From Dysidea avara (Eukaryota; Porifera; Demospongiae; Dictyoceratida; Dysideidae): a stretch of 64,000 nt of DNA. This document shows, in pieces, positions 1 to 64,000 of this stretch. The position numbers and the translations under genes were made by a program. Each line of letters opens with the position of its first letter. Within the stretch, counting starts at the first letter, position 1. Below the pieces are notes generated by a model. That model searched no databases, was not told the origin of the DNA, and was given only the letters and a program-made list of their open reading frames with translations. The DNA lies in contig NC_089274.1 in the NCBI RefSeq assembly GCF_963678975.1, positions 31,435,053 to 31,499,052 on the forward strand, in the 5' to 3' direction.

Positions 1-182
1 AATATATACCTTGGAAAAGTGTTTATAAGGTGGATTTAGGAGTATTATGTATTAACAGCAATCATATAATTGCGCTAAGACAAAATTTCATTGTAATACT
101 CAGCATATTGATCAAGTAAAGCCTAAAAGTGAAGGGGGGCTTCAGCCCCCAAAGCCTCCCCCCCTGGATCTGCCCCTGGTGG

Positions 183-365
183 TAGCAGCAAGTATAGGAG
201 CAGTATATAAGCAGTAGCTATAGCATGCAGTAGCAGCAACAAGCAGTAGTCTAAGTATAGCAGCAAAAGGAGCTCAGATCCTGCATATACAGTAGCTGGC
301 ACAGCTAGTAGACAAGTAGTATAGCAACAGGAAAAGGGGCAGCAGTGGCTAGTAGCAGTAGTAGA
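183..365. repeat. AGC/AGT-rich simple repeat
   Basis: This is an irregular run of AGCAGT, AGTAGC and CAGTAG triplets. It is open on the minus strand as a low-complexity Leu/Tyr/Cys peptide, which I treat as an artefact. Confidence 0.6.
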
Positions 366-424
366 AGCAGCAAAGCAAAAATGGTATACGTATACATGCA
401 CTTTGAAACTGAACGTCATGCAGG

Positions 425-661
425 GAAACACGCATCCCTAGGGATATGCCGGTGTGCGGGGAACGCTTTACCTGGGGAACATAATACCCGGGGAAACATA
501 TATCACTGCGACTTGTAGATTCCTAGCCAGTTAGTGATATGTGTGCGGGGAAACACGGATCCCTAGTGATATGTGTGCGGGGAACACAAAACTAGGGGAA
601 ACACATATCACTGTGACACCGGCCAGTCCGGCGGCACAGTAAAAAAAAAAAAAAAAAAAAG
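425..661. repeat. GGGGAAACAC/TGATATGTG repeat block with A20 tract
   Basis: The words GGGGAACAC, GGATCCCTAG and TAGTGATATGTGTGCGGGG recur several times, partly in inverted orientation (CATATATCACTG). The block ends with 20 A at 641-660, which could be a retroposon tail. The class is unknown. The first 120 bases of the window show nothing recognisable. Confidence 0.5.
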
Positions 662-999
662 GATTCCGCATAAAATTACAGCTAGCTAAATTGTGTAAGA
701 TCAATTATTGGCAAAGAGTTCCATAGTCTAGGTAGGCAAAAAAAATAGGAGCTCATAGCTGCATTGGTTTTAGTTTATAGACATTTGAGGATACGAAGGA
801 AACTTACTGACATGCCACGATGAGATGCAAATTTATAACAGCTAGCTAAACATTATTCATTGTATTGCTTACTTGCTTGAGAGTTGCACTGAAGCAAACA
901 AAGCGAAATCAGGATACTCACATACACAACATAGGTACACCCATCCGACATGTTTATCAGGTTACGCCCCTTCATTGCTTCCCTCCTTTTATACTGTTA

Positions 1000-1074
1000 T
1001 GTCATCATAAAATGATCAATAACTTGTTTAACGACTGTTGTGTCGTCATAAATGATCAATAACTTGTGTAACGA
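1000..1074. repeat. Tandem duplication of about 35 bp upstream of PFDN1
   Basis: Two adjacent copies contain TCATAAATGATCAATAACTT, differing by a few bases. They carry TGTCATCA and TGTCGTCA, CRE-like half sites. They lie about 180-260 bases before the PFDN1 ATG. Confidence 0.65.
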
Positions 1075-1084
1075 GTCTATAAAT

Positions 1085-1257
1085 CATGCATCTACGCAGA
1101 TGCACATGATCAAAGTCGCAGTGAGAATGGTTTTTAACTGTAACTGTTTTTAGAGTTCACGTGAATGTGCGGCCGCTGAACAATACTAAGCTTAGCGGCG
1201 CCCGTCACTCAACCTCAGTACCTTGCAGACACTCGCACAGTTCCTTTGTAAGTGATA
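1085..1257 (+). promoter_or_regulatory. Putative PFDN1 promoter and 5' UTR
   Basis: The GC content rises here, with CGGCCGC and GGCGCC just upstream of the ATG. A perfect 10-bp palindrome TTCACGTGAA (1156-1165) contains an E-box, CACGTG, about 95 bases before the start codon. A short perfect hairpin, GCATCT-ACGC-AGATGC, lies at 1086-1101. No TATA box was recognised. Promoter function is inferred from position and composition. Confidence 0.4.
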
Positions 1258-1281
1258 ATGGCAGACCAAGAGCTCAGGAAA
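1258..1281 (+). CDS. PFDN1: PFDN1 exon 1 (start codon)
   Basis: Eight codons, MADQELRK, are followed directly by a GTAAGG donor. The short first exon ending at a Lys matches the family, in which a short acidic N-terminus precedes the AF-EL helix. The phase is 0, as exon 2 needs. No other ATG plus donor in the 10 kb upstream of exon 2 gives a fitting N-terminus. Confidence 0.85.
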
Positions 1282-4200
1282 GTAAGGAAATTATGTTATA
1301 CCTTCTATAGTAGAGAGCAAGCATGGTTGATTTTTGGTTAACCCGAGGGTGAACCTACGAGGCTATGTACCAAGTATGTGTGAGTGCGTGCGTGTGTGTG
1401 TTGGTTTTTATGTAATAGTTATACCACTGTGTCGGGTAGAATGTACAGTGCGGCCAGAAGCGCAACGTATATGTATGTTGAACCGAGTACTAAGCGAAAC
1501 AATTAGAATATGCAACCACTGGTTTTGTATCGCGGATTGCGCATCCGTAGTCATAAAAGATTTTGGGATTCGACTAAATAGCCAATGAAATGTGAGCATT
1601 TCCATTCAAATCTCGTTCTCAATGGCCCATTTTCACATGACACCATATACTTTGGTGACCACGGATGCGCAATCGACGATACCAGAGGAGGTTGGTCACG
1701 TGTCATCGTTCATCTCGTGATCTCAAAGGAAGGTTGAACTAATTCAACTTCACACCTCTTAATATTCTAAAGGACGGATTGTATATCCGTACCAGAGCGT
1801 CCCGGTGATTACAAGCCTCAGTGCAATGCGCTGCTTTCCTAGTTTCTAAACAAGCCTTACCACATAGAGCAATGCTTGGTTGGATAATTTCACGTCATAG
1901 GATTATGACACGTGACTAACCTCCTCTGGTTTTCTACAGAGGAGTTTGGACGTGCTATAAACGCTTCTTAAATATATTGCTATTCTTTTCTTTGGTATTT
2001 CATGTGACCCTCAATAGTCGCAATACTAAACTGAAAAATGATGGGGTTTACTGGGGTTCGTTAGATATTCAGATTGTCCTTCACGTAGGTTTCAAGGCTA
2101 TGTACTTTGGTTTCTCAAAGCACTTTAGATTTGTGGTGAATTAATAAATTGTGATTTGATGCATACAACCTCACCAGACTTGTCACATACATTTTCTATA
2201 ATGAGACAATGACCCTTCACTGCGTTACACTGAGATCGCTGTATTACCCCTCAATAAAACAGATTTTGCGTAATTTATTTTATTGGCGCTTTAAACTCTG
2301 GTTTTGTTACCAGCCAAATCAGTGGGGTTCGCTGGGGTTCACCATGTCGTTAGATTTAGAAATACATAAACTTTCAAATGGACTATAGTTTTAATAAAAT
2401 GGTCTTGAAACGAAGATTTTCCAATGAAAATGTACAGCTCACGTAAATGCATCCAACCTCCTCTGGGTTTTGTATAAGCCTTTTCCCATAATGACGTCAG
2501 AGCAAAAAAATGGCGACCTCTATTTGGGGGACTATATTGTTTTCAAGTACAGGTCGTATTGGGCGACAAATGAAGATTGATTGTTTGTGTGATTCAGGGA
2601 GAAGATATCAAGCTAACACTAACAGGTATGGGTATAACACAGCGTAATTAAATCGTTTACGTGGGTTTTGAAAATTTCGGTTGGTTTTGAAGGTTGAGTA
2701 GAAATAACATTCCCTTATATACGTTGTAACCATACCTGGTAACTTGGCTTCAATATCATTCTTTATTAACAACTAAATGGTTTATGAAAAATTTGTCGTA
2801 ATAGGATGCAGTACTTGAAAATATAAGAGTACCCCAAATAGAAAACCGATGTGATGTCATTATGGAAAAGGCTTATTTGCGAATCCCATCCGCATCGCTT
2901 TGGCTGCAGTTAAGTTCTGTGCTTTAGTCTATATACGTATTTTGTTAACTAGTCATTAGGCCCCTATTTATTTTCACATCCACCACCCACATCCTTCTTA
3001 GGCTACTGCCAGAGGAGGTTGGTCAAGCAGCATCGTTCATCTCGTGATCTCAAACAAAGAGTTGAACTAATTCAACCTTCACACCTCTTAATATTCTAAA
3101 AGACAGATTTTACATCCATACCAGAGCGTCCCAGCACCCTTACAAACCTTCTCAGTACAATGCGCTGCTTTCCTAGCTGCTAAACAACTCTTAACACCTA
3201 GAACAATGTTTGGTTGCGTGATTTTACATCATAGGCTTATGACGCATGACCAACCTCTTTCGTCATTTACTTTGTGCATGTTCATAAGAACATGTGATAC
3301 CAAACCGTCATAGTTTGTATTGAAACACGACGGTATTTCTTATGTTGAAGAACTGTTGAAAATAGAATTCATTGCAGTACTTTGCCAAGGAAACAACAGT
3401 TCTCCTGGTGATGCATAGTGCACTGTAGCGTTAATTTACATACAACTGAAATCCCGCTGTGATGAAGTCTATAGAGCATGATTACAACTAAAAACCAATG
3501 TTAATTTGTGGGAGGAATTAAGAAAGAAAATTTGGACATCAGTGTATTACTATTATAATGGCCTAATGGTAATGCCCTTCTGCCCACATCATAATAATTA
3601 GAAAGACTGGATGAGAAACTAATAATCACCAAATAGGGGACTTAGGTACCGTACAATGTATGTTACCATTTCGTTTTTCGCTGTTATGGTTAGTAGCTGT
3701 AGCTGTGTTCCTAAAGATTAGGAACAGCACCCCTAGGCTTAGAAGCAGCGTTCCTAAGATTAGGAAAACTGCCTCTAGGATTATAGCCCCTAGGATTAGG
3801 AAAACCACCCCTAGAATTAGGAACAGTGCCCTTAGGATTAGGAAGAAGCACGGATCAGATTAGGACAACATTGTAAAACATTAGGTTAGGGTAAGGGTTA
3901 TATTAATTTACAGTTGTAACATTTAATTATGTCAAAACTAAGAAAAGTTGGCAGCTAGCACTGGTGGTACAGTGGTTTGGAATGCTGCTCTCAGGTTGGA
4001 GGTCTGTGGTTCAAATACCCATTGTGACATTTTTGTTTTGTTTTTTATACCTTTTCGTGTCTTTAAGTTATAGTGGGAACATACTGTACCTAACAGCTTT
4101 TACTACAAGTGCAGGTGGGGTTTAACTGGCTTCTATTCCACACTTTGAAACAGTTAAGTTCATAAACAAGGCTAGATAGGCATATCAGTTGTGCATGTCT

Positions 4201-7200
4201 TCAATTTTTGCTGAACTTGTAGTTTTATAATGTGTAAGACATCAATTTGCTAATTTATGTACTGGAGTTTACTACCATATAAATGCCTCACAAATGCAGC
4301 AAATCACGAAACTATATGCAGTGCGCAAAGCTTAGTCATTGTTTACCATAGCAAAACTTGTAGATATGAACATAACACAATTTTTCTTATGAGCATAATG
4401 CAGTATCATGATAATATCGATTATTGTGATAAATGCTTCCATGATACTGTACATCGTGGAGCGCTTTTTCAGTATCGCTCAACCCTACATCCAACGTTAT
4501 CACATTGCTATGAGGAAGAGATTTTCTCACCTTGGCTGGTACTGTAATCCAAAAATTTGTGTTTTTTTTATAAAGAAATTAAAGCAGCCCTGTGCCAGAA
4601 ATCCTGCCAATCATTTGCTTACTACTGTGCGTACTATTAACTACAATAACTCTAGATAAGATCTGGCTAAGTAGCAAGTTTCATCTAGCCTATGTTGATA
4701 CTGAAAACAGTGTTTTTGTGAAGATAACAAATTTGCCTCCTACTGTAGCAATGGGAAACTATGATGAACATCTCTCAATGGTAGGGAATCAATTTGAAAT
4801 GCTGGATTTGTATATGTAATAGGACGGATGGCTGTGGTATTCAGGATAAATGTGCGAGCATTATAAACAGGAAGGAGTAAAATAGTGCGTGCAAATTAAT
4901 CCGACAACCATAGCAACTGTTACTAGGCAACAGAAGTTCAAAAAATAACCACTGTAAAAGATCAATCCCACTCAGTAACCGTTGCCTAGCAACCATTGCT
5001 GTGGTCTCAAAATGACTTTTACCTTAGCAATGGTTACCTAGCAGCCATTGCTAAGCAACCATATTGTTGTTATGCTTTGAACATGTATCACTATGGTAAC
5101 AATAGTTGTCAAGTCAGACATTTACTTTTAATATAAATGCACCACACTATTTTAGCCAATCAAATTAGTATTATAGATTTTTGTCAAGGGACCTTGACAA
5201 ACAAGTGTAATACTAATTCTATTGGCTAATCGCTTGACGTATTTCAATATAATGTCAAGCTAGAGCTGTACCGATAATCGGATCAGCCAAAATATCAGCC
5301 ACCGATATGGCAATTTTTACCAATATCGGCATCGGTACAGAACAGTACAAGAACCAATATCGCTACCGATATTTATACCGCAATAGTTTGTACATAAACG
5401 GATTATAATATTGGGTTTCTACGTTATCCATGTGGCTGTTCAGTAGCAGTGACTTATTGTTCACTGGACAGCAAGCGCTACACTATGAGAAGCCATACAA
5501 ATATACGCGATTCTAGTGTTTGTTGCTGGAAAGCTTATCAGTCTTAAATAAATGAAGCAGTTATATATAGTACCTTTGTAATAAAAGAACAGACACAAGA
5601 AAACCTACTGTACCAGCCTTCACACAAGCCAGTAAAATGCGGAGTAATGCAGAAATATCCATTTAAGGCTCCTTGGGAGTATGCATAAAAATGTTTGTGG
5701 GTGCCTAATTGTCTGGATTGCACAATAGAAACCCAAGCCACTATTACCACAGGCATAGAGTGAGCGATGAATATATCCACATGTTGTTGTAGAGTAGGTA
5801 ACTGTACACTTTTGCATAGATTAACTATGACTTTTGTTTGTAATGCAAATATCGGATCGGCTATCGGTTATCGGCTTCTTTTAGTGGTATCCATATCGGA
5901 TATCGGTACATGCCAAAATCCCAAATCGGTACAGCTCTATGTCAAGCTGCTATTGAGAGTATTATACAGTAACACATTCAGTTGTTGGATTAAGGTGGCG
6001 GTCAAGCGGCTAAAGTGCCTCAGGTAAAGCGCATGCCCTGCACTATAATAATGAATGGAAACAATTCTTCGCGCGTTTCTCAACAAGTCGGTTTGAAAGG
6101 TAAGTGAACGAAAAATAGGTTGTCTTGTGCGCTAAGAAACACAGTTAGTTATGGCAGCTTATTTAAATAATACTTCTATAATGGGTAGTACGTCTCGAAG
6201 GCAAAAGCGAACAAAGCGATGAGTTATTACAGCTAGCAGGAATGCTATAAATGCGAGGTGGAGCAAAACGAAGTGTTGCACAATCGAAGCTCCAGGTGAG
6301 ACTCTTCCGTTGTGTATCATACTAGAATTTCTTTTAAATAATGTATTTTAAAATAATTATAATTCAATTTCTTCATACACTTTAAAATATATTTCAAAAT
6401 ATTCATTCTTGTAGTAACAAGTGCCACTCCTACCGAAGACCACAGCTCACACAGCCAGTATCCACCGACTAGCTCTGAACATAACATTGCCAAAAACACA
6501 ATTTCAGAGGTGCCTGTAGGTCAACCACCAACTTCAAGTACATCACACCTGGCTGGTAGTAGAATTATCAACCTGAAAAAGTTACATGATGCCATTCATA
6601 CCATCACACAACGCACCCTCTCCTGTCAATCTCCAGTCGAACTCATCAGAGAAGTATATAGGAGAGGACTTGGTAGTACATTGCTTGCCAGGTGCAACAA
6701 GTGTAACAAGGAAATCGTGTTTAAAACCTGCAACAAAGTAAGAGTTACAAACACCAGAAGGGACTATCAGATCTACTTACAAAGCTAATGCAGCTGCTGT
6801 GATGGGACAGATGTCAGTAGGTGGTGGTCATAGTAACCTTGAGGAGGTTATGTGTACCATTGGAGTTCCTTCAATATCCAAGCCAACATTCATCGACATC
6901 GAGAGGCTCTTGGGATCAGCTTTTGAGGACTACTTGAATGAACTCATGTTGGAAGCTGGAAGAGAGGAGAGAGAATTAGCAATACAAAACAATCAATACC
7001 ATCATGACGTACCAGCTATTACTGTAATAGTTGATGGAGGATGGTCCAAAAGGTCCCATGGGCATTCCTACAATGCGAATTCTGGAGTAGGAGTCATATT
7101 TGGTGCTGCTACCAAAAAGCTTCTGTATATAGGTGTAAAAAACAAATATTGTGCAGTATGCTCTATAGCACACAAGAAACATACCAAACCACCTGATCAC

Positions 7201-10200
7201 AAATGCTTTAAAAACTGGTCAGGATCATCTACATCTATGGAATCAGATATTATTGCGACAGGATTTAGACAATCTGAGAGTATGCACGGACTTCGATACA
7301 CAGAAGTAATTGGAGATGAAGGCAGTTCCGTTCTTCACACCATACAAACAACAGTTAAGTCATACGGCAGAGATGTTGAGAAGGTGGAATGTGCAAATCA
7401 TGCCGTTAAGTGTTTTCGAAACCAACTAGAGCAGCTGGCAAAGGACTTTCCATCTTTCCGTGGACGAGGTCTCCTAACCAAATCTGTCATAATGAAAATC
7501 ACACATGGTGCAAGGTGTGCTATTCGGACCCACTCTAAAACCAACAACATCACAAAGCTACGAAATGATCTTCGAGCAGGTCCAAAGCACTATTTAGGAT
7601 ACCACAAAGATTGTGACCCATCTTGGTGTTCAGAAGCTGCAAAAGAAACACCAGTCAGTGTTAATCTGCATGACTTGCCACCTAACCTTCTCTTTGAGAT
7701 AGATCGAGCTGGTGACCGTCGAGTAAACAAAGCAGCTCAGCTCATCAGCAACAGCACAACCAACTTGAGTGAATGCTACATGTCGATCAGAGCCAAGATG
7801 GATGGTGGAAAGCAAGTTAATAGGATTCAGTCAGGATCATTCCAGCATCGTTGCATGACAGCAGGATTGTCCATGACTTTAGGTCCACGATGGATTGAGA
7901 CCACTTGGAAGTGCCTGTTTGGATCCTGCTCAACTATCACTGAGACATTTTCAAATCGTCGTAAATGTAAACATGAGCATGACACCCAGAGAAAATCTTC
8001 AGATGCATACAAGAAAGCCAGAATTGAAAAGTGATACCATCTCACACCAGCTATTACTGATAAAGATTATGGGCCAGAATCAATCACTCCAACCAACTCC
8101 AGACAAGACGAGCTGCAGCTTGTCTGCAATGAATACCTAACATCTTTACAAGTCACAGTGGAACAGGCTGCTGAACTCATGAGAGAAACTGTGGACCAAG
8201 ATCCATCCCTCAACAGTCTATGGCAGCAACTCAGAAGACCACGCCTGACTACATCTGTATTTAGCTCTGTAATAAAAACTTTGAAAAATTAGTAGAAACC
8301 ATTTTGTACAAACCACCACCAGGTACAATTCCAGCACTAGAATGGGGACGATCACATGAAGACACCGCAAGGCAGTGGTATGTAACTCACATGACTAAGC
8401 AGTTTGGTCCATCATACCAAGTCAGTAGAACCGGTATCCATATAAGTACAATGCATCCGTGGTTGGCTGCTTCTCCTGATGGTGTTGTTGAAGATTCTAC
8501 CCAGGCTGAAGGAAGACGATTCAGAAATAAAATGTCCATATTATGACACCTGAAGTTGCATGCCAGGAAGTTAACCAGTTTTGTAGTTCTTTAACAGATG
8601 GTCAAGTCATGCTAAAGAAAACACACAACTACTATTACCAAGTGCAAGGCCAATTAGAAATTACACAGTTACCCTGGTGTGACTTTCTTATCTGGACACC
8701 ACATGGAACGTCTTTACAGCGAATTGAACGTGATGAAAAACTCTGGACAGCGGTGTATCCCAAGCTAAGATCCTTCTACAAGGAATATCTACTTCCAGAG
8801 ATAGCTGATCCAGTGTTTAGTAGTTGCCAACCAATTCGACGACTTGAGTCACCTTGAACAGTATAATACATAAATTATATTTTTGTACACAACCTTATAT
8901 TATTACTGTATAAAACCATACTTATATATACTGTAACTCATACCTGATTTATTGGCAAGCATCACATAAACCTTGAGAATAATTTCCAGATGCGTTGACA
9001 CGAGATGCATTGTAAGACAAATTTTCTTATTAATGCTAGCTAAAGACTTGGACAGAATTAGCATGTATACTTCCGGTTGCAGAGAGATACAACTAACACG
9101 TTTCAGTGGTGTATCGCCTGTGATGATAACAGTGAAGTACACCAACATTGTCCAGCCTCCAAAACCAAAGTGACAGAGACAACAAATAGAAGAACCGGCA
9201 TTAACCACGCTTTATCTCATGATCAAAGGTAAGAGTTGCTCGTCAAGTAAATCAGGCCAGTAATGGTCCACCGTTTTCGAGTCGTAAATATCATTGAACA
9301 TGAGGTTGCGAATTTAATAGAAACATGTGTGTTGGTGAAGCAATATACTACATAATTCTGTGCAATGCATTCTTGAAACTTCTTTGATTTTCTAATCAAC
9401 TTTGTTGCCAAAGCAATTGTCAGAATCGGTTATAAAGTTTTATTGTGGAAGATCGAAGGTATGTGAATGTGCACGCGTATAGTGACCCGAACTTGTGAGT
9501 GCAGTGTTTTTCGGTCCAAGTTTCCGAGCTCTCCTTTCGCTTCCACCTTTAGCTGATTCGCAATCAAACTCTAAATACGCAGAAACATACACACCATGAA
9601 TGGAAAGTCAGTACTAGGATATGGACCCCATAATGGTTGGCGTGATGGAATAAAGTTGCGCCATTCATCCTACTATAAAATCTTTCTTGAGCCTTCGCTG
9701 TTTGTGATGTGCTACAACAACAATGCAGAACAGCCCATTTTCTTAGTGCTTATTTCGGTAGCGAAACTAAATTCGATAACAAGTTGGAAATCACAGGGTA
9801 TTTTTAAATTTAATTAATTGAGTGGGCGGACACTTGACTGCCACCTTAAAGTACATATACGTGTTTCATGGCTCAAATTGGTAAGTTAATTGTTCTGGGA
9901 TACCTGGCTATAAATCTGTAGTCGTAATACAATTGTGTCATGTGAAATCACATGATTTCACTTATTAATATAAAGCTATAAACTTGCTGCTCTGGCTGTT
10001 CTAAGTGACTAGTATTACAATAGGTACAACAAGTGGGTAGAGCTGCAGCCACAGTCAAAGTATTGACTGGGATAAATTTTGCCATGATCCACAATTTAAA
10101 GTGTTTGACCTGTGATTTGAGCATTTCTTACCATTTTTTATTTCCCTATTTACCAATGTGTGCCTGCATTTCTAACATTGTATAATTTATTGGTGCATGG

Positions 10201-13200
10201 TGCATGGTGCCTACAGCTGTGAAACATCATTACAATCATGGCAAAAAGTCTGCTGGAGCTTTGAAACATCTTGTAAAGGTTGTAATTATGTATAATTCTG
10301 TAAACTTGGCTTTAATTAGTTTTTGATTTTGGGTTTTGAATCCTCCATTCCATATTGACCCTTGACCATCCGTGACTGCAGATCAAGTGCACCCCCTTGT
10401 ATAGTTGTACAAAGAGCTGTGTGTACTGTGTAGATTTATTGCCAATTTAGGCCAAAGGGCACATTTGTGGTTGGATCTGGGAAAACCAGTCTTATCACAT
10501 ATGACAGCAGATTAGATTGTTCAGCAAGAACACAGAGCTGCCTGGATAAACTATCAAATTTCACAATCAAATTTGGCCAAATGTTTGAAATTTGGTACTT
10601 GTAGTTTCAACCATTGGACCGTTGGCAAGCCGCAATGCACAAAATACTTAAAATCGGTATTTCTCAATACGTACTTTAAATAGATAATAATACCAGTTTA
10701 TCCTAGACTAGGTCACATACAAATACAGATTTATAGCCAGGTGCTTTACAGTAACTTACTAATTTGAGCCACGAAACATATCCAGAAGGAGTGCTACAGT
10801 GCAGGCGAATTTTCACCTCAACACTTCAATTGCATACTGACGACTGACTTAAATTTCTAGTTGGTAGTCTCTATCATCCTTTAGTCCTTTTTTCCAAGCA
10901 TGAACCTTACTTTTAGTTTTCCTCAATAATCAATAAAGATATCTAGTATACTGATAAATTCAAGAGATTAGTATACTGATAAATTTAAATTCTCATAGTC
11001 ATAAAACTTTCACAATGTGATAGACATCAACAATTCAGCAATGAATGCTAACCTGCCACAAATGGGACATGACCACTTACATTTGTTTTGACCAGCTACT
11101 GGAGCTTATCAATATGTACATGCGTGCATAACCAATAATATTATGTGTGCATACAATATGCGTGTGTAACCAGAACCAGTAACGGGTCCCAATAACCTTA
11201 GCACGTAAGTTGGTTTACTTCAGCATTCTGGGTATACAGTGTAGCTCACCACAATTTCCATGTGCACAAGTTAAACCACATCGAAGCAAGATTTGATTTC
11301 ATTACTGCTAATTCATCATTGATTCAATTTTATCCTCCATAGTGTTATAGGGCTCCCATTGTTTACCAGAATGTCAAGATTGAAATTTTGGTTTTAGTTT
11401 TTTTGGCACTGACAATCTGTTACGTAGTTAAGCGATATAGGCAATCTCTCTTATTTCACTACTTTTTTTCTCATCAGACCAATCACTAAACCTTTTACCT
11501 ATTTCCTTGTTTCACTACATTTTTTCTTTGATCCCTATTCAACTTTAATTTTCCTTCTACTTGTAGCATTAAAGCTTTCTATTTTAGTTTACAAATATTT
11601 ATGTTGATGTTGTTCTGTTCAAAGTTCAAAGTTATGGTGTTGTATTTTTGTTGTGTATGTGTAGGCATTTGTTGAACTACAAATGAAGATGACTGAAACC
11701 AATCAACGTGTAAACTTTGCACAAGTGCAAATTGAAAATTTGAAAAGATCAAATATAAGAATTGATCTTACTCAGAAAGAAATTAGTGAATTGCCACCAG
11801 AAACTAAAACATATGAATCTATTGGAAGAATGTAAGTATTTATGTACACACACACATAGTATACTGTGCTTATCATACAGTACAATAGTACTGTATAGTA
11901 GGGACCACAAAGGTGTAAGCATGGCCCTTGAAAAAAACATCACCAGCCTCACTTTTCCCTAACAACGATGAAGCAGTATTGGTTAGGTAAAACTAAGCCC
12001 AATTAAGCCTTCAGATCGACTCGAAACACTTTCAACAAGTTGCTATGAATTTTAAAAAAATTATTAAATGGAAATTTTTCTAGTGACTGACTGACTGACT
12101 GACTGATGATGCCTTCAGACAAGTGTAACTCGATAACGGCTAAGGCCATGGGCTTGATTTTGTCACTGTTTGACGTCGCTTCGGCCCAAGAGGTGCCTTG
12201 TGGCATATCACAGTATGTGCAATCCATTCTTCATGGACTTACCAGTGTCCTCCTTTGTCCCATTCATCTTTGCTGACAGCGAAAAGTGTCAATCCAATGG
12301 TAACACGTGATGGTTTTCCTTCGTAACGGAAATCGTCTGTATTTTTCATTGTGGCTAGAGGTACTTTTCGAACAGTTCTTGATTCATACTGCTGTGTAAC
12401 GGATTGAACATAGCTGACAACAAGGCATAATGGATACTTCACTTTTCAGACAATAATTGGTAGCAGGGGTGCACGGCACCATTCTTTTTTTTGATGCAGT
12501 ATGCGTGGGTTTACCAGTCATAATAATTTTATTTTACAAAAAAAGTTAACAAACAAGTACACACAAAAAAAATAACTAGAGTAGGGACCATAACACCTCA
12601 AAAGTACTGAAATAAGCTGGAGTAGTGCACAATATTAAATCACAGTAAAATAATAAGAAGTATTATATCCCTACTGTGCATTTCCGAAGTGTTATCCCTA
12701 CTGCACATTTCCGTATTAGTATCTTGAGCACAGTAGGGATATAGCACTTCTTCTGTGATTTAATATTGTGCACTATTCTAGCTTGTTTCACTACTTTTTA
12801 TTAGTCCCTACTCTAGTTGAAAATTTCGATTTTTTGTGTACTTGTGTAAGTAAATCTTGTGCACACTGTGTACTAGATGTACACTGTAGATCACTGCAAT
12901 ACACATGTGTGATACAAAATGCTTTAATCTGTACTAAATTGGGTTAATGTTAATGCTGACATTTTTGGTGAAGGGGTATGAAGATTGCAAAGAGTGCATC
13001 TTTTGAAGTACATACTTTAATTGTCAAAATTACATGGATACATGCACATTCACTAAAACTGACTTAGTGATGGAATTGCTCTGACCCCAGGAAGTATCAT
13101 GTGGAGTAAATCTGGTAGTGCTATGTGGTAGAAGTCATGAAGGTTTGAATTTTCTTGCCAAAATATATTACCTGAAAACCAGTCTTACCTTTTATTTCCT

Positions 13201-16200
13201 TCACAGCAGCCTGGCAGTACCAGTTAGGTATTACTAAGTCCAAATATGCCTCCCTAAATGCTTTCAAGGAGTTGTGATGGAATTTAAATAAAAATTTTAT
13301 AATTGAATTTCTACTATGGTAAATTACTGTAACTACATGTACGTAATACAGTGTAACTCAACAATGGGCCTTATCCACCACAGACATAAAAATGGCTGCT
13401 TTAGTGTGGGGACTTTCGTAAAATTTGTATGGATGACTATGGGAATAAAATTTTGAATGTCTGTATCTCAGCCAAGAAGGAAGATATCGAACTCTAATTA
13501 GCAGGTACTGTATGGCTATAAGACATTACAGTAAGTATGTAAAAGCGATTTCAGTTGATTTTAAAAACAATGCTAGATTCCTATTCTGTCAGCTAATTTC
13601 TAACCATACCTGCTGGTTAGAGCTCGATATCTTTCGTCTTGGCTGAGATGTTGCTGTTCAAAAAATTTCTCCCCATAGTTTCCCATACAAATTTTACGAG
13701 AGTCTCCACACTACAGTGGCCATTTTTATGTCTGTGACTTAATTTTGGATAAGGCTCATGAGTAATGCTATCTGCTTGATTTCTTTACTGTTTGACATTG
13801 CTAGACCCTAGATGTGCCTTTTAGCTTACTACAGCAGCCATAATGCATGCATCAATTACTTACAGTTTTGACTTCCTTTGTGTTCCATTCTTTCTCCACT
13901 ACCATGTACAGTAGGTGTTGATTCACAAGTAGTGCATAATGGCTTTCTTGTGCTGACTATCATGATTACAATGGAAATTGTTGGTAATTTTTGTAGTGTC
14001 TGAATTGATTACCAAGGAGCTTCTCATACTATTTGTTTGTGACACCGTGTAACAGTTAGAACATAACTAAAAACAAAGAGTTTGCTTTTTAGTATAGTCA
14101 GGACATGCATTCAAATGTGAAGTCATACAGTACAGTAGTACTGTATATTTGGGATCATGAAGAACTGGGATTTTCCAGCAAGAATTATCGCCATAAAAAC
14201 CAGCCCATAGCTTGGCAGGATTGGTTAGACACAGCCAAGCCCAAAAATGCCTTCAGACCAACCCCAAACCCTTCCAAAAAGTTTATATGGAATTTTTAAA
14301 GTTTTCTGTTTAACAGAATTTTATGCTGACTGACTGACTGACTGATTAACTGATGCCTCCAGCCAAGCATAACTTGATAATGGATAAGACAGGCTTGATC
14401 TTCACTGTTTGACATCGCTTCATCTTGAGATGTGTCTTTTTGCCAACTACATTGCATATGATACATGCATCATGGACTTGTCTTTGTGTTCCAGTGCTTT
14501 TTGCTGATGCTGCAAAGTGTCAGTTTGTGATAGCTTTATGCGGCTTCTCTGTGGCTGCTTGGCTATTATGCTTATTACTTGTGTTTTCCATAGTGACTGG
14601 ATTGATTGCAGGATGCTCCTTGTATTATTGTTCATTTATAATGCTGTGTAATTGGCAGAGCATCATTGAAAACAGAGGATAATGGCCACCTCCTGTAATT
14701 GATTGTGGGGCATGCGTTCTGATGCCAAATTACTTTTATGGCATGCCTAATGCCATTATTTCTTTTAATGTAGTATGCACAGATTCATTTGTCATAATTA
14801 AGTAAACAAACAAGTAGAAGGAAAAATAAGGATTAGGGATCAAAGGGAAAAAAAATAAGAGAGTAGTTAAAAGTGATGAAACAAGGAAGGTTGCCTGTAC
14901 CTGCAGATATGCTAATGGACATTTAATCCCTAATTCAGTCATAGTTTTAGACTAAAGATTTATTGTCCACTAGTATATCTGCAGGTACACTGTATAGGCA
15001 ACTTCCCTTGTTTCACTACTTTTGTCTGATCCCTAAAATTCCTATTCTTTTTCTACTACAGTGGTCTGTACTTGGTAACTTTAACTGGCACAATTCTATC
15101 CTTTTTTATATATGGCTTGTGCAGGTTTCTCAGTCATAAGTCATGCTACAAAGGAGTAGAAAACTACAAGTGAAATTAAGAGTTGTAAGGATCATAGGCA
15201 GTTGCCTTCACCTTCAGCTACTGTATACTAGTGGAAATTTAAGATTGAAGTAGGAATTAAATGTGTACTAGTATAGCTGCAGGTGTAGTCGACCTCCCTT
15301 GTTTCATTTTTTATTGTCCCTACTTAAAGTTACATAAAAATTTCTACACTGTAATTTTCCTTGTACTTGTTCTTATCAGCGATCATATTTCTGTTAAAAC
15401 ACTGCTACCCGTCCTTATTCTAGAATAGTGGCGGATGGCATCAATTCCAACAGAAAAGAAAGCATGAAAGAAATTGGGCATACTATATTTCTACTTTATC
15501 AATCTTTAGTATTTTGTGGAGGCTCTCATCCGACAAAAATTAATTAAATTTACCATCATGATATTAGATAAGTTGAATTAATTTGGTTACTGTCAGTGGC
15601 CACGTTGTGTGCAATAAATTCTCTATTAAATGCAGCCTACTCATCTTACATTCCTTCGCTCAAGTATTTAAAATCAAGAACAACCTTAGGGGGAATACTT
15701 GTCCTCTTCGTGCAATTTCATCACACGTCTAAGGGTACTGTACAGTACTACTGTATTTCTAGAAATACATTTAAAAACTAATTTGAAAATGAAGTAGGGT
15801 TCCAGCAATAAAAAGTAGTGTAACAAAGATATATGAATGATGGTAGCAATTACAACATAGCTATGTGAGAAAATCCAGACTTAGGCACTGAACAGATGGT
15901 GGCATGCCTAAGTATAGTAGAGATTTTCTCATTTACACACACGCACGCACCCCCTGTCGCTACTGTATGTAGTAATATCTACCATCATTCATCAAGACAC
16001 ACGGTAGTGTGTCGTGCGGCCCAAGAAGCCGGCGCGCCACACCGTGAGTATATTGACAGGAAGAACGAAAACGTCATTTTCACACCTTTGTATCTCGGTG
16101 ATCACTTATCTGATTGGAACCAAATTTGCTACACAGTTGCCCGCCAGCCAAGGGAGTCTACATTCCAAATTTGAAGGAAATCGCTCCAGCCATTTCCGAG

Positions 16201-19200
16201 ATACGAGCTGCCAAAGTTTCGTTTTTTTTTCTTCGTTTTTTTTTCTTCTTCGTCTTTTCGCAAACTTGCAAAAATTGCTATAACAAGCAAACGCGTGCTC
16301 CGATCGCCTTGAAATTTGGCACACAGAAAGGGAGTCCAAAGGCGAATCCTAGCATCAAATTTGGTACAAATCCGATGAATGGTTCAGGAGTTATGACCGA
16401 TTATTCGCATAAAACAAGATCGATTTGTTGTCACGCCTACAGGGTAAACCGCTTCATGGAATGAGTTGAAAATTGCTATGTAGATGGAGTAACCATCGTA
16501 GGAGTGCCTTTTGGTGGTTTGAAAGGAATCGAGATAAAGACCATGGAGATATGACACAAAACCCAACCTGTGTCACAATTACGCGATCGATTTTTATGAA
16601 TAAAAAAGTATTAGTTTTCACGCCTACTAGGCAAACCGCTTAGAGCAATGAGCTGAAAATCAGTGTATAGCTGGAATAATCTTCATAGAAAGTCCTTGCA
16701 GTAGTACAGAAGAATCGGATTACAAACCACTGAGTTATGATTCAAAAGCCAACTCCGTGTAGCAAATGCGAGATCGAGATACTCTAATAGAACAGTCACC
16801 CTAATAGAGCATTCGGCTAATTTATTTACTTCTCCATTATAGAATTTTATTACATCACAAGTTATTCTGTAGGGAGTTCAGCTGCAAACAGTTAATCTTA
16901 TAGACAGTTCAGCAAGAAGACAGTCACCATGTGGAGAGTTAAGCAAATATACCACTATAGAGATTCAGAACATTACAAGTCACACTGAAGAAAGTTCAGC
17001 TATAAACAAGTCATGCACTGTGTAGAGAATTCAGCTACAATTAAGTCACTCTCTAGAGAATTCAGTTACACAGAATTCTGCTACACACAAGTCACTGTGG
17101 AAAGAGTTCTGCTACAAACAAATTACCCTTTAGAGTGATCAGCTACAAACAAAACACTTTGCAGGGTGTTCAACTGCAACAAATCAATTACCTTTAGAGC
17201 GATCAGCAATGAACAAATCAACACAAATCTACCTGTAGAGAGATCAGCTAGAAACAAATCACCCTGAAGAGAGTTCAGCTACAAAAAACACCCTGTAGAG
17301 ACATCAGCTAGAAACTAGACACAATGTAAGGAGTTCAGCTACAAGCAATCACCCTGTAGAGAGTTCAGCTAAAACAAATCAACCTGCAGAGAGATCAGCT
17401 ACAAACAAATCACCTTATAGAGAGTTCAGCTACAAACAGATTACCTGTAGAGAGATCGGCTACAAACAAATCAACATGCAGAGAGATCAGCTATATACAC
17501 ACAAATCAACTTGTAGAGAGATCAGCTACAAACAAATCACCCTGTAGAGAGATCAGCTAGAAACTACACACAATGTAAGGAGTTCAGCTACAAACAAAAT
17601 TAATCACCTGTAGAGAGATCAGCTACAAACTAGACACAAAGTAAGGAGTTCAGCTACAAGCAAATTACCCTGTAGAGAGTTCATCTACAAACAAATCAAC
17701 CTGTAGAGCAATCAGCTAGAAACAAATCACCCTGAAGAGAGGTCAGCTACAAAAAATCACCCTGTAGAGAGATCAGCTAGAAACAAATCACCCTGAAGAG
17801 AGGTCAGCTACAAAAAAATCACCCTGTAGAGAGATCAGCTACAAACAAATTGCCCTGTAGAGAGATCGGCTACAAACAAATCAACCTGCAGAGAGATCAG
17901 CTACACACAAATCAACTTGTAGAGAGTTCAGCTACAAACAAATTACCCTGTAGAGAGATCGGCTACAAACAAATCAGCCTGTAGAGAGTTCAGCTAAAAC
18001 AAATCAACCTGCAGAGAGATCAACTACAAACAAATCACCTTATGGAGAGTTCAGCTACAAACAAATTACCCTATAGAGAGATCGGCTACAAACAAATCAA
18101 CCTGCAGAGAGATCAGCTACACACAAATCAACTTGTAGAGAGATAAATTACAAACAAATCACCCTGTAGAGAGATCAGCTAGAAACTACACACAATGTAA
18201 GGAGTTCAGCTACAAATAAATCACCTTATAGAGAGTTCAGCTACAAACAAATCACTCTGTAGAGAGATCAGCTAGAAACTGGACACAATGTAAGGAGTTC
18301 AGCTACAAGCAAATCACCCTTTAGTGAGTTCAGCTACAAACAAATCAACCTGCAGTGAGATCACCTACAAAAAAGCACCTTGTACAGAGTTCAGCTACAA
18401 ACAAATTACCCTATAGAGAGATTGGCTACAAACAAATCAACCAGTAGAAAGATCAGCTACACACAAATCAACTTGTAGAGAGATCAGCTACAAACAAATC
18501 ACCCTGTAGAGAGATCAGCTAGAAACTAGTCACAATGTAAGGAGTTCAGCTACAAGTAAATCACCCTGTAGAGAGTTCAGCTAGAACAAATCAACCTGCA
18601 GAGAGATCAGCTACAAATAAATCACTTTATAGACAGTTCAGCTACAAACAAATTACCTTGTAGAGAGATCGGCTGCAAATTAATCAACCTGCAGAGAGAT
18701 CAGCTACACACAAATCAACTTGTAGAGAGATCAGCTACAAAAAAATCACCCTGTAGAGAGTTCAGCTAGACGAAGTCACCTTATAGAGAGTTCAGCTACA
18801 AAGAAACCATCATGTAGAGAGTTCGGCTATAAAGACACCACCATGTAGAGAGTTTAGCTGCAAACAAATCACCTGTAGAGAGTTCAGCTACAAAGAAACC
18901 ATCCTGTATATAGTTCAGCTACATTTCAAGTCACCCAGTAGAGAGATCAGCTGCAAAAAAAATCCTGTGAGGAATAATGACCATGTAATAAACATATGTA
19001 TATAATTTGTATAATTACTAATAAAATCAAAAATAATTGAAGCACTAAATTTCTTCTTTAAGTTCTTTTCTTCTTCCTGTGGTAAAAAAAAAACACATGG
19101 GTTAAAAAAGCCCCAAAGCCAGCCATAGGCCGGCTTTGCAGTATACAAATACAAAAAGAAGTGATATCTAATCAAAAACAGCCAAGCTGTAAAAAAAGGT

Positions 19201-22200
19201 GCGGCCCCCATAAAGGCCATGGTGAAAAAAGATGTGAAATCCAAGGTGGCGGCCAAGAAATGGCTGTGATGGTAGGTTAATGGTTACATTTTAATAACGG
19301 CAATTCAGGTGAATTTTGTGCCGCTTGGTCTTGGCACCAAATTCACCTGAATTGTTGTTATTAAAATGTAACCATTAACCTACCATCACAGCCATTTCTT
19401 GGCCGCCACCTTGGATTTCACATCTTTTTTCACCATGGCCTTTATGGGGGCCGCACCTTTTTTTACAGCTTGGCTGTTTTTGATTAGATATGTATATCTT
19501 GTTTTACTACTTTTATTGCTGGAACCCTACTTCATTTATAACTTTAGTTTGTGTTACATAGCTATATTATACACGTGTGGCTGTGATTGTTTTATTAGGG
19601 TATCTTGGTCTTCCTGCTTGTCTCAAAATAGCTATGTAATAGAGTAAGGGGCATAGTTTTCCATGTCTAGTTTTGTACTGCAAAACCGCAGCTGATTGCA
19701 GCTAGATCATTAAGAGGCACGGTCATGGAGTACACCGATGATTAAGTGCAAAGCTCATGTTCTGACTATTTAGGAGTGTAATTGGATCAGCAACTTTGTT
19801 ATATAAGTGCATCTACTCCTCCTACAGTGGCTTAAGTGCTTCAAGTGGTTTTGTGGCATCTAAATATGCTGCTCTAAAGAAAGTGTCAATGTAGAACTTG
19901 GTATTGTTTCCTCATTGCATGAAGAAGATGATCATGTATTTGAAGACTCAGAAAATAAGGCAGTCACTCGTCAGAACCAGAAAAGCACATGTTTGTTATT
20001 GTGGTGAGAAATGGTGGCAGTGTGCTGCTTTGTTTGGCCTCTAGCCTTGCGATCGTGGTCAGGCAGTGAGACAGGAAGACCAAAATACAGGTATTGAGAA
20101 TCTTTTTTTAAAATTCAAAATCTGGCAGAATTTGAAGTTAGGCTATTCCTTTGTCATGTGTCATGTTTCCATGATGGTTTTTACTGACAGCATTTTGGGT
20201 GGTGCCCGTCACTTTTAGGGGATAACCTAGGTATGCAGGAATTATGCCTGAATAATTTTTGGGATAATGATAGGGTTAAAAAATTGAGCATTACTCCAGC
20301 ATTTTTGATGCATTTTTAGAACATAATTGGCATAAATATATAGTAGAGCAGTCTCTTACTCTAATGAAACAATCGGCACAGAATAGTTCATAGCAAAAAG
20401 AGGTTTTCTAACAAATTGATACAGCTAGATTTTACAGTTTTTACTGTTTCTAACTTTGCTATACAATATAATTACAAAAGTGAATAAAAACTTGGGAATA
20501 ACTTTGGGAATTATGAATACATTTTGGGAATAATATGAAAATTTAAGCACATAAGCCTAGGAGAACACAAAGACATGTTACATTAATATTTGAAATAATA
20601 GCAAGGAGATAGTCACTTAGACAAATAGTTTTTACTAGGTGCAAATCATGGCTATACAACTAAGACTTTGTTAAGAGCAAAGTGTTTAATAAACTATCGG
20701 GATAGTATTCACTATCGCGATATTAAATGAGTAACTATCGTGATAGTAAAATTTTTACTATCGCTCAGCACTAGTTTTTACACTATGTATGTGAACTTAA
20801 GACTGTATAGCATAATGATGTATTTAGTGTGAGTTGCATCTGGGGTGACAATCAAATTATTCCAGGTTTATGCTGGAACCAATATCAACGGTGTGTAAAA
20901 ATTTGATGTCTAAGAAGCAAGCTAATGAAGAAAAGATAAAAAATCATGAGGCAAGTACTAACTACGTACATACAATATATGTACAGTACATGCACTAGAT
21001 TGTATACCTGTCCAGAGTTGAAGTCTCAAATATCTATTAGAAAATGGTATCCATAAAATCTAAGAGACCTCTGGAGAGGTTCTCTAAAATGATATACTTC
21101 TAATATGTGTGGCATAGAGATCTACTGTATACTTTGTGGATGCGAGGTTTTTAAAATCTACGAAAATCCAAGGCGTGGTCTCAAATTGACTTAGAAAATA
21201 TATGCATTTTATACAGGCATATATGTCGTACTCCCACAATGTTAAAATGATCACGGAAGACCGAATGTGCTTTTGTCAAAGTGTTGAAAAAATTGTAGCT
21301 CGCACCGCTTTCTTTCACAAGTTAGACTTGGATTTGGCACAGCTGGGAAACAGCAGTAATTGATAATGGAAACCCAGGTTAGCAGTATCCAGTGCCTGTG
21401 ACGTCACAGTGGTATAAAAAAACATGTGTGTCGAAGAAGCAGCTTGTGTGGATATTTATACAATGGAAACGAGTTGTTACAAGTTTCAGTGGCACCACAG
21501 TAGTGCGAAGAACAGGCACGGTTTCGAATATGGCACATTACATGTAGTGAAAAATAATGTTTCTACAAGGAAGCTTACCCATTTAGGTCTTAGTAGAGTC
21601 CATCCATATCGTAACAAACATACGTACAACATTAGATTGTACCTCCCATAGTCGAATTCTTTTAGGCATGCCTATGGTGACTGGTCACCCACTGCAGGCT
21701 ATCAGCCTGAATATGCTTGGAGGGAGCATTGCAAATCAATGATCAAAAGTGAGATTTGTGATACTTGAGGTTTTTTCTGCTAGCAGGTTTCTAACCATTT
21801 TAAGAACCTGCTAGCAGGTCTCTTAGTGGATTTTAAAGACCTCATTTTCCTCCAAAGATCAAAGGATATTATGCATACCATTTTTTTCTAATCATTATAT
21901 TGAAATACAAGTGATCACTATAGCTGCCTAAATTTCCCCTATTCAATATATTTGCCAACAATTTAATATCAACATTTGTGTAGTTTGTTAGATTCCAATT
22001 GACTGTTTGCAAAGCGTTTTGATAACAAAATGGTTTGATTTTTGTCAGTACAAATTAACAGAAACCACAAAAAGGATCACAAAAAAAAGTGATACCAAAA
22101 ACCTTCATTGATGAAAAAAGAGAATATGGCTAGCCAGGACTTGAACCCCATGTGACCACATAAATTTCTAACCCACATGTGTTACATTGGAGTTTACTGT

Positions 22201-23048
22201 CACATGCTGTAGCTATAGAACTTCCTTGTAGTAATACAATGTATTATTTACTATTAGTGATATACTCCTTGTAATTGTCTGATACCGATACCTGTAGTAT
22301 TGTTACCAATACAGAGTATTGATATTAATGCATCCCTATAAACAAACATGCCATTTTATACCTTCAGAAAATGATTAGCAATTCTCATCTAGTATTAAAA
22401 AGACTAAGACTAAAAGAGATTGGTGTATAAAGTGCATGACTAAAACAATTATAAGATTGGCTATTGGAACTATGCATTCTTGAGATTTGAAAATTCAGAT
22501 ACCTGTCAATTTTAGAGCCATTGTGTAGCCATGCAGTAGTAATATTGTTCTTTGTTTATTGTTGTTTTGTACCAGCATATGCAGGTTTAAGGGTTAAAAA
22601 TATATGGTTGGTTGGTTGGTTATACTGTGTATCACTGCTTTTGTGATTGCTTATGTACAGTAGTTTTAAATAAAACATGTACCCACAGCAGGCCAGCTAG
22701 ACATGTATACAAATGTGTATGTGTATTTTTCTACACTGTATGTCTGTCCACTCCCATGCACGTAAGCAAATGTTTTATGCTAAAAAGCAATGAGTACATG
22801 AGAAAGGACAGTTGTATAGAGTCTGTATTAAAATTAAGCTTTGGCGTTCATGAGGTGGCTTATTTGTGCCAGTTAGGGGGGATAATGGGTTACAAAATCA
22901 CTTGTTTTTTCCTGTTACTGCTATATTTTAATGTTTAATACATAAACTATTTCATTCTCTATAGAGTAACATTTCACGTTGGACAGACAGTGTAAAGCAA
23001 AGTGAAGAAAATTTGAGAGAGATGATTGCACTTCATCGTGAAAAGTAA
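1258..23048 (+). CDS. PFDN1: Prefoldin subunit 1, four-exon gene (119 aa)
   Basis: The gene was assembled by eye from four exons: 1258-1281, 11665-11831, 20866-20950 and 22965-23048. The exons total 360 nt, giving 119 residues plus stop, against about 122 in vertebrate prefoldin 1. All phases agree (0, 2, 0 at the three junctions). The protein begins MADQELRK and continues AFVELQMKMTETNQRVN, the N-terminal helix of a beta-type prefoldin. It then has the hairpin region with ETKTYESIGRMF and ends in a second helix, SVKQSEENLREMIALHREK. Family knowledge: prefoldin is a cytosolic heterohexameric co-chaperone that hands unfolded actin and tubulin to the CCT chaperonin, and subunit 1 is one of its four beta-type subunits. 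Introns of 10.4, 9.0 and 2.0 kb are full of mobile elements. Intron 3 starts with GC instead of GT. I saw no frameshift or stop, so the gene looks intact. The identification rests on pattern recognition of the fold and sequence and is strong. Confidence 0.93.
1682..1929. mobile_element. TIR element family CCAGAGG, copy 1
   Basis: A 248-bp element has 25-bp terminal inverted repeats with one mismatch, beginning CCAGAGGAGGTT. The internal part matches copy 2 at 3009-3262. No coding capacity, so it is a MITE-like non-autonomous DNA element. I could not define a target-site duplication. Confidence 0.8.
2474..2876. mobile_element. Inverted-arm element (about 50-bp arms)
   Basis: The left arm 2474-2529 and the right arm 2832-2876 are inverted copies sharing ATAAGCCTTTTC-CATAATGA and CTATTTGGGG. 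The left arm has a perfect CRE palindrome TGACGTCA at 2492-2499; the right arm has TGATGTCA. Non-coding. Confidence 0.6.
3009..3262. mobile_element. TIR element family CCAGAGG, copy 2
   Basis: This is the second, more diverged copy of the element at 1682-1929, in the same orientation. Shared internal words include CATCGTTCATCTCGTGATCT and CAATGCGCTGCTTTCCTAG. The right terminus is worn. Confidence 0.75.
3705..3870. repeat. AGGATTAGGAA minisatellite
   Basis: Five to six imperfect units contain CCTAGGATTAGGAAAA, spaced by roughly 27-30 bases. The frame is open on both strands only because of this repetition. Confidence 0.75.
3882..3900. repeat. Short telomere-like stretch
   Basis: TTAGGTTAGGGTAAGGGTTA resembles degenerate TTAGGG repeats and directly follows the minisatellite. 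It is too short to prove an interstitial telomere. Confidence 0.3.
3958..4060 (+). repeat. tRNA-derived SINE head
   Basis: An A-box-like TGGTACAGTGG is followed by a B-box-like GGTTCAAATACC at the spacing of a tRNA promoter, and then a T-rich tail. It lacks a proper tRNA cloverleaf, so a SINE is more likely than a tRNA gene. Similar heads occur at 22110-22185 (-), 35080-35200 (+) and 49425-49510 (+). Confidence 0.55.
4920..5065. repeat. Cluster of X-box-like palindromes
   Basis: Palindromic words GTTACTAGGCAAC (4920-4932), GTTGCCTAGCAAC (4981-4993) and GGTTACCTAGCAGCC (5032-5046), together with TTGCTAAGCAACC, resemble the RFX X-box (GTTRCC-n-GGYAAC). The cluster may simply be an old palindromic repeat. 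Confidence 0.45.
5152..5229. repeat. 78-bp hairpin
   Basis: Arms 5152-5189 and 5192-5229 form a near-perfect inverted repeat sharing TTAGCCAAT, AATTAGTATTA and TTGTCAAGG, with almost no loop. Possibly a tiny foldback element. Confidence 0.7.
5261..5939. mobile_element. hAT-like non-autonomous element 1
   Basis: The element has TIR TAGAGCTGTACCGAT at both ends and is flanked by perfect 8-bp duplications TGTCAAGC (5253-5260 and 5940-5947). An 8-bp TSD and a TIR of TAGAGNTG type are hallmarks of the hAT superfamily. Subterminal ATCGG/CCGAT words are repeated many times, as in hAT transposase-binding regions. At 679 bp with no transposase it is non-autonomous. It lies 50 bp left of the Mutator-like element. 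Confidence 0.9.
6799..8034 (+). pseudogene. Intact central segment of the MULE transposase (411 aa)
   Basis: This is the longest uninterrupted stretch of the element. In this segment DGGWSKRS lies at residues 79-86, the CAVCSIAH Cys/His cluster at about 118-136, and IGDEGSSV at 171-178, which carries a likely catalytic Asp. It ends at a TGA that is in frame with continuing homologous-looking sequence (YHLTPAITDKDYGPE), so the stop looks like a mutation and not a natural end. Confidence 0.85.
8304..8857 (+). pseudogene. YqaJ-like nuclease part, split in three frames
   Basis: Residues in frame 8304-8520 give the WG-HE and HPWLAASPDG motifs. EIKCPYYD is in the frame of 8524, and the helix with YYYQVQGQLEIT is in the frame of 8543. 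Two single-base-scale frameshifts therefore separate Asp, Glu/Lys and Gln motifs of the PDDEXK core. It is inactive as encoded. Confidence 0.85.
9850..10785. mobile_element. Inverted-repeat element, about 0.9 kb
   Basis: Arms near 9857-9930 and 10710-10782 are inverted copies that share GGCTCAAATT-GTAAGTTA and ACCTGGCTATAAATCTGTA. The left arm abuts the right TIR of the MULE. The interior has no recognised gene. Confidence 0.65.
11665..11831 (+). CDS. PFDN1: PFDN1 exon 2
   Basis: 167 nt, preceded by ATGTGTAG and followed by GTAAGTA. It encodes AFVELQMKMTETNQRVN, then a Gln/Glu/Asn-rich helix, and ends within the conserved YESIGRM segment (phase 2). This is the most diagnostic exon of the gene. 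Confidence 0.95.
11884..12570. repeat. 0.7-kb repeat family R1, copy 1
   Basis: It starts with AGTACTGTATAGTAGGGACC and contains a (GACT)n microsatellite at about 12085-12105 and the words CGATAACGGCTAAGGCCATG and CTGTTTGACGTCGCTTC. Further copies lie at about 14116-14800, 23292-23411 (cut by composite 2), a worn one near 13130-13330, and a reverse one at about 58135-58900. Class unknown. Confidence 0.65.
12575..12818. mobile_element. AGTAGGGA palindromic element, copy 1
   Basis: A 244-bp near-perfect inverted repeat begins ACTAGAGTAGGGACCA and ends with its complement. Related elements are at 57904-58133, 14830-15036, about 15170-15325 and 41585-41812, plus one split by composite 1 (15790-15991 and 19489-19530). 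Confidence 0.8.
13378..13737. mobile_element. CAGACATAAAA foldback element, copy 1
   Basis: The ends are CAGACATAAAAATGGC and its complement. The arms share TCTCAGCCAAGA-GAAGATATC and ACC-GCTGGTTAGAGCTCGAT. About 360 bp, non-coding. Copy 2 is at 31577-31897. Confidence 0.75.
14116..14800. repeat. Repeat family R1, copy 2
   Basis: This copy is diverged from 11884-12570 and shares AGTACTGTATA, the GACTGACTGACT run at about 14328 and CTGTTTGACATCGCTTCATC. No credible protein. Confidence 0.6.
14830..15036. mobile_element. GGGATCA palindromic element
   Basis: Inverted arms share ATTAGGGATCA, GTGATGAAACAAGG and CCTGCAGATATACTA. Member of the AGTAGGGA palindrome group. A worn relative follows at about 15170-15325. 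Confidence 0.65.
15992..16860 (+). mobile_element. Composite 1: terminal hairpin and conserved body
   Basis: GACACAC-GGTA-GTGTGTC (15996-16013) forms a perfect stem-loop 4 bp from the end. The body has blocks conserved in all copies, such as CCGATTATTCGC, CACGCCTACAGGGTAAACCG and the border GATCGAGATACTCTAATAGA. Short open frames here have no recognised function and are not conserved as codons between copies. Confidence 0.75.
16870..18955. repeat. 31-bp satellite array 1
   Basis: About 65 units of 31 bp have the core CACCCTGTAGAGAGWTCAGC followed by a TA(C/G)AAACAAAT-type spacer. Alternating units carry ATCAGC or TTCAGC, so a two-unit higher-order pattern appears in places. It is not CRISPR: there are no unique spacers and the repeats are contiguous and diverged. 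Confidence 0.9.
19167..19488. repeat. Long inverted repeat (foldback) A
   Basis: About 320 bp, with arms about 150 bp and nearly perfect. It starts TCTAATCAAAAACAGCCAAG. The tail to the left (18957-19166) contains a small stem-loop with CCAGCC and GGCCGGCTTT. Both strands read the same short Phe/Ala-rich peptide because the arms are complementary. Copies: 24326-24672, 30512-30828, 36454-36776, about 48527-48745, 61033-61358. Confidence 0.85.
19690..20110 (-). repeat. Repeat family R3 fragment
   Basis: It ends with CTAGCCTTGCGATCGTGGTC and AGGCAGTGAG, also found in reverse at 40830-40870 and 60610-60650 and directly at about 52690. It is part of a dispersed family of 0.5-0.9 kb. Confidence 0.5.
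20690..20778. mobile_element. hAT-like element fragment
   Basis: CTATCGCGATATT and CTATCGTGATAGT repeats end in TATCGCTCAGCACTAG, the kind of terminus seen in element 27305-27705. No left terminus or TSD was found. Confidence 0.35.
20866..20950 (+). CDS. PFDN1: PFDN1 exon 3, GC donor
   Basis: 85 nt, preceded by TTATTCCAG. It completes the Met codon split with exon 2 and encodes FMLEPISTVCKNLMSKKQ and a Lys/Glu-rich helix start. The 3' end reads GAG followed by GCAAGT, a perfect match to the GC-AG class of introns. No GT donor that keeps the frame lies nearby. Confidence 0.92.
20951..22964 (+). other. PFDN1 intron 3 (GC-AG)
   Basis: 2.0 kb, from GCAAGT to TCTATAG. It contains a repeat shared with about 53280-53400, a reverse-oriented tRNA-like SINE head near 22110-22185 and otherwise nothing I recognise. 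Confidence 0.85.
22110..22185 (-). repeat. tRNA-derived SINE head, reverse
   Basis: On the minus strand GGGTTAGAAATTTATGTGG precedes a B-box-like GGTTCAAGTCC and a T-rich tail. The spacing fits a tRNA promoter but not a functional tRNA. Confidence 0.5.
22965..23048 (+). CDS. PFDN1: PFDN1 exon 4 (stop codon)
   Basis: 84 nt after TTCATTCTCTATAG. It encodes SNISRWTDSVKQSEENLREM and a short basic end, then TAA at 23046-23048. It matches the C-terminal helix of prefoldin 1. No canonical AATAAA was seen in the next 200 bases. Confidence 0.92.
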   Translation, partial: SNISRWTDSVKQSEENLREMIALHREK

Positions 23049-23411
23049 CAAGAACATTATGACGTACATGTATAAAATAGTTCACAGATTATTAATATAG
23101 TTATTACTATAGCTAATTCACACAGCAGCAATGTTACTATGATCACTGAAGATATGTTCTGCACATTATTAATGATGTACACTGTAATATTGTACTGTAC
23201 TCTATACTTGTACAGAGACCTGTATTACTTTATGAAGAAAATTGTGTGATAAGCATCAAACTATTTGATTGTATGCTTGTGATCGTACAGCATGCTAGTA
23301 CTGTATAGTAGGGATTATGAAGGTTTGGGCTTTTGTGGCCCCAAAAACAAGCCTCACTTCTCCTTCATAACCGCTTTGTAATATTGGTTAAGCATAACCA
23401 AGCCCATTATA

Positions 23412-24672
23412 TCAAGATACATGGTAGTGTGTCATGCGGCCAAGAAGCCGGTGTGCAACACCGTGAGTATATTGGCAGGAAGAAAGAAAACATGATTTTC
23501 ACGTATTTGTAGCTTTGTGTTGCCTTTATGAAACAAGACGATTTTTGTTGTGGACACATCAGTACTCCACATACGAAATTTCAGCAAAATCGCTTCAAGC
23601 ATTCCCGAGATATGAGACTTCAAAAATTGGCTTAATTTCTTTTATTTTTATTTTTTTATTATTATTACAGGTTTTTGCAATTGAATTCAGCAACTTTGCA
23701 ATTCAATTTGTCCCGTTTGCAATTGAATTTGTTGGTTTTGCAACTGAATTCGTCCCGTTTGCAATTGAATTCGTCGCTTTTGCAATAAAATCAGTTAAAT
23801 CCGTAACAAGAATGGCAGCTGGAAAAAAACACGAAAACATGGTCTAGCAGCCGCTACAAGAACTTGTTCAAGTATAACAGATAGTAAACAACTCTTTATA
23901 AGGTAATAATTCTTCCTCTACAGCCTATCCAGCAACATTCCAAACTCTACTACACCATTCGCAATGGGTGTGGTCATTCGAGAGCAAGTTAATTAACTTG
24001 TCAGGCAGCTATCAGCTTCTCGTACTACCAGCTCCAGGTACCTTCTAGTGTCTCAAGTGTAACTCTCCATGGCGTAAATAATTCATCTCTTCATGAACGG
24101 TTGGTTTCTTGGAGCCGTTTTGTTTATGACGAATTGTAATGCAAGCTTGACGAAATTCTTTTGCAAAACCGACAAATTCAACTGCAAAACCGACTAATTC
24201 AACTGCAAAACCGACGAATTCAATTACAAACAGGACGAATTCTATTGCAAAACCGACAAATTCAATTGCAAACAGGACGAATTCAATCGCAAAGGTGACG
24301 AATTCAATAGCAAAAACCTGTATTATCTAAAAAAAAAACAGCCAAGCTGTAAAAAAAGGGTGCGGCCTCCAAAAAGGCCAGGATGAAAAAGATGTGAAAT
24401 CCCAGGTGGTGGCCAAGAAATGGCTGTGATGGTAGGTTAATGGCAAAAAATTTAATAATGACAATTCAGGCGAATTTGGTGCTGAATCTTAGTGAAACTT
24501 GGAGGAGACAACACAAATTCGCCTAAATTGTCATTATTAAAATTTTTGCCTTTGACCTACCATCGCAGTCATTTCTTGGCCGCCACCTTGAATTTCACAT
24601 CTTTTTTTCATCCTGGCCTTTTTAAAAAGGAGGCCGCACCTTTTTTTTACAGCTTGGCTGTTTTGGATTAGA
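23412..24672 (+). mobile_element. Composite element, copy 2 (different minisatellite)
   Basis: It begins TCAAGATACATGGTAGTGTG inside a truncated R1 copy (23292-23411) and ends with long inverted repeat B (24326-24672). The body is shortened to about 230 bp. In place of the 31-bp array there is a 21-24 bp repeat containing GCAATTGAATTCGTCCCGTT at about 23670-23790, with an inverted block at 24165-24320. The two blocks would fold back on each other. Confidence 0.7.
24326..24672. repeat. Long inverted repeat B
   Basis: Same family as 19167-19488. The arms share ACAGCCAAGCTGTAAAAAAA and TTCTTGGCCGCCACCTTG. The centre carries ATTCAGGCGAATTTG and its complement. Confidence 0.8.
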
Positions 24673-24679
24673 GATCGCT

Positions 24680-25100
24680 TCTGTTTGTAATTTCATACCT
24701 AAAGCCCTAACTTTGGGTATTTCTTTTAACTTTCTTTTTCTTTTCTATAGGATTGATGATTATTAAAAAAACTATATTGTTTAATTATTTAGCTACACAT
24801 GCACATTTAACAATAATTTTGTGTTGATTAATTATTAACTCAATCCGAATACTCTACAGGGAAATGTGTATGTAGCTAAAAGTTTTACAGGGAGAATCAT
24901 AATATAACTGTACTCTTAGTCTACATGGTGAACAATTTGTACGTAGTTGAACTTGCTACAGAGTGACTTGTAACATAACTAAACTGTACAGAAAGAATTG
25001 CAAGATAACTGAACTTTATACAGGGTAATTTTATTGTAGGTGATCTCTCTGCAGGGTGACATGTTTCTAGCTGAACTCTCTACAGGGTAACGTGGTTCTA
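24680..25100 (-). repeat. Tail plus short reversed 31-bp array
   Basis: After foldback B comes the tail found next to other foldbacks, with TTTTCTTTTCTATAGGA. A worn array of roughly six to eight units in reverse orientation follows (ATCTCTCTGCAGGGTGACAT). It is cut by the start of composite 3, so it is probably a truncated reverse composite. Confidence 0.6.
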
Positions 25101-27304
25101 TCTAATCAAGATACACAGTAGTGTGTCGTGCAACCCAAGAAGCCGGCGCATCACACTGTGAGTATATTGACAGGAAGAAAGAAAATGCGATTTTCATACC
25201 TTTGTAGCTCCGTGTTCCTTCATCCGATTGGAACCAATTTTGCTGCAGAGGTGCCCGCCAGGTAGGCCACCCCACATACCAAGTTTGAAGAAAATCGCCT
25301 TAGCCATTTCCGAGATATGAGTGGCCAAAATTTCATTTTTATTTCTTCGTTTTTTTCTTCTTATTCTTTGTCTTTTTGCACACTTTGAAAAATTGTTATA
25401 AAATACAAACGCGTAATCAGATCACCTTGAAATTTGGAACACATAAAGGCAGTCCAAAGGCGAATTGTAGAATCAAATTTGGTGCAAACTCGATGAATAA
25501 TTCAGGAGTTATGACCGATTATTCGCGTAAAACAAGACCGATTTGTTGTCACGCCTACAGGGTAAACCGCTTCATGGAATAAGTTGAAAATCGGTTTGTG
25601 GATAGATCAACCATTGTAGGAGTGCCTTTTGGTTGTTTGAAAACAATCGAAATTAAGATCATGGAGATATGACACAAAACCTAAGGTGTGTAACAGTTGC
25701 ACGATCGAGATTCGTGAATAACATTATCAATAATTTTCACGCCTACCAGGCAAACCGCTTAGAGCAATGAGCTGAAAATTGGAATGTGGCTGGAATAACA
25801 ATCGTAGAAAGTCCTTGCAGTAGTAAAGAAGAATCGGGTTACAAACCATTGAGTTAAGATTCGAAAGCCAACTATGTGTAGCAAATGCAAAATCGAGATA
25901 TTCTAATAGAACAGTCACCTTAATAGTGCACTCAGTTACATTTATGACTTACTCCATTATAGAACTTTCTATTACATTGCAAGTTATTCTGTAGGGAGTT
26001 CAGCTGCAAACAGTTAATTTTATAGACAGTTCAGCTACATTCCAAGTCACCCTGTAGAGAGCTCAGCTACAAATGTATAGCTGTAGAGATTCAGATCAGA
26101 ACATTACAAGTCACACTGAAGAGAGTTCAGCTATAAACAAGTCATGCACCCTGTAGAGAGTTCAGCTACAAACAAGTCACTCTCTACAGAATTCAGCTAC
26201 AAACAAGTCACCATGTAGAGAATTCAGCAACCAAAAACCACCCTGTAAAGAATTCAGCTATACAAACAAGGTACTCTATAGAGGGATCAAGAGAGAGTTC
26301 ACAGCTAGAAGACGTCACCTTGTAGAGAGTTCAGCTGTAAACAAATCATCCTGCAGGGAGTTCAGCTACAAACAAATCACACCATAGAGAGTTCAGCTAG
26401 AAACAAATCACCCTGTAGAGAGATCAGCTAGAAGGAGTTACCTTGTAGGGAGTTCAGCGATACAAGAAACCACCCTGTAGAGAGTTCAGCTGCACCGTGT
26501 AGAGATTTCGACTACAACCAAATCACTTTGTAGAGAGTTCAGCTACAATCAAATCACCCTGTAGAGATTTCAGCTACAACCAAATCACTCTGTAGAGAGA
26601 AACAAGTTACAGAGATCAGCTAACAGAAGTCACCTTGTAGAGAGTTCAGCTACAAATAATAAATCACCTTGTAGAGAGTTCGGCTACAATGAAACCATCC
26701 TGTACAGATTTCAGCTAGAAACAAGTCACCCTGTAGAGAGCTTATCTACAAACAGATCACCATGTAGAGAGTTCAAGTAGAAACAAGTCATGCTGTTGAG
26801 AGATCAACTAGAAGAAGTCACTTTGTAGAGAGTTCAGCTACAAAAAACTACCCTGTGGAGAGTTAGCTACAGTATGAACAGATCACCCTGGAGAGGAAAT
26901 GAGCTACAAACAAGTCTCCCTGTAGAGAGATCAGCTAGAAGAAGTCACTTTGTAGAGAGTTCAGACACAAAGAAACTACCCTGTAAAGAGTTCAGCTACT
27001 AACAAATCACACCCTGCAGATGGTTCAGCTACAAACAGATCAGTTCAGCTACAAACAAATCACCCTGTAGAGAGTTCAGCTACAAAAATCACCCTGTAGA
27101 GAGTTTGGCTACAAACAAATCATTGAGCAGGGATTTTGACTGCAAACAAATCACCTTGTAGAGAGTTCTGCGACAAACCCTAAGAGAGTTCAGCTACAAC
27201 CAAATCACCCTGTAGAGAGATCAGCTAGAAACAAGTTACAGAAATCAGCTAGAAGAAGTCACCTTGTAAAGAGTTCAGCTACAAATAAACCACCCTGTAG
27301 AGAG

Positions 27305-27705
27305 TAGGGCTGAGCGATACTGCTATTTTAGTATCACGATCAATACTAAGGCCACTATACATGATACTGAATAGTTTACGATACTTACACATAAGTAAAT
27401 CTACATAGTGTATAGCTCAGCATTCCTGCAGGAAGTCTTTATAGGTAGTACCAAACTAGCCATTATCATCACTAACAGTTATTGTAACACATGCTTTGAG
27501 GTTATGTTATGGTGTTCACACCTCTCTACAGGGATAACCAGGTGGGTAGGCTTTATCAGTTACAAGGATTCTTATCCAAGTACTGCATAACAAATGGATT
27601 TTTAATGTATAGGAATGGTATCATGATAGTTAATAACAAAATATTGTGATATCAATACTCTCAAATATCGCGATATATCGTTAAAACGATAATTGCTCAG
27701 CCCTA
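27305..27705. mobile_element. hAT-like non-autonomous element 2, inside the satellite
   Basis: Termini TAGGGCTGAGCGAT and ATTGCTCAGCCCTA are flanked by 8-bp duplications GTAGAGAG (27297-27304 and 27706-27713). The target is the core of a 31-bp unit. At 401 bp it has AATATCGCGATATATCG-type subterminal palindromes and no transposase. Confidence 0.9.
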
Positions 27706-29104
27706 GTAGAGAGTTCAGCTACAAAGGAACCATCCTGTACAGAGTTCAGCTAGAAACAAGTCACCCTATAGAGGGATCAGCTAGAAACAAGTCAGCCTGT
27801 TGAGAGATTAGCTAAAAGAAGTCACCTTGTAGAGAGTTCGGTTACAAACAAATCATCCTGTAGAGAGCTCATTTACAAAAAAAAAATTACCCTGCAGAGA
27901 GTTCAGCTGCAAACAAGTTAGTAACCCTATAGAGAGATCAGCTAGAAACAAATCATCTTGTAGAGAGTTCAGCTACAAACATCACCCTGTAGAGAGTTCA
28001 ATTACAATTAGATAGCTGTATAGAGAGTTCGGCTAGAAACAAGTCACCCTGTAGAGAGATCAGCCAGAAACAAGTCATCCAGAGATCAGCCAGAAATAAG
28101 TCATCCTGTAGAGATATCAGCTAGAAGAAGTTACCTTGTAGAGAGTTCAACTACAAAGAAACGATCATGTAGAGGGTTCAGCTGCAAACAAATCACCCTG
28201 TAGAAAGTTCAGCTACGAACAGATCAAGAGGGATCACCCTGTAGAGTGTTCAACTAGAAACAAATCACCCTGTAGAGAGTTCAGCTACGAACAGATCACC
28301 CTGTAGAGAGTTCAGCTACAAACAATTCACCCTGTAGAGAGACCAGCTAGAAGAAGTCACCTTGTGGAGAGTTCAGCTACAAAGAAGCCATCATGTAGAG
28401 AGTTCAGCTGCAAACAAATCACCCTGTAAAAAAAATCAGCTACAAACAAATCACCCTGTAGTAAGATCAGCTAGAAGAAGTCACCTTGTGGAGGGTTCAG
28501 CTACAAAAAAAGCTACCCAGTAGAGAGTTCATCTAGATCAGCTACAAACAAGTTATATACTTTATGCAAAGTCCAGCTACAAGTAAGTCACTCTATAGAG
28601 AGTTCAGCTACAAACAAGTCACTCTGTAGTACAAACAAGTCACCGTGTAGCTGGAGAGTTCAGTAACCAATCAAAAAACCACTCTGTAAAGCGTTCAGCT
28701 ATACAAACATGTTATAACTCTATAGAGAAAGTTATAACTCTATAGAGAGATCAGCTAGAAATAATTAGTGATCCAGTAGAGAGATCAGCTACAAGACATC
28801 ATCTTATAGAGAGTTTTGTTACAAAGAAACCACCATGTAGAGAGTTCAGCTGCAAACATATCACCCTGTGGAGAGTGCAGCTATGAACAAGTCACCCTAT
28901 AGAGAGATCAGTTAGAAGACGTTACCTTGTAGAGAGTTCAGCTATAAAGAAACCATCATATAAAGAGTTCAGCTGCAAACAAATCACTCTGTAGAAAGTT
29001 CAGCTACGAACAGATCACCCTTTAGAGAGTTCAGCTGCAAACAAATCATCTGTAGAGAGTTCAACCAGAAACAAGTTCACCCTGTAGAGAGATCAGCTAA
29101 AAAC

Positions 29105-29817
29105 AAGTCACCCCGTAGAGAGAGCTGCTACAAAGAAACCATCCTGTAGAGAGTTCAATTACAAACAAATAACTCTATAGAGAGTTCAGCTAGAAACAAG
29201 TCACCATGTAGAGAAATCAGCTAGAAACAAGTCATCCAGAGATCAGCTAGAAACAAGTCACCCTGTAGAGAGATCAGCTAGAAACAAGTCATCCTGTAGA
29301 GAGATCAGCTAGAAACAAGTCACCCCATAGAGAGAACAGCTACAAAGAAAGCATCCTGTAGAGAGTTCAGTTACAAACAGAAAATCCTATAGGGAGTTCA
29401 GCTAGAAACAAGTCACCGTGTAGAGAGATCAGCTAGAAATAAGTCATCCAGAGATCACTGGATGACTTGTTTCTAGCTGATCTCTCTACACGGTGACTTG
29501 TTTCTACTGAACTCTCCATAGGGATTTCTGTTTGCAATTGAACTCTCTACAGGATGGTTTCTTTGTAGCTGATCTCTCTACAGGGTGACTTGTTTCTAGC
29601 TGATCTCTCTACAGGATGACTTGTTTCTAGCTGATCTCTGGATGACTTGTTTCTAGCTGATTTCTCTACACGGTGACTTATTTCTAGCTGAACTCCCTAT
29701 AGGGTTTTCTGTTTGTAATTGAACTCTCTACAGGATGGTTTCTTTGTAGCTGCTCTCTCTATGGGGTGACTTGTTTCTAGCTGACCTCTCTACAGGATGA
29801 CTTGTTTCTAGTTGATC
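29105..29817. repeat. Large palindrome within the satellite array
   Basis: Units flip orientation at a sharp centre, TCATCCAG-AGATCA-CTGGATGA (29444-29465). They run reversed up to about 29817, where the normal orientation resumes at GTTGATCAGGTCACC. The reversed block mirrors the order of unit variants before it, so it is an inverted duplication of roughly 350 bp. Confidence 0.8.
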
Positions 29818-30511
29818 AGGTCACCCTGTAGAGAGATCAGCTAGAAAGAAACCATCCTGTAGAGATTTCAATTGCAAACAGATAACCCTATGGAGAGTTC
29901 AACTAGAAACAAGTCACCATGTAGAGAGATCAGCTAGAAACAAGTCATCCAGAGATCAGCTAGAAACAAATCACCCTGTAGAGAGATCAGCTACAAAGAA
30001 ACCATCCTGTAGAGAGTTCAGCTACAATCAAGTTACACTATAGAGAGATCAGCTAGAAACAAATCATCTTGTAGAGAGTCCAGTTGCAAACAAATCACCC
30101 TGTAGAGAATTCAGCCATCTTGTAGAGAGTTCAGCTTGAATAAGTCACCTTGTAGAGAGTTCAGCTACAAAGAAATCACCATGTAGAGAGTTCAGCTGCA
30201 AACAAATCACCCTGTAGAGAGTTCAGCTAGAAACAAATCATCCTGTAGAGAGTTCAGCTAGAAACAAATCACCCTGAAAAGAGTTCAGCTACAAACAATG
30301 AGAGTTTCAGGTACAGTTCAGTTATGTAAGAAGTCACCTTATTAACTACAGTATGTGATAATCATCATTCAATGTTAAATATACAAATATTTCATCAGAC
30401 AAAAGCTATACACACAATTACCTCCTTTCTTCCACAATTCCTTACAAGTTAAAAAGAAGCATCAAAGCCATATGGCCAGCTTTGTGGCTTGCAATACAAA
30501 AAGAAGTGATA

Positions 30512-30828
30512 TCTAAACCAAAACAGCCAAGCTGGAAAAAAAGGGTGCGGCCCCCAAGGTGAAAAAAGATGTGAAATCCAAGGTGGCGGCTAATAAATGG
30601 CTGTGATGGTAGGTTAATGGCAAAAATTTAAACTACGACAATTCAGGTGAATTTGGTGCCGAATCCTAGTGGAGGAGGCAACACAAATTCACCTGAATTG
30701 TCGTTATTAAAATTTTTGCCATTAACCTACCATCACAGCCATTTCTTGGCCGCCACCTTGAATTTCACATCTTTTTTTACCTTGGGGGCCACACCCTTTT
30801 TTTTACAGCTTGGCTGTTTTGGTTTAGA
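30512..30828. repeat. Long inverted repeat C
   Basis: Same family as 19167-19488, closing composite 3. The arms share GGTGCGGCCCCCAAGGTGAA and ACAATTCAGGTGAATTTG. Confidence 0.85.
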
Positions 30829-30839
30829 TTTTATAACCT

Positions 30840-32250
30840 GTTATCTCAGCTTATGGCGGATGACAAGTGGACACAGTTCATCAGCCATCAACGGTAAGAG
30901 TATGCATGGTCTGCTCTTATTATTTTGTATATTATCTCTTCAGAGGTACAGTTTCTTGTCGGACCTCTTAGTTCTACAGGTTGTCAGTGTACAACATCTG
31001 CAGTGTTAGTTTCCCTCAATGGCAGCTGGTACCTTTAAAGAATCTGGTAGTGACCATATGTGGATAGTTTTGTTCTTTTTTCACGGAGTTGTTCAACCTC
31101 TTCTAATTACTTACGCCTGATTGTGTTTTTATTCATTTTCTTTTCAATAGGGTAGGAATTACAGACTTAGTCTCAGTTCTAGGAGATTCTTCTTATTGCT
31201 AACATCTGTAAGTAAGTACACTGAGAGTGTCCAGTATACAATTTATATTTACCTTCGTTTAGGTTTGTGGAAACTAGTCTCATTTCTTCTGGGAACCGGT
31301 CTTATTTCTTCATGTTTTCCACTGCTTTTTACAGCTGACGGCTGCTACCTCATGTTCGTCTGGCACTGTAAATGAGTTGAGTGCTTTCAAGAACCTGTTC
31401 CATCTTGTTTATCCTTATTTCACTGATCATGCTCGTATTGCTAACCAAAGTAAGTTCACTGAGAGTATGCAAATTATAGTATATTTAGTCTTGTTTCAAT
31501 AATATTGTACTTAGTGATTAAAAGATTCTTGGACTTGGTTATCAGTGTATCAGATGCTTCTTGTGAGCTTACGTAACAGACATAAAATTGTGGCATGGTA
31601 GGAGTATTTTTGTGAGTTTTGGGTATGGGCGAATGTCAGATGAAGATTTTTGAGCAGTTATATCTCAGCCAAGAGTGAATAAATCAAACTCTAACTAGCA
31701 GGTATGTTTATACATTAGCCAAAAGAATAGGGATTTGACATAAATCAATGCTTGAATGTACTTATTTTAACACTTTATAACCATACCTGCTAGTTACAGC
31801 TTGATATCATTGTTCTTGGCTGAGATATAACTGTTCAAAAATCTTTGTCTGATATTAGCTCAACAAAGTCGCATACTAAGTGGCCGTTTTATGTCTGGTT
31901 AGACTCACTGATAACAACTGTAACTACACCAAGTAATCCAGAATATGAATTATGTTTGTCTCCATTTAGGTTGTGAGACCTGGTCGTATCAGACTTGTAT
32001 TAGTTCTACATGGACTGTCAGTCTCAGACTCGGTCTCACTTTCACAAGATTGTTACAAACTGTAAGTACAATGATTTTTCAGTATACGCATTATATTACC
32101 ATCTTTAATAGAGTAGCCGCCATTCTACATGGTAGTACTAGGTTTCCAGACAAGATCTCGGTTTTACGAGATTCTTATTGTTACTAACTGTAAGTCCAAC
32201 GATTGTCCAGAATACACATGATATTTACCATCTTTGTATTAGAGCTGTGG
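30840..32250 (+). other. Diverged repeats with intron-like spacers; unknown locus
   Basis: Five segments begin GTAAGT or a variant and end in TTTAG or ATAG after 39-55 bases: 31208-31262, 31450-31488, 31920-31969, 32062-32111, 32190-32242. The segments between share words such as GAGATTCTTATTG, TGTGAGACC and TCTCAG. Upstream, ATG 30853 opens MADDKWTQFISHQR, followed by GTAAGAG (30894) and a pyrimidine-rich acceptor at 31150. Splicing that pair gives a stop after 16 more codons. It may be a decayed tandem-exon gene or a non-coding transcript. Confidence 0.35.
31577..31897. mobile_element. CAGACATAAAA foldback element, copy 2
   Basis: Relative of 13378-13737, with ends CAGACATAAAATTGTGG and its complement GTTTTATGTCTG. 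It interrupts the diverged-repeat locus 30840-32250. Confidence 0.7.
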
Positions 32251-32289
32251 GACAGTTCTACCAGACGAGTAACAGATTGTCACAGAGTT

Positions 32290-32530
32290 TTACATATAGG
32301 GCTGGCATGATTGGGTGCATGTTTGTTTGTCTCTGTGTGTTCTATTAGAGTAAGTTCCTTCTCTTTGTAACTCCATGATGTTGAATGCTTGCCTAAATTA
32401 TGAAAACAATTAGCTAGGAAGTGTGCACCTGTGTGTTAAGTTATTATTGCTCAAGCTTTTACTTGCAGTATAACTACAACAAATTTGTTGATGTCATTAC
32501 AGTGTCAGCATGATAAGACAGCACTACATA
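32290..32530 (+). repeat. Direct repeat R5, copy 1
   Basis: Shares AGGAAGTGTGCACCTGTGTG and GTGTTCTATTAGAGT with 35540-35790. Class unknown. From 32530 to 33000 I see nothing recognisable. Confidence 0.6.
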
Positions 32531-32999
32531 ATACAATATAGCCATAGTTTGTTTATGTCAATGGTACAGCCTCTATCCAGTCATTGGTTTGTTGAAAACC
32601 TTGATAATAAGGCCACTTTATTTTTATGGCCAAGATTTTCAGTAATAGGGCCACTTATCATGGGTCCCATAGGTTATTAACAAGGTTTCACTGTAGTAAA
32701 CTCATCAAGCTTCCAGCAGGAAGCTAGCTATATTACGGTTTCTAAGTTCATGTTGGAACACATACTGTAGAAATTTCATAGATTAAAATAAGCTTGATAC
32801 TGTATAATTATGTACTTGGTTGAATGCTGTAGTAGCCGCACTCGAGTGGTGCAGCAATTGATTTTGATAATGAGGGCTTCAATATTGTTTTCAAACATTG
32901 AGTGGTGGTCAAATTTGAATGGTCCCAACATAGATATTTAGAACTAAACACCACAGCATTTAACCAAGTAATGTATACATAGCAATTGCAATGTTAATA

Positions 33000-33252
<253 letters not shown>

Positions 33253-33491
33253 TTTCCATTTCCATTGGTAAGCTACAATGTGTTTGTGCTCAAGCAATTG
33301 TTTAATTAAAGACTGAGCAATGCTTACTAGTGTATCAGGAGAGAATTGGAAATGCCAATTATACTGTATAACAGATAATATTCAGTAATGACAAACCATG
33401 CAAGCATTATGAAGTAACAAAATACCAGTAAAATAATCTCTGTATAGATGTGTTTTATACAAGTACATACACCCGTACAATGCAATGCATG

Positions 33492-33776
33492 TTAGCTGTC
33501 AGAGTCTGTTGTGTTTGGCTGCACTTTGTTATCAAAATTAACTTGACTGATTGATTTATTGTATTCTTCAGCTAGTTTCCGAGCCCATTCGGGTATCGTA
33601 CTTTCTTGAGCTGGTGCAGATTTTGCTCTAGCTCTTCTCATGGATGAAGTAAGTGGTACTTGAAGACTTTCAGCTGTAGATGACTGTGATTGTCTTCCAC
33701 TATGGGGATCTGACTCTGGACTACTTAGTACATCACTTATGTCATCACAAACTTCAACAGAAATTTCCACTGGTAC
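33492..33776 (-). CDS. SH3 gene last exon l
   Basis: 285 nt after CTTATATAG, starting VPVEISVEVCDD, with a Ser/Pro-rich middle and the C-terminal helix-like IPEWARKLAEEYNKSI. The stop is at 33492-33494. It is separated from exon k by an 11.9-kb intron. Confidence 0.88.
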   Translation of the reverse strand, partial: VPVEISVEVCDDISDVLSSPESDPHSGRQSQSSTAESLQVPLTSSMRRARAKSAPAQESTIPEWARKLAEEYNKSISQVNFDNKVQPNTTDSDS

Positions 33777-34961
33777 CTATATAAGTATTGACAGAACAAT
33801 TTCATACTGTTGGTATTGAAAGGTACCAATACAATGGAACCTGTGTTAGTGGTCACTAGGAGTAAGCAGCCACCATTGTATAGCTGCCATGGTCATGAGG
33901 TCCCAATATTTTCCCATACAAATGTATGTTGTATTAAGCGGTCATCTATCTAATGTGTATAACAGCCAGCCAAGAATTCACCTATGAATTCACTGTATTT
34001 GTATTATATCTCTATATAGCAGTGACTGCCATAATCATGCTATATACTGAATATTGGAAAATCACCTGTAAAAGTGCATTATTGAGTCACAGAAATAAAC
34101 GTATTTTTAAAGCATTTTTCACCAGCTCTGGAAACTATGTATATGGAATTTTCACTTAAGATGGAGCTATTCATGACCTTCAAGAGTATCCGGTGGCCAA
34201 GTAATCCTTGTAGAATTTCCTGCCACTTTAGATATACTTCAAAATAGACAGACATGGTAATTACAATGCTGCTGACTGCCCTGTGCAGATTTTTCTCTAT
34301 AACAGCCACCTGTATTATGTGAACGAATTTGCAAAAACCTGACACAATTGTGCAAGTCTAAATTACATGGGTATGAGTTTTTATTGTTAGACCCTTTCTT
34401 CATTAAGAAAAAACAGTCAAACAGAACTTTTTTAGTACAGAAGTATTTCTTATTTTCCTACTCAAGGGAAGTTCGAAAATCTTCATTGTAGTAGACCCAA
34501 GGATATGCAAGTTATATGCATTTGTTTATACTCACATTTAAATGATAGTACATGATCAATCTTTCTTCACTAATTTACCTTTGTATGTAGTGAAGAAAGG
34601 TGGTATAAGGAAAAACATACAACCCAATAATCGATTTCCAGTGAGCACAGTGGTGCAGATTTCATGTCATTCTTCTCAGGGGCGGTGGAGCAGGCCAAAG
34701 AGTGAGGGGGCCAAGCCAACTGTAAGTTGAAGACCAAAAAAAAAGGGGGGTCACAGCCTGCTGACAATAGCTGCTCTCCGCCAATTATATCTCCTTATTT
34801 ATAACTACACATACGTAGCTAAGTCATATGTCATCTATGGCTAAGTAGCTTGCTACACTGCTTCTCTGAATACTGTAACTGCTAAATTAGAGTATCCAGA
34901 TCCTGACTGTTCTATTAGAGTATCTTGATTTTTTTGCAAACAGTGTCCCATAAAAATGTGT

Positions 34962-34992
<31 letters not shown>

Positions 34993-37900
34993 CTCGAGCC
35001 CCTCCCCCTGTCTCCACCGCCTATGATTCTGCTTGTAAGTATACAACTATTTCTGTAATTTATTTTCCTTATACAGTGTACTATACAGTGGTTGGGGTGC
35101 AGAAGAAAATTTGAGCCACATTCCTGTCAAAACCATGATCAGCATAAACATGTAGAATTCCCAGGGTTTGATTCCTGCCCATGACAACATTTTCTTAGTT
35201 ATTTTCTTCTCAGTGCCACTTTTTCATGGCTTACTTTTTATGTGTCAGCTATTGGCGATGCTTACCAATCTGTAAATGTATTAACATGATTCATGCACAA
35301 AATAAAGTGTTCATCATTTGGCTACCTCACAGAGTTTATTGCAAAAACTTTACATGCTTTTCTTGAAGGCCATGATGTGGAGAAATCTTTAACAGCATTC
35401 TGTTGCAAACTACAGGACAAAAAGTTCAGCTGGCTATTGCAGTTACTGCAGTATAGGCTTTTGGGTTTGAATGGCACAGCTTTTTTCATTTTTATACTTA
35501 ACTTTTTTTGCTTAGAACTTCATATGGACTGCATATAATAGCATATTTAGGGCAGGCATGGGTAGGCCGATTGAGTGCACGTTTGTCTGTTCCATGTGTT
35601 CTACTAGAGTGAGCACCTTCTAAGCACCTTCTATTTAGCCAGGAAGTGTGCACCTGTGTGTTAATTCTCAAACCTTTATTGCAGTATAGCTACAGTGAAT
35701 AGCACTACTCTGAACACTTTTTGTACAAATTCATTTCTCTTTATTGACCATGTCACAGTGCCTACATGACAGGGCAGGTAATTACTAGCACCACCTAGTT
35801 TGCACTAGTGCTGTGAACTTGCAGAGTTTATTAAAACCGGTTATTGGAAGGTGAATAATTGGATATTGACTGGTTATTGTCTGATTGTAGATTAGCAGAC
35901 ATAATGGTACTCAACATGCCTGTTGGAAAGATTAAGGGTGGTACCAAAGTGACCATCAACATCCTGCCTTACAATAACAGTTATTGCAATCACATATTTT
36001 TACATGCTTCGAGGTTATGTCATGATGTTAACATTTGTCAGCAGGGGTAATTTGTTGTTTACCAAGTGGGTGGGCAAAACCTGTTTAATAACCGGTTTTT
36101 CCATACCAGTACACAACACTAGTTTGCACGTGTCTTGATAATAATTGTTGGTTAGTGGTTCTGCTGTTTAGTTAGCCTATTGGGCTGCATAATGGAATAA
36201 GGTGAAATATACAATCGATATGCATGTTACACTTTAGCATACTATTTGAGTATTGCTCAACAGCATAATGGCTGTTATCAAAGCATAATACTTATGAAGG
36301 ACACTGTTTCTTCTTTGTCTTAGTATTTTTTTATACAACTGAACCAAAACAAATTCAGGCACAAAGAGCACAAGCTAATAAAGTGTGTTTCCTGCTAGTA
36401 AACTTATTATATCAAAAAGTGGCAGCCAAGAAATAACTGCAGTGATATTATTATCTAATCCAAAACAGCCAAGCTGTAAAAAAAGATTGCGGCCCTCAAA
36501 ACGGCTATGGTGAAAAAAGATGTGAAATCCAAGGTGGCAGCTAAGAAATGGCTGTGATGGTAGGTTAATGGTGAAAATTTTAATAACGACAATTCAGGTG
36601 AATCTTGTGCCGCTTGGTCTTGGTACAAAATTCACCTGAATTGTTAATAAAATTTTTACCATTAACATACCATCACAGCCATTTCTTGGCTGCCACCTTG
36701 GATTTCACATCTTTTTTCACCATAGCCTTTTTGAGGGCCACACACTTTTTTTACAGCTTGGCTATTTTGGATTAGATTTTACTTCTTTTGTATTTGTATA
36801 CCCCAAAGCCAGCATATGGCGGCCTTGGGGCTTTTTTCACCTATCTTTTTTCTTTACCACAGGAAGAAAAAAAAGATGAAGCAGATTCTAAATACTTTAA
36901 CTATTTCTGATTTTATCAGTAAATGTACAAATCAAACCGTACGGTCGTACTGTTTAATAAGTAGGTGTGGTATATTTAGTAACTATTATGATGTAATTGT
37001 AATGCGCATTAATTAGATGTAGAATATTCTAGAACTAGGCTAGCACGTGTTGTATTCTATTTGTTTTAATGTAACTTGCTGTGCTGTTGCGTGATTGACA
37101 CTGATCATTATTATTGTGATTATTATCGAAACCCGCTAAACAGTACACTGGTGACGAGGATGGCGGCATCACAACTGGCAGTATGAACGCTTTCGACCCC
37201 GACACGGATGATTGGACCGCGTATGTGGAAAGACTAGAATCATTTTTCGTCGCTAATGAAATTAAAGACGAGAAGAAAGTGTCGGTTCTAGTAACCTTTC
37301 TGGGAGCGAAGGCTTACGAACTGTTATGATCAATCATCGCGCCAGCAAAACCAGCTACTAAGAATTACGCCGACCTGATTAAAGCAATGCAGACTCACCT
37401 GGGTCCAAAACCATTGACGATTGCCCAGTGAAGATGACCCTCGACACTGGAGCTGCAGTTTCAGTTATCTCATCTGAGATGTGCCAGGAACTGTTACCAC
37501 AATTGACACTTAAACAGTCCAACTTGTTATTGAAAACCTATACTGGTGAGCCTCTGAAGTTAGAAGGGGAGGCGACTGTTAATGTCAGCTACCAAGGACA
37601 GCGGTTCACATTACCATTAGTAGTTGTAACAGGCAATGGACCACCCTTATTTGGTCGTAATTGGCTCCAACATGTTAAACTCAATTGGAAAGAAATCAAG
37701 TATGTTTCCACAACTGTTGATGGACTACTCCACAAGTATCGTGCTCTATTCAAGGATGAGTTAGGTACAATGACAGGAGTACAAGCACGACTTTCTGTCA
37801 AGCCTGATTCAACACCCAAGTTTTGTAGGGCAAGGGCCACTCCTTATGCTCTTCATGAAGCCATTGGAAAAGATTTGACACGTCTTCAACAAATGGGTGT

Positions 37901-40900
37901 AATCGAGAGTGTGAAATACAGTGATTGGGCTACACCTGTAGTACCAGTGCCCAAGCCAGATGGCACAGTTCGACTTTGTAGCGATTTTAAAGTAACAGTG
38001 AACCCTGTTTTACAGATTGACAAATATCCAATTCCTAAGCCAGAAGACTTATTGACGGTGCTTGCAGGTGGCCAGAAATTTTCCAAACTTGATTTGTCCC
38101 AGGCTTACCAGCAAATGTTGCTGCACCCTGATGACCGAAAGTATACAACAATTAACACTCATCTGGGCCTGTTTCAGTATACACGTCTGCCATTTGGCAT
38201 TGCGTCAGCACCTGCAATCTTTCAACATCAGATGGAAAAGATCCTACAATGCATTCCTAACATTGCTTGCTATTTGGACGATGTGTTGATTACTGGCAAG
38301 GATGACAGTGAACATGTGGCGACGCTAGAGAAAGTGTTTGAGCGCTTGTACCAATGGGGATTACATTTGAAGAAAAGTAAATGTGAGTTTTTGAAAGAAA
38401 CTGTACAGTACCTAGGATATGTAGTGGATGCACAAGGGTTGCACACTGCCCTTGATAAGATTCGAGCAATCACAGATGCTCCCAGTCCTAAAAATCAGCA
38501 GCAGTTGAGAGCTTTCTTAGGCCTTGTGAACTATTATGGAACGTTTTTACCATCATTGTCCACTACAACTCACCCTCTCAACCAACTACTTTGACACAAC
38601 ATACAATGGAGTTGGTCTGATGCTTGTGAATCTTCATTTCAGAAACTCAAATCTCAACTTTCAGCCCAACCAGTCCTAGCTCACTATGACTCATCGTTCG
38701 TTACCCCTGAAGTTAGCCTGTGACGCATCACCCTACAGGGTTGGTGCAGTTATATCTCATTTAATGCCCTCAGGTGAAGAAAAACCCATAGCTTTTGGCT
38801 CAAGAACATTGTCGAAAGCTGAGCAAAACTACGCTCAAGTCGAAAAAGAGGCCTTGGCGATAATTTTCGGTATCAAGAAGTTTCATCAATACATTTATGG
38901 TCATAAATTTCTGTTACTAACTGATCACAAGCCTCTCACCACAATCCTGAGTCCAAAAGCTGGTCTACCTGCACCTGCGGCAGCACGTCTACAGAGATGG
39001 GTTATCATTCTATCAGCCTACAACTATGACATTGTGTTTCGTCCAACCAAGAGCCATGCAAATGCTGACTGTTTGTCAAGACTTCCCCTAGGTGATTCTG
39101 TATTACCAACCAATGAAGACTCTGCAAGTCTCTTTAATGTTCAGCAGATTGGAACCTTACCAGTGACACCACAACAGTTACATTCTGAAACAGCAAAAGA
39201 TCCTCTGCTATCTAAAGTATTACTGTACACCAAGAATGGTTGGCCACACACATTTAGTGAGGATTTACGTCCCTTCTACTGACGCAGGTTAGAAATTACT
39301 ATAGAATGTGCTTGCTTAATGTGGGATATGAAGGTAATTGTTCCTAATAAGCTGCAGGGAAGAGTATTGGAGGAACTCCATACAGGACACATGGGGATTG
39401 TCAAAATGAAATCTCTGGCAAGGACACATGTCTGGTGGCCAATTATAGACAAACAGATTGAAGAGATAGTACAGAAGTGTGTGAACCTTGCCAAAGTCTG
39501 AGAAACAAGCCACCACCAGCTACATTACATCCATGGACTTGGCCCACATGACCATGGCAACACTTACATGTGGACTTTGCCGGGCCATTTATGGATAGAT
39601 CCTACTTGATTATTGTTGATGCCCATTCCAAGTGGCTGAGGTAATTCCCATGGTAACGACCACAGCCGAGAGGACAATTGTGGAGCTGAGGAAGATATTT
39701 TCCACCCAAGGGTTACCTGAACAATTAGTTACAGACAACGGGGCACAGTTCACTTCTGCGTTATTTGAACAATTCCTACGAGAGAATGGAGTTAAACACA
39801 TCAGGTCAGCCCCTTACCATCCTTCCACCAATGGTGAGGCAGAAAGGTTTGTGCAAACATTCAAAAATGCAATGAAAGCTGCTAAGAATGACTCGGGTTC
39901 CTTTGACACCAAATTGACCAGATTTCTGATTGTGTATCGTAGTACTCCAAATACTACAACAGGAGAATCACCTGCCGAATTACTTTTTCGTCATCAGCTT
40001 CGTACCAGACTTAGTTTGTTGACACCGAACGTCTCAACGACCGTTGACAGGAAACAAACTGACCAGAAAAGCCATCATGACAAGAAAGTAAGGATAGACA
40101 GTTTGAATTGAACCAGCCTGTACTTGTCCAGAACCATAATGGAGACCCCAAGTGGGTTCCTGGAACTATACTGTCCAGGCTAGGCTCAAGGAATTATGAA
40201 GTACTAGTTGATGGCAAGGTCTGGAAAAGACATATTAATCAGTTGTTAAAGAAATGTGAATTGACGAAAGTTGACGAAAAGCAACCTGATAATGACGATT
40301 TGATGGACTTTGAACTGCAGTTCCCAATTGACGAACCTGACACATCAACTAATGAACCTGACACATCTGCCAGCCAGAGTTGGTACCCTACCAGAACTCG
40401 TCAACCTCCTGATAGACTAACTTACAATTAAGGAGGGAGAAACTGTGGTATATTTAGTAACTATTATGATGTAATTGTAATGCACATTAATTAGATGTAG
40501 AACTAGGCTAGCACGTGTTGTATTCTTTTTGCTTTAATGTAACTTGCTGTACTGTTGCGTGATTGACACTGATCATTATTATTGTGATTATTATCGAAAC
40601 CTGCTAAACACTACAGTAGGGATTGTGGTGAATGTTTCATGCACCGCCCAAAATTCTGCCTTTAAAAATCATCCTACAGTCATTTTACGTGGCGAAAATC
40701 ACCTTTACGGAATAGTACTAGTCCACATAATATATAAAACAGCACAAAACACAACAGCACAAAACACAGGTGGTCGGATATAAAGTTTTAAAAAATTGCC
40801 AAAAACTACAATTTTAGTCTCACTGCCTCACTCACTGCCTGACCACAGTCGCAAGCCTAGAGCCCAAGCGAAGCAGCACATTGTCACCATTTTACACCAC

Positions 40901-43900
40901 AACAACAAACTCACCGGTGGGATGTGCCTTTTGGGGTTCCGACGAGTGTACGCCTGTGCACCTTTCCTTTCCTTTTGTCTTCAATCAGGTTGGTTGTCTT
41001 CTTCTTCAAGCATCGAAACCATACCGAGGCATTAATTTTCCATATCAACACTTGTGTAGACCCCACAAAATTATTTCAGAAAGCGCTTATGCTGCTGAAA
41101 GAGTGGGGCACTTATAATTTCAAGTGTTGCACGTGAAACATTAAGGCTACTGAGTTGTCACTTTGACATTTGCTAACACCTGGACTGCAATTGATGAAGA
41201 GATTTGAGACGGACTGATACTCGACGGCTTGTTCCTCTGATCACACTGACCCAGCCACTCAGTACCGGACGGCGAGATCAGCGAGTCAGTGATTCATGTG
41301 ATTGGATAGTACTCGAGTTCATGCTGTTAGTTGAGACTAAGCGCCACACAACTGAAAGGGCCTGTTCGTTAGAACAACTTCCGGCCGGGGTGAATAGAAC
41401 GCGGACCATCGTACTGAGACAGGTCATAGATCTGAGCGCCACTGCTACTATGATCAAAGGTAAGCTATGCATGCTACTACGGGCCTATGTGCTTCCAATT
41501 TTGGCACAGTACATACTTCAATAAGCTGCAACTAGCTAGCTGTGCTACAAGAAAAAACTAAACAAACTAGAATTTAAAAATTGTTAATTTAAAAATGAAA
41601 TAGGAATTTATGCAACAAAACGTAGTGAAACAAGAGATGAATAATGGTATTACAGCATAGTTCGATGGAAAAGTCCCTACTTTGGCATTGAGCAAAATTA
41701 TAGCTAATGTGCCAAAGTATGGATTTTCCCATCAAGCTATGCTGTATTACCATCATTCATCTCTTGTTTCACTACTTGTTATTGCATAGATCCCTACTTC
41801 ATTTTAAATTAACAAGTTTTAAAATACTATATATAATGCATTATATTTATTACATGTCAATTATTCCGTACGGATAACTTGCTTGCAGCTGATCTCTTTA
41901 CTGGGTGACTTGAAATGTAGCTGAACTCTCTACAAGGTGATTTGCTTCTAGCTGATCTCTCTACAGGATGACTTGTTTCTAGCTGAACTCTCTATGGGAT
42001 GATTTGTTTTGTAGCTGAACTCTCTACAAGGTGATTTGTTTCTAGCTGATCTCTCCATTTTCTAGCCAATCTCTCTACAGTGTAACTTATTTACACACTA
42101 GCTGAACTCTCTACAGGGTGGTTTCTTTGTAGCGGAACTCTCCACAGGGTGATTTGTTTCTATCTAATCTCTCTACAGGGTTACTTTGTCTGGCTTATTG
42201 AACTCTCTACAGGGTGATCTGTTCGTAGCAGGGTGATTTGTTTGCAGCTGAACTCTCTACATGACGGTTTCATTGTAGCTGAACTCTCTACAAAGGTGAC
42301 TTCTTCTAGCTAATCTCTCAACAGAGTGATTTGTTTGTAGCTAAACTCTCTACAGGATGACTTGTTTCTAGCTGAACTCTCTACAGGGTGTGATCTGTTC
42401 GTAGCTGAACTCTCTGCAGGGTGATTTGTTTGCAGCTGAACTCTCTACATGATGGTTTCTTTGTAGTTGAACTCTCTACAAGGTGACTTCTTCTAGCTGA
42501 TTTCTCTACAGGGTGACTTGTTTCTAAGTTAAATCTCTACAGGGTGACTTGCCTGTAGCTGAATTGTCTATCAGATTAACTGTTTGTAGCTGAATCCCCT
42601 ACAGAATAACTTGTAATATAATATAATTCTATAATGGAGTAAGTTATAAACGTAGTTGAATGCTCTATTAGAGTGACTATTCTATTAGAGTATCTAGATC
42701 TCGCATTTGCTACACGTAGTTGCCTTTCGAATCATAACTCAGTGGTTTGTATTCCGATTCTTCTGTACTACTGCAAGCACTTTCTATGATGATTATTCCA
42801 GCTACATATTGATTTTTAGCTCATTGCTCTAAGCGGTTTGCCTAGTAGGTGTGAAAACTAATAGTTTTGATTCATAAAAATCGATCGCATAATTGGGACA
42901 CAGGTTGGGTTTTGTGTCATATCTCCATGGTCTTTATCTTGATTCCTACAAAAAGGCACTCCTACAATGGTTACTCCATCTACATAGCAATTTTCAACTC
43001 ATTCCTCAAAGGGGTTTACCCTGTAGGCATGACAGACCTTTGACCTTATTTTACTCAAATAATCGGTGATAACTCCATGAATGTTCTTCAGATTTCTACC
43101 AAAGTTGGTACTGAGATCCGCCTTAATGAGCCCTTTAAGTGTGCCAAATGTCAGCCCGATTGGAACACGCATTGGTGTTTTATAGTGGATTTTGCAAAGT
43201 GTGCGAAATGAAGAAAAAAAACAAAGAAATTAAAACAAAATATTGTTTGCCCGTATCTCGGAAATGGCTGGAGCGATTTTCTTCAAATTTGGTATGTAGA
43301 CTCCCCTAACTGGCTGACACTTCTCTAGCAAATTTGGTTTCAATTGGATTAGGGATCACAGAGCTACATAAGTGTGAAAATTGCATTTTCTTTCTTCCTG
43401 TTAATATACTCATGGTGTGGCACACTGGCTTCTTGGGCTGCATGACACACTACCGTGTCTTGATTACAATAGTATCACTGTAGTATTTCTTGGCCACCAC
43501 CCTTTGATATCCCTTATACTAGCCCGAGCCTAAATTCAGATTTTTACCTTAGTTTACTGAGGGTTGCTAGTTTATGTAGGTGGGAGGCATGACAACCAAT
43601 CATACTACGTAGATGATTTTTTTTGAGAAAAGTGCACTTTGCTTGCTGCTTCTTTATGCAAACCAAATGAAGATTGGACTGTAAATGCACTGATGAAGCT
43701 AAAAACTGTGAGAAAATGATGGTAGTTCTATTGATATATAAACCGTTACTTTTAGCATCTCTTTGGGAGCACTGAGATTTGGGGTAAGTAGAATTCGAGG
43801 AAAACGGGAACAGAAAGTTGGAACGGGAATGACCCACAGAAAATGCCTGATAAAAGGTCATCATATAATACATAGGCTGGATTTTACACCACAATGTTTG

Positions 43901-46900
43901 ATAAGCATCGTTGTTTGAATCCTTTCACTAGAACGATTGAAACACTCTAACAGATCAGTCAACTGCATTAAAATGCTCTAATAGACCAGTCAGGAATGTT
44001 TTGTTAACTATCCCACCAGAGACCCACATTGATGGACTCTAACTGTCATAGATTAAGTAGCTAAGTCATCAATATTGTAAGTTAGCTACTCCTTTTGAAA
44101 ACCATAAACATTTTTAAATATTCAACAATTAAACATTAAATTGATACTGATGAAAACAGATTCACAAAGCACTCTAGTAAACTGACAGTGTCTATTATAG
44201 GCTTCAAAAAGTGCACCTACGTAAGAAGTCATAATGATGGGAGTATGCATGCAGCCAGGGCCGGAACCCATTGTCCAGCATTGGCCGGACCACTTTTCAG
44301 CTACTTGAATTTGAAAAAAGATCGAGATACTTTAATAGAGCAGTCATCATAATATCCTCTAATAGAACAGTCATCGCAATACTCTAATAGAGCATTTGGT
44401 ATAGAATATAGCCATGTTCTACTTAATCTAAGCCATTGCATCTATGTTAATTGTCCTCAAATCACTCAAAAGTTCAAGTGAATCATCTGCATTACACTGC
44501 ATTGGGCTAATTTATCACACATGTATGTGCATTAGCAATTACAATCTCAATGACTTCTGTATCTCAAATAATGAAGCTTTCACTGAAATTTTGAAAGTAA
44601 AATTAGCTATGAAATTGAATTAATTGGTACTGTAGTACAAAATTACCAGGATATATCCTTAATGTTAACAAAAGGAGAAAGAGGCTTTGCAAGTAAAATA
44701 GCTTCCAGATGCCATTTCAGAGCATCTATTTTCAAAAATTTTCCTGCGGGAGCATGCCCCCAGATCCCCCTAATTTGACATGCTGAGTGTGCTTAGCACA
44801 TGTAGTTGAGTATCACATGATCTAAAAATCAAATCAGATCAATAAGAAGTAGTATGACCTCCATTGCAGTCCATGGATGGCCAGACCACTCAAAATCTCT
44901 GGGCTCCGGCCCTGCCTGCAGCACTGGTATGCTTGTCACGCTGAAGTGGCAAAAGCAGTCCCCATGCATGACTGCTCATATTGTCCTTAGTCTTCTCAAT
45001 GGAGCCATGCACCTACAAATCCTGCAGCTACCACATATTTATCATGTGACTTTTTCCTGAAGTTGTAGGCACAACTTCCTACATCTATTTTGCAGGCACT
45101 GTCAGTTAATTAGAATTCTTTGTGAACTTATTCATGCTGTAATGGTTAAATTTTATGGTTTCAAGGGAGTAGCTAACTTGATGACTTAGCACCTAATCTA
45201 TGACAGCTAGCTATAGCCCATCAATTCACAGGCTATCAATGTGGGGTCCCTTGTGGGATAGTTAACAAAACATTCTTGACTGCTCTATTAGAGTATTTTA
45301 ATGTAGGTGACTGCTCTATTAGAGAGTGCTTCAATCGTTTTAACAAAAGAATCCAAATAATGCTGCAAAGAAATATTGTGCTGTAAAATCCAACCTATAT
45401 CCAAACTCTATATTGCATGATGACCTTTATCTAGCATTTTCCATTGGTTGTTCCCGTTCTCGTTTTCCATTCCTGTTTTCCTCAAATTCTACTTACCCTG
45501 AGGTTTGTGTACTCTTGGTATCTTAGTGAACCCAATTATACCAAGGGACCATTGTAAAACAGAAGTTTAGTGGAAATTTTGATAATTTTACTGACTGTAG
45601 AAAAGTGTTCTAAGTACTATAAAATTCAGGCTTATGAGTTTCTTGCAGATCTGGCACATAATTAATAGACTTACTTTTAGCAAATTTCTACTTTCAGTAT
45701 TTACACTACATGTGGATACTTTATCAAATGTATCGGTAAATGTGGTTTCATCCTCAGGACTTTCTGTATTATCTTGCACAGTTTGGTGACGATTTTTGTC
45801 TAAAGGGAATTTATTTGCATTATGATTAAGTCAACATGTAACATAAACTACACTATGCACCTAATAATGGTGTTCTTGTGTGATCATCAGTAATGACTGA
45901 ACCAGTATTATCATCACATTCATCTTCTTCATTGAATATAGACTTTCTAAGACATACCAAAACATAGTTTACAGAATACAATATATAAGCTGAGCACATC
46001 TATACTTAAGATGTCTAGATAAATGAGCTTCCTACATGCAGTAAGGTTAATAATTAAACAACTTACTGAATGCGCAGCTTTATGTTGTCTGGTGGTTTAT
46101 TGTGCACAGCCTAATTGAGAACACAGTAGTATGTAAGTGTTATAGCTACCCAAATGTATATATTGTTGTCTTGTAATACAGTCTATGTAATTTATCTGTA
46201 TTTGTGACTATGAAAGCATTATTGGTAACCTGAAAAATTGGTTTGTGAGCACCAACAGGTACTTCTGAAAACTATTAAGAAATTTTCACTATCTTATTCA
46301 ACTGTTTTAAACTGTATACTTTTGTTCTATTCATGATGCTAAGTTTGATATATAGGTCATATACACTAGACATTAAAATAATAAGATTTTCAAATAAGGA
46401 ACAGGGATCGTTGAAAATATAACCCACAAAACAAGAAGGGATTGCTGGTGTAAATCAACAATGTTCGTGGTTACATTGAGTACAGCCACAAATCCCTATT
46501 TTGACTCTGTTTACTTTTCATGGCACTTCCTAGTCTATTTTGACTCTGTTTACTTTTCATGGCACTTCCTAGTAAATAGGGATTTGTGAGTGTATTTGAT
46601 GTAACCACGAGCCTTGTTGATGTACACCAGCAATCCGTTCTGAGTTTTTAAGTGATTTTCTTTTAATATGTTTAGTTTTTAAAAATCCATTTATGGATTG
46701 ACTTGTTAGATATCATAATAGCTATATAGACTTTGATACTAGTGATTAGAAGCACATGTGCAAGATGCTACATAGACACTGATACCATAAAATTAAAGAG
46801 ATGCATTCATTACCACACTACACATGAAGAATGCAGTTCTACCACAGTTGAGGTCAATATACTTCACAGCATAGTGACTAAACTAGTCAGAATGCTTCAC

Positions 46901-49900
46901 ATAGTAACAAGAGTATATAATGGGGAAGGAGAGTATCGAACTATGCTATATGTTGTGAAAACTGAGCCCATAAAGTCCTATGGCATTGTTCAAAGGGCTC
47001 GGTGATTTGTGTTGATTGGTGACTAATTCTAAGTGGGCGCACTTTGTACATATGACTACTGAGTGAAATAACGGTGTACTCGAGAAAAGTATGGCACATT
47101 ATGCAGAAGAACTCGCCATACAAAGAGAAAAACAGAAGCAGCTAACCTGGTAAACAAACATCGAGGTTTCATCATGCTCGAGCGAGGTCGATATTTCATC
47201 ATGGTACAGATTTCATCATGGTCGCCATCCCATGCCTCGCCTTGACAGTTCTACTAGTTAAAAGTGACACGTCTAGATGGAATTTCAGCCATTGCGATTC
47301 CATACGGACCACCCATTAAAACATTTAAGGTGTTAAATCTGAGCAATCAACAGCGGTCAGGTTTACGAGAAGAAACAAAGGTACTGTATGCGGGTTACTT
47401 TACAGGCTCATTTTTCACAGCCTATAGCACAGTTTGACACTCTCCCTCCCCTTTATATACTCTTGATAGTAAGGTTACTATCAAAAATTCTATTGTTTGT
47501 CTGTGCCATAATTTTATTTGATTAGATACATCAAATTATATAAGTAAAACAAACTATTATATGATGTAAGTAAAACAAACTAGTAAAAATTAACTAGAGA
47601 CAGGTGGTAATAACCAAGGTGAAGTGGTAATACACCAACTCTCATAACAGTGTGCTACTAAACCAGAATTCAATTAATTTCTAGCATGGCTACGTCTACG
47701 AATGACCCGTAATCACAAAACAAGCACCATAATGAAAATAACGATATGATATAATATTGATATAATTATCGAAATATTCTAATAGAACAGTCAATGATTG
47801 CTCTATCAGTGATCTCTTTCTTAGATAGAAGCTTCTCTATTACCAGTGCTATAAAATACAAGAATCCATTCAAATACATGTGTACATTAAGTGTTGCTGT
47901 TATGGCTAAAGCGGGTCTTCTAAAAACACTGGTTTAAGTATAAAGAACTGCACTACTTAAACAATCTGCTATACCAGCCATCTTGACAATTTTTTGCATT
48001 TTGGTGCCTAATTGTCTGGGTAGTGTAATAGAGGCCACACCACAGGTATCCAGGTAGAGATGTGCTTTGTGACAGTACTTCTGTTCTCCATACTATATTA
48101 GAACACGCTAGCTAATTGTCACATCAGTAAAATGCATCTATAGTTTATCAACACACTGTGTACACAAATACAGAAATATGTATACACAGTGAATGCAGAA
48201 TCGGTATCAGCTCTGTGAAGTACAGATATTCTTACAACTATTAGCTGTTATGTTAGCTATTACCAGTCACAAGTAGCCATTACCACTTCATGGTATTGTG
48301 ATACAGTATCATATTGAACAGTTCATTGATGGTGATACATGATACCCAAAATGCACTGTGTAGCAGAACCCTACTCACCTAGTTTGCACAAGCATGTGTT
48401 TTGAGAAAAACAAAATTTTGGTAAAATTATGCATGCTACAAAGATAAAAATACACAATTTTAATTGAGCAAGGAAGTAACCAAATTTGCCTGCTCATGGA
48501 GAATTTACTTTGTTTCAGTAGTCCCAATCCACACAGAAACAGCCAAGCTGTGAAAAGGTGCAGTCTTAAAAGCCTTGGTAAATGTGAAATCAAAAGTGGC
48601 GGCCAAGAAATGGCTACAATGATAATGGCTGTGTGCATTGTTAAAATTTATTAACATCATTGCAGCCATTTCTTGGCAGATTCACAACTTTTTACCCAGT
48701 ATTTTTAAGGCCACACCCTTTTCACAGCTTAGTTGTTTTTGGAACTGCTGGAACAAATCAAATTCTCTATGAGCAGGTACATAGGGTTACTTCCCTTGCT
48801 CAATTAAAACATTGGGTACTTTTTTCTTTGTAGCATGCATAATTTAACATCATTGCAGCCATTTCTTGGCTGCCACTTTTGATTTCACAACTTTTTACCC
48901 AGGCTTTTTAAGGCTGCACCTTTTTCACAGCTTGGCTGTTTTTGTGTGGACATCACTTCTTTTTGTAATTGCAAGTTGGCCCTGACACTTCCTTTTAACT
49001 CACCTTTGAACTTTTCATTATAGTCTGCATGGCTATATGTATTTACAAAGAACTGAATTTTGAAGGAACAAAGATAGCTGTGCAGATTCGACTCATGGGA
49101 GATGCCCTACCCTGAGGTAATTTCCACAGCAGAAATGATTAATTACCATTTAAGCACTATCGAGCTACGGATACATGAAAACGGTATTTTCTTGGTTCCA
49201 TAAAATGAGTATGTCGCCTGCCCACACCAGCTGTACTTGGCCGCATGATGCACTGGCTATTTTTAAATTTTGTAGTACTCTAATAGAGCACACATATTTT
49301 CTGAGCACTTCAATACAACACATATAGAATGTTTTAGAATCCACTGATAGATCTACAAGTGATCATTCTAGTGTACTAAACTGGAACTTTCATTTATAAG
49401 GTAGAAATTAAGTGAGGTGAGCAACTGACAGCAGTGGAAGAGTAGTAAGGGCTTGGGTACATATGTGTGGAGCTCCCTGGTTCAAAATCTGGAGAATTGT
49501 TTTCCGACATTTTTTGTGCATGTTTTTTTACATTTTAGTGACTGTTCTACTATAGTATCTTGATCTCGCTTTTATCACATGTTTGATTTTGCTTTATATC
49601 TCCATAGCTAATACTCTCAATACTTTCAAACCACAAAAGGTTTGTACTATGATAGTAACTTCATGCACAGTCTGATTTTTAAGTTATTCCGTCAAGTGGA
49701 TTACCCTGTTGGCATGACAACAAATAGTTTTTGCAATTTTCAAAATCACATATAATTCCGTTGTTCTTAGTTTGATATCTATCAAAATTGAGCTGTACAT
49801 GTGCTGCATTATGCTCTTACCAAAGCATGAGTGAATTATAGCGAGTGGAGTGAAAAGAAGAAAAAAGAAGCAGAAAATGAAGAAAAATACGAAGAAAATA

Positions 49901-52900
49901 AGACAAATTTTGAAGGCGCATGTCTCAGTGATGGTTGGGCCAATTTAACTAAAAGTTGAAATAGGAGGTGCCCTACCCTGAGGGAGTTTTCACAGCAAAA
50001 CTGGTTAATTTCTGTTGAGGCACTATTGAGCTACGAATGCATTAAAACAGCATTTCTTGTAAATACATACTTGTCTGTTGCATGTCCGCACTAGCTGTAC
50101 TTAGCCGCAAGACACACTATCGTGTGTCCTGATGGTATGTGTGCCATAGATGTAAACAAAATTGTTATCATTTCTTCATAAAAAACACCTTCACACATGT
50201 GTCTATATAGATAAAACTGTACCTTGATTATTTACAAATTCACGGTGAACATTATTTATAATTTCAAAACTATTCACTGTAATAGGCTAAAACTCGGATA
50301 ACCCATTCCTTGGACACAGTAGATGATGCTGAGAGCATAAAAAATATTCAGAAATTGTGCAAACTAGGCAGGTTGGTCACACATTAGCTATTTTAGCAGA
50401 CAACAGTCACAGTGATTTGGATAAGTAGCTTTTTTTTGTAGCTAAACGTCTCAGTGGTACTGTATTGTCTATTTTGTGTAATGGAAAGAATACTGCACGA
50501 AAACTATGTTTACAGTTGTTGTGAATGTAAAGTGACTCTGCAGCATGTACATGTACACTTTAGGAGTACTCATTATGACCTGGAAGACTAAGATGGCATA
50601 GACAAAACCAAATGTGCCTGAATACATGTTTAGTTCTGATTGGATGTAGAAGTGCAGAATGAATTAACCTGTGTGACTGAATAATAAGCTACTGGGAAGC
50701 AGTCTTTCTTCACGCATATGCATGCACACACAGTGCTGTATGCACATCTTATAGTTTTAACTAATTTTATGAATATTAAGAAATGCGGTCGAGATTATGT
50801 CATGAATTAATGTTTGAGAAAACTACAAGGCCTAAGGTTACATACTCAGCAGAAATACAATTCATGTTGAATATACACAAGTGTATAATAGGTCCTGTCA
50901 TGTTGATGAATGAACAAATATGTTGTTCTATATAGTGTCCATCATGAAACATCGGCAACCATGTTCAATATAAGTCGTGTAACCCGCCTACTTATTGAGC
51001 AATGTAATGGGATGTTGCTTGGAGGTTAGTTTGTATTTACTTAACTCATGTTTGTTAGTCTTGTTTCCAGGTGAAAGGCATAGCTAGGCTACTTTTTCTT
51101 GTTTTTGGGTGGAGGAAAAGGCCATATACAGCATTTCCTGGTAGGCCATTGTGCGAAGAAGGTGCATCTTTAGCTGGTAAGTAATCAGTTTGTGTGAAGA
51201 TAGATAGCATTAAACCTTAAGCCTTTTCCAAAACATACAAAGCTATATTAATTGGATCCATTGCCATTCATCCCATGCAATCTGATGGAGAGAATCAACC
51301 AAACATACACAAAAATGCCATTAAGCTGAAAGCTAATTATTGTGTGGTAGTGCACCTATCCTGGCTATCTGTACTGGTGTTAAAGTGCAACTATTATTGT
51401 GCCTATCCATACTTCTTCAACCATCATATAATTTTATTAGTTGATTACTAGGTTGTAGGCTAGAACTGCTTTATGGAACATCTTAGTATAGTAGTGGTGG
51501 AGGGGCAGATGCATGACCTGTCTCAGTACGACTGCTGAGCAACTATTCTGATGGTCACTCTATTCACCTGGGCTGGAAGTTGTTTGAATGAACAGGCCCT
51601 TTCAGTTGTCTTGAAACAGGATGAAGTAATAAAATCTTCTCGTCAGAGAAACTACTCACTCGAGTATTCAGTAGACTATCCAATCACTCGCTGATTAATT
51701 TCATTTGGTGGCAAGTGGTTGGGTCAGTTAGTTCAGAGGAACATGTAGCTGTCAAGTATCAGTCTGTCTATTATAAGTAACAAATCTCTTTGTCAATTGC
51801 AGTCCAGGCATTGGCAAAAGTTGAAGTGACAACCTAGCTGCTGTATCAGCAGTCTTGAAGTATCACGTGACTACCAGTGCGTCAATTGGAATATATAAGC
51901 GCCGCGCTCCTTCAGCAGTGTAAGCGCTTTCTGAAATAATTTTGTGGTGTCTAAATACCGTATAGCTGGTAATTTTCGAAAGGTTTTTATTTTCGGATAT
52001 TTCGAAGAGGCCCTTCTCTTCGAAAATAAATTCCCACAAGTGAAAGCAACTGTCCAACTTTCGGTGATTCGTTCGTGTATTCCTCGAGTTTTAGCTCAGT
52101 TTTGCTGATGATAATGGGTAAACTGTATCATTACTGTACCAATAACCAGAAAACAGGTGATCCAGAATGGGAATTGATGCCGTCTGCTCTAGAATCTATG
52201 GTAGGATAGCTAGCTATGATCGAGCGTGATCGTGCCAGTGAATTCACTCCACCCAAGACTCCCTCACTCTTCTCTCCAGTACACAGGAATGGAGATTATT
52301 CCATCAGTAAGTCAGTTTTCGGCAAACATTCATGCATCTTCATAATTTGTGACACCAATTTCCATTTTTTTGAAATCCATCCGGAGTTTAAAATATGCAC
52401 TCTTCGAAATTAAAATCTTTCGAAATTCAGATTTTGCTTCTTGTGCGAAAATTTCTGTTTTGAAAATAACCCGCTACACGGTATGCTGCTCAGGAAAAAG
52501 TGTTGATACGGAAAATTAATGCCTTGATATGGTTTTGATGTTTGAAGAAGACAACCATCCTGATTGAAGATAAAAGGAAAGGTAAGGCCCAGAGGGAACA
52601 CACTCGTCGGAATCACAAAAGACACATTCCACTGGTCAGTTTGATAATGTGGCGTAAAATGGTGGCCATGCACTGCTTCATTTGGTCTCTAGGCTTGCGA
52701 ATGTGGTCAGGCAGTGAGGCAGGAAGTGAGGCAGACTAAATTTCGAGTCGAGTGTTTACCTTGCTGAGTAAACAAACAGAACATGGTAGCTACAGTTACT
52801 CCAATCAGTATAGCTATAGAAAACAACGCGCTGTGACCATGCCTCTTAATGTCAATTGAGATCAACAGTACAATCAAAATACTGTATTAAAGTAGTCACC

Positions 52901-55900
52901 CTAATACAGTGGATATATTTATGTGCAATGTTCTGATAGAACAGTCACACATGTGCTTATCACAAAAAGTAGTAATTTCTAGGGGTCTAAGCAATGAGAA
53001 GTATGGTATATTACAACATGTAACACTTTCACACCTCAGATCAAAGGAGCCACCAGGGCTACATTTTGAAATGTAGACCGGGCTACAACTGGGCAGTGAT
53101 TATATAGACGTTGAGGCTGAAATTGATTGCGAGGATCGATTAATACTCACTTGATTAGGATGCACGACTTGGATTTTACCGTGAAAACCACTCAGACGGA
53201 GAGCGTTTTGTTATCCTTGCCATCCTATGAGTTGAAAAACGTTGGGCTAAGGTGAAAACTAGTGTTATAGCTTATTCATCGATTGTTTCCGCACAGTTTC
53301 GAATATGGACACACCCCCATCACAAAGCTATCACTCTGCACAGAGTAACCACTCTACAAGCAAGCTTACCTGTTTAGGCCTTTAGTGAACTCCATCCTTT
53401 TTCCATAAACGATTCGCACTGATTAAAACAGCAAACTCGCATAACTGAAGTTCTCTGTGATATCTCTAGGATATGTCCGTTCATTGTAACCAGAACGAAC
53501 ATATATATGACTGCCAAGCCTGAACGAACATTATGTCCGTTCATAATCAAAAATTTTAGGTATGCATATATAATACAGCCAGTGGCTGCACTTGTATTGG
53601 CTTGGGTGATTGATCGCCCTGTACAGGCTATCAGCCTGATAAGTGTTACATACTGTATTATCTGTAACATGGGGAATTCGGGTTTTGCCTGATATGTATG
53701 CCCTCTGCCCTCGGGCTTGCGGCCCTCAGGCAGTCGGGCATACATATCAGGCAAAGCCCTCATGCCCGTGTTACAACTATTACATAGCTATGTGCTACTT
53801 TGGCATTGAAAAAAAATGATAGCATGCTGTTGTAGGGATTCTCCTACATAGTTATGTTGTAAAATACCATCATTCATATTACTCTTGCTTCACAACATTG
53901 AATCACTTGGATCCCTACTTCATTTTCAAAATAATTATTTTTAATAAATTTTATACATAATGAAATTATAATTGGTACAGTTTACAAGTATAAATGTATG
54001 TACCTTTCTTTGTGGAACAGGACTTGCAGCAAGTTGCTTTCTTAAGGCATGGAACTGTAAACACACATAACAATATAATAAACTAGTATAAAGATTATCT
54101 AAGATGGAAGTTCCCTTTTCTTGGCAGTCACAACTATGTAGCACTGTGTCAATATATTATATCTTTATTATTATTATCAGTAAGCATGCTCATGTAAATA
54201 TGGTAGCACTGAATTGAAGCATGCGGTTTGATGTCAACTGTGATATGCTTTTTTGCAAAGTACAAAGTTACTTGCAAGCAAGACAAAATGTAAGTGAAGC
54301 AGGATCACTGCCTTTCCTCACCTTTTTAAGGGGCACATGGTAAGCATGTACTGAATATAATTTTCTTGTTCATCAAAGTACTGTGGCAGATTTACACGTA
54401 ATAGGGTTTTAGGCTTGTGTTTAGACGTAAAACAAGGTAGATTGTCACCTGAACTATATACAAACTTAAATCTATACCGGTATATTGTCTGGTTCTGCAA
54501 AAATCTGACATAGTAGTGCAAGCCTAAGTTTTACAGTTGAAGGGATTAATTACAATTGGTAAAATCCAAATCTTCTATTTAAATGCTTAGTTCTTTATTT
54601 GGATACAATATTTCCTACAACGAGTTTGAAAATTGACTGTTAGACCAACAAACACTTATAATATGAGCATTTGTTTATGCCACATTGAAGAGATGTGATT
54701 GATGTTTTTTTCTTCACTGATTTCATCTTTGTGGCAAAGAAGGAAAACTTTACAATAGTAGACTTGCTCCATGTATCATTGCATTCATAAGTTTATGTCG
54801 CCAGTTACAACTGTTCCAATGATTTATTTTCCCCATATTTCCTGTACAATTAAATCTTTTTGCCTGCAGAGCTGTAACTCCAAAAGTTCTCACCATATGA
54901 AGCTAATAAAATAAATAGATCATAAAGAATTTGAAAATTGCATTGGATTTTGGCCACATATGGGCAAAAGTAGGGATTAAAATTGTGCATCATGTGATTA
55001 TTTCCCTTGTTTACGCATTGTTTATTGTAATGATCTCCATGGTCTAGTATTGGCCTGATCACTTTTCAGCTGCTGAATTTGTAAAAAGGTTGGGATACTC
55101 TAGCCATCGCTATATAATAGAAGAGTCCTTGTGACACTCAAATAGAGCATTCAGCATAGAATATAGCCACTGTTTTATTACACTCAGCTTGGTCTATGCC
55201 ATTACATCTATGATGATTATCTTCAAATTACTTTCCCACAGACCCTTAGCTTTGCATGCTAAGCACATGCAGTTGAGTATTACAAGAAAGCAGATAATCT
55301 CTGATTTAAATATCACATTATATTAATAAAAGTAGTGTGTATGACTACAACCTCCATTGCAGTCCTTGGATGGTCTGACCACTCAAAATAGCCCTGATAA
55401 TCTCTACTAGTTTGTAAATTTCATACACTTGTTTGTTAATATTTTTGTAACATATTTCATAACTAGTAAACTAGTGCATACTGCATCAAAGAAAAGAGTG
55501 ACACCAGACATATCAGATAATTATGATCTGTTGGGCGAAAAATGGCCATTGTTGCAGAATTTTATTTTACTATCAAACGTAATGAAATAAACTGGCTAAA
55601 AAAATGTGTGCTACATAAAATATTGTATACATTTAATTGTTGCAGAATGCACTGAAACAAAGCTCAAATCATTAAAACCTATACACAAACAGATTCACCT
55701 GTTTATGGGGAGTACAAAAATTTTGTTTAGTGTTTAAGGCACAAGAGCTATGTATGTTTTTTATGGTGCAGTAGAAATTAAGTTAATTGTTATCATATCA
55801 TTGTTGGAATGACCTTCTTCTTTGTGTGCATGGAGATGTACAGGGGAAACACTATAGCTTGATCGATTGTACCATACGCACTAAGCAAACCCCATCTTCT

Positions 55901-58900
55901 TTGCTTGTTTCAGTAGTTAGTTATAATCAATTACATAAGCAATTGTAATTTATTTGCTGGATGGTTGCTGTACAAATTGAATATGCTCCTGCTCCAATTG
56001 CCTAGCGCTGTAACTCCAAGACTGTTAGAAAACAGAGAAGCAATAAAATGGAATTTGAGGAATGTGCAAAAATGCCCAGTTTTTGCTCAGCCGGTCACAA
56101 TTATTGTGCGCCTTAGTTAACATGTGTCAAAGAGTTTAAAACAACTTGTTCACTTCAGATATTTCAATTCATTATCAGCTATGTTTCTACTTATTCACAC
56201 AATGCTTCATACATAGAACAGCACAAGAAGCTCATCTACAACCAATCGCACTCCCTTCAAATGTAGTAAAAATTCTGGACAATTCCAATTACAAATGTGA
56301 TAGCTAGTACATAAATCTGTTGAATTTCATATGCATATAATATCCTACTTTGATTGCTACAGTGCATAGTTACCAGTATGTCAAATTTCTAATAGATCAT
56401 TTTGGCATGTGTTATAATTGCTCCTATACATGTACGTATATACCTCATCAGGATTCATGATGGTGACATCTTGAATATGAGAGCTCCAATTGGAATTTAA
56501 AATACCTCGATGAAATTTCTAGCATTGAAATGTATGTGTATTAAATTAGAACACATTCATATGGCCACACATATAAGTATGCGTTACATATTGTCATAAA
56601 CAACAACAATATGTTTTCTGAAATAAATTCCATAGTTTAGACTATTGTAATAAAAACTCCCACATATTTTTTTCAAAATGGGTATAAAAAAGCAAGACTG
56701 CCCTCTCACTACAAAGAGATTCTACTTGAGTCAACAACATCAGTAACACAATGTCAAAATGATACATATATCTGATATCTTTTATGTGCATTGCATGTCG
56801 TATACTCCTACACTAGGATATTTTGATCTATAATTCAATGTACACGTGCTATCCAATGTATGCAATTAGCATTCTTACATGTACTTATAATAGATACACA
56901 ATGTACGTACCTTTTGATCTATTCTAAAATAGAAAATCAAGAAAAATGAGAAATATAGTAAATGTTACACATGCACATTGTGACTGTAGACAAGGAACAA
57001 ATACAATGTTTATACTTATACTAGCAAAAGTAGACGAAACATATCTATGAGCGTAAGGAAGTCGATTCCTCCATATAGTGGTTATGACAATACATTTCTA
57101 CCTTTGCAAAAACAATTTTATTACAAGTATTTCTAGAAATAAATAGGCATAAATGTTTTTAAAAATCTCAGCAAACTATATAGGTATGTAGCCACAACCA
57201 GCTGTTAGTACACAACTACTTTAAGAACAGTATGACCTGTGTTGTGCAATGTTTAAGTAACTTACTGTGCTTCTGCAGTGGGTTTAAGTGAATCTCTATA
57301 AGACATCCATGCATTTGCTGGTTCAGAATCAGCCTAAAAGTGTTATACATTAAAAATGCCATATATACAGCTACACTGTACTTTTTGGCATACATTGTAC
57401 ATTATACGTATACAAGCCCACACACACACCATGGTGATGTCATAGCTGGCAGTTGGATATTGAGCACAAACACACTTTATGTAACAACTTTAAATAGGCT
57501 GTAGGACCAGGTGTCCTACAGACCTTCAGCACTTGTGCTGTAAAGCCTTAAGAAATAAATAAACACGCCAAACCACAGATAAGTATATAAACCTACCTGT
57601 GATCAGATAAACATTTAATTCTCTTACTACGGTTATCAAAATGTATAGAAAGCTTATTTTACAAAGTGTCAAGATCAATCATGGGAGGCAAAGCAGGAAA
57701 ATTAACAAAGGATGAAATTATTATGAGATGCTTAATAACAAGTTGAATGACTTTAAATACTTGTGAGTTTTGTTTGACATTTCTGTAAAAGTTTGAATGT
57801 TATGTGTTAACAGGTTGTGTCACTTATGTACCAAATCATATGAACCATGGCTTCTTTGGAGTATTGTATTTATAACAAGTACGCAAATAAAATTAGAATT
57901 TTCAACTAGAGTAGGGACCATAGCATATTGATAAAAGTACTGAAACAAGCTGAAGTAGTGCATGATATTAAATCAAAGTAAAACAATAAGAAGTGTTATA
58001 TGCCTACTATGCTCAAGATACCATAATAAAATGCACAGAAGGGATATAATTATCACTTCTTATTGTTTTACTGTGATTTAATATCGTGCACTACTCCAGC
58101 TTGCATCGATGTGCTATGGTCCCTACTCTAGTTGAAAATTCCAATTTTTTTGTATATTTTTTTATAAATAATTATTATGACTGGTGAACCCACGCATACC
58201 ACATCTGAAATGGTGCTGCGCACCCCAGCTATATCTATTATCATCTGAAAAGTGAAGTATCCATTACGCTTCATTGTCAGCTATGTTCAACCCGTTACAC
58301 TGCATTACGAATCAACAACTGTTCAAAAAGCACCACGCATACCGAAAGAAAGAAATGGCATCACTCACCTCAATTATATCAATTATCATCTGAAAAGTGA
58401 AGTATCCATTACGCTTTGTTGTCGGCTATGTTCAACTCGTTACACAGTATTACTAATGAACAATTGTTCAAAAAGCACCTGTGCAATCCACACATACCGA
58501 AAGAAAGAAATGGCGTCACTCGCCTCAATTATGTCAATTATCATCAGAAAAGTGAAGTATCCATTACGCTTCGTTGTCGGATATGTTTAACCCATTACAC
58601 AGCAGTATGAATCAAGAACTGTTTGAAAAGCACCTCTGTAGTCAAAAATAGCCACTATGAAAATATGGACGATTTCCGTTTCGAAGGGAAGCCATCACGT
58701 GCTACCTCCAAATCGACACTTTTTGCTGTCAGCGAAGATGAATGAGACACAAAGGAGGACACTGGTAAGTCCATGAAGAATGCATTGTATGTACTGTGGT
58801 ATGCCAAAAGGCACCTCTCGGGCTGAAGTGACATCAAACAATGAAAAAATCAAGCCCATAGCCTTAGCCGTTATCGAGTTATGTTTCTCTGAAGGCATCA

Positions 58901-59793
58901 ATCAGACAGACGCACACACACACACACACATGTACACACACACACACAAAGGATAGTATAAATGCTGATCTTAACCTTACATGTGTTTGAGAAAGTGAAT
59001 CATCACTATCATCCTTATCAGCAAGACTAGGGTGAATTTTATTGATTTTATGAGCAAATCTCATGACATTGGCAGCTATACATGAAAACAGAAAGTGCGT
59101 CATTACAGCTGATGAACCTTGAACTTATGTAAGTGCTATGAGTTATGTACTTTGAGATATTGCAACTATATGTGCTTTGAAATGTACAACTAACCACTGT
59201 TACAAACTTAATATTGAGTTTACAAACCTGGTAACCATCCAATTTTTCCACTATGTGTTTCTGCATGAACCCACCCAGATTTCTATAAAAATATTACTTC
59301 TGTTAATGCAGCTGTGACATATGAACATATTAGCATAACCACGAACAATAAAGGCTGTACTGCTACGGCCCTACATATACAACTAGACACTTTTCCAACT
59401 TGAAGGCTACCTGTTCTTTAACATAACAATGATTTCTGATCAGATGTTTATAAATTGCTTTTTAAAATCATATAGAGGCTGAGCAGATAGATACTCAGAC
59501 ATACAGACACAAGACTATTTTATAGACAAATTGATGCGAATTCTCTTTTAAGGATAACAATGAATAAACTACTGAAATGAATAATGAGATTTCACCTCCA
59601 GTTAATGTTAATCATATCTGTACTTGTGCACCAAACGTACCTCTGATAGTACTTTTACATTTTCTCCTTCTTGGAAGCTAAGATGATTTTCCTGAGATCC
59701 TTTAAATGCTGATACAACTTTAGCCATTGTAACATGATCTTTTAGCAGCTTCTTTTTTCTCTGAAGGCGTTCTTTAACTTTTTTCTGTTTTTT
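33492..59793 (-). CDS. SH3-domain protein gene, 12 exons, 5' end missing
   Basis: Twelve exons on the minus strand, 59793 down to 33492, total 1092 nt (363 residues plus stop). Every junction has AG/GT and all phases fit. The first exon seen begins with a basic segment (KKQKKVKERLQRKKKLL), then an SH3 domain at about residues 24-73 split over two exons. Its landmarks are VVSAFKGSQENHLSFQEGE, GWVHAE and GKIGWLPAANV. The ALYDY and SNY tyrosines that normally line the proline-ligand groove are replaced (SAFKG, AAN), so binding may be atypical. The rest is acidic and Ser/Thr-rich with no domain I recognise. The C-terminus has IPEWARKLAEEYNKSI and ends TDSDS. SH3 domains usually serve as adaptors at membranes or the cytoskeleton; the exact family is unknown. 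No start exon was recognised in 59.8-64 kb. It is convergent with PFDN1. Confidence 0.85.
34958..34992. repeat. (TG)n followed by G17
   Basis: A TG run passes into an uninterrupted run of 17 G (34976-34992), which could form a quadruplex. Confidence 0.9.
35080..35200 (+). repeat. tRNA-derived SINE head
   Basis: An A-box-like CAGTGGTTGGGGTGCAG and a B-box-like GGGTTTGATTCCTG are followed by ATGACAACATTTTCTT. It resembles the heads at 3958 and 49425. Confidence 0.5.
35540..35797 (+). repeat. Direct repeat R5, copy 2
   Basis: Diverged copy of 32290-32530. Its end is the insertion point of hAT-like element 3. Confidence 0.6.
35806..36121. mobile_element. hAT-like non-autonomous element 3
   Basis: TIRs TAGTGCTGTG and CACAACACTA have subterminal AAAACCGGTTATT inverted repeats. 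They are flanked by perfect 8-bp duplications GTTTGCAC (35798-35805 and 36122-36129). 316 bp, no transposase. Confidence 0.9.
36454..36776. repeat. Long inverted repeat D with tail, without an array
   Basis: A foldback of the 19167-19488 family, ending GATTAGA. Its tail continues to about 36900 with the small stem-loop around CCCCAAAGCCAGC and a polypyrimidine tract ending in ACCACAG. No 31-bp array is attached, so it is a solo or truncated copy. Confidence 0.85.
36966..37147 (+). repeat. Left LTR
   Basis: 182 bp. Immediately followed by CTGGTGACGAGGATGG, the expected place of the primer-binding site. Confidence 0.93.
37183..37425 (+). pseudogene. gag remnant
   Basis: It opens MNAFDPDTDDWTAYVERLES, typical of the capsid N-terminus of Ty3/gypsy Gag. 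There is an in-frame TGA at 37327-37329. It then jumps directly into protease sequence near 37420, so most of gag, including the nucleocapsid zinc knuckle, and the start of the protease are deleted. Confidence 0.8.
37428..38594 (+). pseudogene. pol part: protease and reverse transcriptase (388 aa)
   Basis: The aspartic protease site DTGAAVSVIS lies at residues 6-15. The reverse transcriptase has KPDGTVRLCSDF, FSKLDLSQAYQQM, LPFGIASAPAIFQ, the catalytic YLDD at 282-285 and LGYVVDAQG. It ends at TGA 38592-38594, but homologous sequence continues in the same frame, so the stop is a lesion. A frameshift follows near 38700. Confidence 0.93.
38686..39282 (+). pseudogene. pol part: RNase H
   Basis: The RNase H domain of Ty3/gypsy has LACDASPYRVGAVISH, IAFGSRTLSKAEQNYAQVEK, LLTDHKPL and ANADCLSRLPLGD. 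It ends at TGA 39280-39282, with the same frame continuing into the integrase zinc-binding region. Confidence 0.92.
39283..40431 (+). pseudogene. pol part: integrase and C-terminal region, broken
   Basis: The His/Cys zinc segment (LHTGHMGIVKMKSLA) is followed by a frameshift near 39487. The core then runs through HVDFAGPFM, VTDNGAQF and NGEAERFVQ, the D, D and E of the catalytic triad, in two frames: TGA at 39549-39551, frameshift near 39630. A further frameshift near 40095 leads to the C-terminal part with WVPGTILSRLG and a tail ending RQPPDRLTYN at 40431. Confidence 0.9.
40444..40615 (+). repeat. Right LTR
   Basis: 172 bp, lacking ATATTCTAGA present in the left LTR. It ends CTAAACACTACA. 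Confidence 0.93.
40616..41560 (+). repeat. Repeat family R3, main copy
   Basis: It continues the sequence left of the retrotransposon (36900-36965). Shared blocks: CATTTTACGTGGCGAAAATC with 60970-61010, and TGGGATGTGCCTTTTGGGGT with 60700. The region 41040-41440 occurs in reverse at about 51500-51955. Short open frames in it are not conserved as proteins. Confidence 0.65.
41585..41812. mobile_element. AGTAGGGA-type palindromic element
   Basis: 228 bp. Arms AGTGAAACAAGAGATGAATA and ACAGCATAG with their complements, and ends AATTTAAAAATGAA. It is the intact reference for the element split by composite 1. Confidence 0.8.
41870..43461 (-). mobile_element. Composite element, copy 4 (reverse)
   Basis: The reversed array lies at 41876-42610 and the body at 42640-43440, with the terminal hairpin and A|TCAAGACACGG at 43461. 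The array end lacks the foldback and abuts a palindromic element, so the copy is truncated at that side. Confidence 0.75.
41876..42610. repeat. 31-bp satellite array 3, reverse orientation
   Basis: About 23 units; the plus strand reads AGCTGAACTCTCTACAGGGT. Relative to the SH3 gene (minus strand), the sense strand is the CTGTAGAGAG strand. Confidence 0.88.
43740..45510. mobile_element. Large foldback element, about 1.8 kb
   Basis: The left arm of about 430 bp (43750-44130) and the right arm (45060-45510) are inverted copies that share GGGTAAGTAGAATT, GGAAAACGGGAACAG and GTTTTGTTAACTATCCCAC. Inside is a second inverted module (about 44255-44920) with GGCCGGA and CTCCGGCCCTG arms, repeated at 55030-55400. 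Confidence 0.65.
45675..45799 (-). CDS. SH3 gene exon k
   Basis: 125 nt, phase 1 to 0, with acceptor CCCTTTAG and donor GTAAGTC. It encodes an acidic, Thr-rich stretch with NTESPEDETTFTDTFDKVST and ends ESRNLLK. Confidence 0.88.
45861..45946 (-). CDS. SH3 gene exon j
   Basis: 86 nt, phase 2 to 1, with acceptor TGTCTTAG and donor GTGCAT. It encodes KSIFNEEDECDDNTGSVITD and DHTRTPLL. Confidence 0.86.
46067..46110 (-). CDS. SH3 gene exon i
   Basis: 44 nt, phase 0 to 2, with acceptor TCAATTAG and donor GTAAGTTG. It encodes AVHNKPPDNIKLRI. Confidence 0.85.
46230..46271 (-). CDS. SH3 gene exon h
   Basis: 42 nt, phase 0 to 0, after TTCTTAATAG and before GTTACC. It encodes FSEVPVGAHKPIFQ. A competing acceptor 7 nt downstream (TTTTCAG) would break the frame, so the upstream one was chosen. 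Confidence 0.7.
46429..46650. mobile_element. Palindrome with exact 39-bp duplication in the loop
   Basis: Arms 46429-46501 and 46574-46650 are inverted copies that share GGATTGCTGGTGTA, TCGTGGTTACAT and ACAAATCCCTATTT. The loop holds two identical 39-bp units, 46496-46534 and 46535-46573 (TTTGACTCTGTTTACTTTTC in each). Confidence 0.8.
48527..48960. repeat. Long inverted repeat E, short, plus an extra half
   Basis: ATCCACACAGAAACAGCCAA begins a shortened foldback (to about 48745). A second right arm follows at about 48847-48950. Flanking segments (48375-48480 and 48795-48845) are also inverted relative to each other. It is a subfamily with CCACACA ends; a left-arm fragment of it is at about 60380-60425. 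Confidence 0.65.
49075..49262 (-). repeat. Composite-body fragment
   Basis: GGAGATGCCCTACCCTGAGG and CACTATCGAGCTACG match 49965-50035, which belongs to the body of copy 5. Confidence 0.5.
49425..49515 (+). repeat. tRNA-derived SINE head
   Basis: AGTGGAAGAGTAGTAAGGG and a B-box-like GGTTCAAAATCTGG are followed by CCGACATTTTTTGTGC. Resembles 3958. Confidence 0.45.
49550..50132 (-). mobile_element. Composite element, copy 5 (body and terminal hairpin only)
   Basis: It ends with GACACACTATCGTGTGTC and the A|TCAGGACACACG terminus at 50132. The body is diverged from copies 1 and 3. No array is attached. Confidence 0.6.
51500..51955 (-). repeat. Repeat R3, reverse copy (first part)
   Basis: Reverse-complement relative of 41040-41440 (shared GCGCTTTCTGAAATAATTTT, CAATTGCAGTCCAGG). 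It continues at 52484-52740 after an inserted element. Confidence 0.6.
51956..52483. mobile_element. TACCGTATAGC TIR element
   Basis: TACCGTATAGCTGGTAATTT on the left and the complement of TACCGTGTAGCGGGTTATTT on the right, about 28-bp TIRs rich in TTTCGAAA. It interrupts R3, whose uninterrupted relative at 41040-41100 shows the empty site. 528 bp. No clear TSD and no transposase. Confidence 0.75.
52484..52740 (-). repeat. Repeat R3, reverse copy (second part)
   Basis: GGAAAATTAATGCCTTGATA and CTAGGCTTGCGAATGTGGTC match R3 at 40840-41040 in reverse. Confidence 0.6.
53664..53774. repeat. GC-rich palindrome
   Basis: Arms 53664-53703 and 53736-53774 pair almost perfectly over TGCCTGATATGTATGCCC and its complement. 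The loop CTGCCCTCGGGC...GCGGCCCTCAGGCAG can itself fold. It stands out in an AT-rich region. Confidence 0.85.
54004..54054 (-). CDS. SH3 gene exon g
   Basis: 51 nt, phase 0 to 0, with acceptor TGTTTACAG and donor GTACAT. It encodes FHALRKQLAASPVPQRK. Its length, a multiple of three, would allow cassette skipping. Confidence 0.85.
56444..56518 (-). CDS. SH3 gene exon f
   Basis: 75 nt, phase 0 to 0, with acceptor AATGCTAG and donor GTATAT. It encodes KFHRGILNSNWSSHIQDVTI and MNPDE. Confidence 0.85.
56911..56923 (-). CDS. SH3 gene 13-nt microexon e
   Basis: TATTTTAG precedes 13 nt that read (Q)IDQK, followed by GTACGTAC. It bridges phase 2 of exon d to phase 0 of exon f exactly. Skipping it would break the frame. 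Confidence 0.7.
57266..57333 (-). CDS. SH3 gene exon d
   Basis: 68 nt, phase 0 to 2, with acceptor CTTTTAG and donor GTAAGTTAC. It encodes ADSEPANAWMSYRDSLKPTA. The intron to exon c (57334-58980) holds a palindromic element and R1. Confidence 0.87.
57904..58133. mobile_element. AGTAGGGA palindromic element, copy 2
   Basis: Same family as 12575-12818: ends AACTAGAGTAGGGACCAT and its complement, arms with GATTTAATAT-GTGCA. Confidence 0.8.
58229..58640 (-). repeat. Triplicated segment of repeat R1
   Basis: Three tandem copies of about 145-155 bp, each with AAGTGAAGTATCCATTACGC (starts near 58250, 58395 and 58550) and ACCGAAAGAAAGAAATGGC. R1 continues in reverse to about 58900. Confidence 0.75.
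58912..58949. repeat. (CA)n microsatellite
   Basis: CA repeats interrupted by TGTA. Confidence 0.95.
58981..59075 (-). CDS. SH3 gene exon c
   Basis: 95 nt, phase 1 to 0, with acceptor ATGTATAG and donor GTAAGG. It encodes ANVMRFAHKINKIHPSLADK and an acidic Asp/Ser run. Confidence 0.88.
59228..59282 (-). CDS. SH3 gene exon b
   Basis: 55 nt, phase 0 to 1, with acceptor TTTTTATAG and donor GTTTGT. It encodes KSGWVHAETHSGKIGWLP, the SH3 strand with the conserved Trp and the GW-LP motif. Confidence 0.9.
59641..59793 (-). CDS. SH3 gene exon a (first exon seen)
   Basis: 153 nt, phase 0 to 0, preceded by CATGACAG and followed by GTACGT. It encodes the Lys-rich lead and the first half of the SH3 domain, ending NVKVLSE. 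An internal Met precedes AKVVSAF and could be a start, but the open upstream basic segment argues for more 5' exons. Confidence 0.85.
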
Positions 59794-60429
59794 CTGTCAT
59801 GTAAATATTGAAAGATACTTACTTTACAATCACACATATGTACTGTATGTGGTAAAGAGTTTGTTACAAAAACTAATACTGATTTTATAAAGTATGATAT
59901 TTGGTCCTGTGAGCCAGTTAGCAAGCCAGCCAGCCTGACCACAGTTGAAAGGATAGAGATTAAATAATGAACTGCATGACTACCATTTTATGGGACAATA
60001 ACAAACTCATATAGTAAATAGTAGTGATGTTGCTGTTGCCATTCTTTCTTTTAGTGTGGTATATATGCACAGGGTTCACCAGTCATAATTGGAACTGGAT
60101 TTGACAAAACCAGGCATCCACACACATCCAATTCTTTGAATTTAACCAACTATAACTTGAATACTCAGTAAGCTACTGACCTCAAATTTTCACACAATTC
60201 GTCCATAATATTGTGAAAGAACAGATCAAACTTTGAAACCGATTGCATACTCCTACATTGAATTATGACCTCACAGTTGTACAACTGGATGTGTGTGGAA
60301 GCCTGGTTTTGTCAAATCCGGTCACAATTATAGTGCAAAAAGAAAACAATCAAAATGTAAGAATGTTACTGTAAGTTCAATCCACACAAAAACAGTCAAG
60401 CTGTGAAAAAAGGGTGCGGCCATTATCAA

Positions 60430-61032
60430 ACAATACAGTAGTATTGTTTAAGTATGGATCCCCTAGAATGACATGTGCCACCTAAAACGCCACCTTTAAA
60501 AAAAAACCTTTTACAGAATAATACTTCATAAAAGAAAACAGTTACAAACAGCTGGATATAGAGTTTTAAAAAAATCACACACACCAACACTCAAATATTT
60601 GTCTGCCTGCCTACCTGCCTGACCACAGTTGCAAGTCTGGAAGCCAAACAAAGCAACACACAGCCACCATTTTATGCCACAATAACAAACTCACCAGTGG
60701 GATGTGCCTTTTTGGGGTTCCGACAACTCTGTGCCTTGTCTTTCCTCCAATCAGGCTGGTCTACTTCATTCTTCATGCAATGAAACCATATTGATACATG
60801 ATCGGTTCAATATCACGCCCAATCTTGGTTGATTAATAACAATTGAGCACCAAAACCATGCCTCTTAACAATCTGTTTACTTGATCACAATGACATGCCC
60901 CATCCCGTACCATTTAAGTAGGGATTGCCTTGAAAATGTTGCTTGCCACTCAAAATTCGGCCTTTAAAAATCATCCTAGAGACATTTTACGTGACGAAAA
61001 TCACCTTTACGGAATAGTATTAGTCCATATAA
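60430..61032 (+). repeat. Repeat R3 copies
   Basis: 60430-60850 matches 40735-41040. 60920-61032 matches 40616-40735 and is interrupted by the start of composite 6 after CCATATAA. Confidence 0.6.
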
Positions 61033-62029
61033 TCTAATCAAGCTGTAAAAAAAGGGTGCAGCCTCCAAAAAAGCCAGGGTGAAAAAAGATGTGAAATCAA
61101 AGGTGGCAGCTAAGACATGGCTGTGATGGTAGTTTAATGGCAAAATTTTAATAACGACAATTCAGGTGAATTTGTGTTGCCTCCTCCAAGTTTCACTAGG
61201 ATTCAGCACCAAATTCACCTGAATTGTCGTTATTAAATTTTGCCATTGACCTACCATCACAGCCATTTCTTGGCCGCCACCTTTGATTTCACATCTTTTT
61301 CACCCTGGCTTTTTTGGAGGCCTCACCCTTTTTTACAGCTTGGTTGTTTTTGATTAGATATCACTTCTTTTTGTAATTTCATACCTAAAGCTAGCCTATG
61401 GCCAGCTTTAGGTATTTCTTTTTACTTGTCTTTTTCTTTACCACAGAGAGAAGAGTATTATGAAGAAATACATTTTAATGATTTGTTTAGCTACATGGGT
61501 CCTAAATGATTTCAACCAATTCAGCTCAGTCACAGCTATGATGCAGCATCTTTCTTGACCAAGCCTTCAGCTATGACAGAAAATATGCAGATTGCAAACA
61601 CTTTTCAGAATTATACATCAAGATTATTCACCGTCAATTTCCTACTTATTTCATTTCAATGACAAGAACCACCAGACTATATCACCCACATGGTTTCATT
61701 CTACCAAACTTATCCACCTATTCACACCAACAGAGTTTTTACTCCAGAGCATTGGAACAGCTTACCATCTACCATAATTGAGTGCAACAATTTTGATTCT
61801 TTTCAACAGAACTGCAAACATTGTATGGAACTCGATAACTATATTATTTTTGTAACTACGTAGCTAAATTCATTTTGTGATTGCTTCCTTTTTTCCCCTG
61901 AGCATATCAGCTGTGCTGTCTGCTCAGTAATAATGATAATGTACATTTAGGCAATAATTCACAATTATTGATTTTCAAAATAAGTCACACAAGTTGAACT
62001 GTACGCTGCTGAATACTCTACATGGAAAT

Positions 62030-63420
62030 GTGTATGTAGCTGAAAGTTCTACAGGGAGCCTCATAATGTAACTATGCTCTTTGACTACATGGTGAATGGT
62101 TTGTAGTTGAACTCACCACAGGGTGGCTTATTTCTTGCTGAAACACTCTACAAATGTCGCTGAATTCTCTCTTGTTTCTAGCTGATCTCTCTACAGGGTG
62201 TCATGTTTCCAGATGATTTCTCTACAAGGTGATTTGTTTCTAGCCGATCTATACAGGGTGAATTGTTTCTAGTTGATCTTTCTACAGGGTGACTTGTTTC
62301 TAGCTGATCTGTCTACAGGGTGACTTGTTTCTAGCTACGCTCTCTACAGGGTGACTTGGAATGTAGTTGAACTCCCTACTGGGTGACTTGATCAAGCTGA
62401 TCTCTCTACATGGTGATTTGTTTCTTTGAATCTGGCTGTTCTCTCTACAGGGTGGTTTGTTTCTAGCTGATCTCTCTATAGGGTGACTTGTTTCTAGCCA
62501 CACTCTCAACAGGGTGACTTGAAATGTAGTTGAACTCCCTACTGGGTGACTTGATCAGGCTGATCTCTCTACAGGGTGATTTGTTTCTGGCTGATCTGAC
62601 TTATTTCTAGCTGAACTCCCAGAGAACAGTCTATAAAATTGCCATGGTAAAACATGTGGTTTTCATGGACACTGCCTGTGAAAATATGACAATTCATGGA
62701 TACCGCCTATGAAAATTTAACAATATTATTCATGGCCTCTGCAACAATGAAATTTTCTTGTGCCATGAAATAATTTGTCAGTGCTATGAAATCACCATGA
62801 AATCTCCACTTTTCATGAGTATATTTCAAGGCATGGATATTACCACGAAATATCCACAAAATGACTTTCATGGCGATTATTTTACTATTCATGGATAATC
62901 CATAGGTGTTTCATGACTTTATTGTATCTGATGTCTCTACAGAGTGACTTATTTCTAACTGATCTTTCAACAGAGTGATTTGTTTCAAGCCGATACTTTC
63001 TACAAGGTGATTTGTTTCTAGCTGATCTCTCTACAGGGTGACTAGATCCTTCTACAGGGTGACTTGTTTCTAACTGATCTTTCTACACGTGATCTTTTTT
63101 AGCTGATTTATCTACACGGTGACTTCTTACCGGCTGAACTCTCTACAGGATGATTGTGTAGCTGATCTTTCTACAGGGTGACTTGTTTCTAGCTGATCTC
63201 TCTACAAGGTAACTTGTTGCCAACTGAACTCTCAACAGGGTGACTTGAAATACAGTTGAACTCTCTTTAGTGTGACTGGTTTCCAGCTGAACATTCTACA
63301 GGGTGATTTGAAATGTGGTTTAACACTTTGCAGGGTGACTTGTTGACTTGTTTCTAGCTGATCTCTCTACAGGGTCACCTTTTTTAAGTTAAGCTCCATA
63401 CACAGTGGCGTATAACAGTG
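62030..63420. repeat. 31-bp satellite array 4, reverse orientation
   Basis: Roughly 35 degenerate units, plus strand CTAGCTGATCTCTCTACAGG. Interrupted at about 62617-62930 by unrelated sequence. Confidence 0.85.
62617..62930. repeat. TTCATGG-rich insertion in array 4
   Basis: About 310 bp with many TTCATGGA, CCATGAAA and CATGAAAT words in both orientations. No TIR or TSD was resolved. Class unknown. Confidence 0.5.
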
Positions 63421-64000
63421 TTAAATTCTCTACAATACATAGATGAATGCTTTAAGAGAGTATAATTATTTACTTCTTAACTGACTGCTCTATTAGGGTG
63501 ACTGCTCTATTACAGTATCTCGATCGGCACTTGTTACACCTAGTTGACTTTTGTAAGTAGTTTTTAATCTGATTCCTTGTAAACTAGCTACTGAAGGATC
63601 ATTCTAAAATAATTATTCTACCTCTCTACCTATTTTCAACTGATTCCAGTAGCTATTTGCCTGGTAGGCATGGTAAGTAATACTAAAAACTTGATCATGT
63701 GATTTTTACACATGGTTGGCGTTTTCGTTATAACTTCATAACTGTTAGTGCAATTTTTTTCAAACCACAAAAGGTTTGCACTATGATAGTTACTCCACGT
63801 ATAAACCAATATTCAAGTTATTCTGCCTAGCAGTTTACCCTGGAGGTGTGACAACAAATCACCTTAGGGTTTTGAAAAACCGCACATAACTCTCTTGTTC
63901 TTTGTCTGATCTCTACCAAAATTGGACTGTAACTGTATTATGCTCTTGCTGCCCTCCAAATTTTAAGTAAATCGACCAAAGCACGCATGAGTTATTACGA

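What the first reader, a model, noticed from the sequence alone, without database searches (positions are those of the whole stretch)
15992..19488. A satellite array, a terminal hairpin and a 320-bp foldback moved as one mobile unit
The two flanks of this 3.5-kb block are the halves of one small palindromic element (15795-15991 and 19489-19530), whose intact relatives at 41585-41812 and 53870-53930 read straight through the junction. The block therefore entered as a unit that includes the 31-bp array of about 65 copies. Copies 3 and 6 repeat the same order. I do not know a described family with this exact layout.
Basis: partly seen in the sequence, partly recalled or inferred. Interest (0 to 1): 0.85.

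Follow-up and report, generated by a model that had tools for sequence, protein, structure and literature searches.

The report
Satellite-carrying Helitron-like element with giant palindrome
A stretch of repeated DNA, a short hairpin and a large fold-back travel together as one "rolling-circle" jumping element that recently spread widely in this genome, carrying its satellite repeats with it.

Summary
Window 15992-19488 is one complete mobile element of 3,497 bp. The same layout (hairpin end, ~700-bp body, 31-bp array, tail, 322-bp palindrome) and ends recur in 6 of 6 complete young copies read; their arrays are colinear at 98.0-99.2% identity, so the array moved with the element. Insertion is into A|T without target duplication: the exact 3' 16-mer is followed by T 7,150 times of 7,264 in the 550.8-Mb genome, and a paralogous empty site matches the joined flanks without a gap. 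One end joins the other directly, head to tail, at 104 places, five of them within 24 kb; palindrome-to-palindrome joins number 0. This points to a rolling-circle, Helitron-like element that encodes no protein. Helitron Rep genes abound in the genome, but no partner with these ends was found. It departs from canonical Helitrons in its 3' end (hairpin directly followed by TTGA, not a hairpin about 11 nt before CTRR) and in the terminal palindrome. Nearest described kind: satellite-carrying Helitron/Helentron elements. Which end is 5' is inferred. The 3'-to-3' junction control did not complete.

The parts
15992..19488 (-). complete element copy A (strand given in the preferred Helitron polarity: 5' end at 19488, 3' end at 15992)
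   Evidence: same ends in 6 of 6 complete copies read, flanks A|T
15992..16217 (-). HEAD: inferred 3' terminal region, ends ...GTGTGTCTTGA|T
   Evidence: 7,150 exact 3' ends with T genome-wide
15996..16013 (.). terminal hairpin, 7-bp stem, 4-nt loop, 4 nt from the terminus
16260..16800 (-). MID body with an internal repeat (16423-16590 against 16610-16777, 70%)
16975..18961 (.). 31-bp satellite array, about 64 units, carried as cargo
   Evidence: colinear arrays in six copies
18962..19166 (-). TAIL between array and palindrome
19167..19488 (.). 322-bp terminal palindrome (fold-back), inferred 5' terminal region, A|TCTAATC...
15770..15991 (.). target element (small palindromic repeat), left part
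19489..19560 (.). target element, right part
25106..30828 (-). older copy B, same order, array partly inverted inside
36454..43463 (+). older copy C, both ends A|T, read as interrupted by a gypsy element (ORFs 37383-40111) and a palindromic repeat (41580-41815)
61033..64000 (+). older copy D, cut by the window end
48534..50132 (+). diverged copy E: palindrome, body and head found, no 31-bp array detected
24326..25105 (+). copy G, 5' part, interrupted by copy B

Best explanation
It is a non-autonomous Helitron-like (rolling-circle) transposable element. A Rep/helicase supplied in trans from one of the genome's autonomous Helitrons is inferred to nick at A|TCTAATC, peel off one strand through the palindrome, tail and satellite array, and stop at the small hairpin followed by TTGA. 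The strand or its circle is then inserted at another AT dinucleotide without a target duplication. The array and the palindrome are copied with every move. When termination is skipped, or when an existing 5' end is used as target, head-to-tail joins form. Shown: unit mobility, exact ends, A|T target without duplication, an excess of head-to-tail junctions, recent high copy number. Inferred: Rep/helicase in trans, polarity (about 0.7 for the palindrome being the 5' end), hairpin as terminator, and which autonomous family drives it. The confidence below is for 'Helitron-like rolling-circle element' in either polarity.
For: Target: base outside the 3' end is T in 7,150 of 7,264 exact 3' 16-mers; base outside the palindrome is A in 29 of 30. 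Empty site joined without gap in L079; joined flanks also restore a palindrome arm in L062 and keep a TTA microsatellite in phase in L065 (by eye). Six complete copies share layout and colinear arrays at 98.0-99.2%. 104 exact head-to-tail junctions, backwards-read control 0, five of them in 24 kb of C3 (100 of the 104 places listed); palindrome-to-palindrome joins 0; about 0.5-1.3 expected if insertion into AT sites were random. Two of 30 young heads abut the palindrome end of an older copy in the same orientation. Helitron_like_N: 150 scored matches of 230 candidates in the same genome, many in frames over 1,000 aa; families X, Y and Z show a hairpin + CTAG|T 3' end. Helraiser in cells joins TC to A and CTAG to T and forms circles with exact end-to-end junctions (PMC4778049, passages).
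Against: The 3' end is CTTGA (or CTTG with a one-base shift), not CTRR; its hairpin is 4 nt from the terminus instead of about 11. No autonomous copy with these ends was found; X, Y and Z have other 3' ends, and the pieces read from three weaker Rep classes showed no HEAD match. Both outer ends read TC inwards, so polarity is ambiguous: a hairpin right after a 5' TC also occurs in Fusarium Helitrons. The zero for palindrome-to-palindrome joins uses a longer pattern (34 against 28 bases), and such joins are hard to assemble. The 3'-to-3' control did not complete. Part of the 104 junctions are insertions next to older copies, not concatemers.
Confidence: 0.86

Rival explanations
1. Composite: a Helitron end, a satellite array and a fold-back MITE that inserted separately at the same place.
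For: The palindrome of copy A is flanked by TA on both sides, which would suit a TA-target MITE.
Against: Palindrome next to the same TAIL in 30 of 30 loci; same ends and order in 6 of 6 complete copies; outer base T in 29 of 30 while the next bases vary; colinear arrays.
Confidence: 0.03
2. Reverse polarity of the same kind of element: HEAD is the 5' end (TC plus immediate hairpin, as in Fusarium FoHeli1/2) and the 322-bp palindrome is a giant 3' terminator. This overlaps with the best explanation and differs only in direction.
For: Both ends start with TC inwards; FoHeli1/2 start TCAG with a hairpin at the 5' end (PMC5148889, passages).
Against: GATTAGA is not a Helitron 3' end that I know (recalled); the small hairpin near TTGA|T resembles the usual 3' arrangement; family X in this genome seems to start A|TCTATATA (two copies, in a simple repeat), like A|TCTAATC.
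Confidence: 0.27
3. A Helentron/HINE element (endonuclease-bearing Helitron relatives with central tandem repeats).
For: Central tandem repeats, hairpins at both ends, 9-bp subterminal inverted repeat GTGCGGCCC/GGGCCGCAC (10 of 2,000 shuffles reach 9).
Against: Target is A|T, not TT; the subterminal repeat is not kept by paired changes in older copies (by eye).
Confidence: 0.08
4. Cut-and-paste fold-back or MITE-type DNA transposon.
For: Large inverted repeat.
Against: Both arms lie at one end, no target duplication, excess of end-to-end junctions in one direction.
Confidence: 0.03

Closest known systems
Canonical Helitrons (Helitron1; Helraiser, Helibat)
   Same: TC start, insertion between A and T without duplication, hairpin near the 3' end, head-to-tail junctions (passages)
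   Different: 3' end TTGA instead of CTRR, hairpin 4 nt from the end, 322-bp palindrome at the other end, 31-bp satellite cargo, no coding sequence seen
Helentron non-autonomous elements (HINE, DINE-1, Cg_HINE in oyster)
   Same: non-coding, central tandem array dispersed by the element, hairpin at 3' end (passages)
   Different: they insert in TT and have 11-15-bp subterminal repeats; here A|T and a palindrome with 156-bp arms
Helitron2-type elements of Fusarium (FoHeli)
   Same: FoHeli1/2 have hairpins at both termini, one directly after TC (passages)
   Different: target TNAT|A (the passages also print TNAT|T), 12-bp inverted repeats; no giant palindrome or satellite in the passages seen
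Fold-back elements / MITEs
   Same: long inverted repeat able to fold back (recalled)
   Different: here both arms lie at one end and there is no target duplication

Membership tests
Canonical Helitron (Helitron1) | 5' TC | tested here: met
   A|TCTAATC in young copies; polarity inferred, but the other end also reads A|TC
Canonical Helitron (Helitron1) | insertion between A and T, no target duplication | tested here: met
Canonical Helitron (Helitron1) | 3' CTRR | tested here: not met
   CTTGA, or CTTG with a one-base shift
Canonical Helitron (Helitron1) | 16-20-nt palindrome about 11 bp before the 3' end | tested here: not met
   18-nt hairpin present but only 4 nt from the end
Helitron superfamily | Rep/helicase partner with matching ends | tested here: inconclusive
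   150 scored Rep matches; X, Y, Z have other 3' ends (X and Z read in one copy each, Y in two); weaker Rep classes read in one or two pieces each
Helitron superfamily | precise end-to-end (head-to-tail) junctions | tested here: met
   104 exact, control 0; palindrome-to-palindrome 0; 3'-to-3' not answered
Helentron / HINE | TT target | tested here: not met
Helentron / HINE | subterminal inverted repeats | tested here: inconclusive
   9 bp shared, 10 of 2,000 shuffles, not conserved by paired changes (by eye)
Helentron / HINE | central tandem repeats | tested here: met
   absent or different in window copies E and F
Fold-back transposon / MITE | inverted repeats at both ends and target duplication | tested here: not met

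The most novel reading that the evidence does not exclude
A Helitron lineage in which one terminus is a giant palindrome that works as a structural end. Subfamily marks occur in both of its arms, as expected if an arm is now and then re-copied from its partner while single-stranded. The machinery also uses existing 5' ends of relatives as insertion sites and builds satellite-rich head-to-tail tandems.
Probability: 0.3. Interest if true: 0.7.

Novelty: new variant of a known kind. Interest (0 to 1): 0.5.

Why it matters
It shows in one genome, with thousands of exact end sequences, how a satellite array is spread as cargo and how end-to-end joins arise. That makes the link between Helitrons and dispersed satellite DNA directly countable. 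The terminal palindrome gives a natural test of whether long single-stranded hairpins form during Helitron movement.

Tried and rejected
Independent fold-back MITE with TA target: rejected, palindrome and TAIL are linked in 30 of 30 loci. Family Y as autonomous partner, because array and body follow its gene: rejected, since Y's two copies stop matching at a CTAG|T before that stretch and the neighbour is a 73-75% diverged copy present at one of the two places. Other Rep classes: pieces L086, L087, L092, L093 show no HEAD match. IMG/VR scan for the 3' hairpin: 0 matches; records of the window's own genome may be left out there. Equalising of palindrome arms at every move: not favoured, since the arm differences of copy A are also present in the 40 scored copies, but those were the best matches to copy A, so copies with equalised arms could have been missed; L063-L065, taken by their heads, keep 97.4-98.1% between arms. 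The Rep-to-3'-end comparison by pattern GACACACTANCGTGTGTCYTGAT was asked repeatedly and never answered. The 3'-to-3' junction control did not complete. The 5'-end total was asked once and not answered.
Full report
WHAT WAS CHECKED. The block 15992-19488 contains, in this order, a short terminal hairpin, a ~700-bp body, about 64 units of a 31-bp repeat, a 205-bp tail and a 322-bp palindrome whose arms are 98% complementary. Outside it lie two parts of a small palindromic repeat with relatives elsewhere in the window.

IT IS ONE UNIT. The window is G000:C3:31435053-31499052 of an unnamed 550.8-Mb, 108-contig genome. Gypsy and Mutator genes and Helitron genes make it eukaryotic; an animal such as a sponge is my impression, not tested. 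A search with the head scored 40 places of 1,484 first-look candidates, all 98-100% identical over 409 bases. A search with the palindrome scored 40 of 1,297, all 100% identical over 322 bases. Both sets are the best-scoring ones, so they show recent spread and not the average age. Five further complete copies were read, chosen from the best-scoring heads (two of them because head and palindrome both were in the lists). With copy A all six have the same order and ends, lengths 3,497-4,529 bp, and flanks A and T. Their arrays align colinearly at 98.0-99.2% identity, with 64 to 1,034 gap columns per pair: the array is copied with the element and changes by gained or lost units. In 30 head loci the array follows in 28; in 30 palindrome loci it precedes the tail in 26. 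The six exceptions show other sequence at that point, which I read as later insertions, two of them a reversed copy of the same family at the same tail site. What lies beyond these inserts was mostly not read. Among older window copies, E has no detected 31-bp array and F has 21-bp repeats, so the array is not a fixed part of every subfamily.

ENDS AND TARGET. In 30 head loci the base outside the first recognised head is A in 30 of 30; in L017 that head is an older neighbour, because the 16-base marker did not match the young one, and in L011 it is the outer of two. Outside the palindrome the base, read in the preferred polarity, is A in 29 of 30 and G in one. Genome-wide the 3' terminal 16-mer is followed by T 7,150 times and by another base 114 times, with backwards-read controls of 0 and 1. 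If most were full length this would be roughly 5% of the genome (my estimate). The joined flanks of copy A find paralogs (46 matching rows elsewhere); of five fetched, L079 matches across the junction without a gap, so nothing was duplicated or lost, while the other four vary by small gaps or base changes just beside it. By eye, joined flanks also restore a palindrome arm in L062 and keep a TTA microsatellite in phase in L065. Because an A stands at both places, the boundary is uncertain by one base: TC...CTTGA in A|T, or ATC...CTTG before AT.

HEAD-TO-TAIL JUNCTIONS. The 3' end joined directly to the 5' end occurs 104 times exactly, control 0. Random insertion into AT sites would give about 0.5 (7,150 ends) to 1.3 (20,000 ends, an assumed number). 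Five of them, all on one strand, lie within C3:35130553-35154626, as in a tandem of several elements; the DNA between them was not read. The palindrome-to-palindrome join occurs 0 times (longer pattern, and hard to assemble). The 3'-to-3' control did not complete. At least part of the 104 are not concatemers: in L006 and L020 a young copy abuts an older one (palindrome identity about 80% and 92-94% to copy A) in the same orientation; L020's junction is in the list. Existing 5' ends therefore seem to serve as insertion sites. Helraiser work reports exact end-to-end circle junctions and mentions tandem Helitron arrays in plants and bats (PMC4778049 and PMC5876387, passages only).

PARTNER. PF14214 (Helitron_like_N) gives 150 scored matches among 230 candidates, many with open frames over 1,000 aa. 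Families X, Y and Z show a hairpin and CTAG|T at the 3' side (X and Z read in one copy each by motif, Y in two copies), unlike this element. Parts of three weaker Rep classes gave no HEAD match. The driver is unknown.

PALINDROME. In 15 palindromes compared (pairs with an arm identical to copy A's were left out, copy A added back), arm identity within a copy is 92.4-98.1% in 14 and 80.5% in one. It lies above the copy's mean to arms of other copies in 14 of 15, but above its best match elsewhere in only 2 of 15 (L055 and window copy D), partly because several copies belong to one subfamily. Subfamily marks such as a 9-bp deletion in copy B occur in both arms, which suggests occasional copying between arms. 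The arm differences of the young type are present in all 40 scored copies, though these were selected as best matches. In L046 the palindrome is inverted between its exact ends. As one strand it could fold almost completely (-193.8 kcal/mol with DNA parameters).

PLACE AMONG KNOWN THINGS. The element works like a Helitron and is best placed, on present evidence, in the Helitron superfamily as a non-autonomous member. It fails two defining points of canonical Helitron1 (CTRR, hairpin spacing) and the TT target of Helentrons. Satellite dispersal by non-autonomous Helentrons is described in oyster (PMC7492417, passages) and tandem repeats are part of DINE-1/HINE elements (PMC4067079, passages). 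A 322-bp terminal palindrome was not met in the search listings; subscription papers and Repbase were not searched.

Noticed in passing
window 6363-8034: Two overlapping open frames match the Pfam Mutator-like transposase (PF20700): the first below the curated cut-off, the second at 1.1e-73.
   Followed up: partly
window 37383-40111: Gypsy-type retrotransposon frames (protease, RT, RNase H, integrase) lying inside copy C.
   Followed up: partly
window 36300-36453 and 43464-43640: Copy C sits in the middle of a palindrome that resembles the element's own fold-back arms (by eye); copy A and L062 also sit in palindromic repeats, a possible target preference.
   Followed up: partly
window 23412-24326: Copy F has the same head but 21-bp tandem repeats instead of the 31-bp array.
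   Followed up: no
L011: The last 58 bases of the 3' end are duplicated in tandem at the terminus.
   Followed up: partly
L046: The palindrome is inverted between its exact ends.
   Followed up: partly
L048, 1-1330: A different element with a large palindrome ending CCCCACTAG|TG lies inserted in the tail (by eye).
   Followed up: no
L066-L077: Three autonomous-looking Helitron families: X (8 of 12 loci, main alignments mostly 96-99.7%), Y (L066, L068, 98.6%) and Z (L067, L077, 98.8%).
   Followed up: partly
window 41580-41815 and genome: The small palindromic target repeat is itself common (1,042 first-look candidates).
   Followed up: partly
window 33004-33253: A 250-bp GT microsatellite.
   Followed up: no
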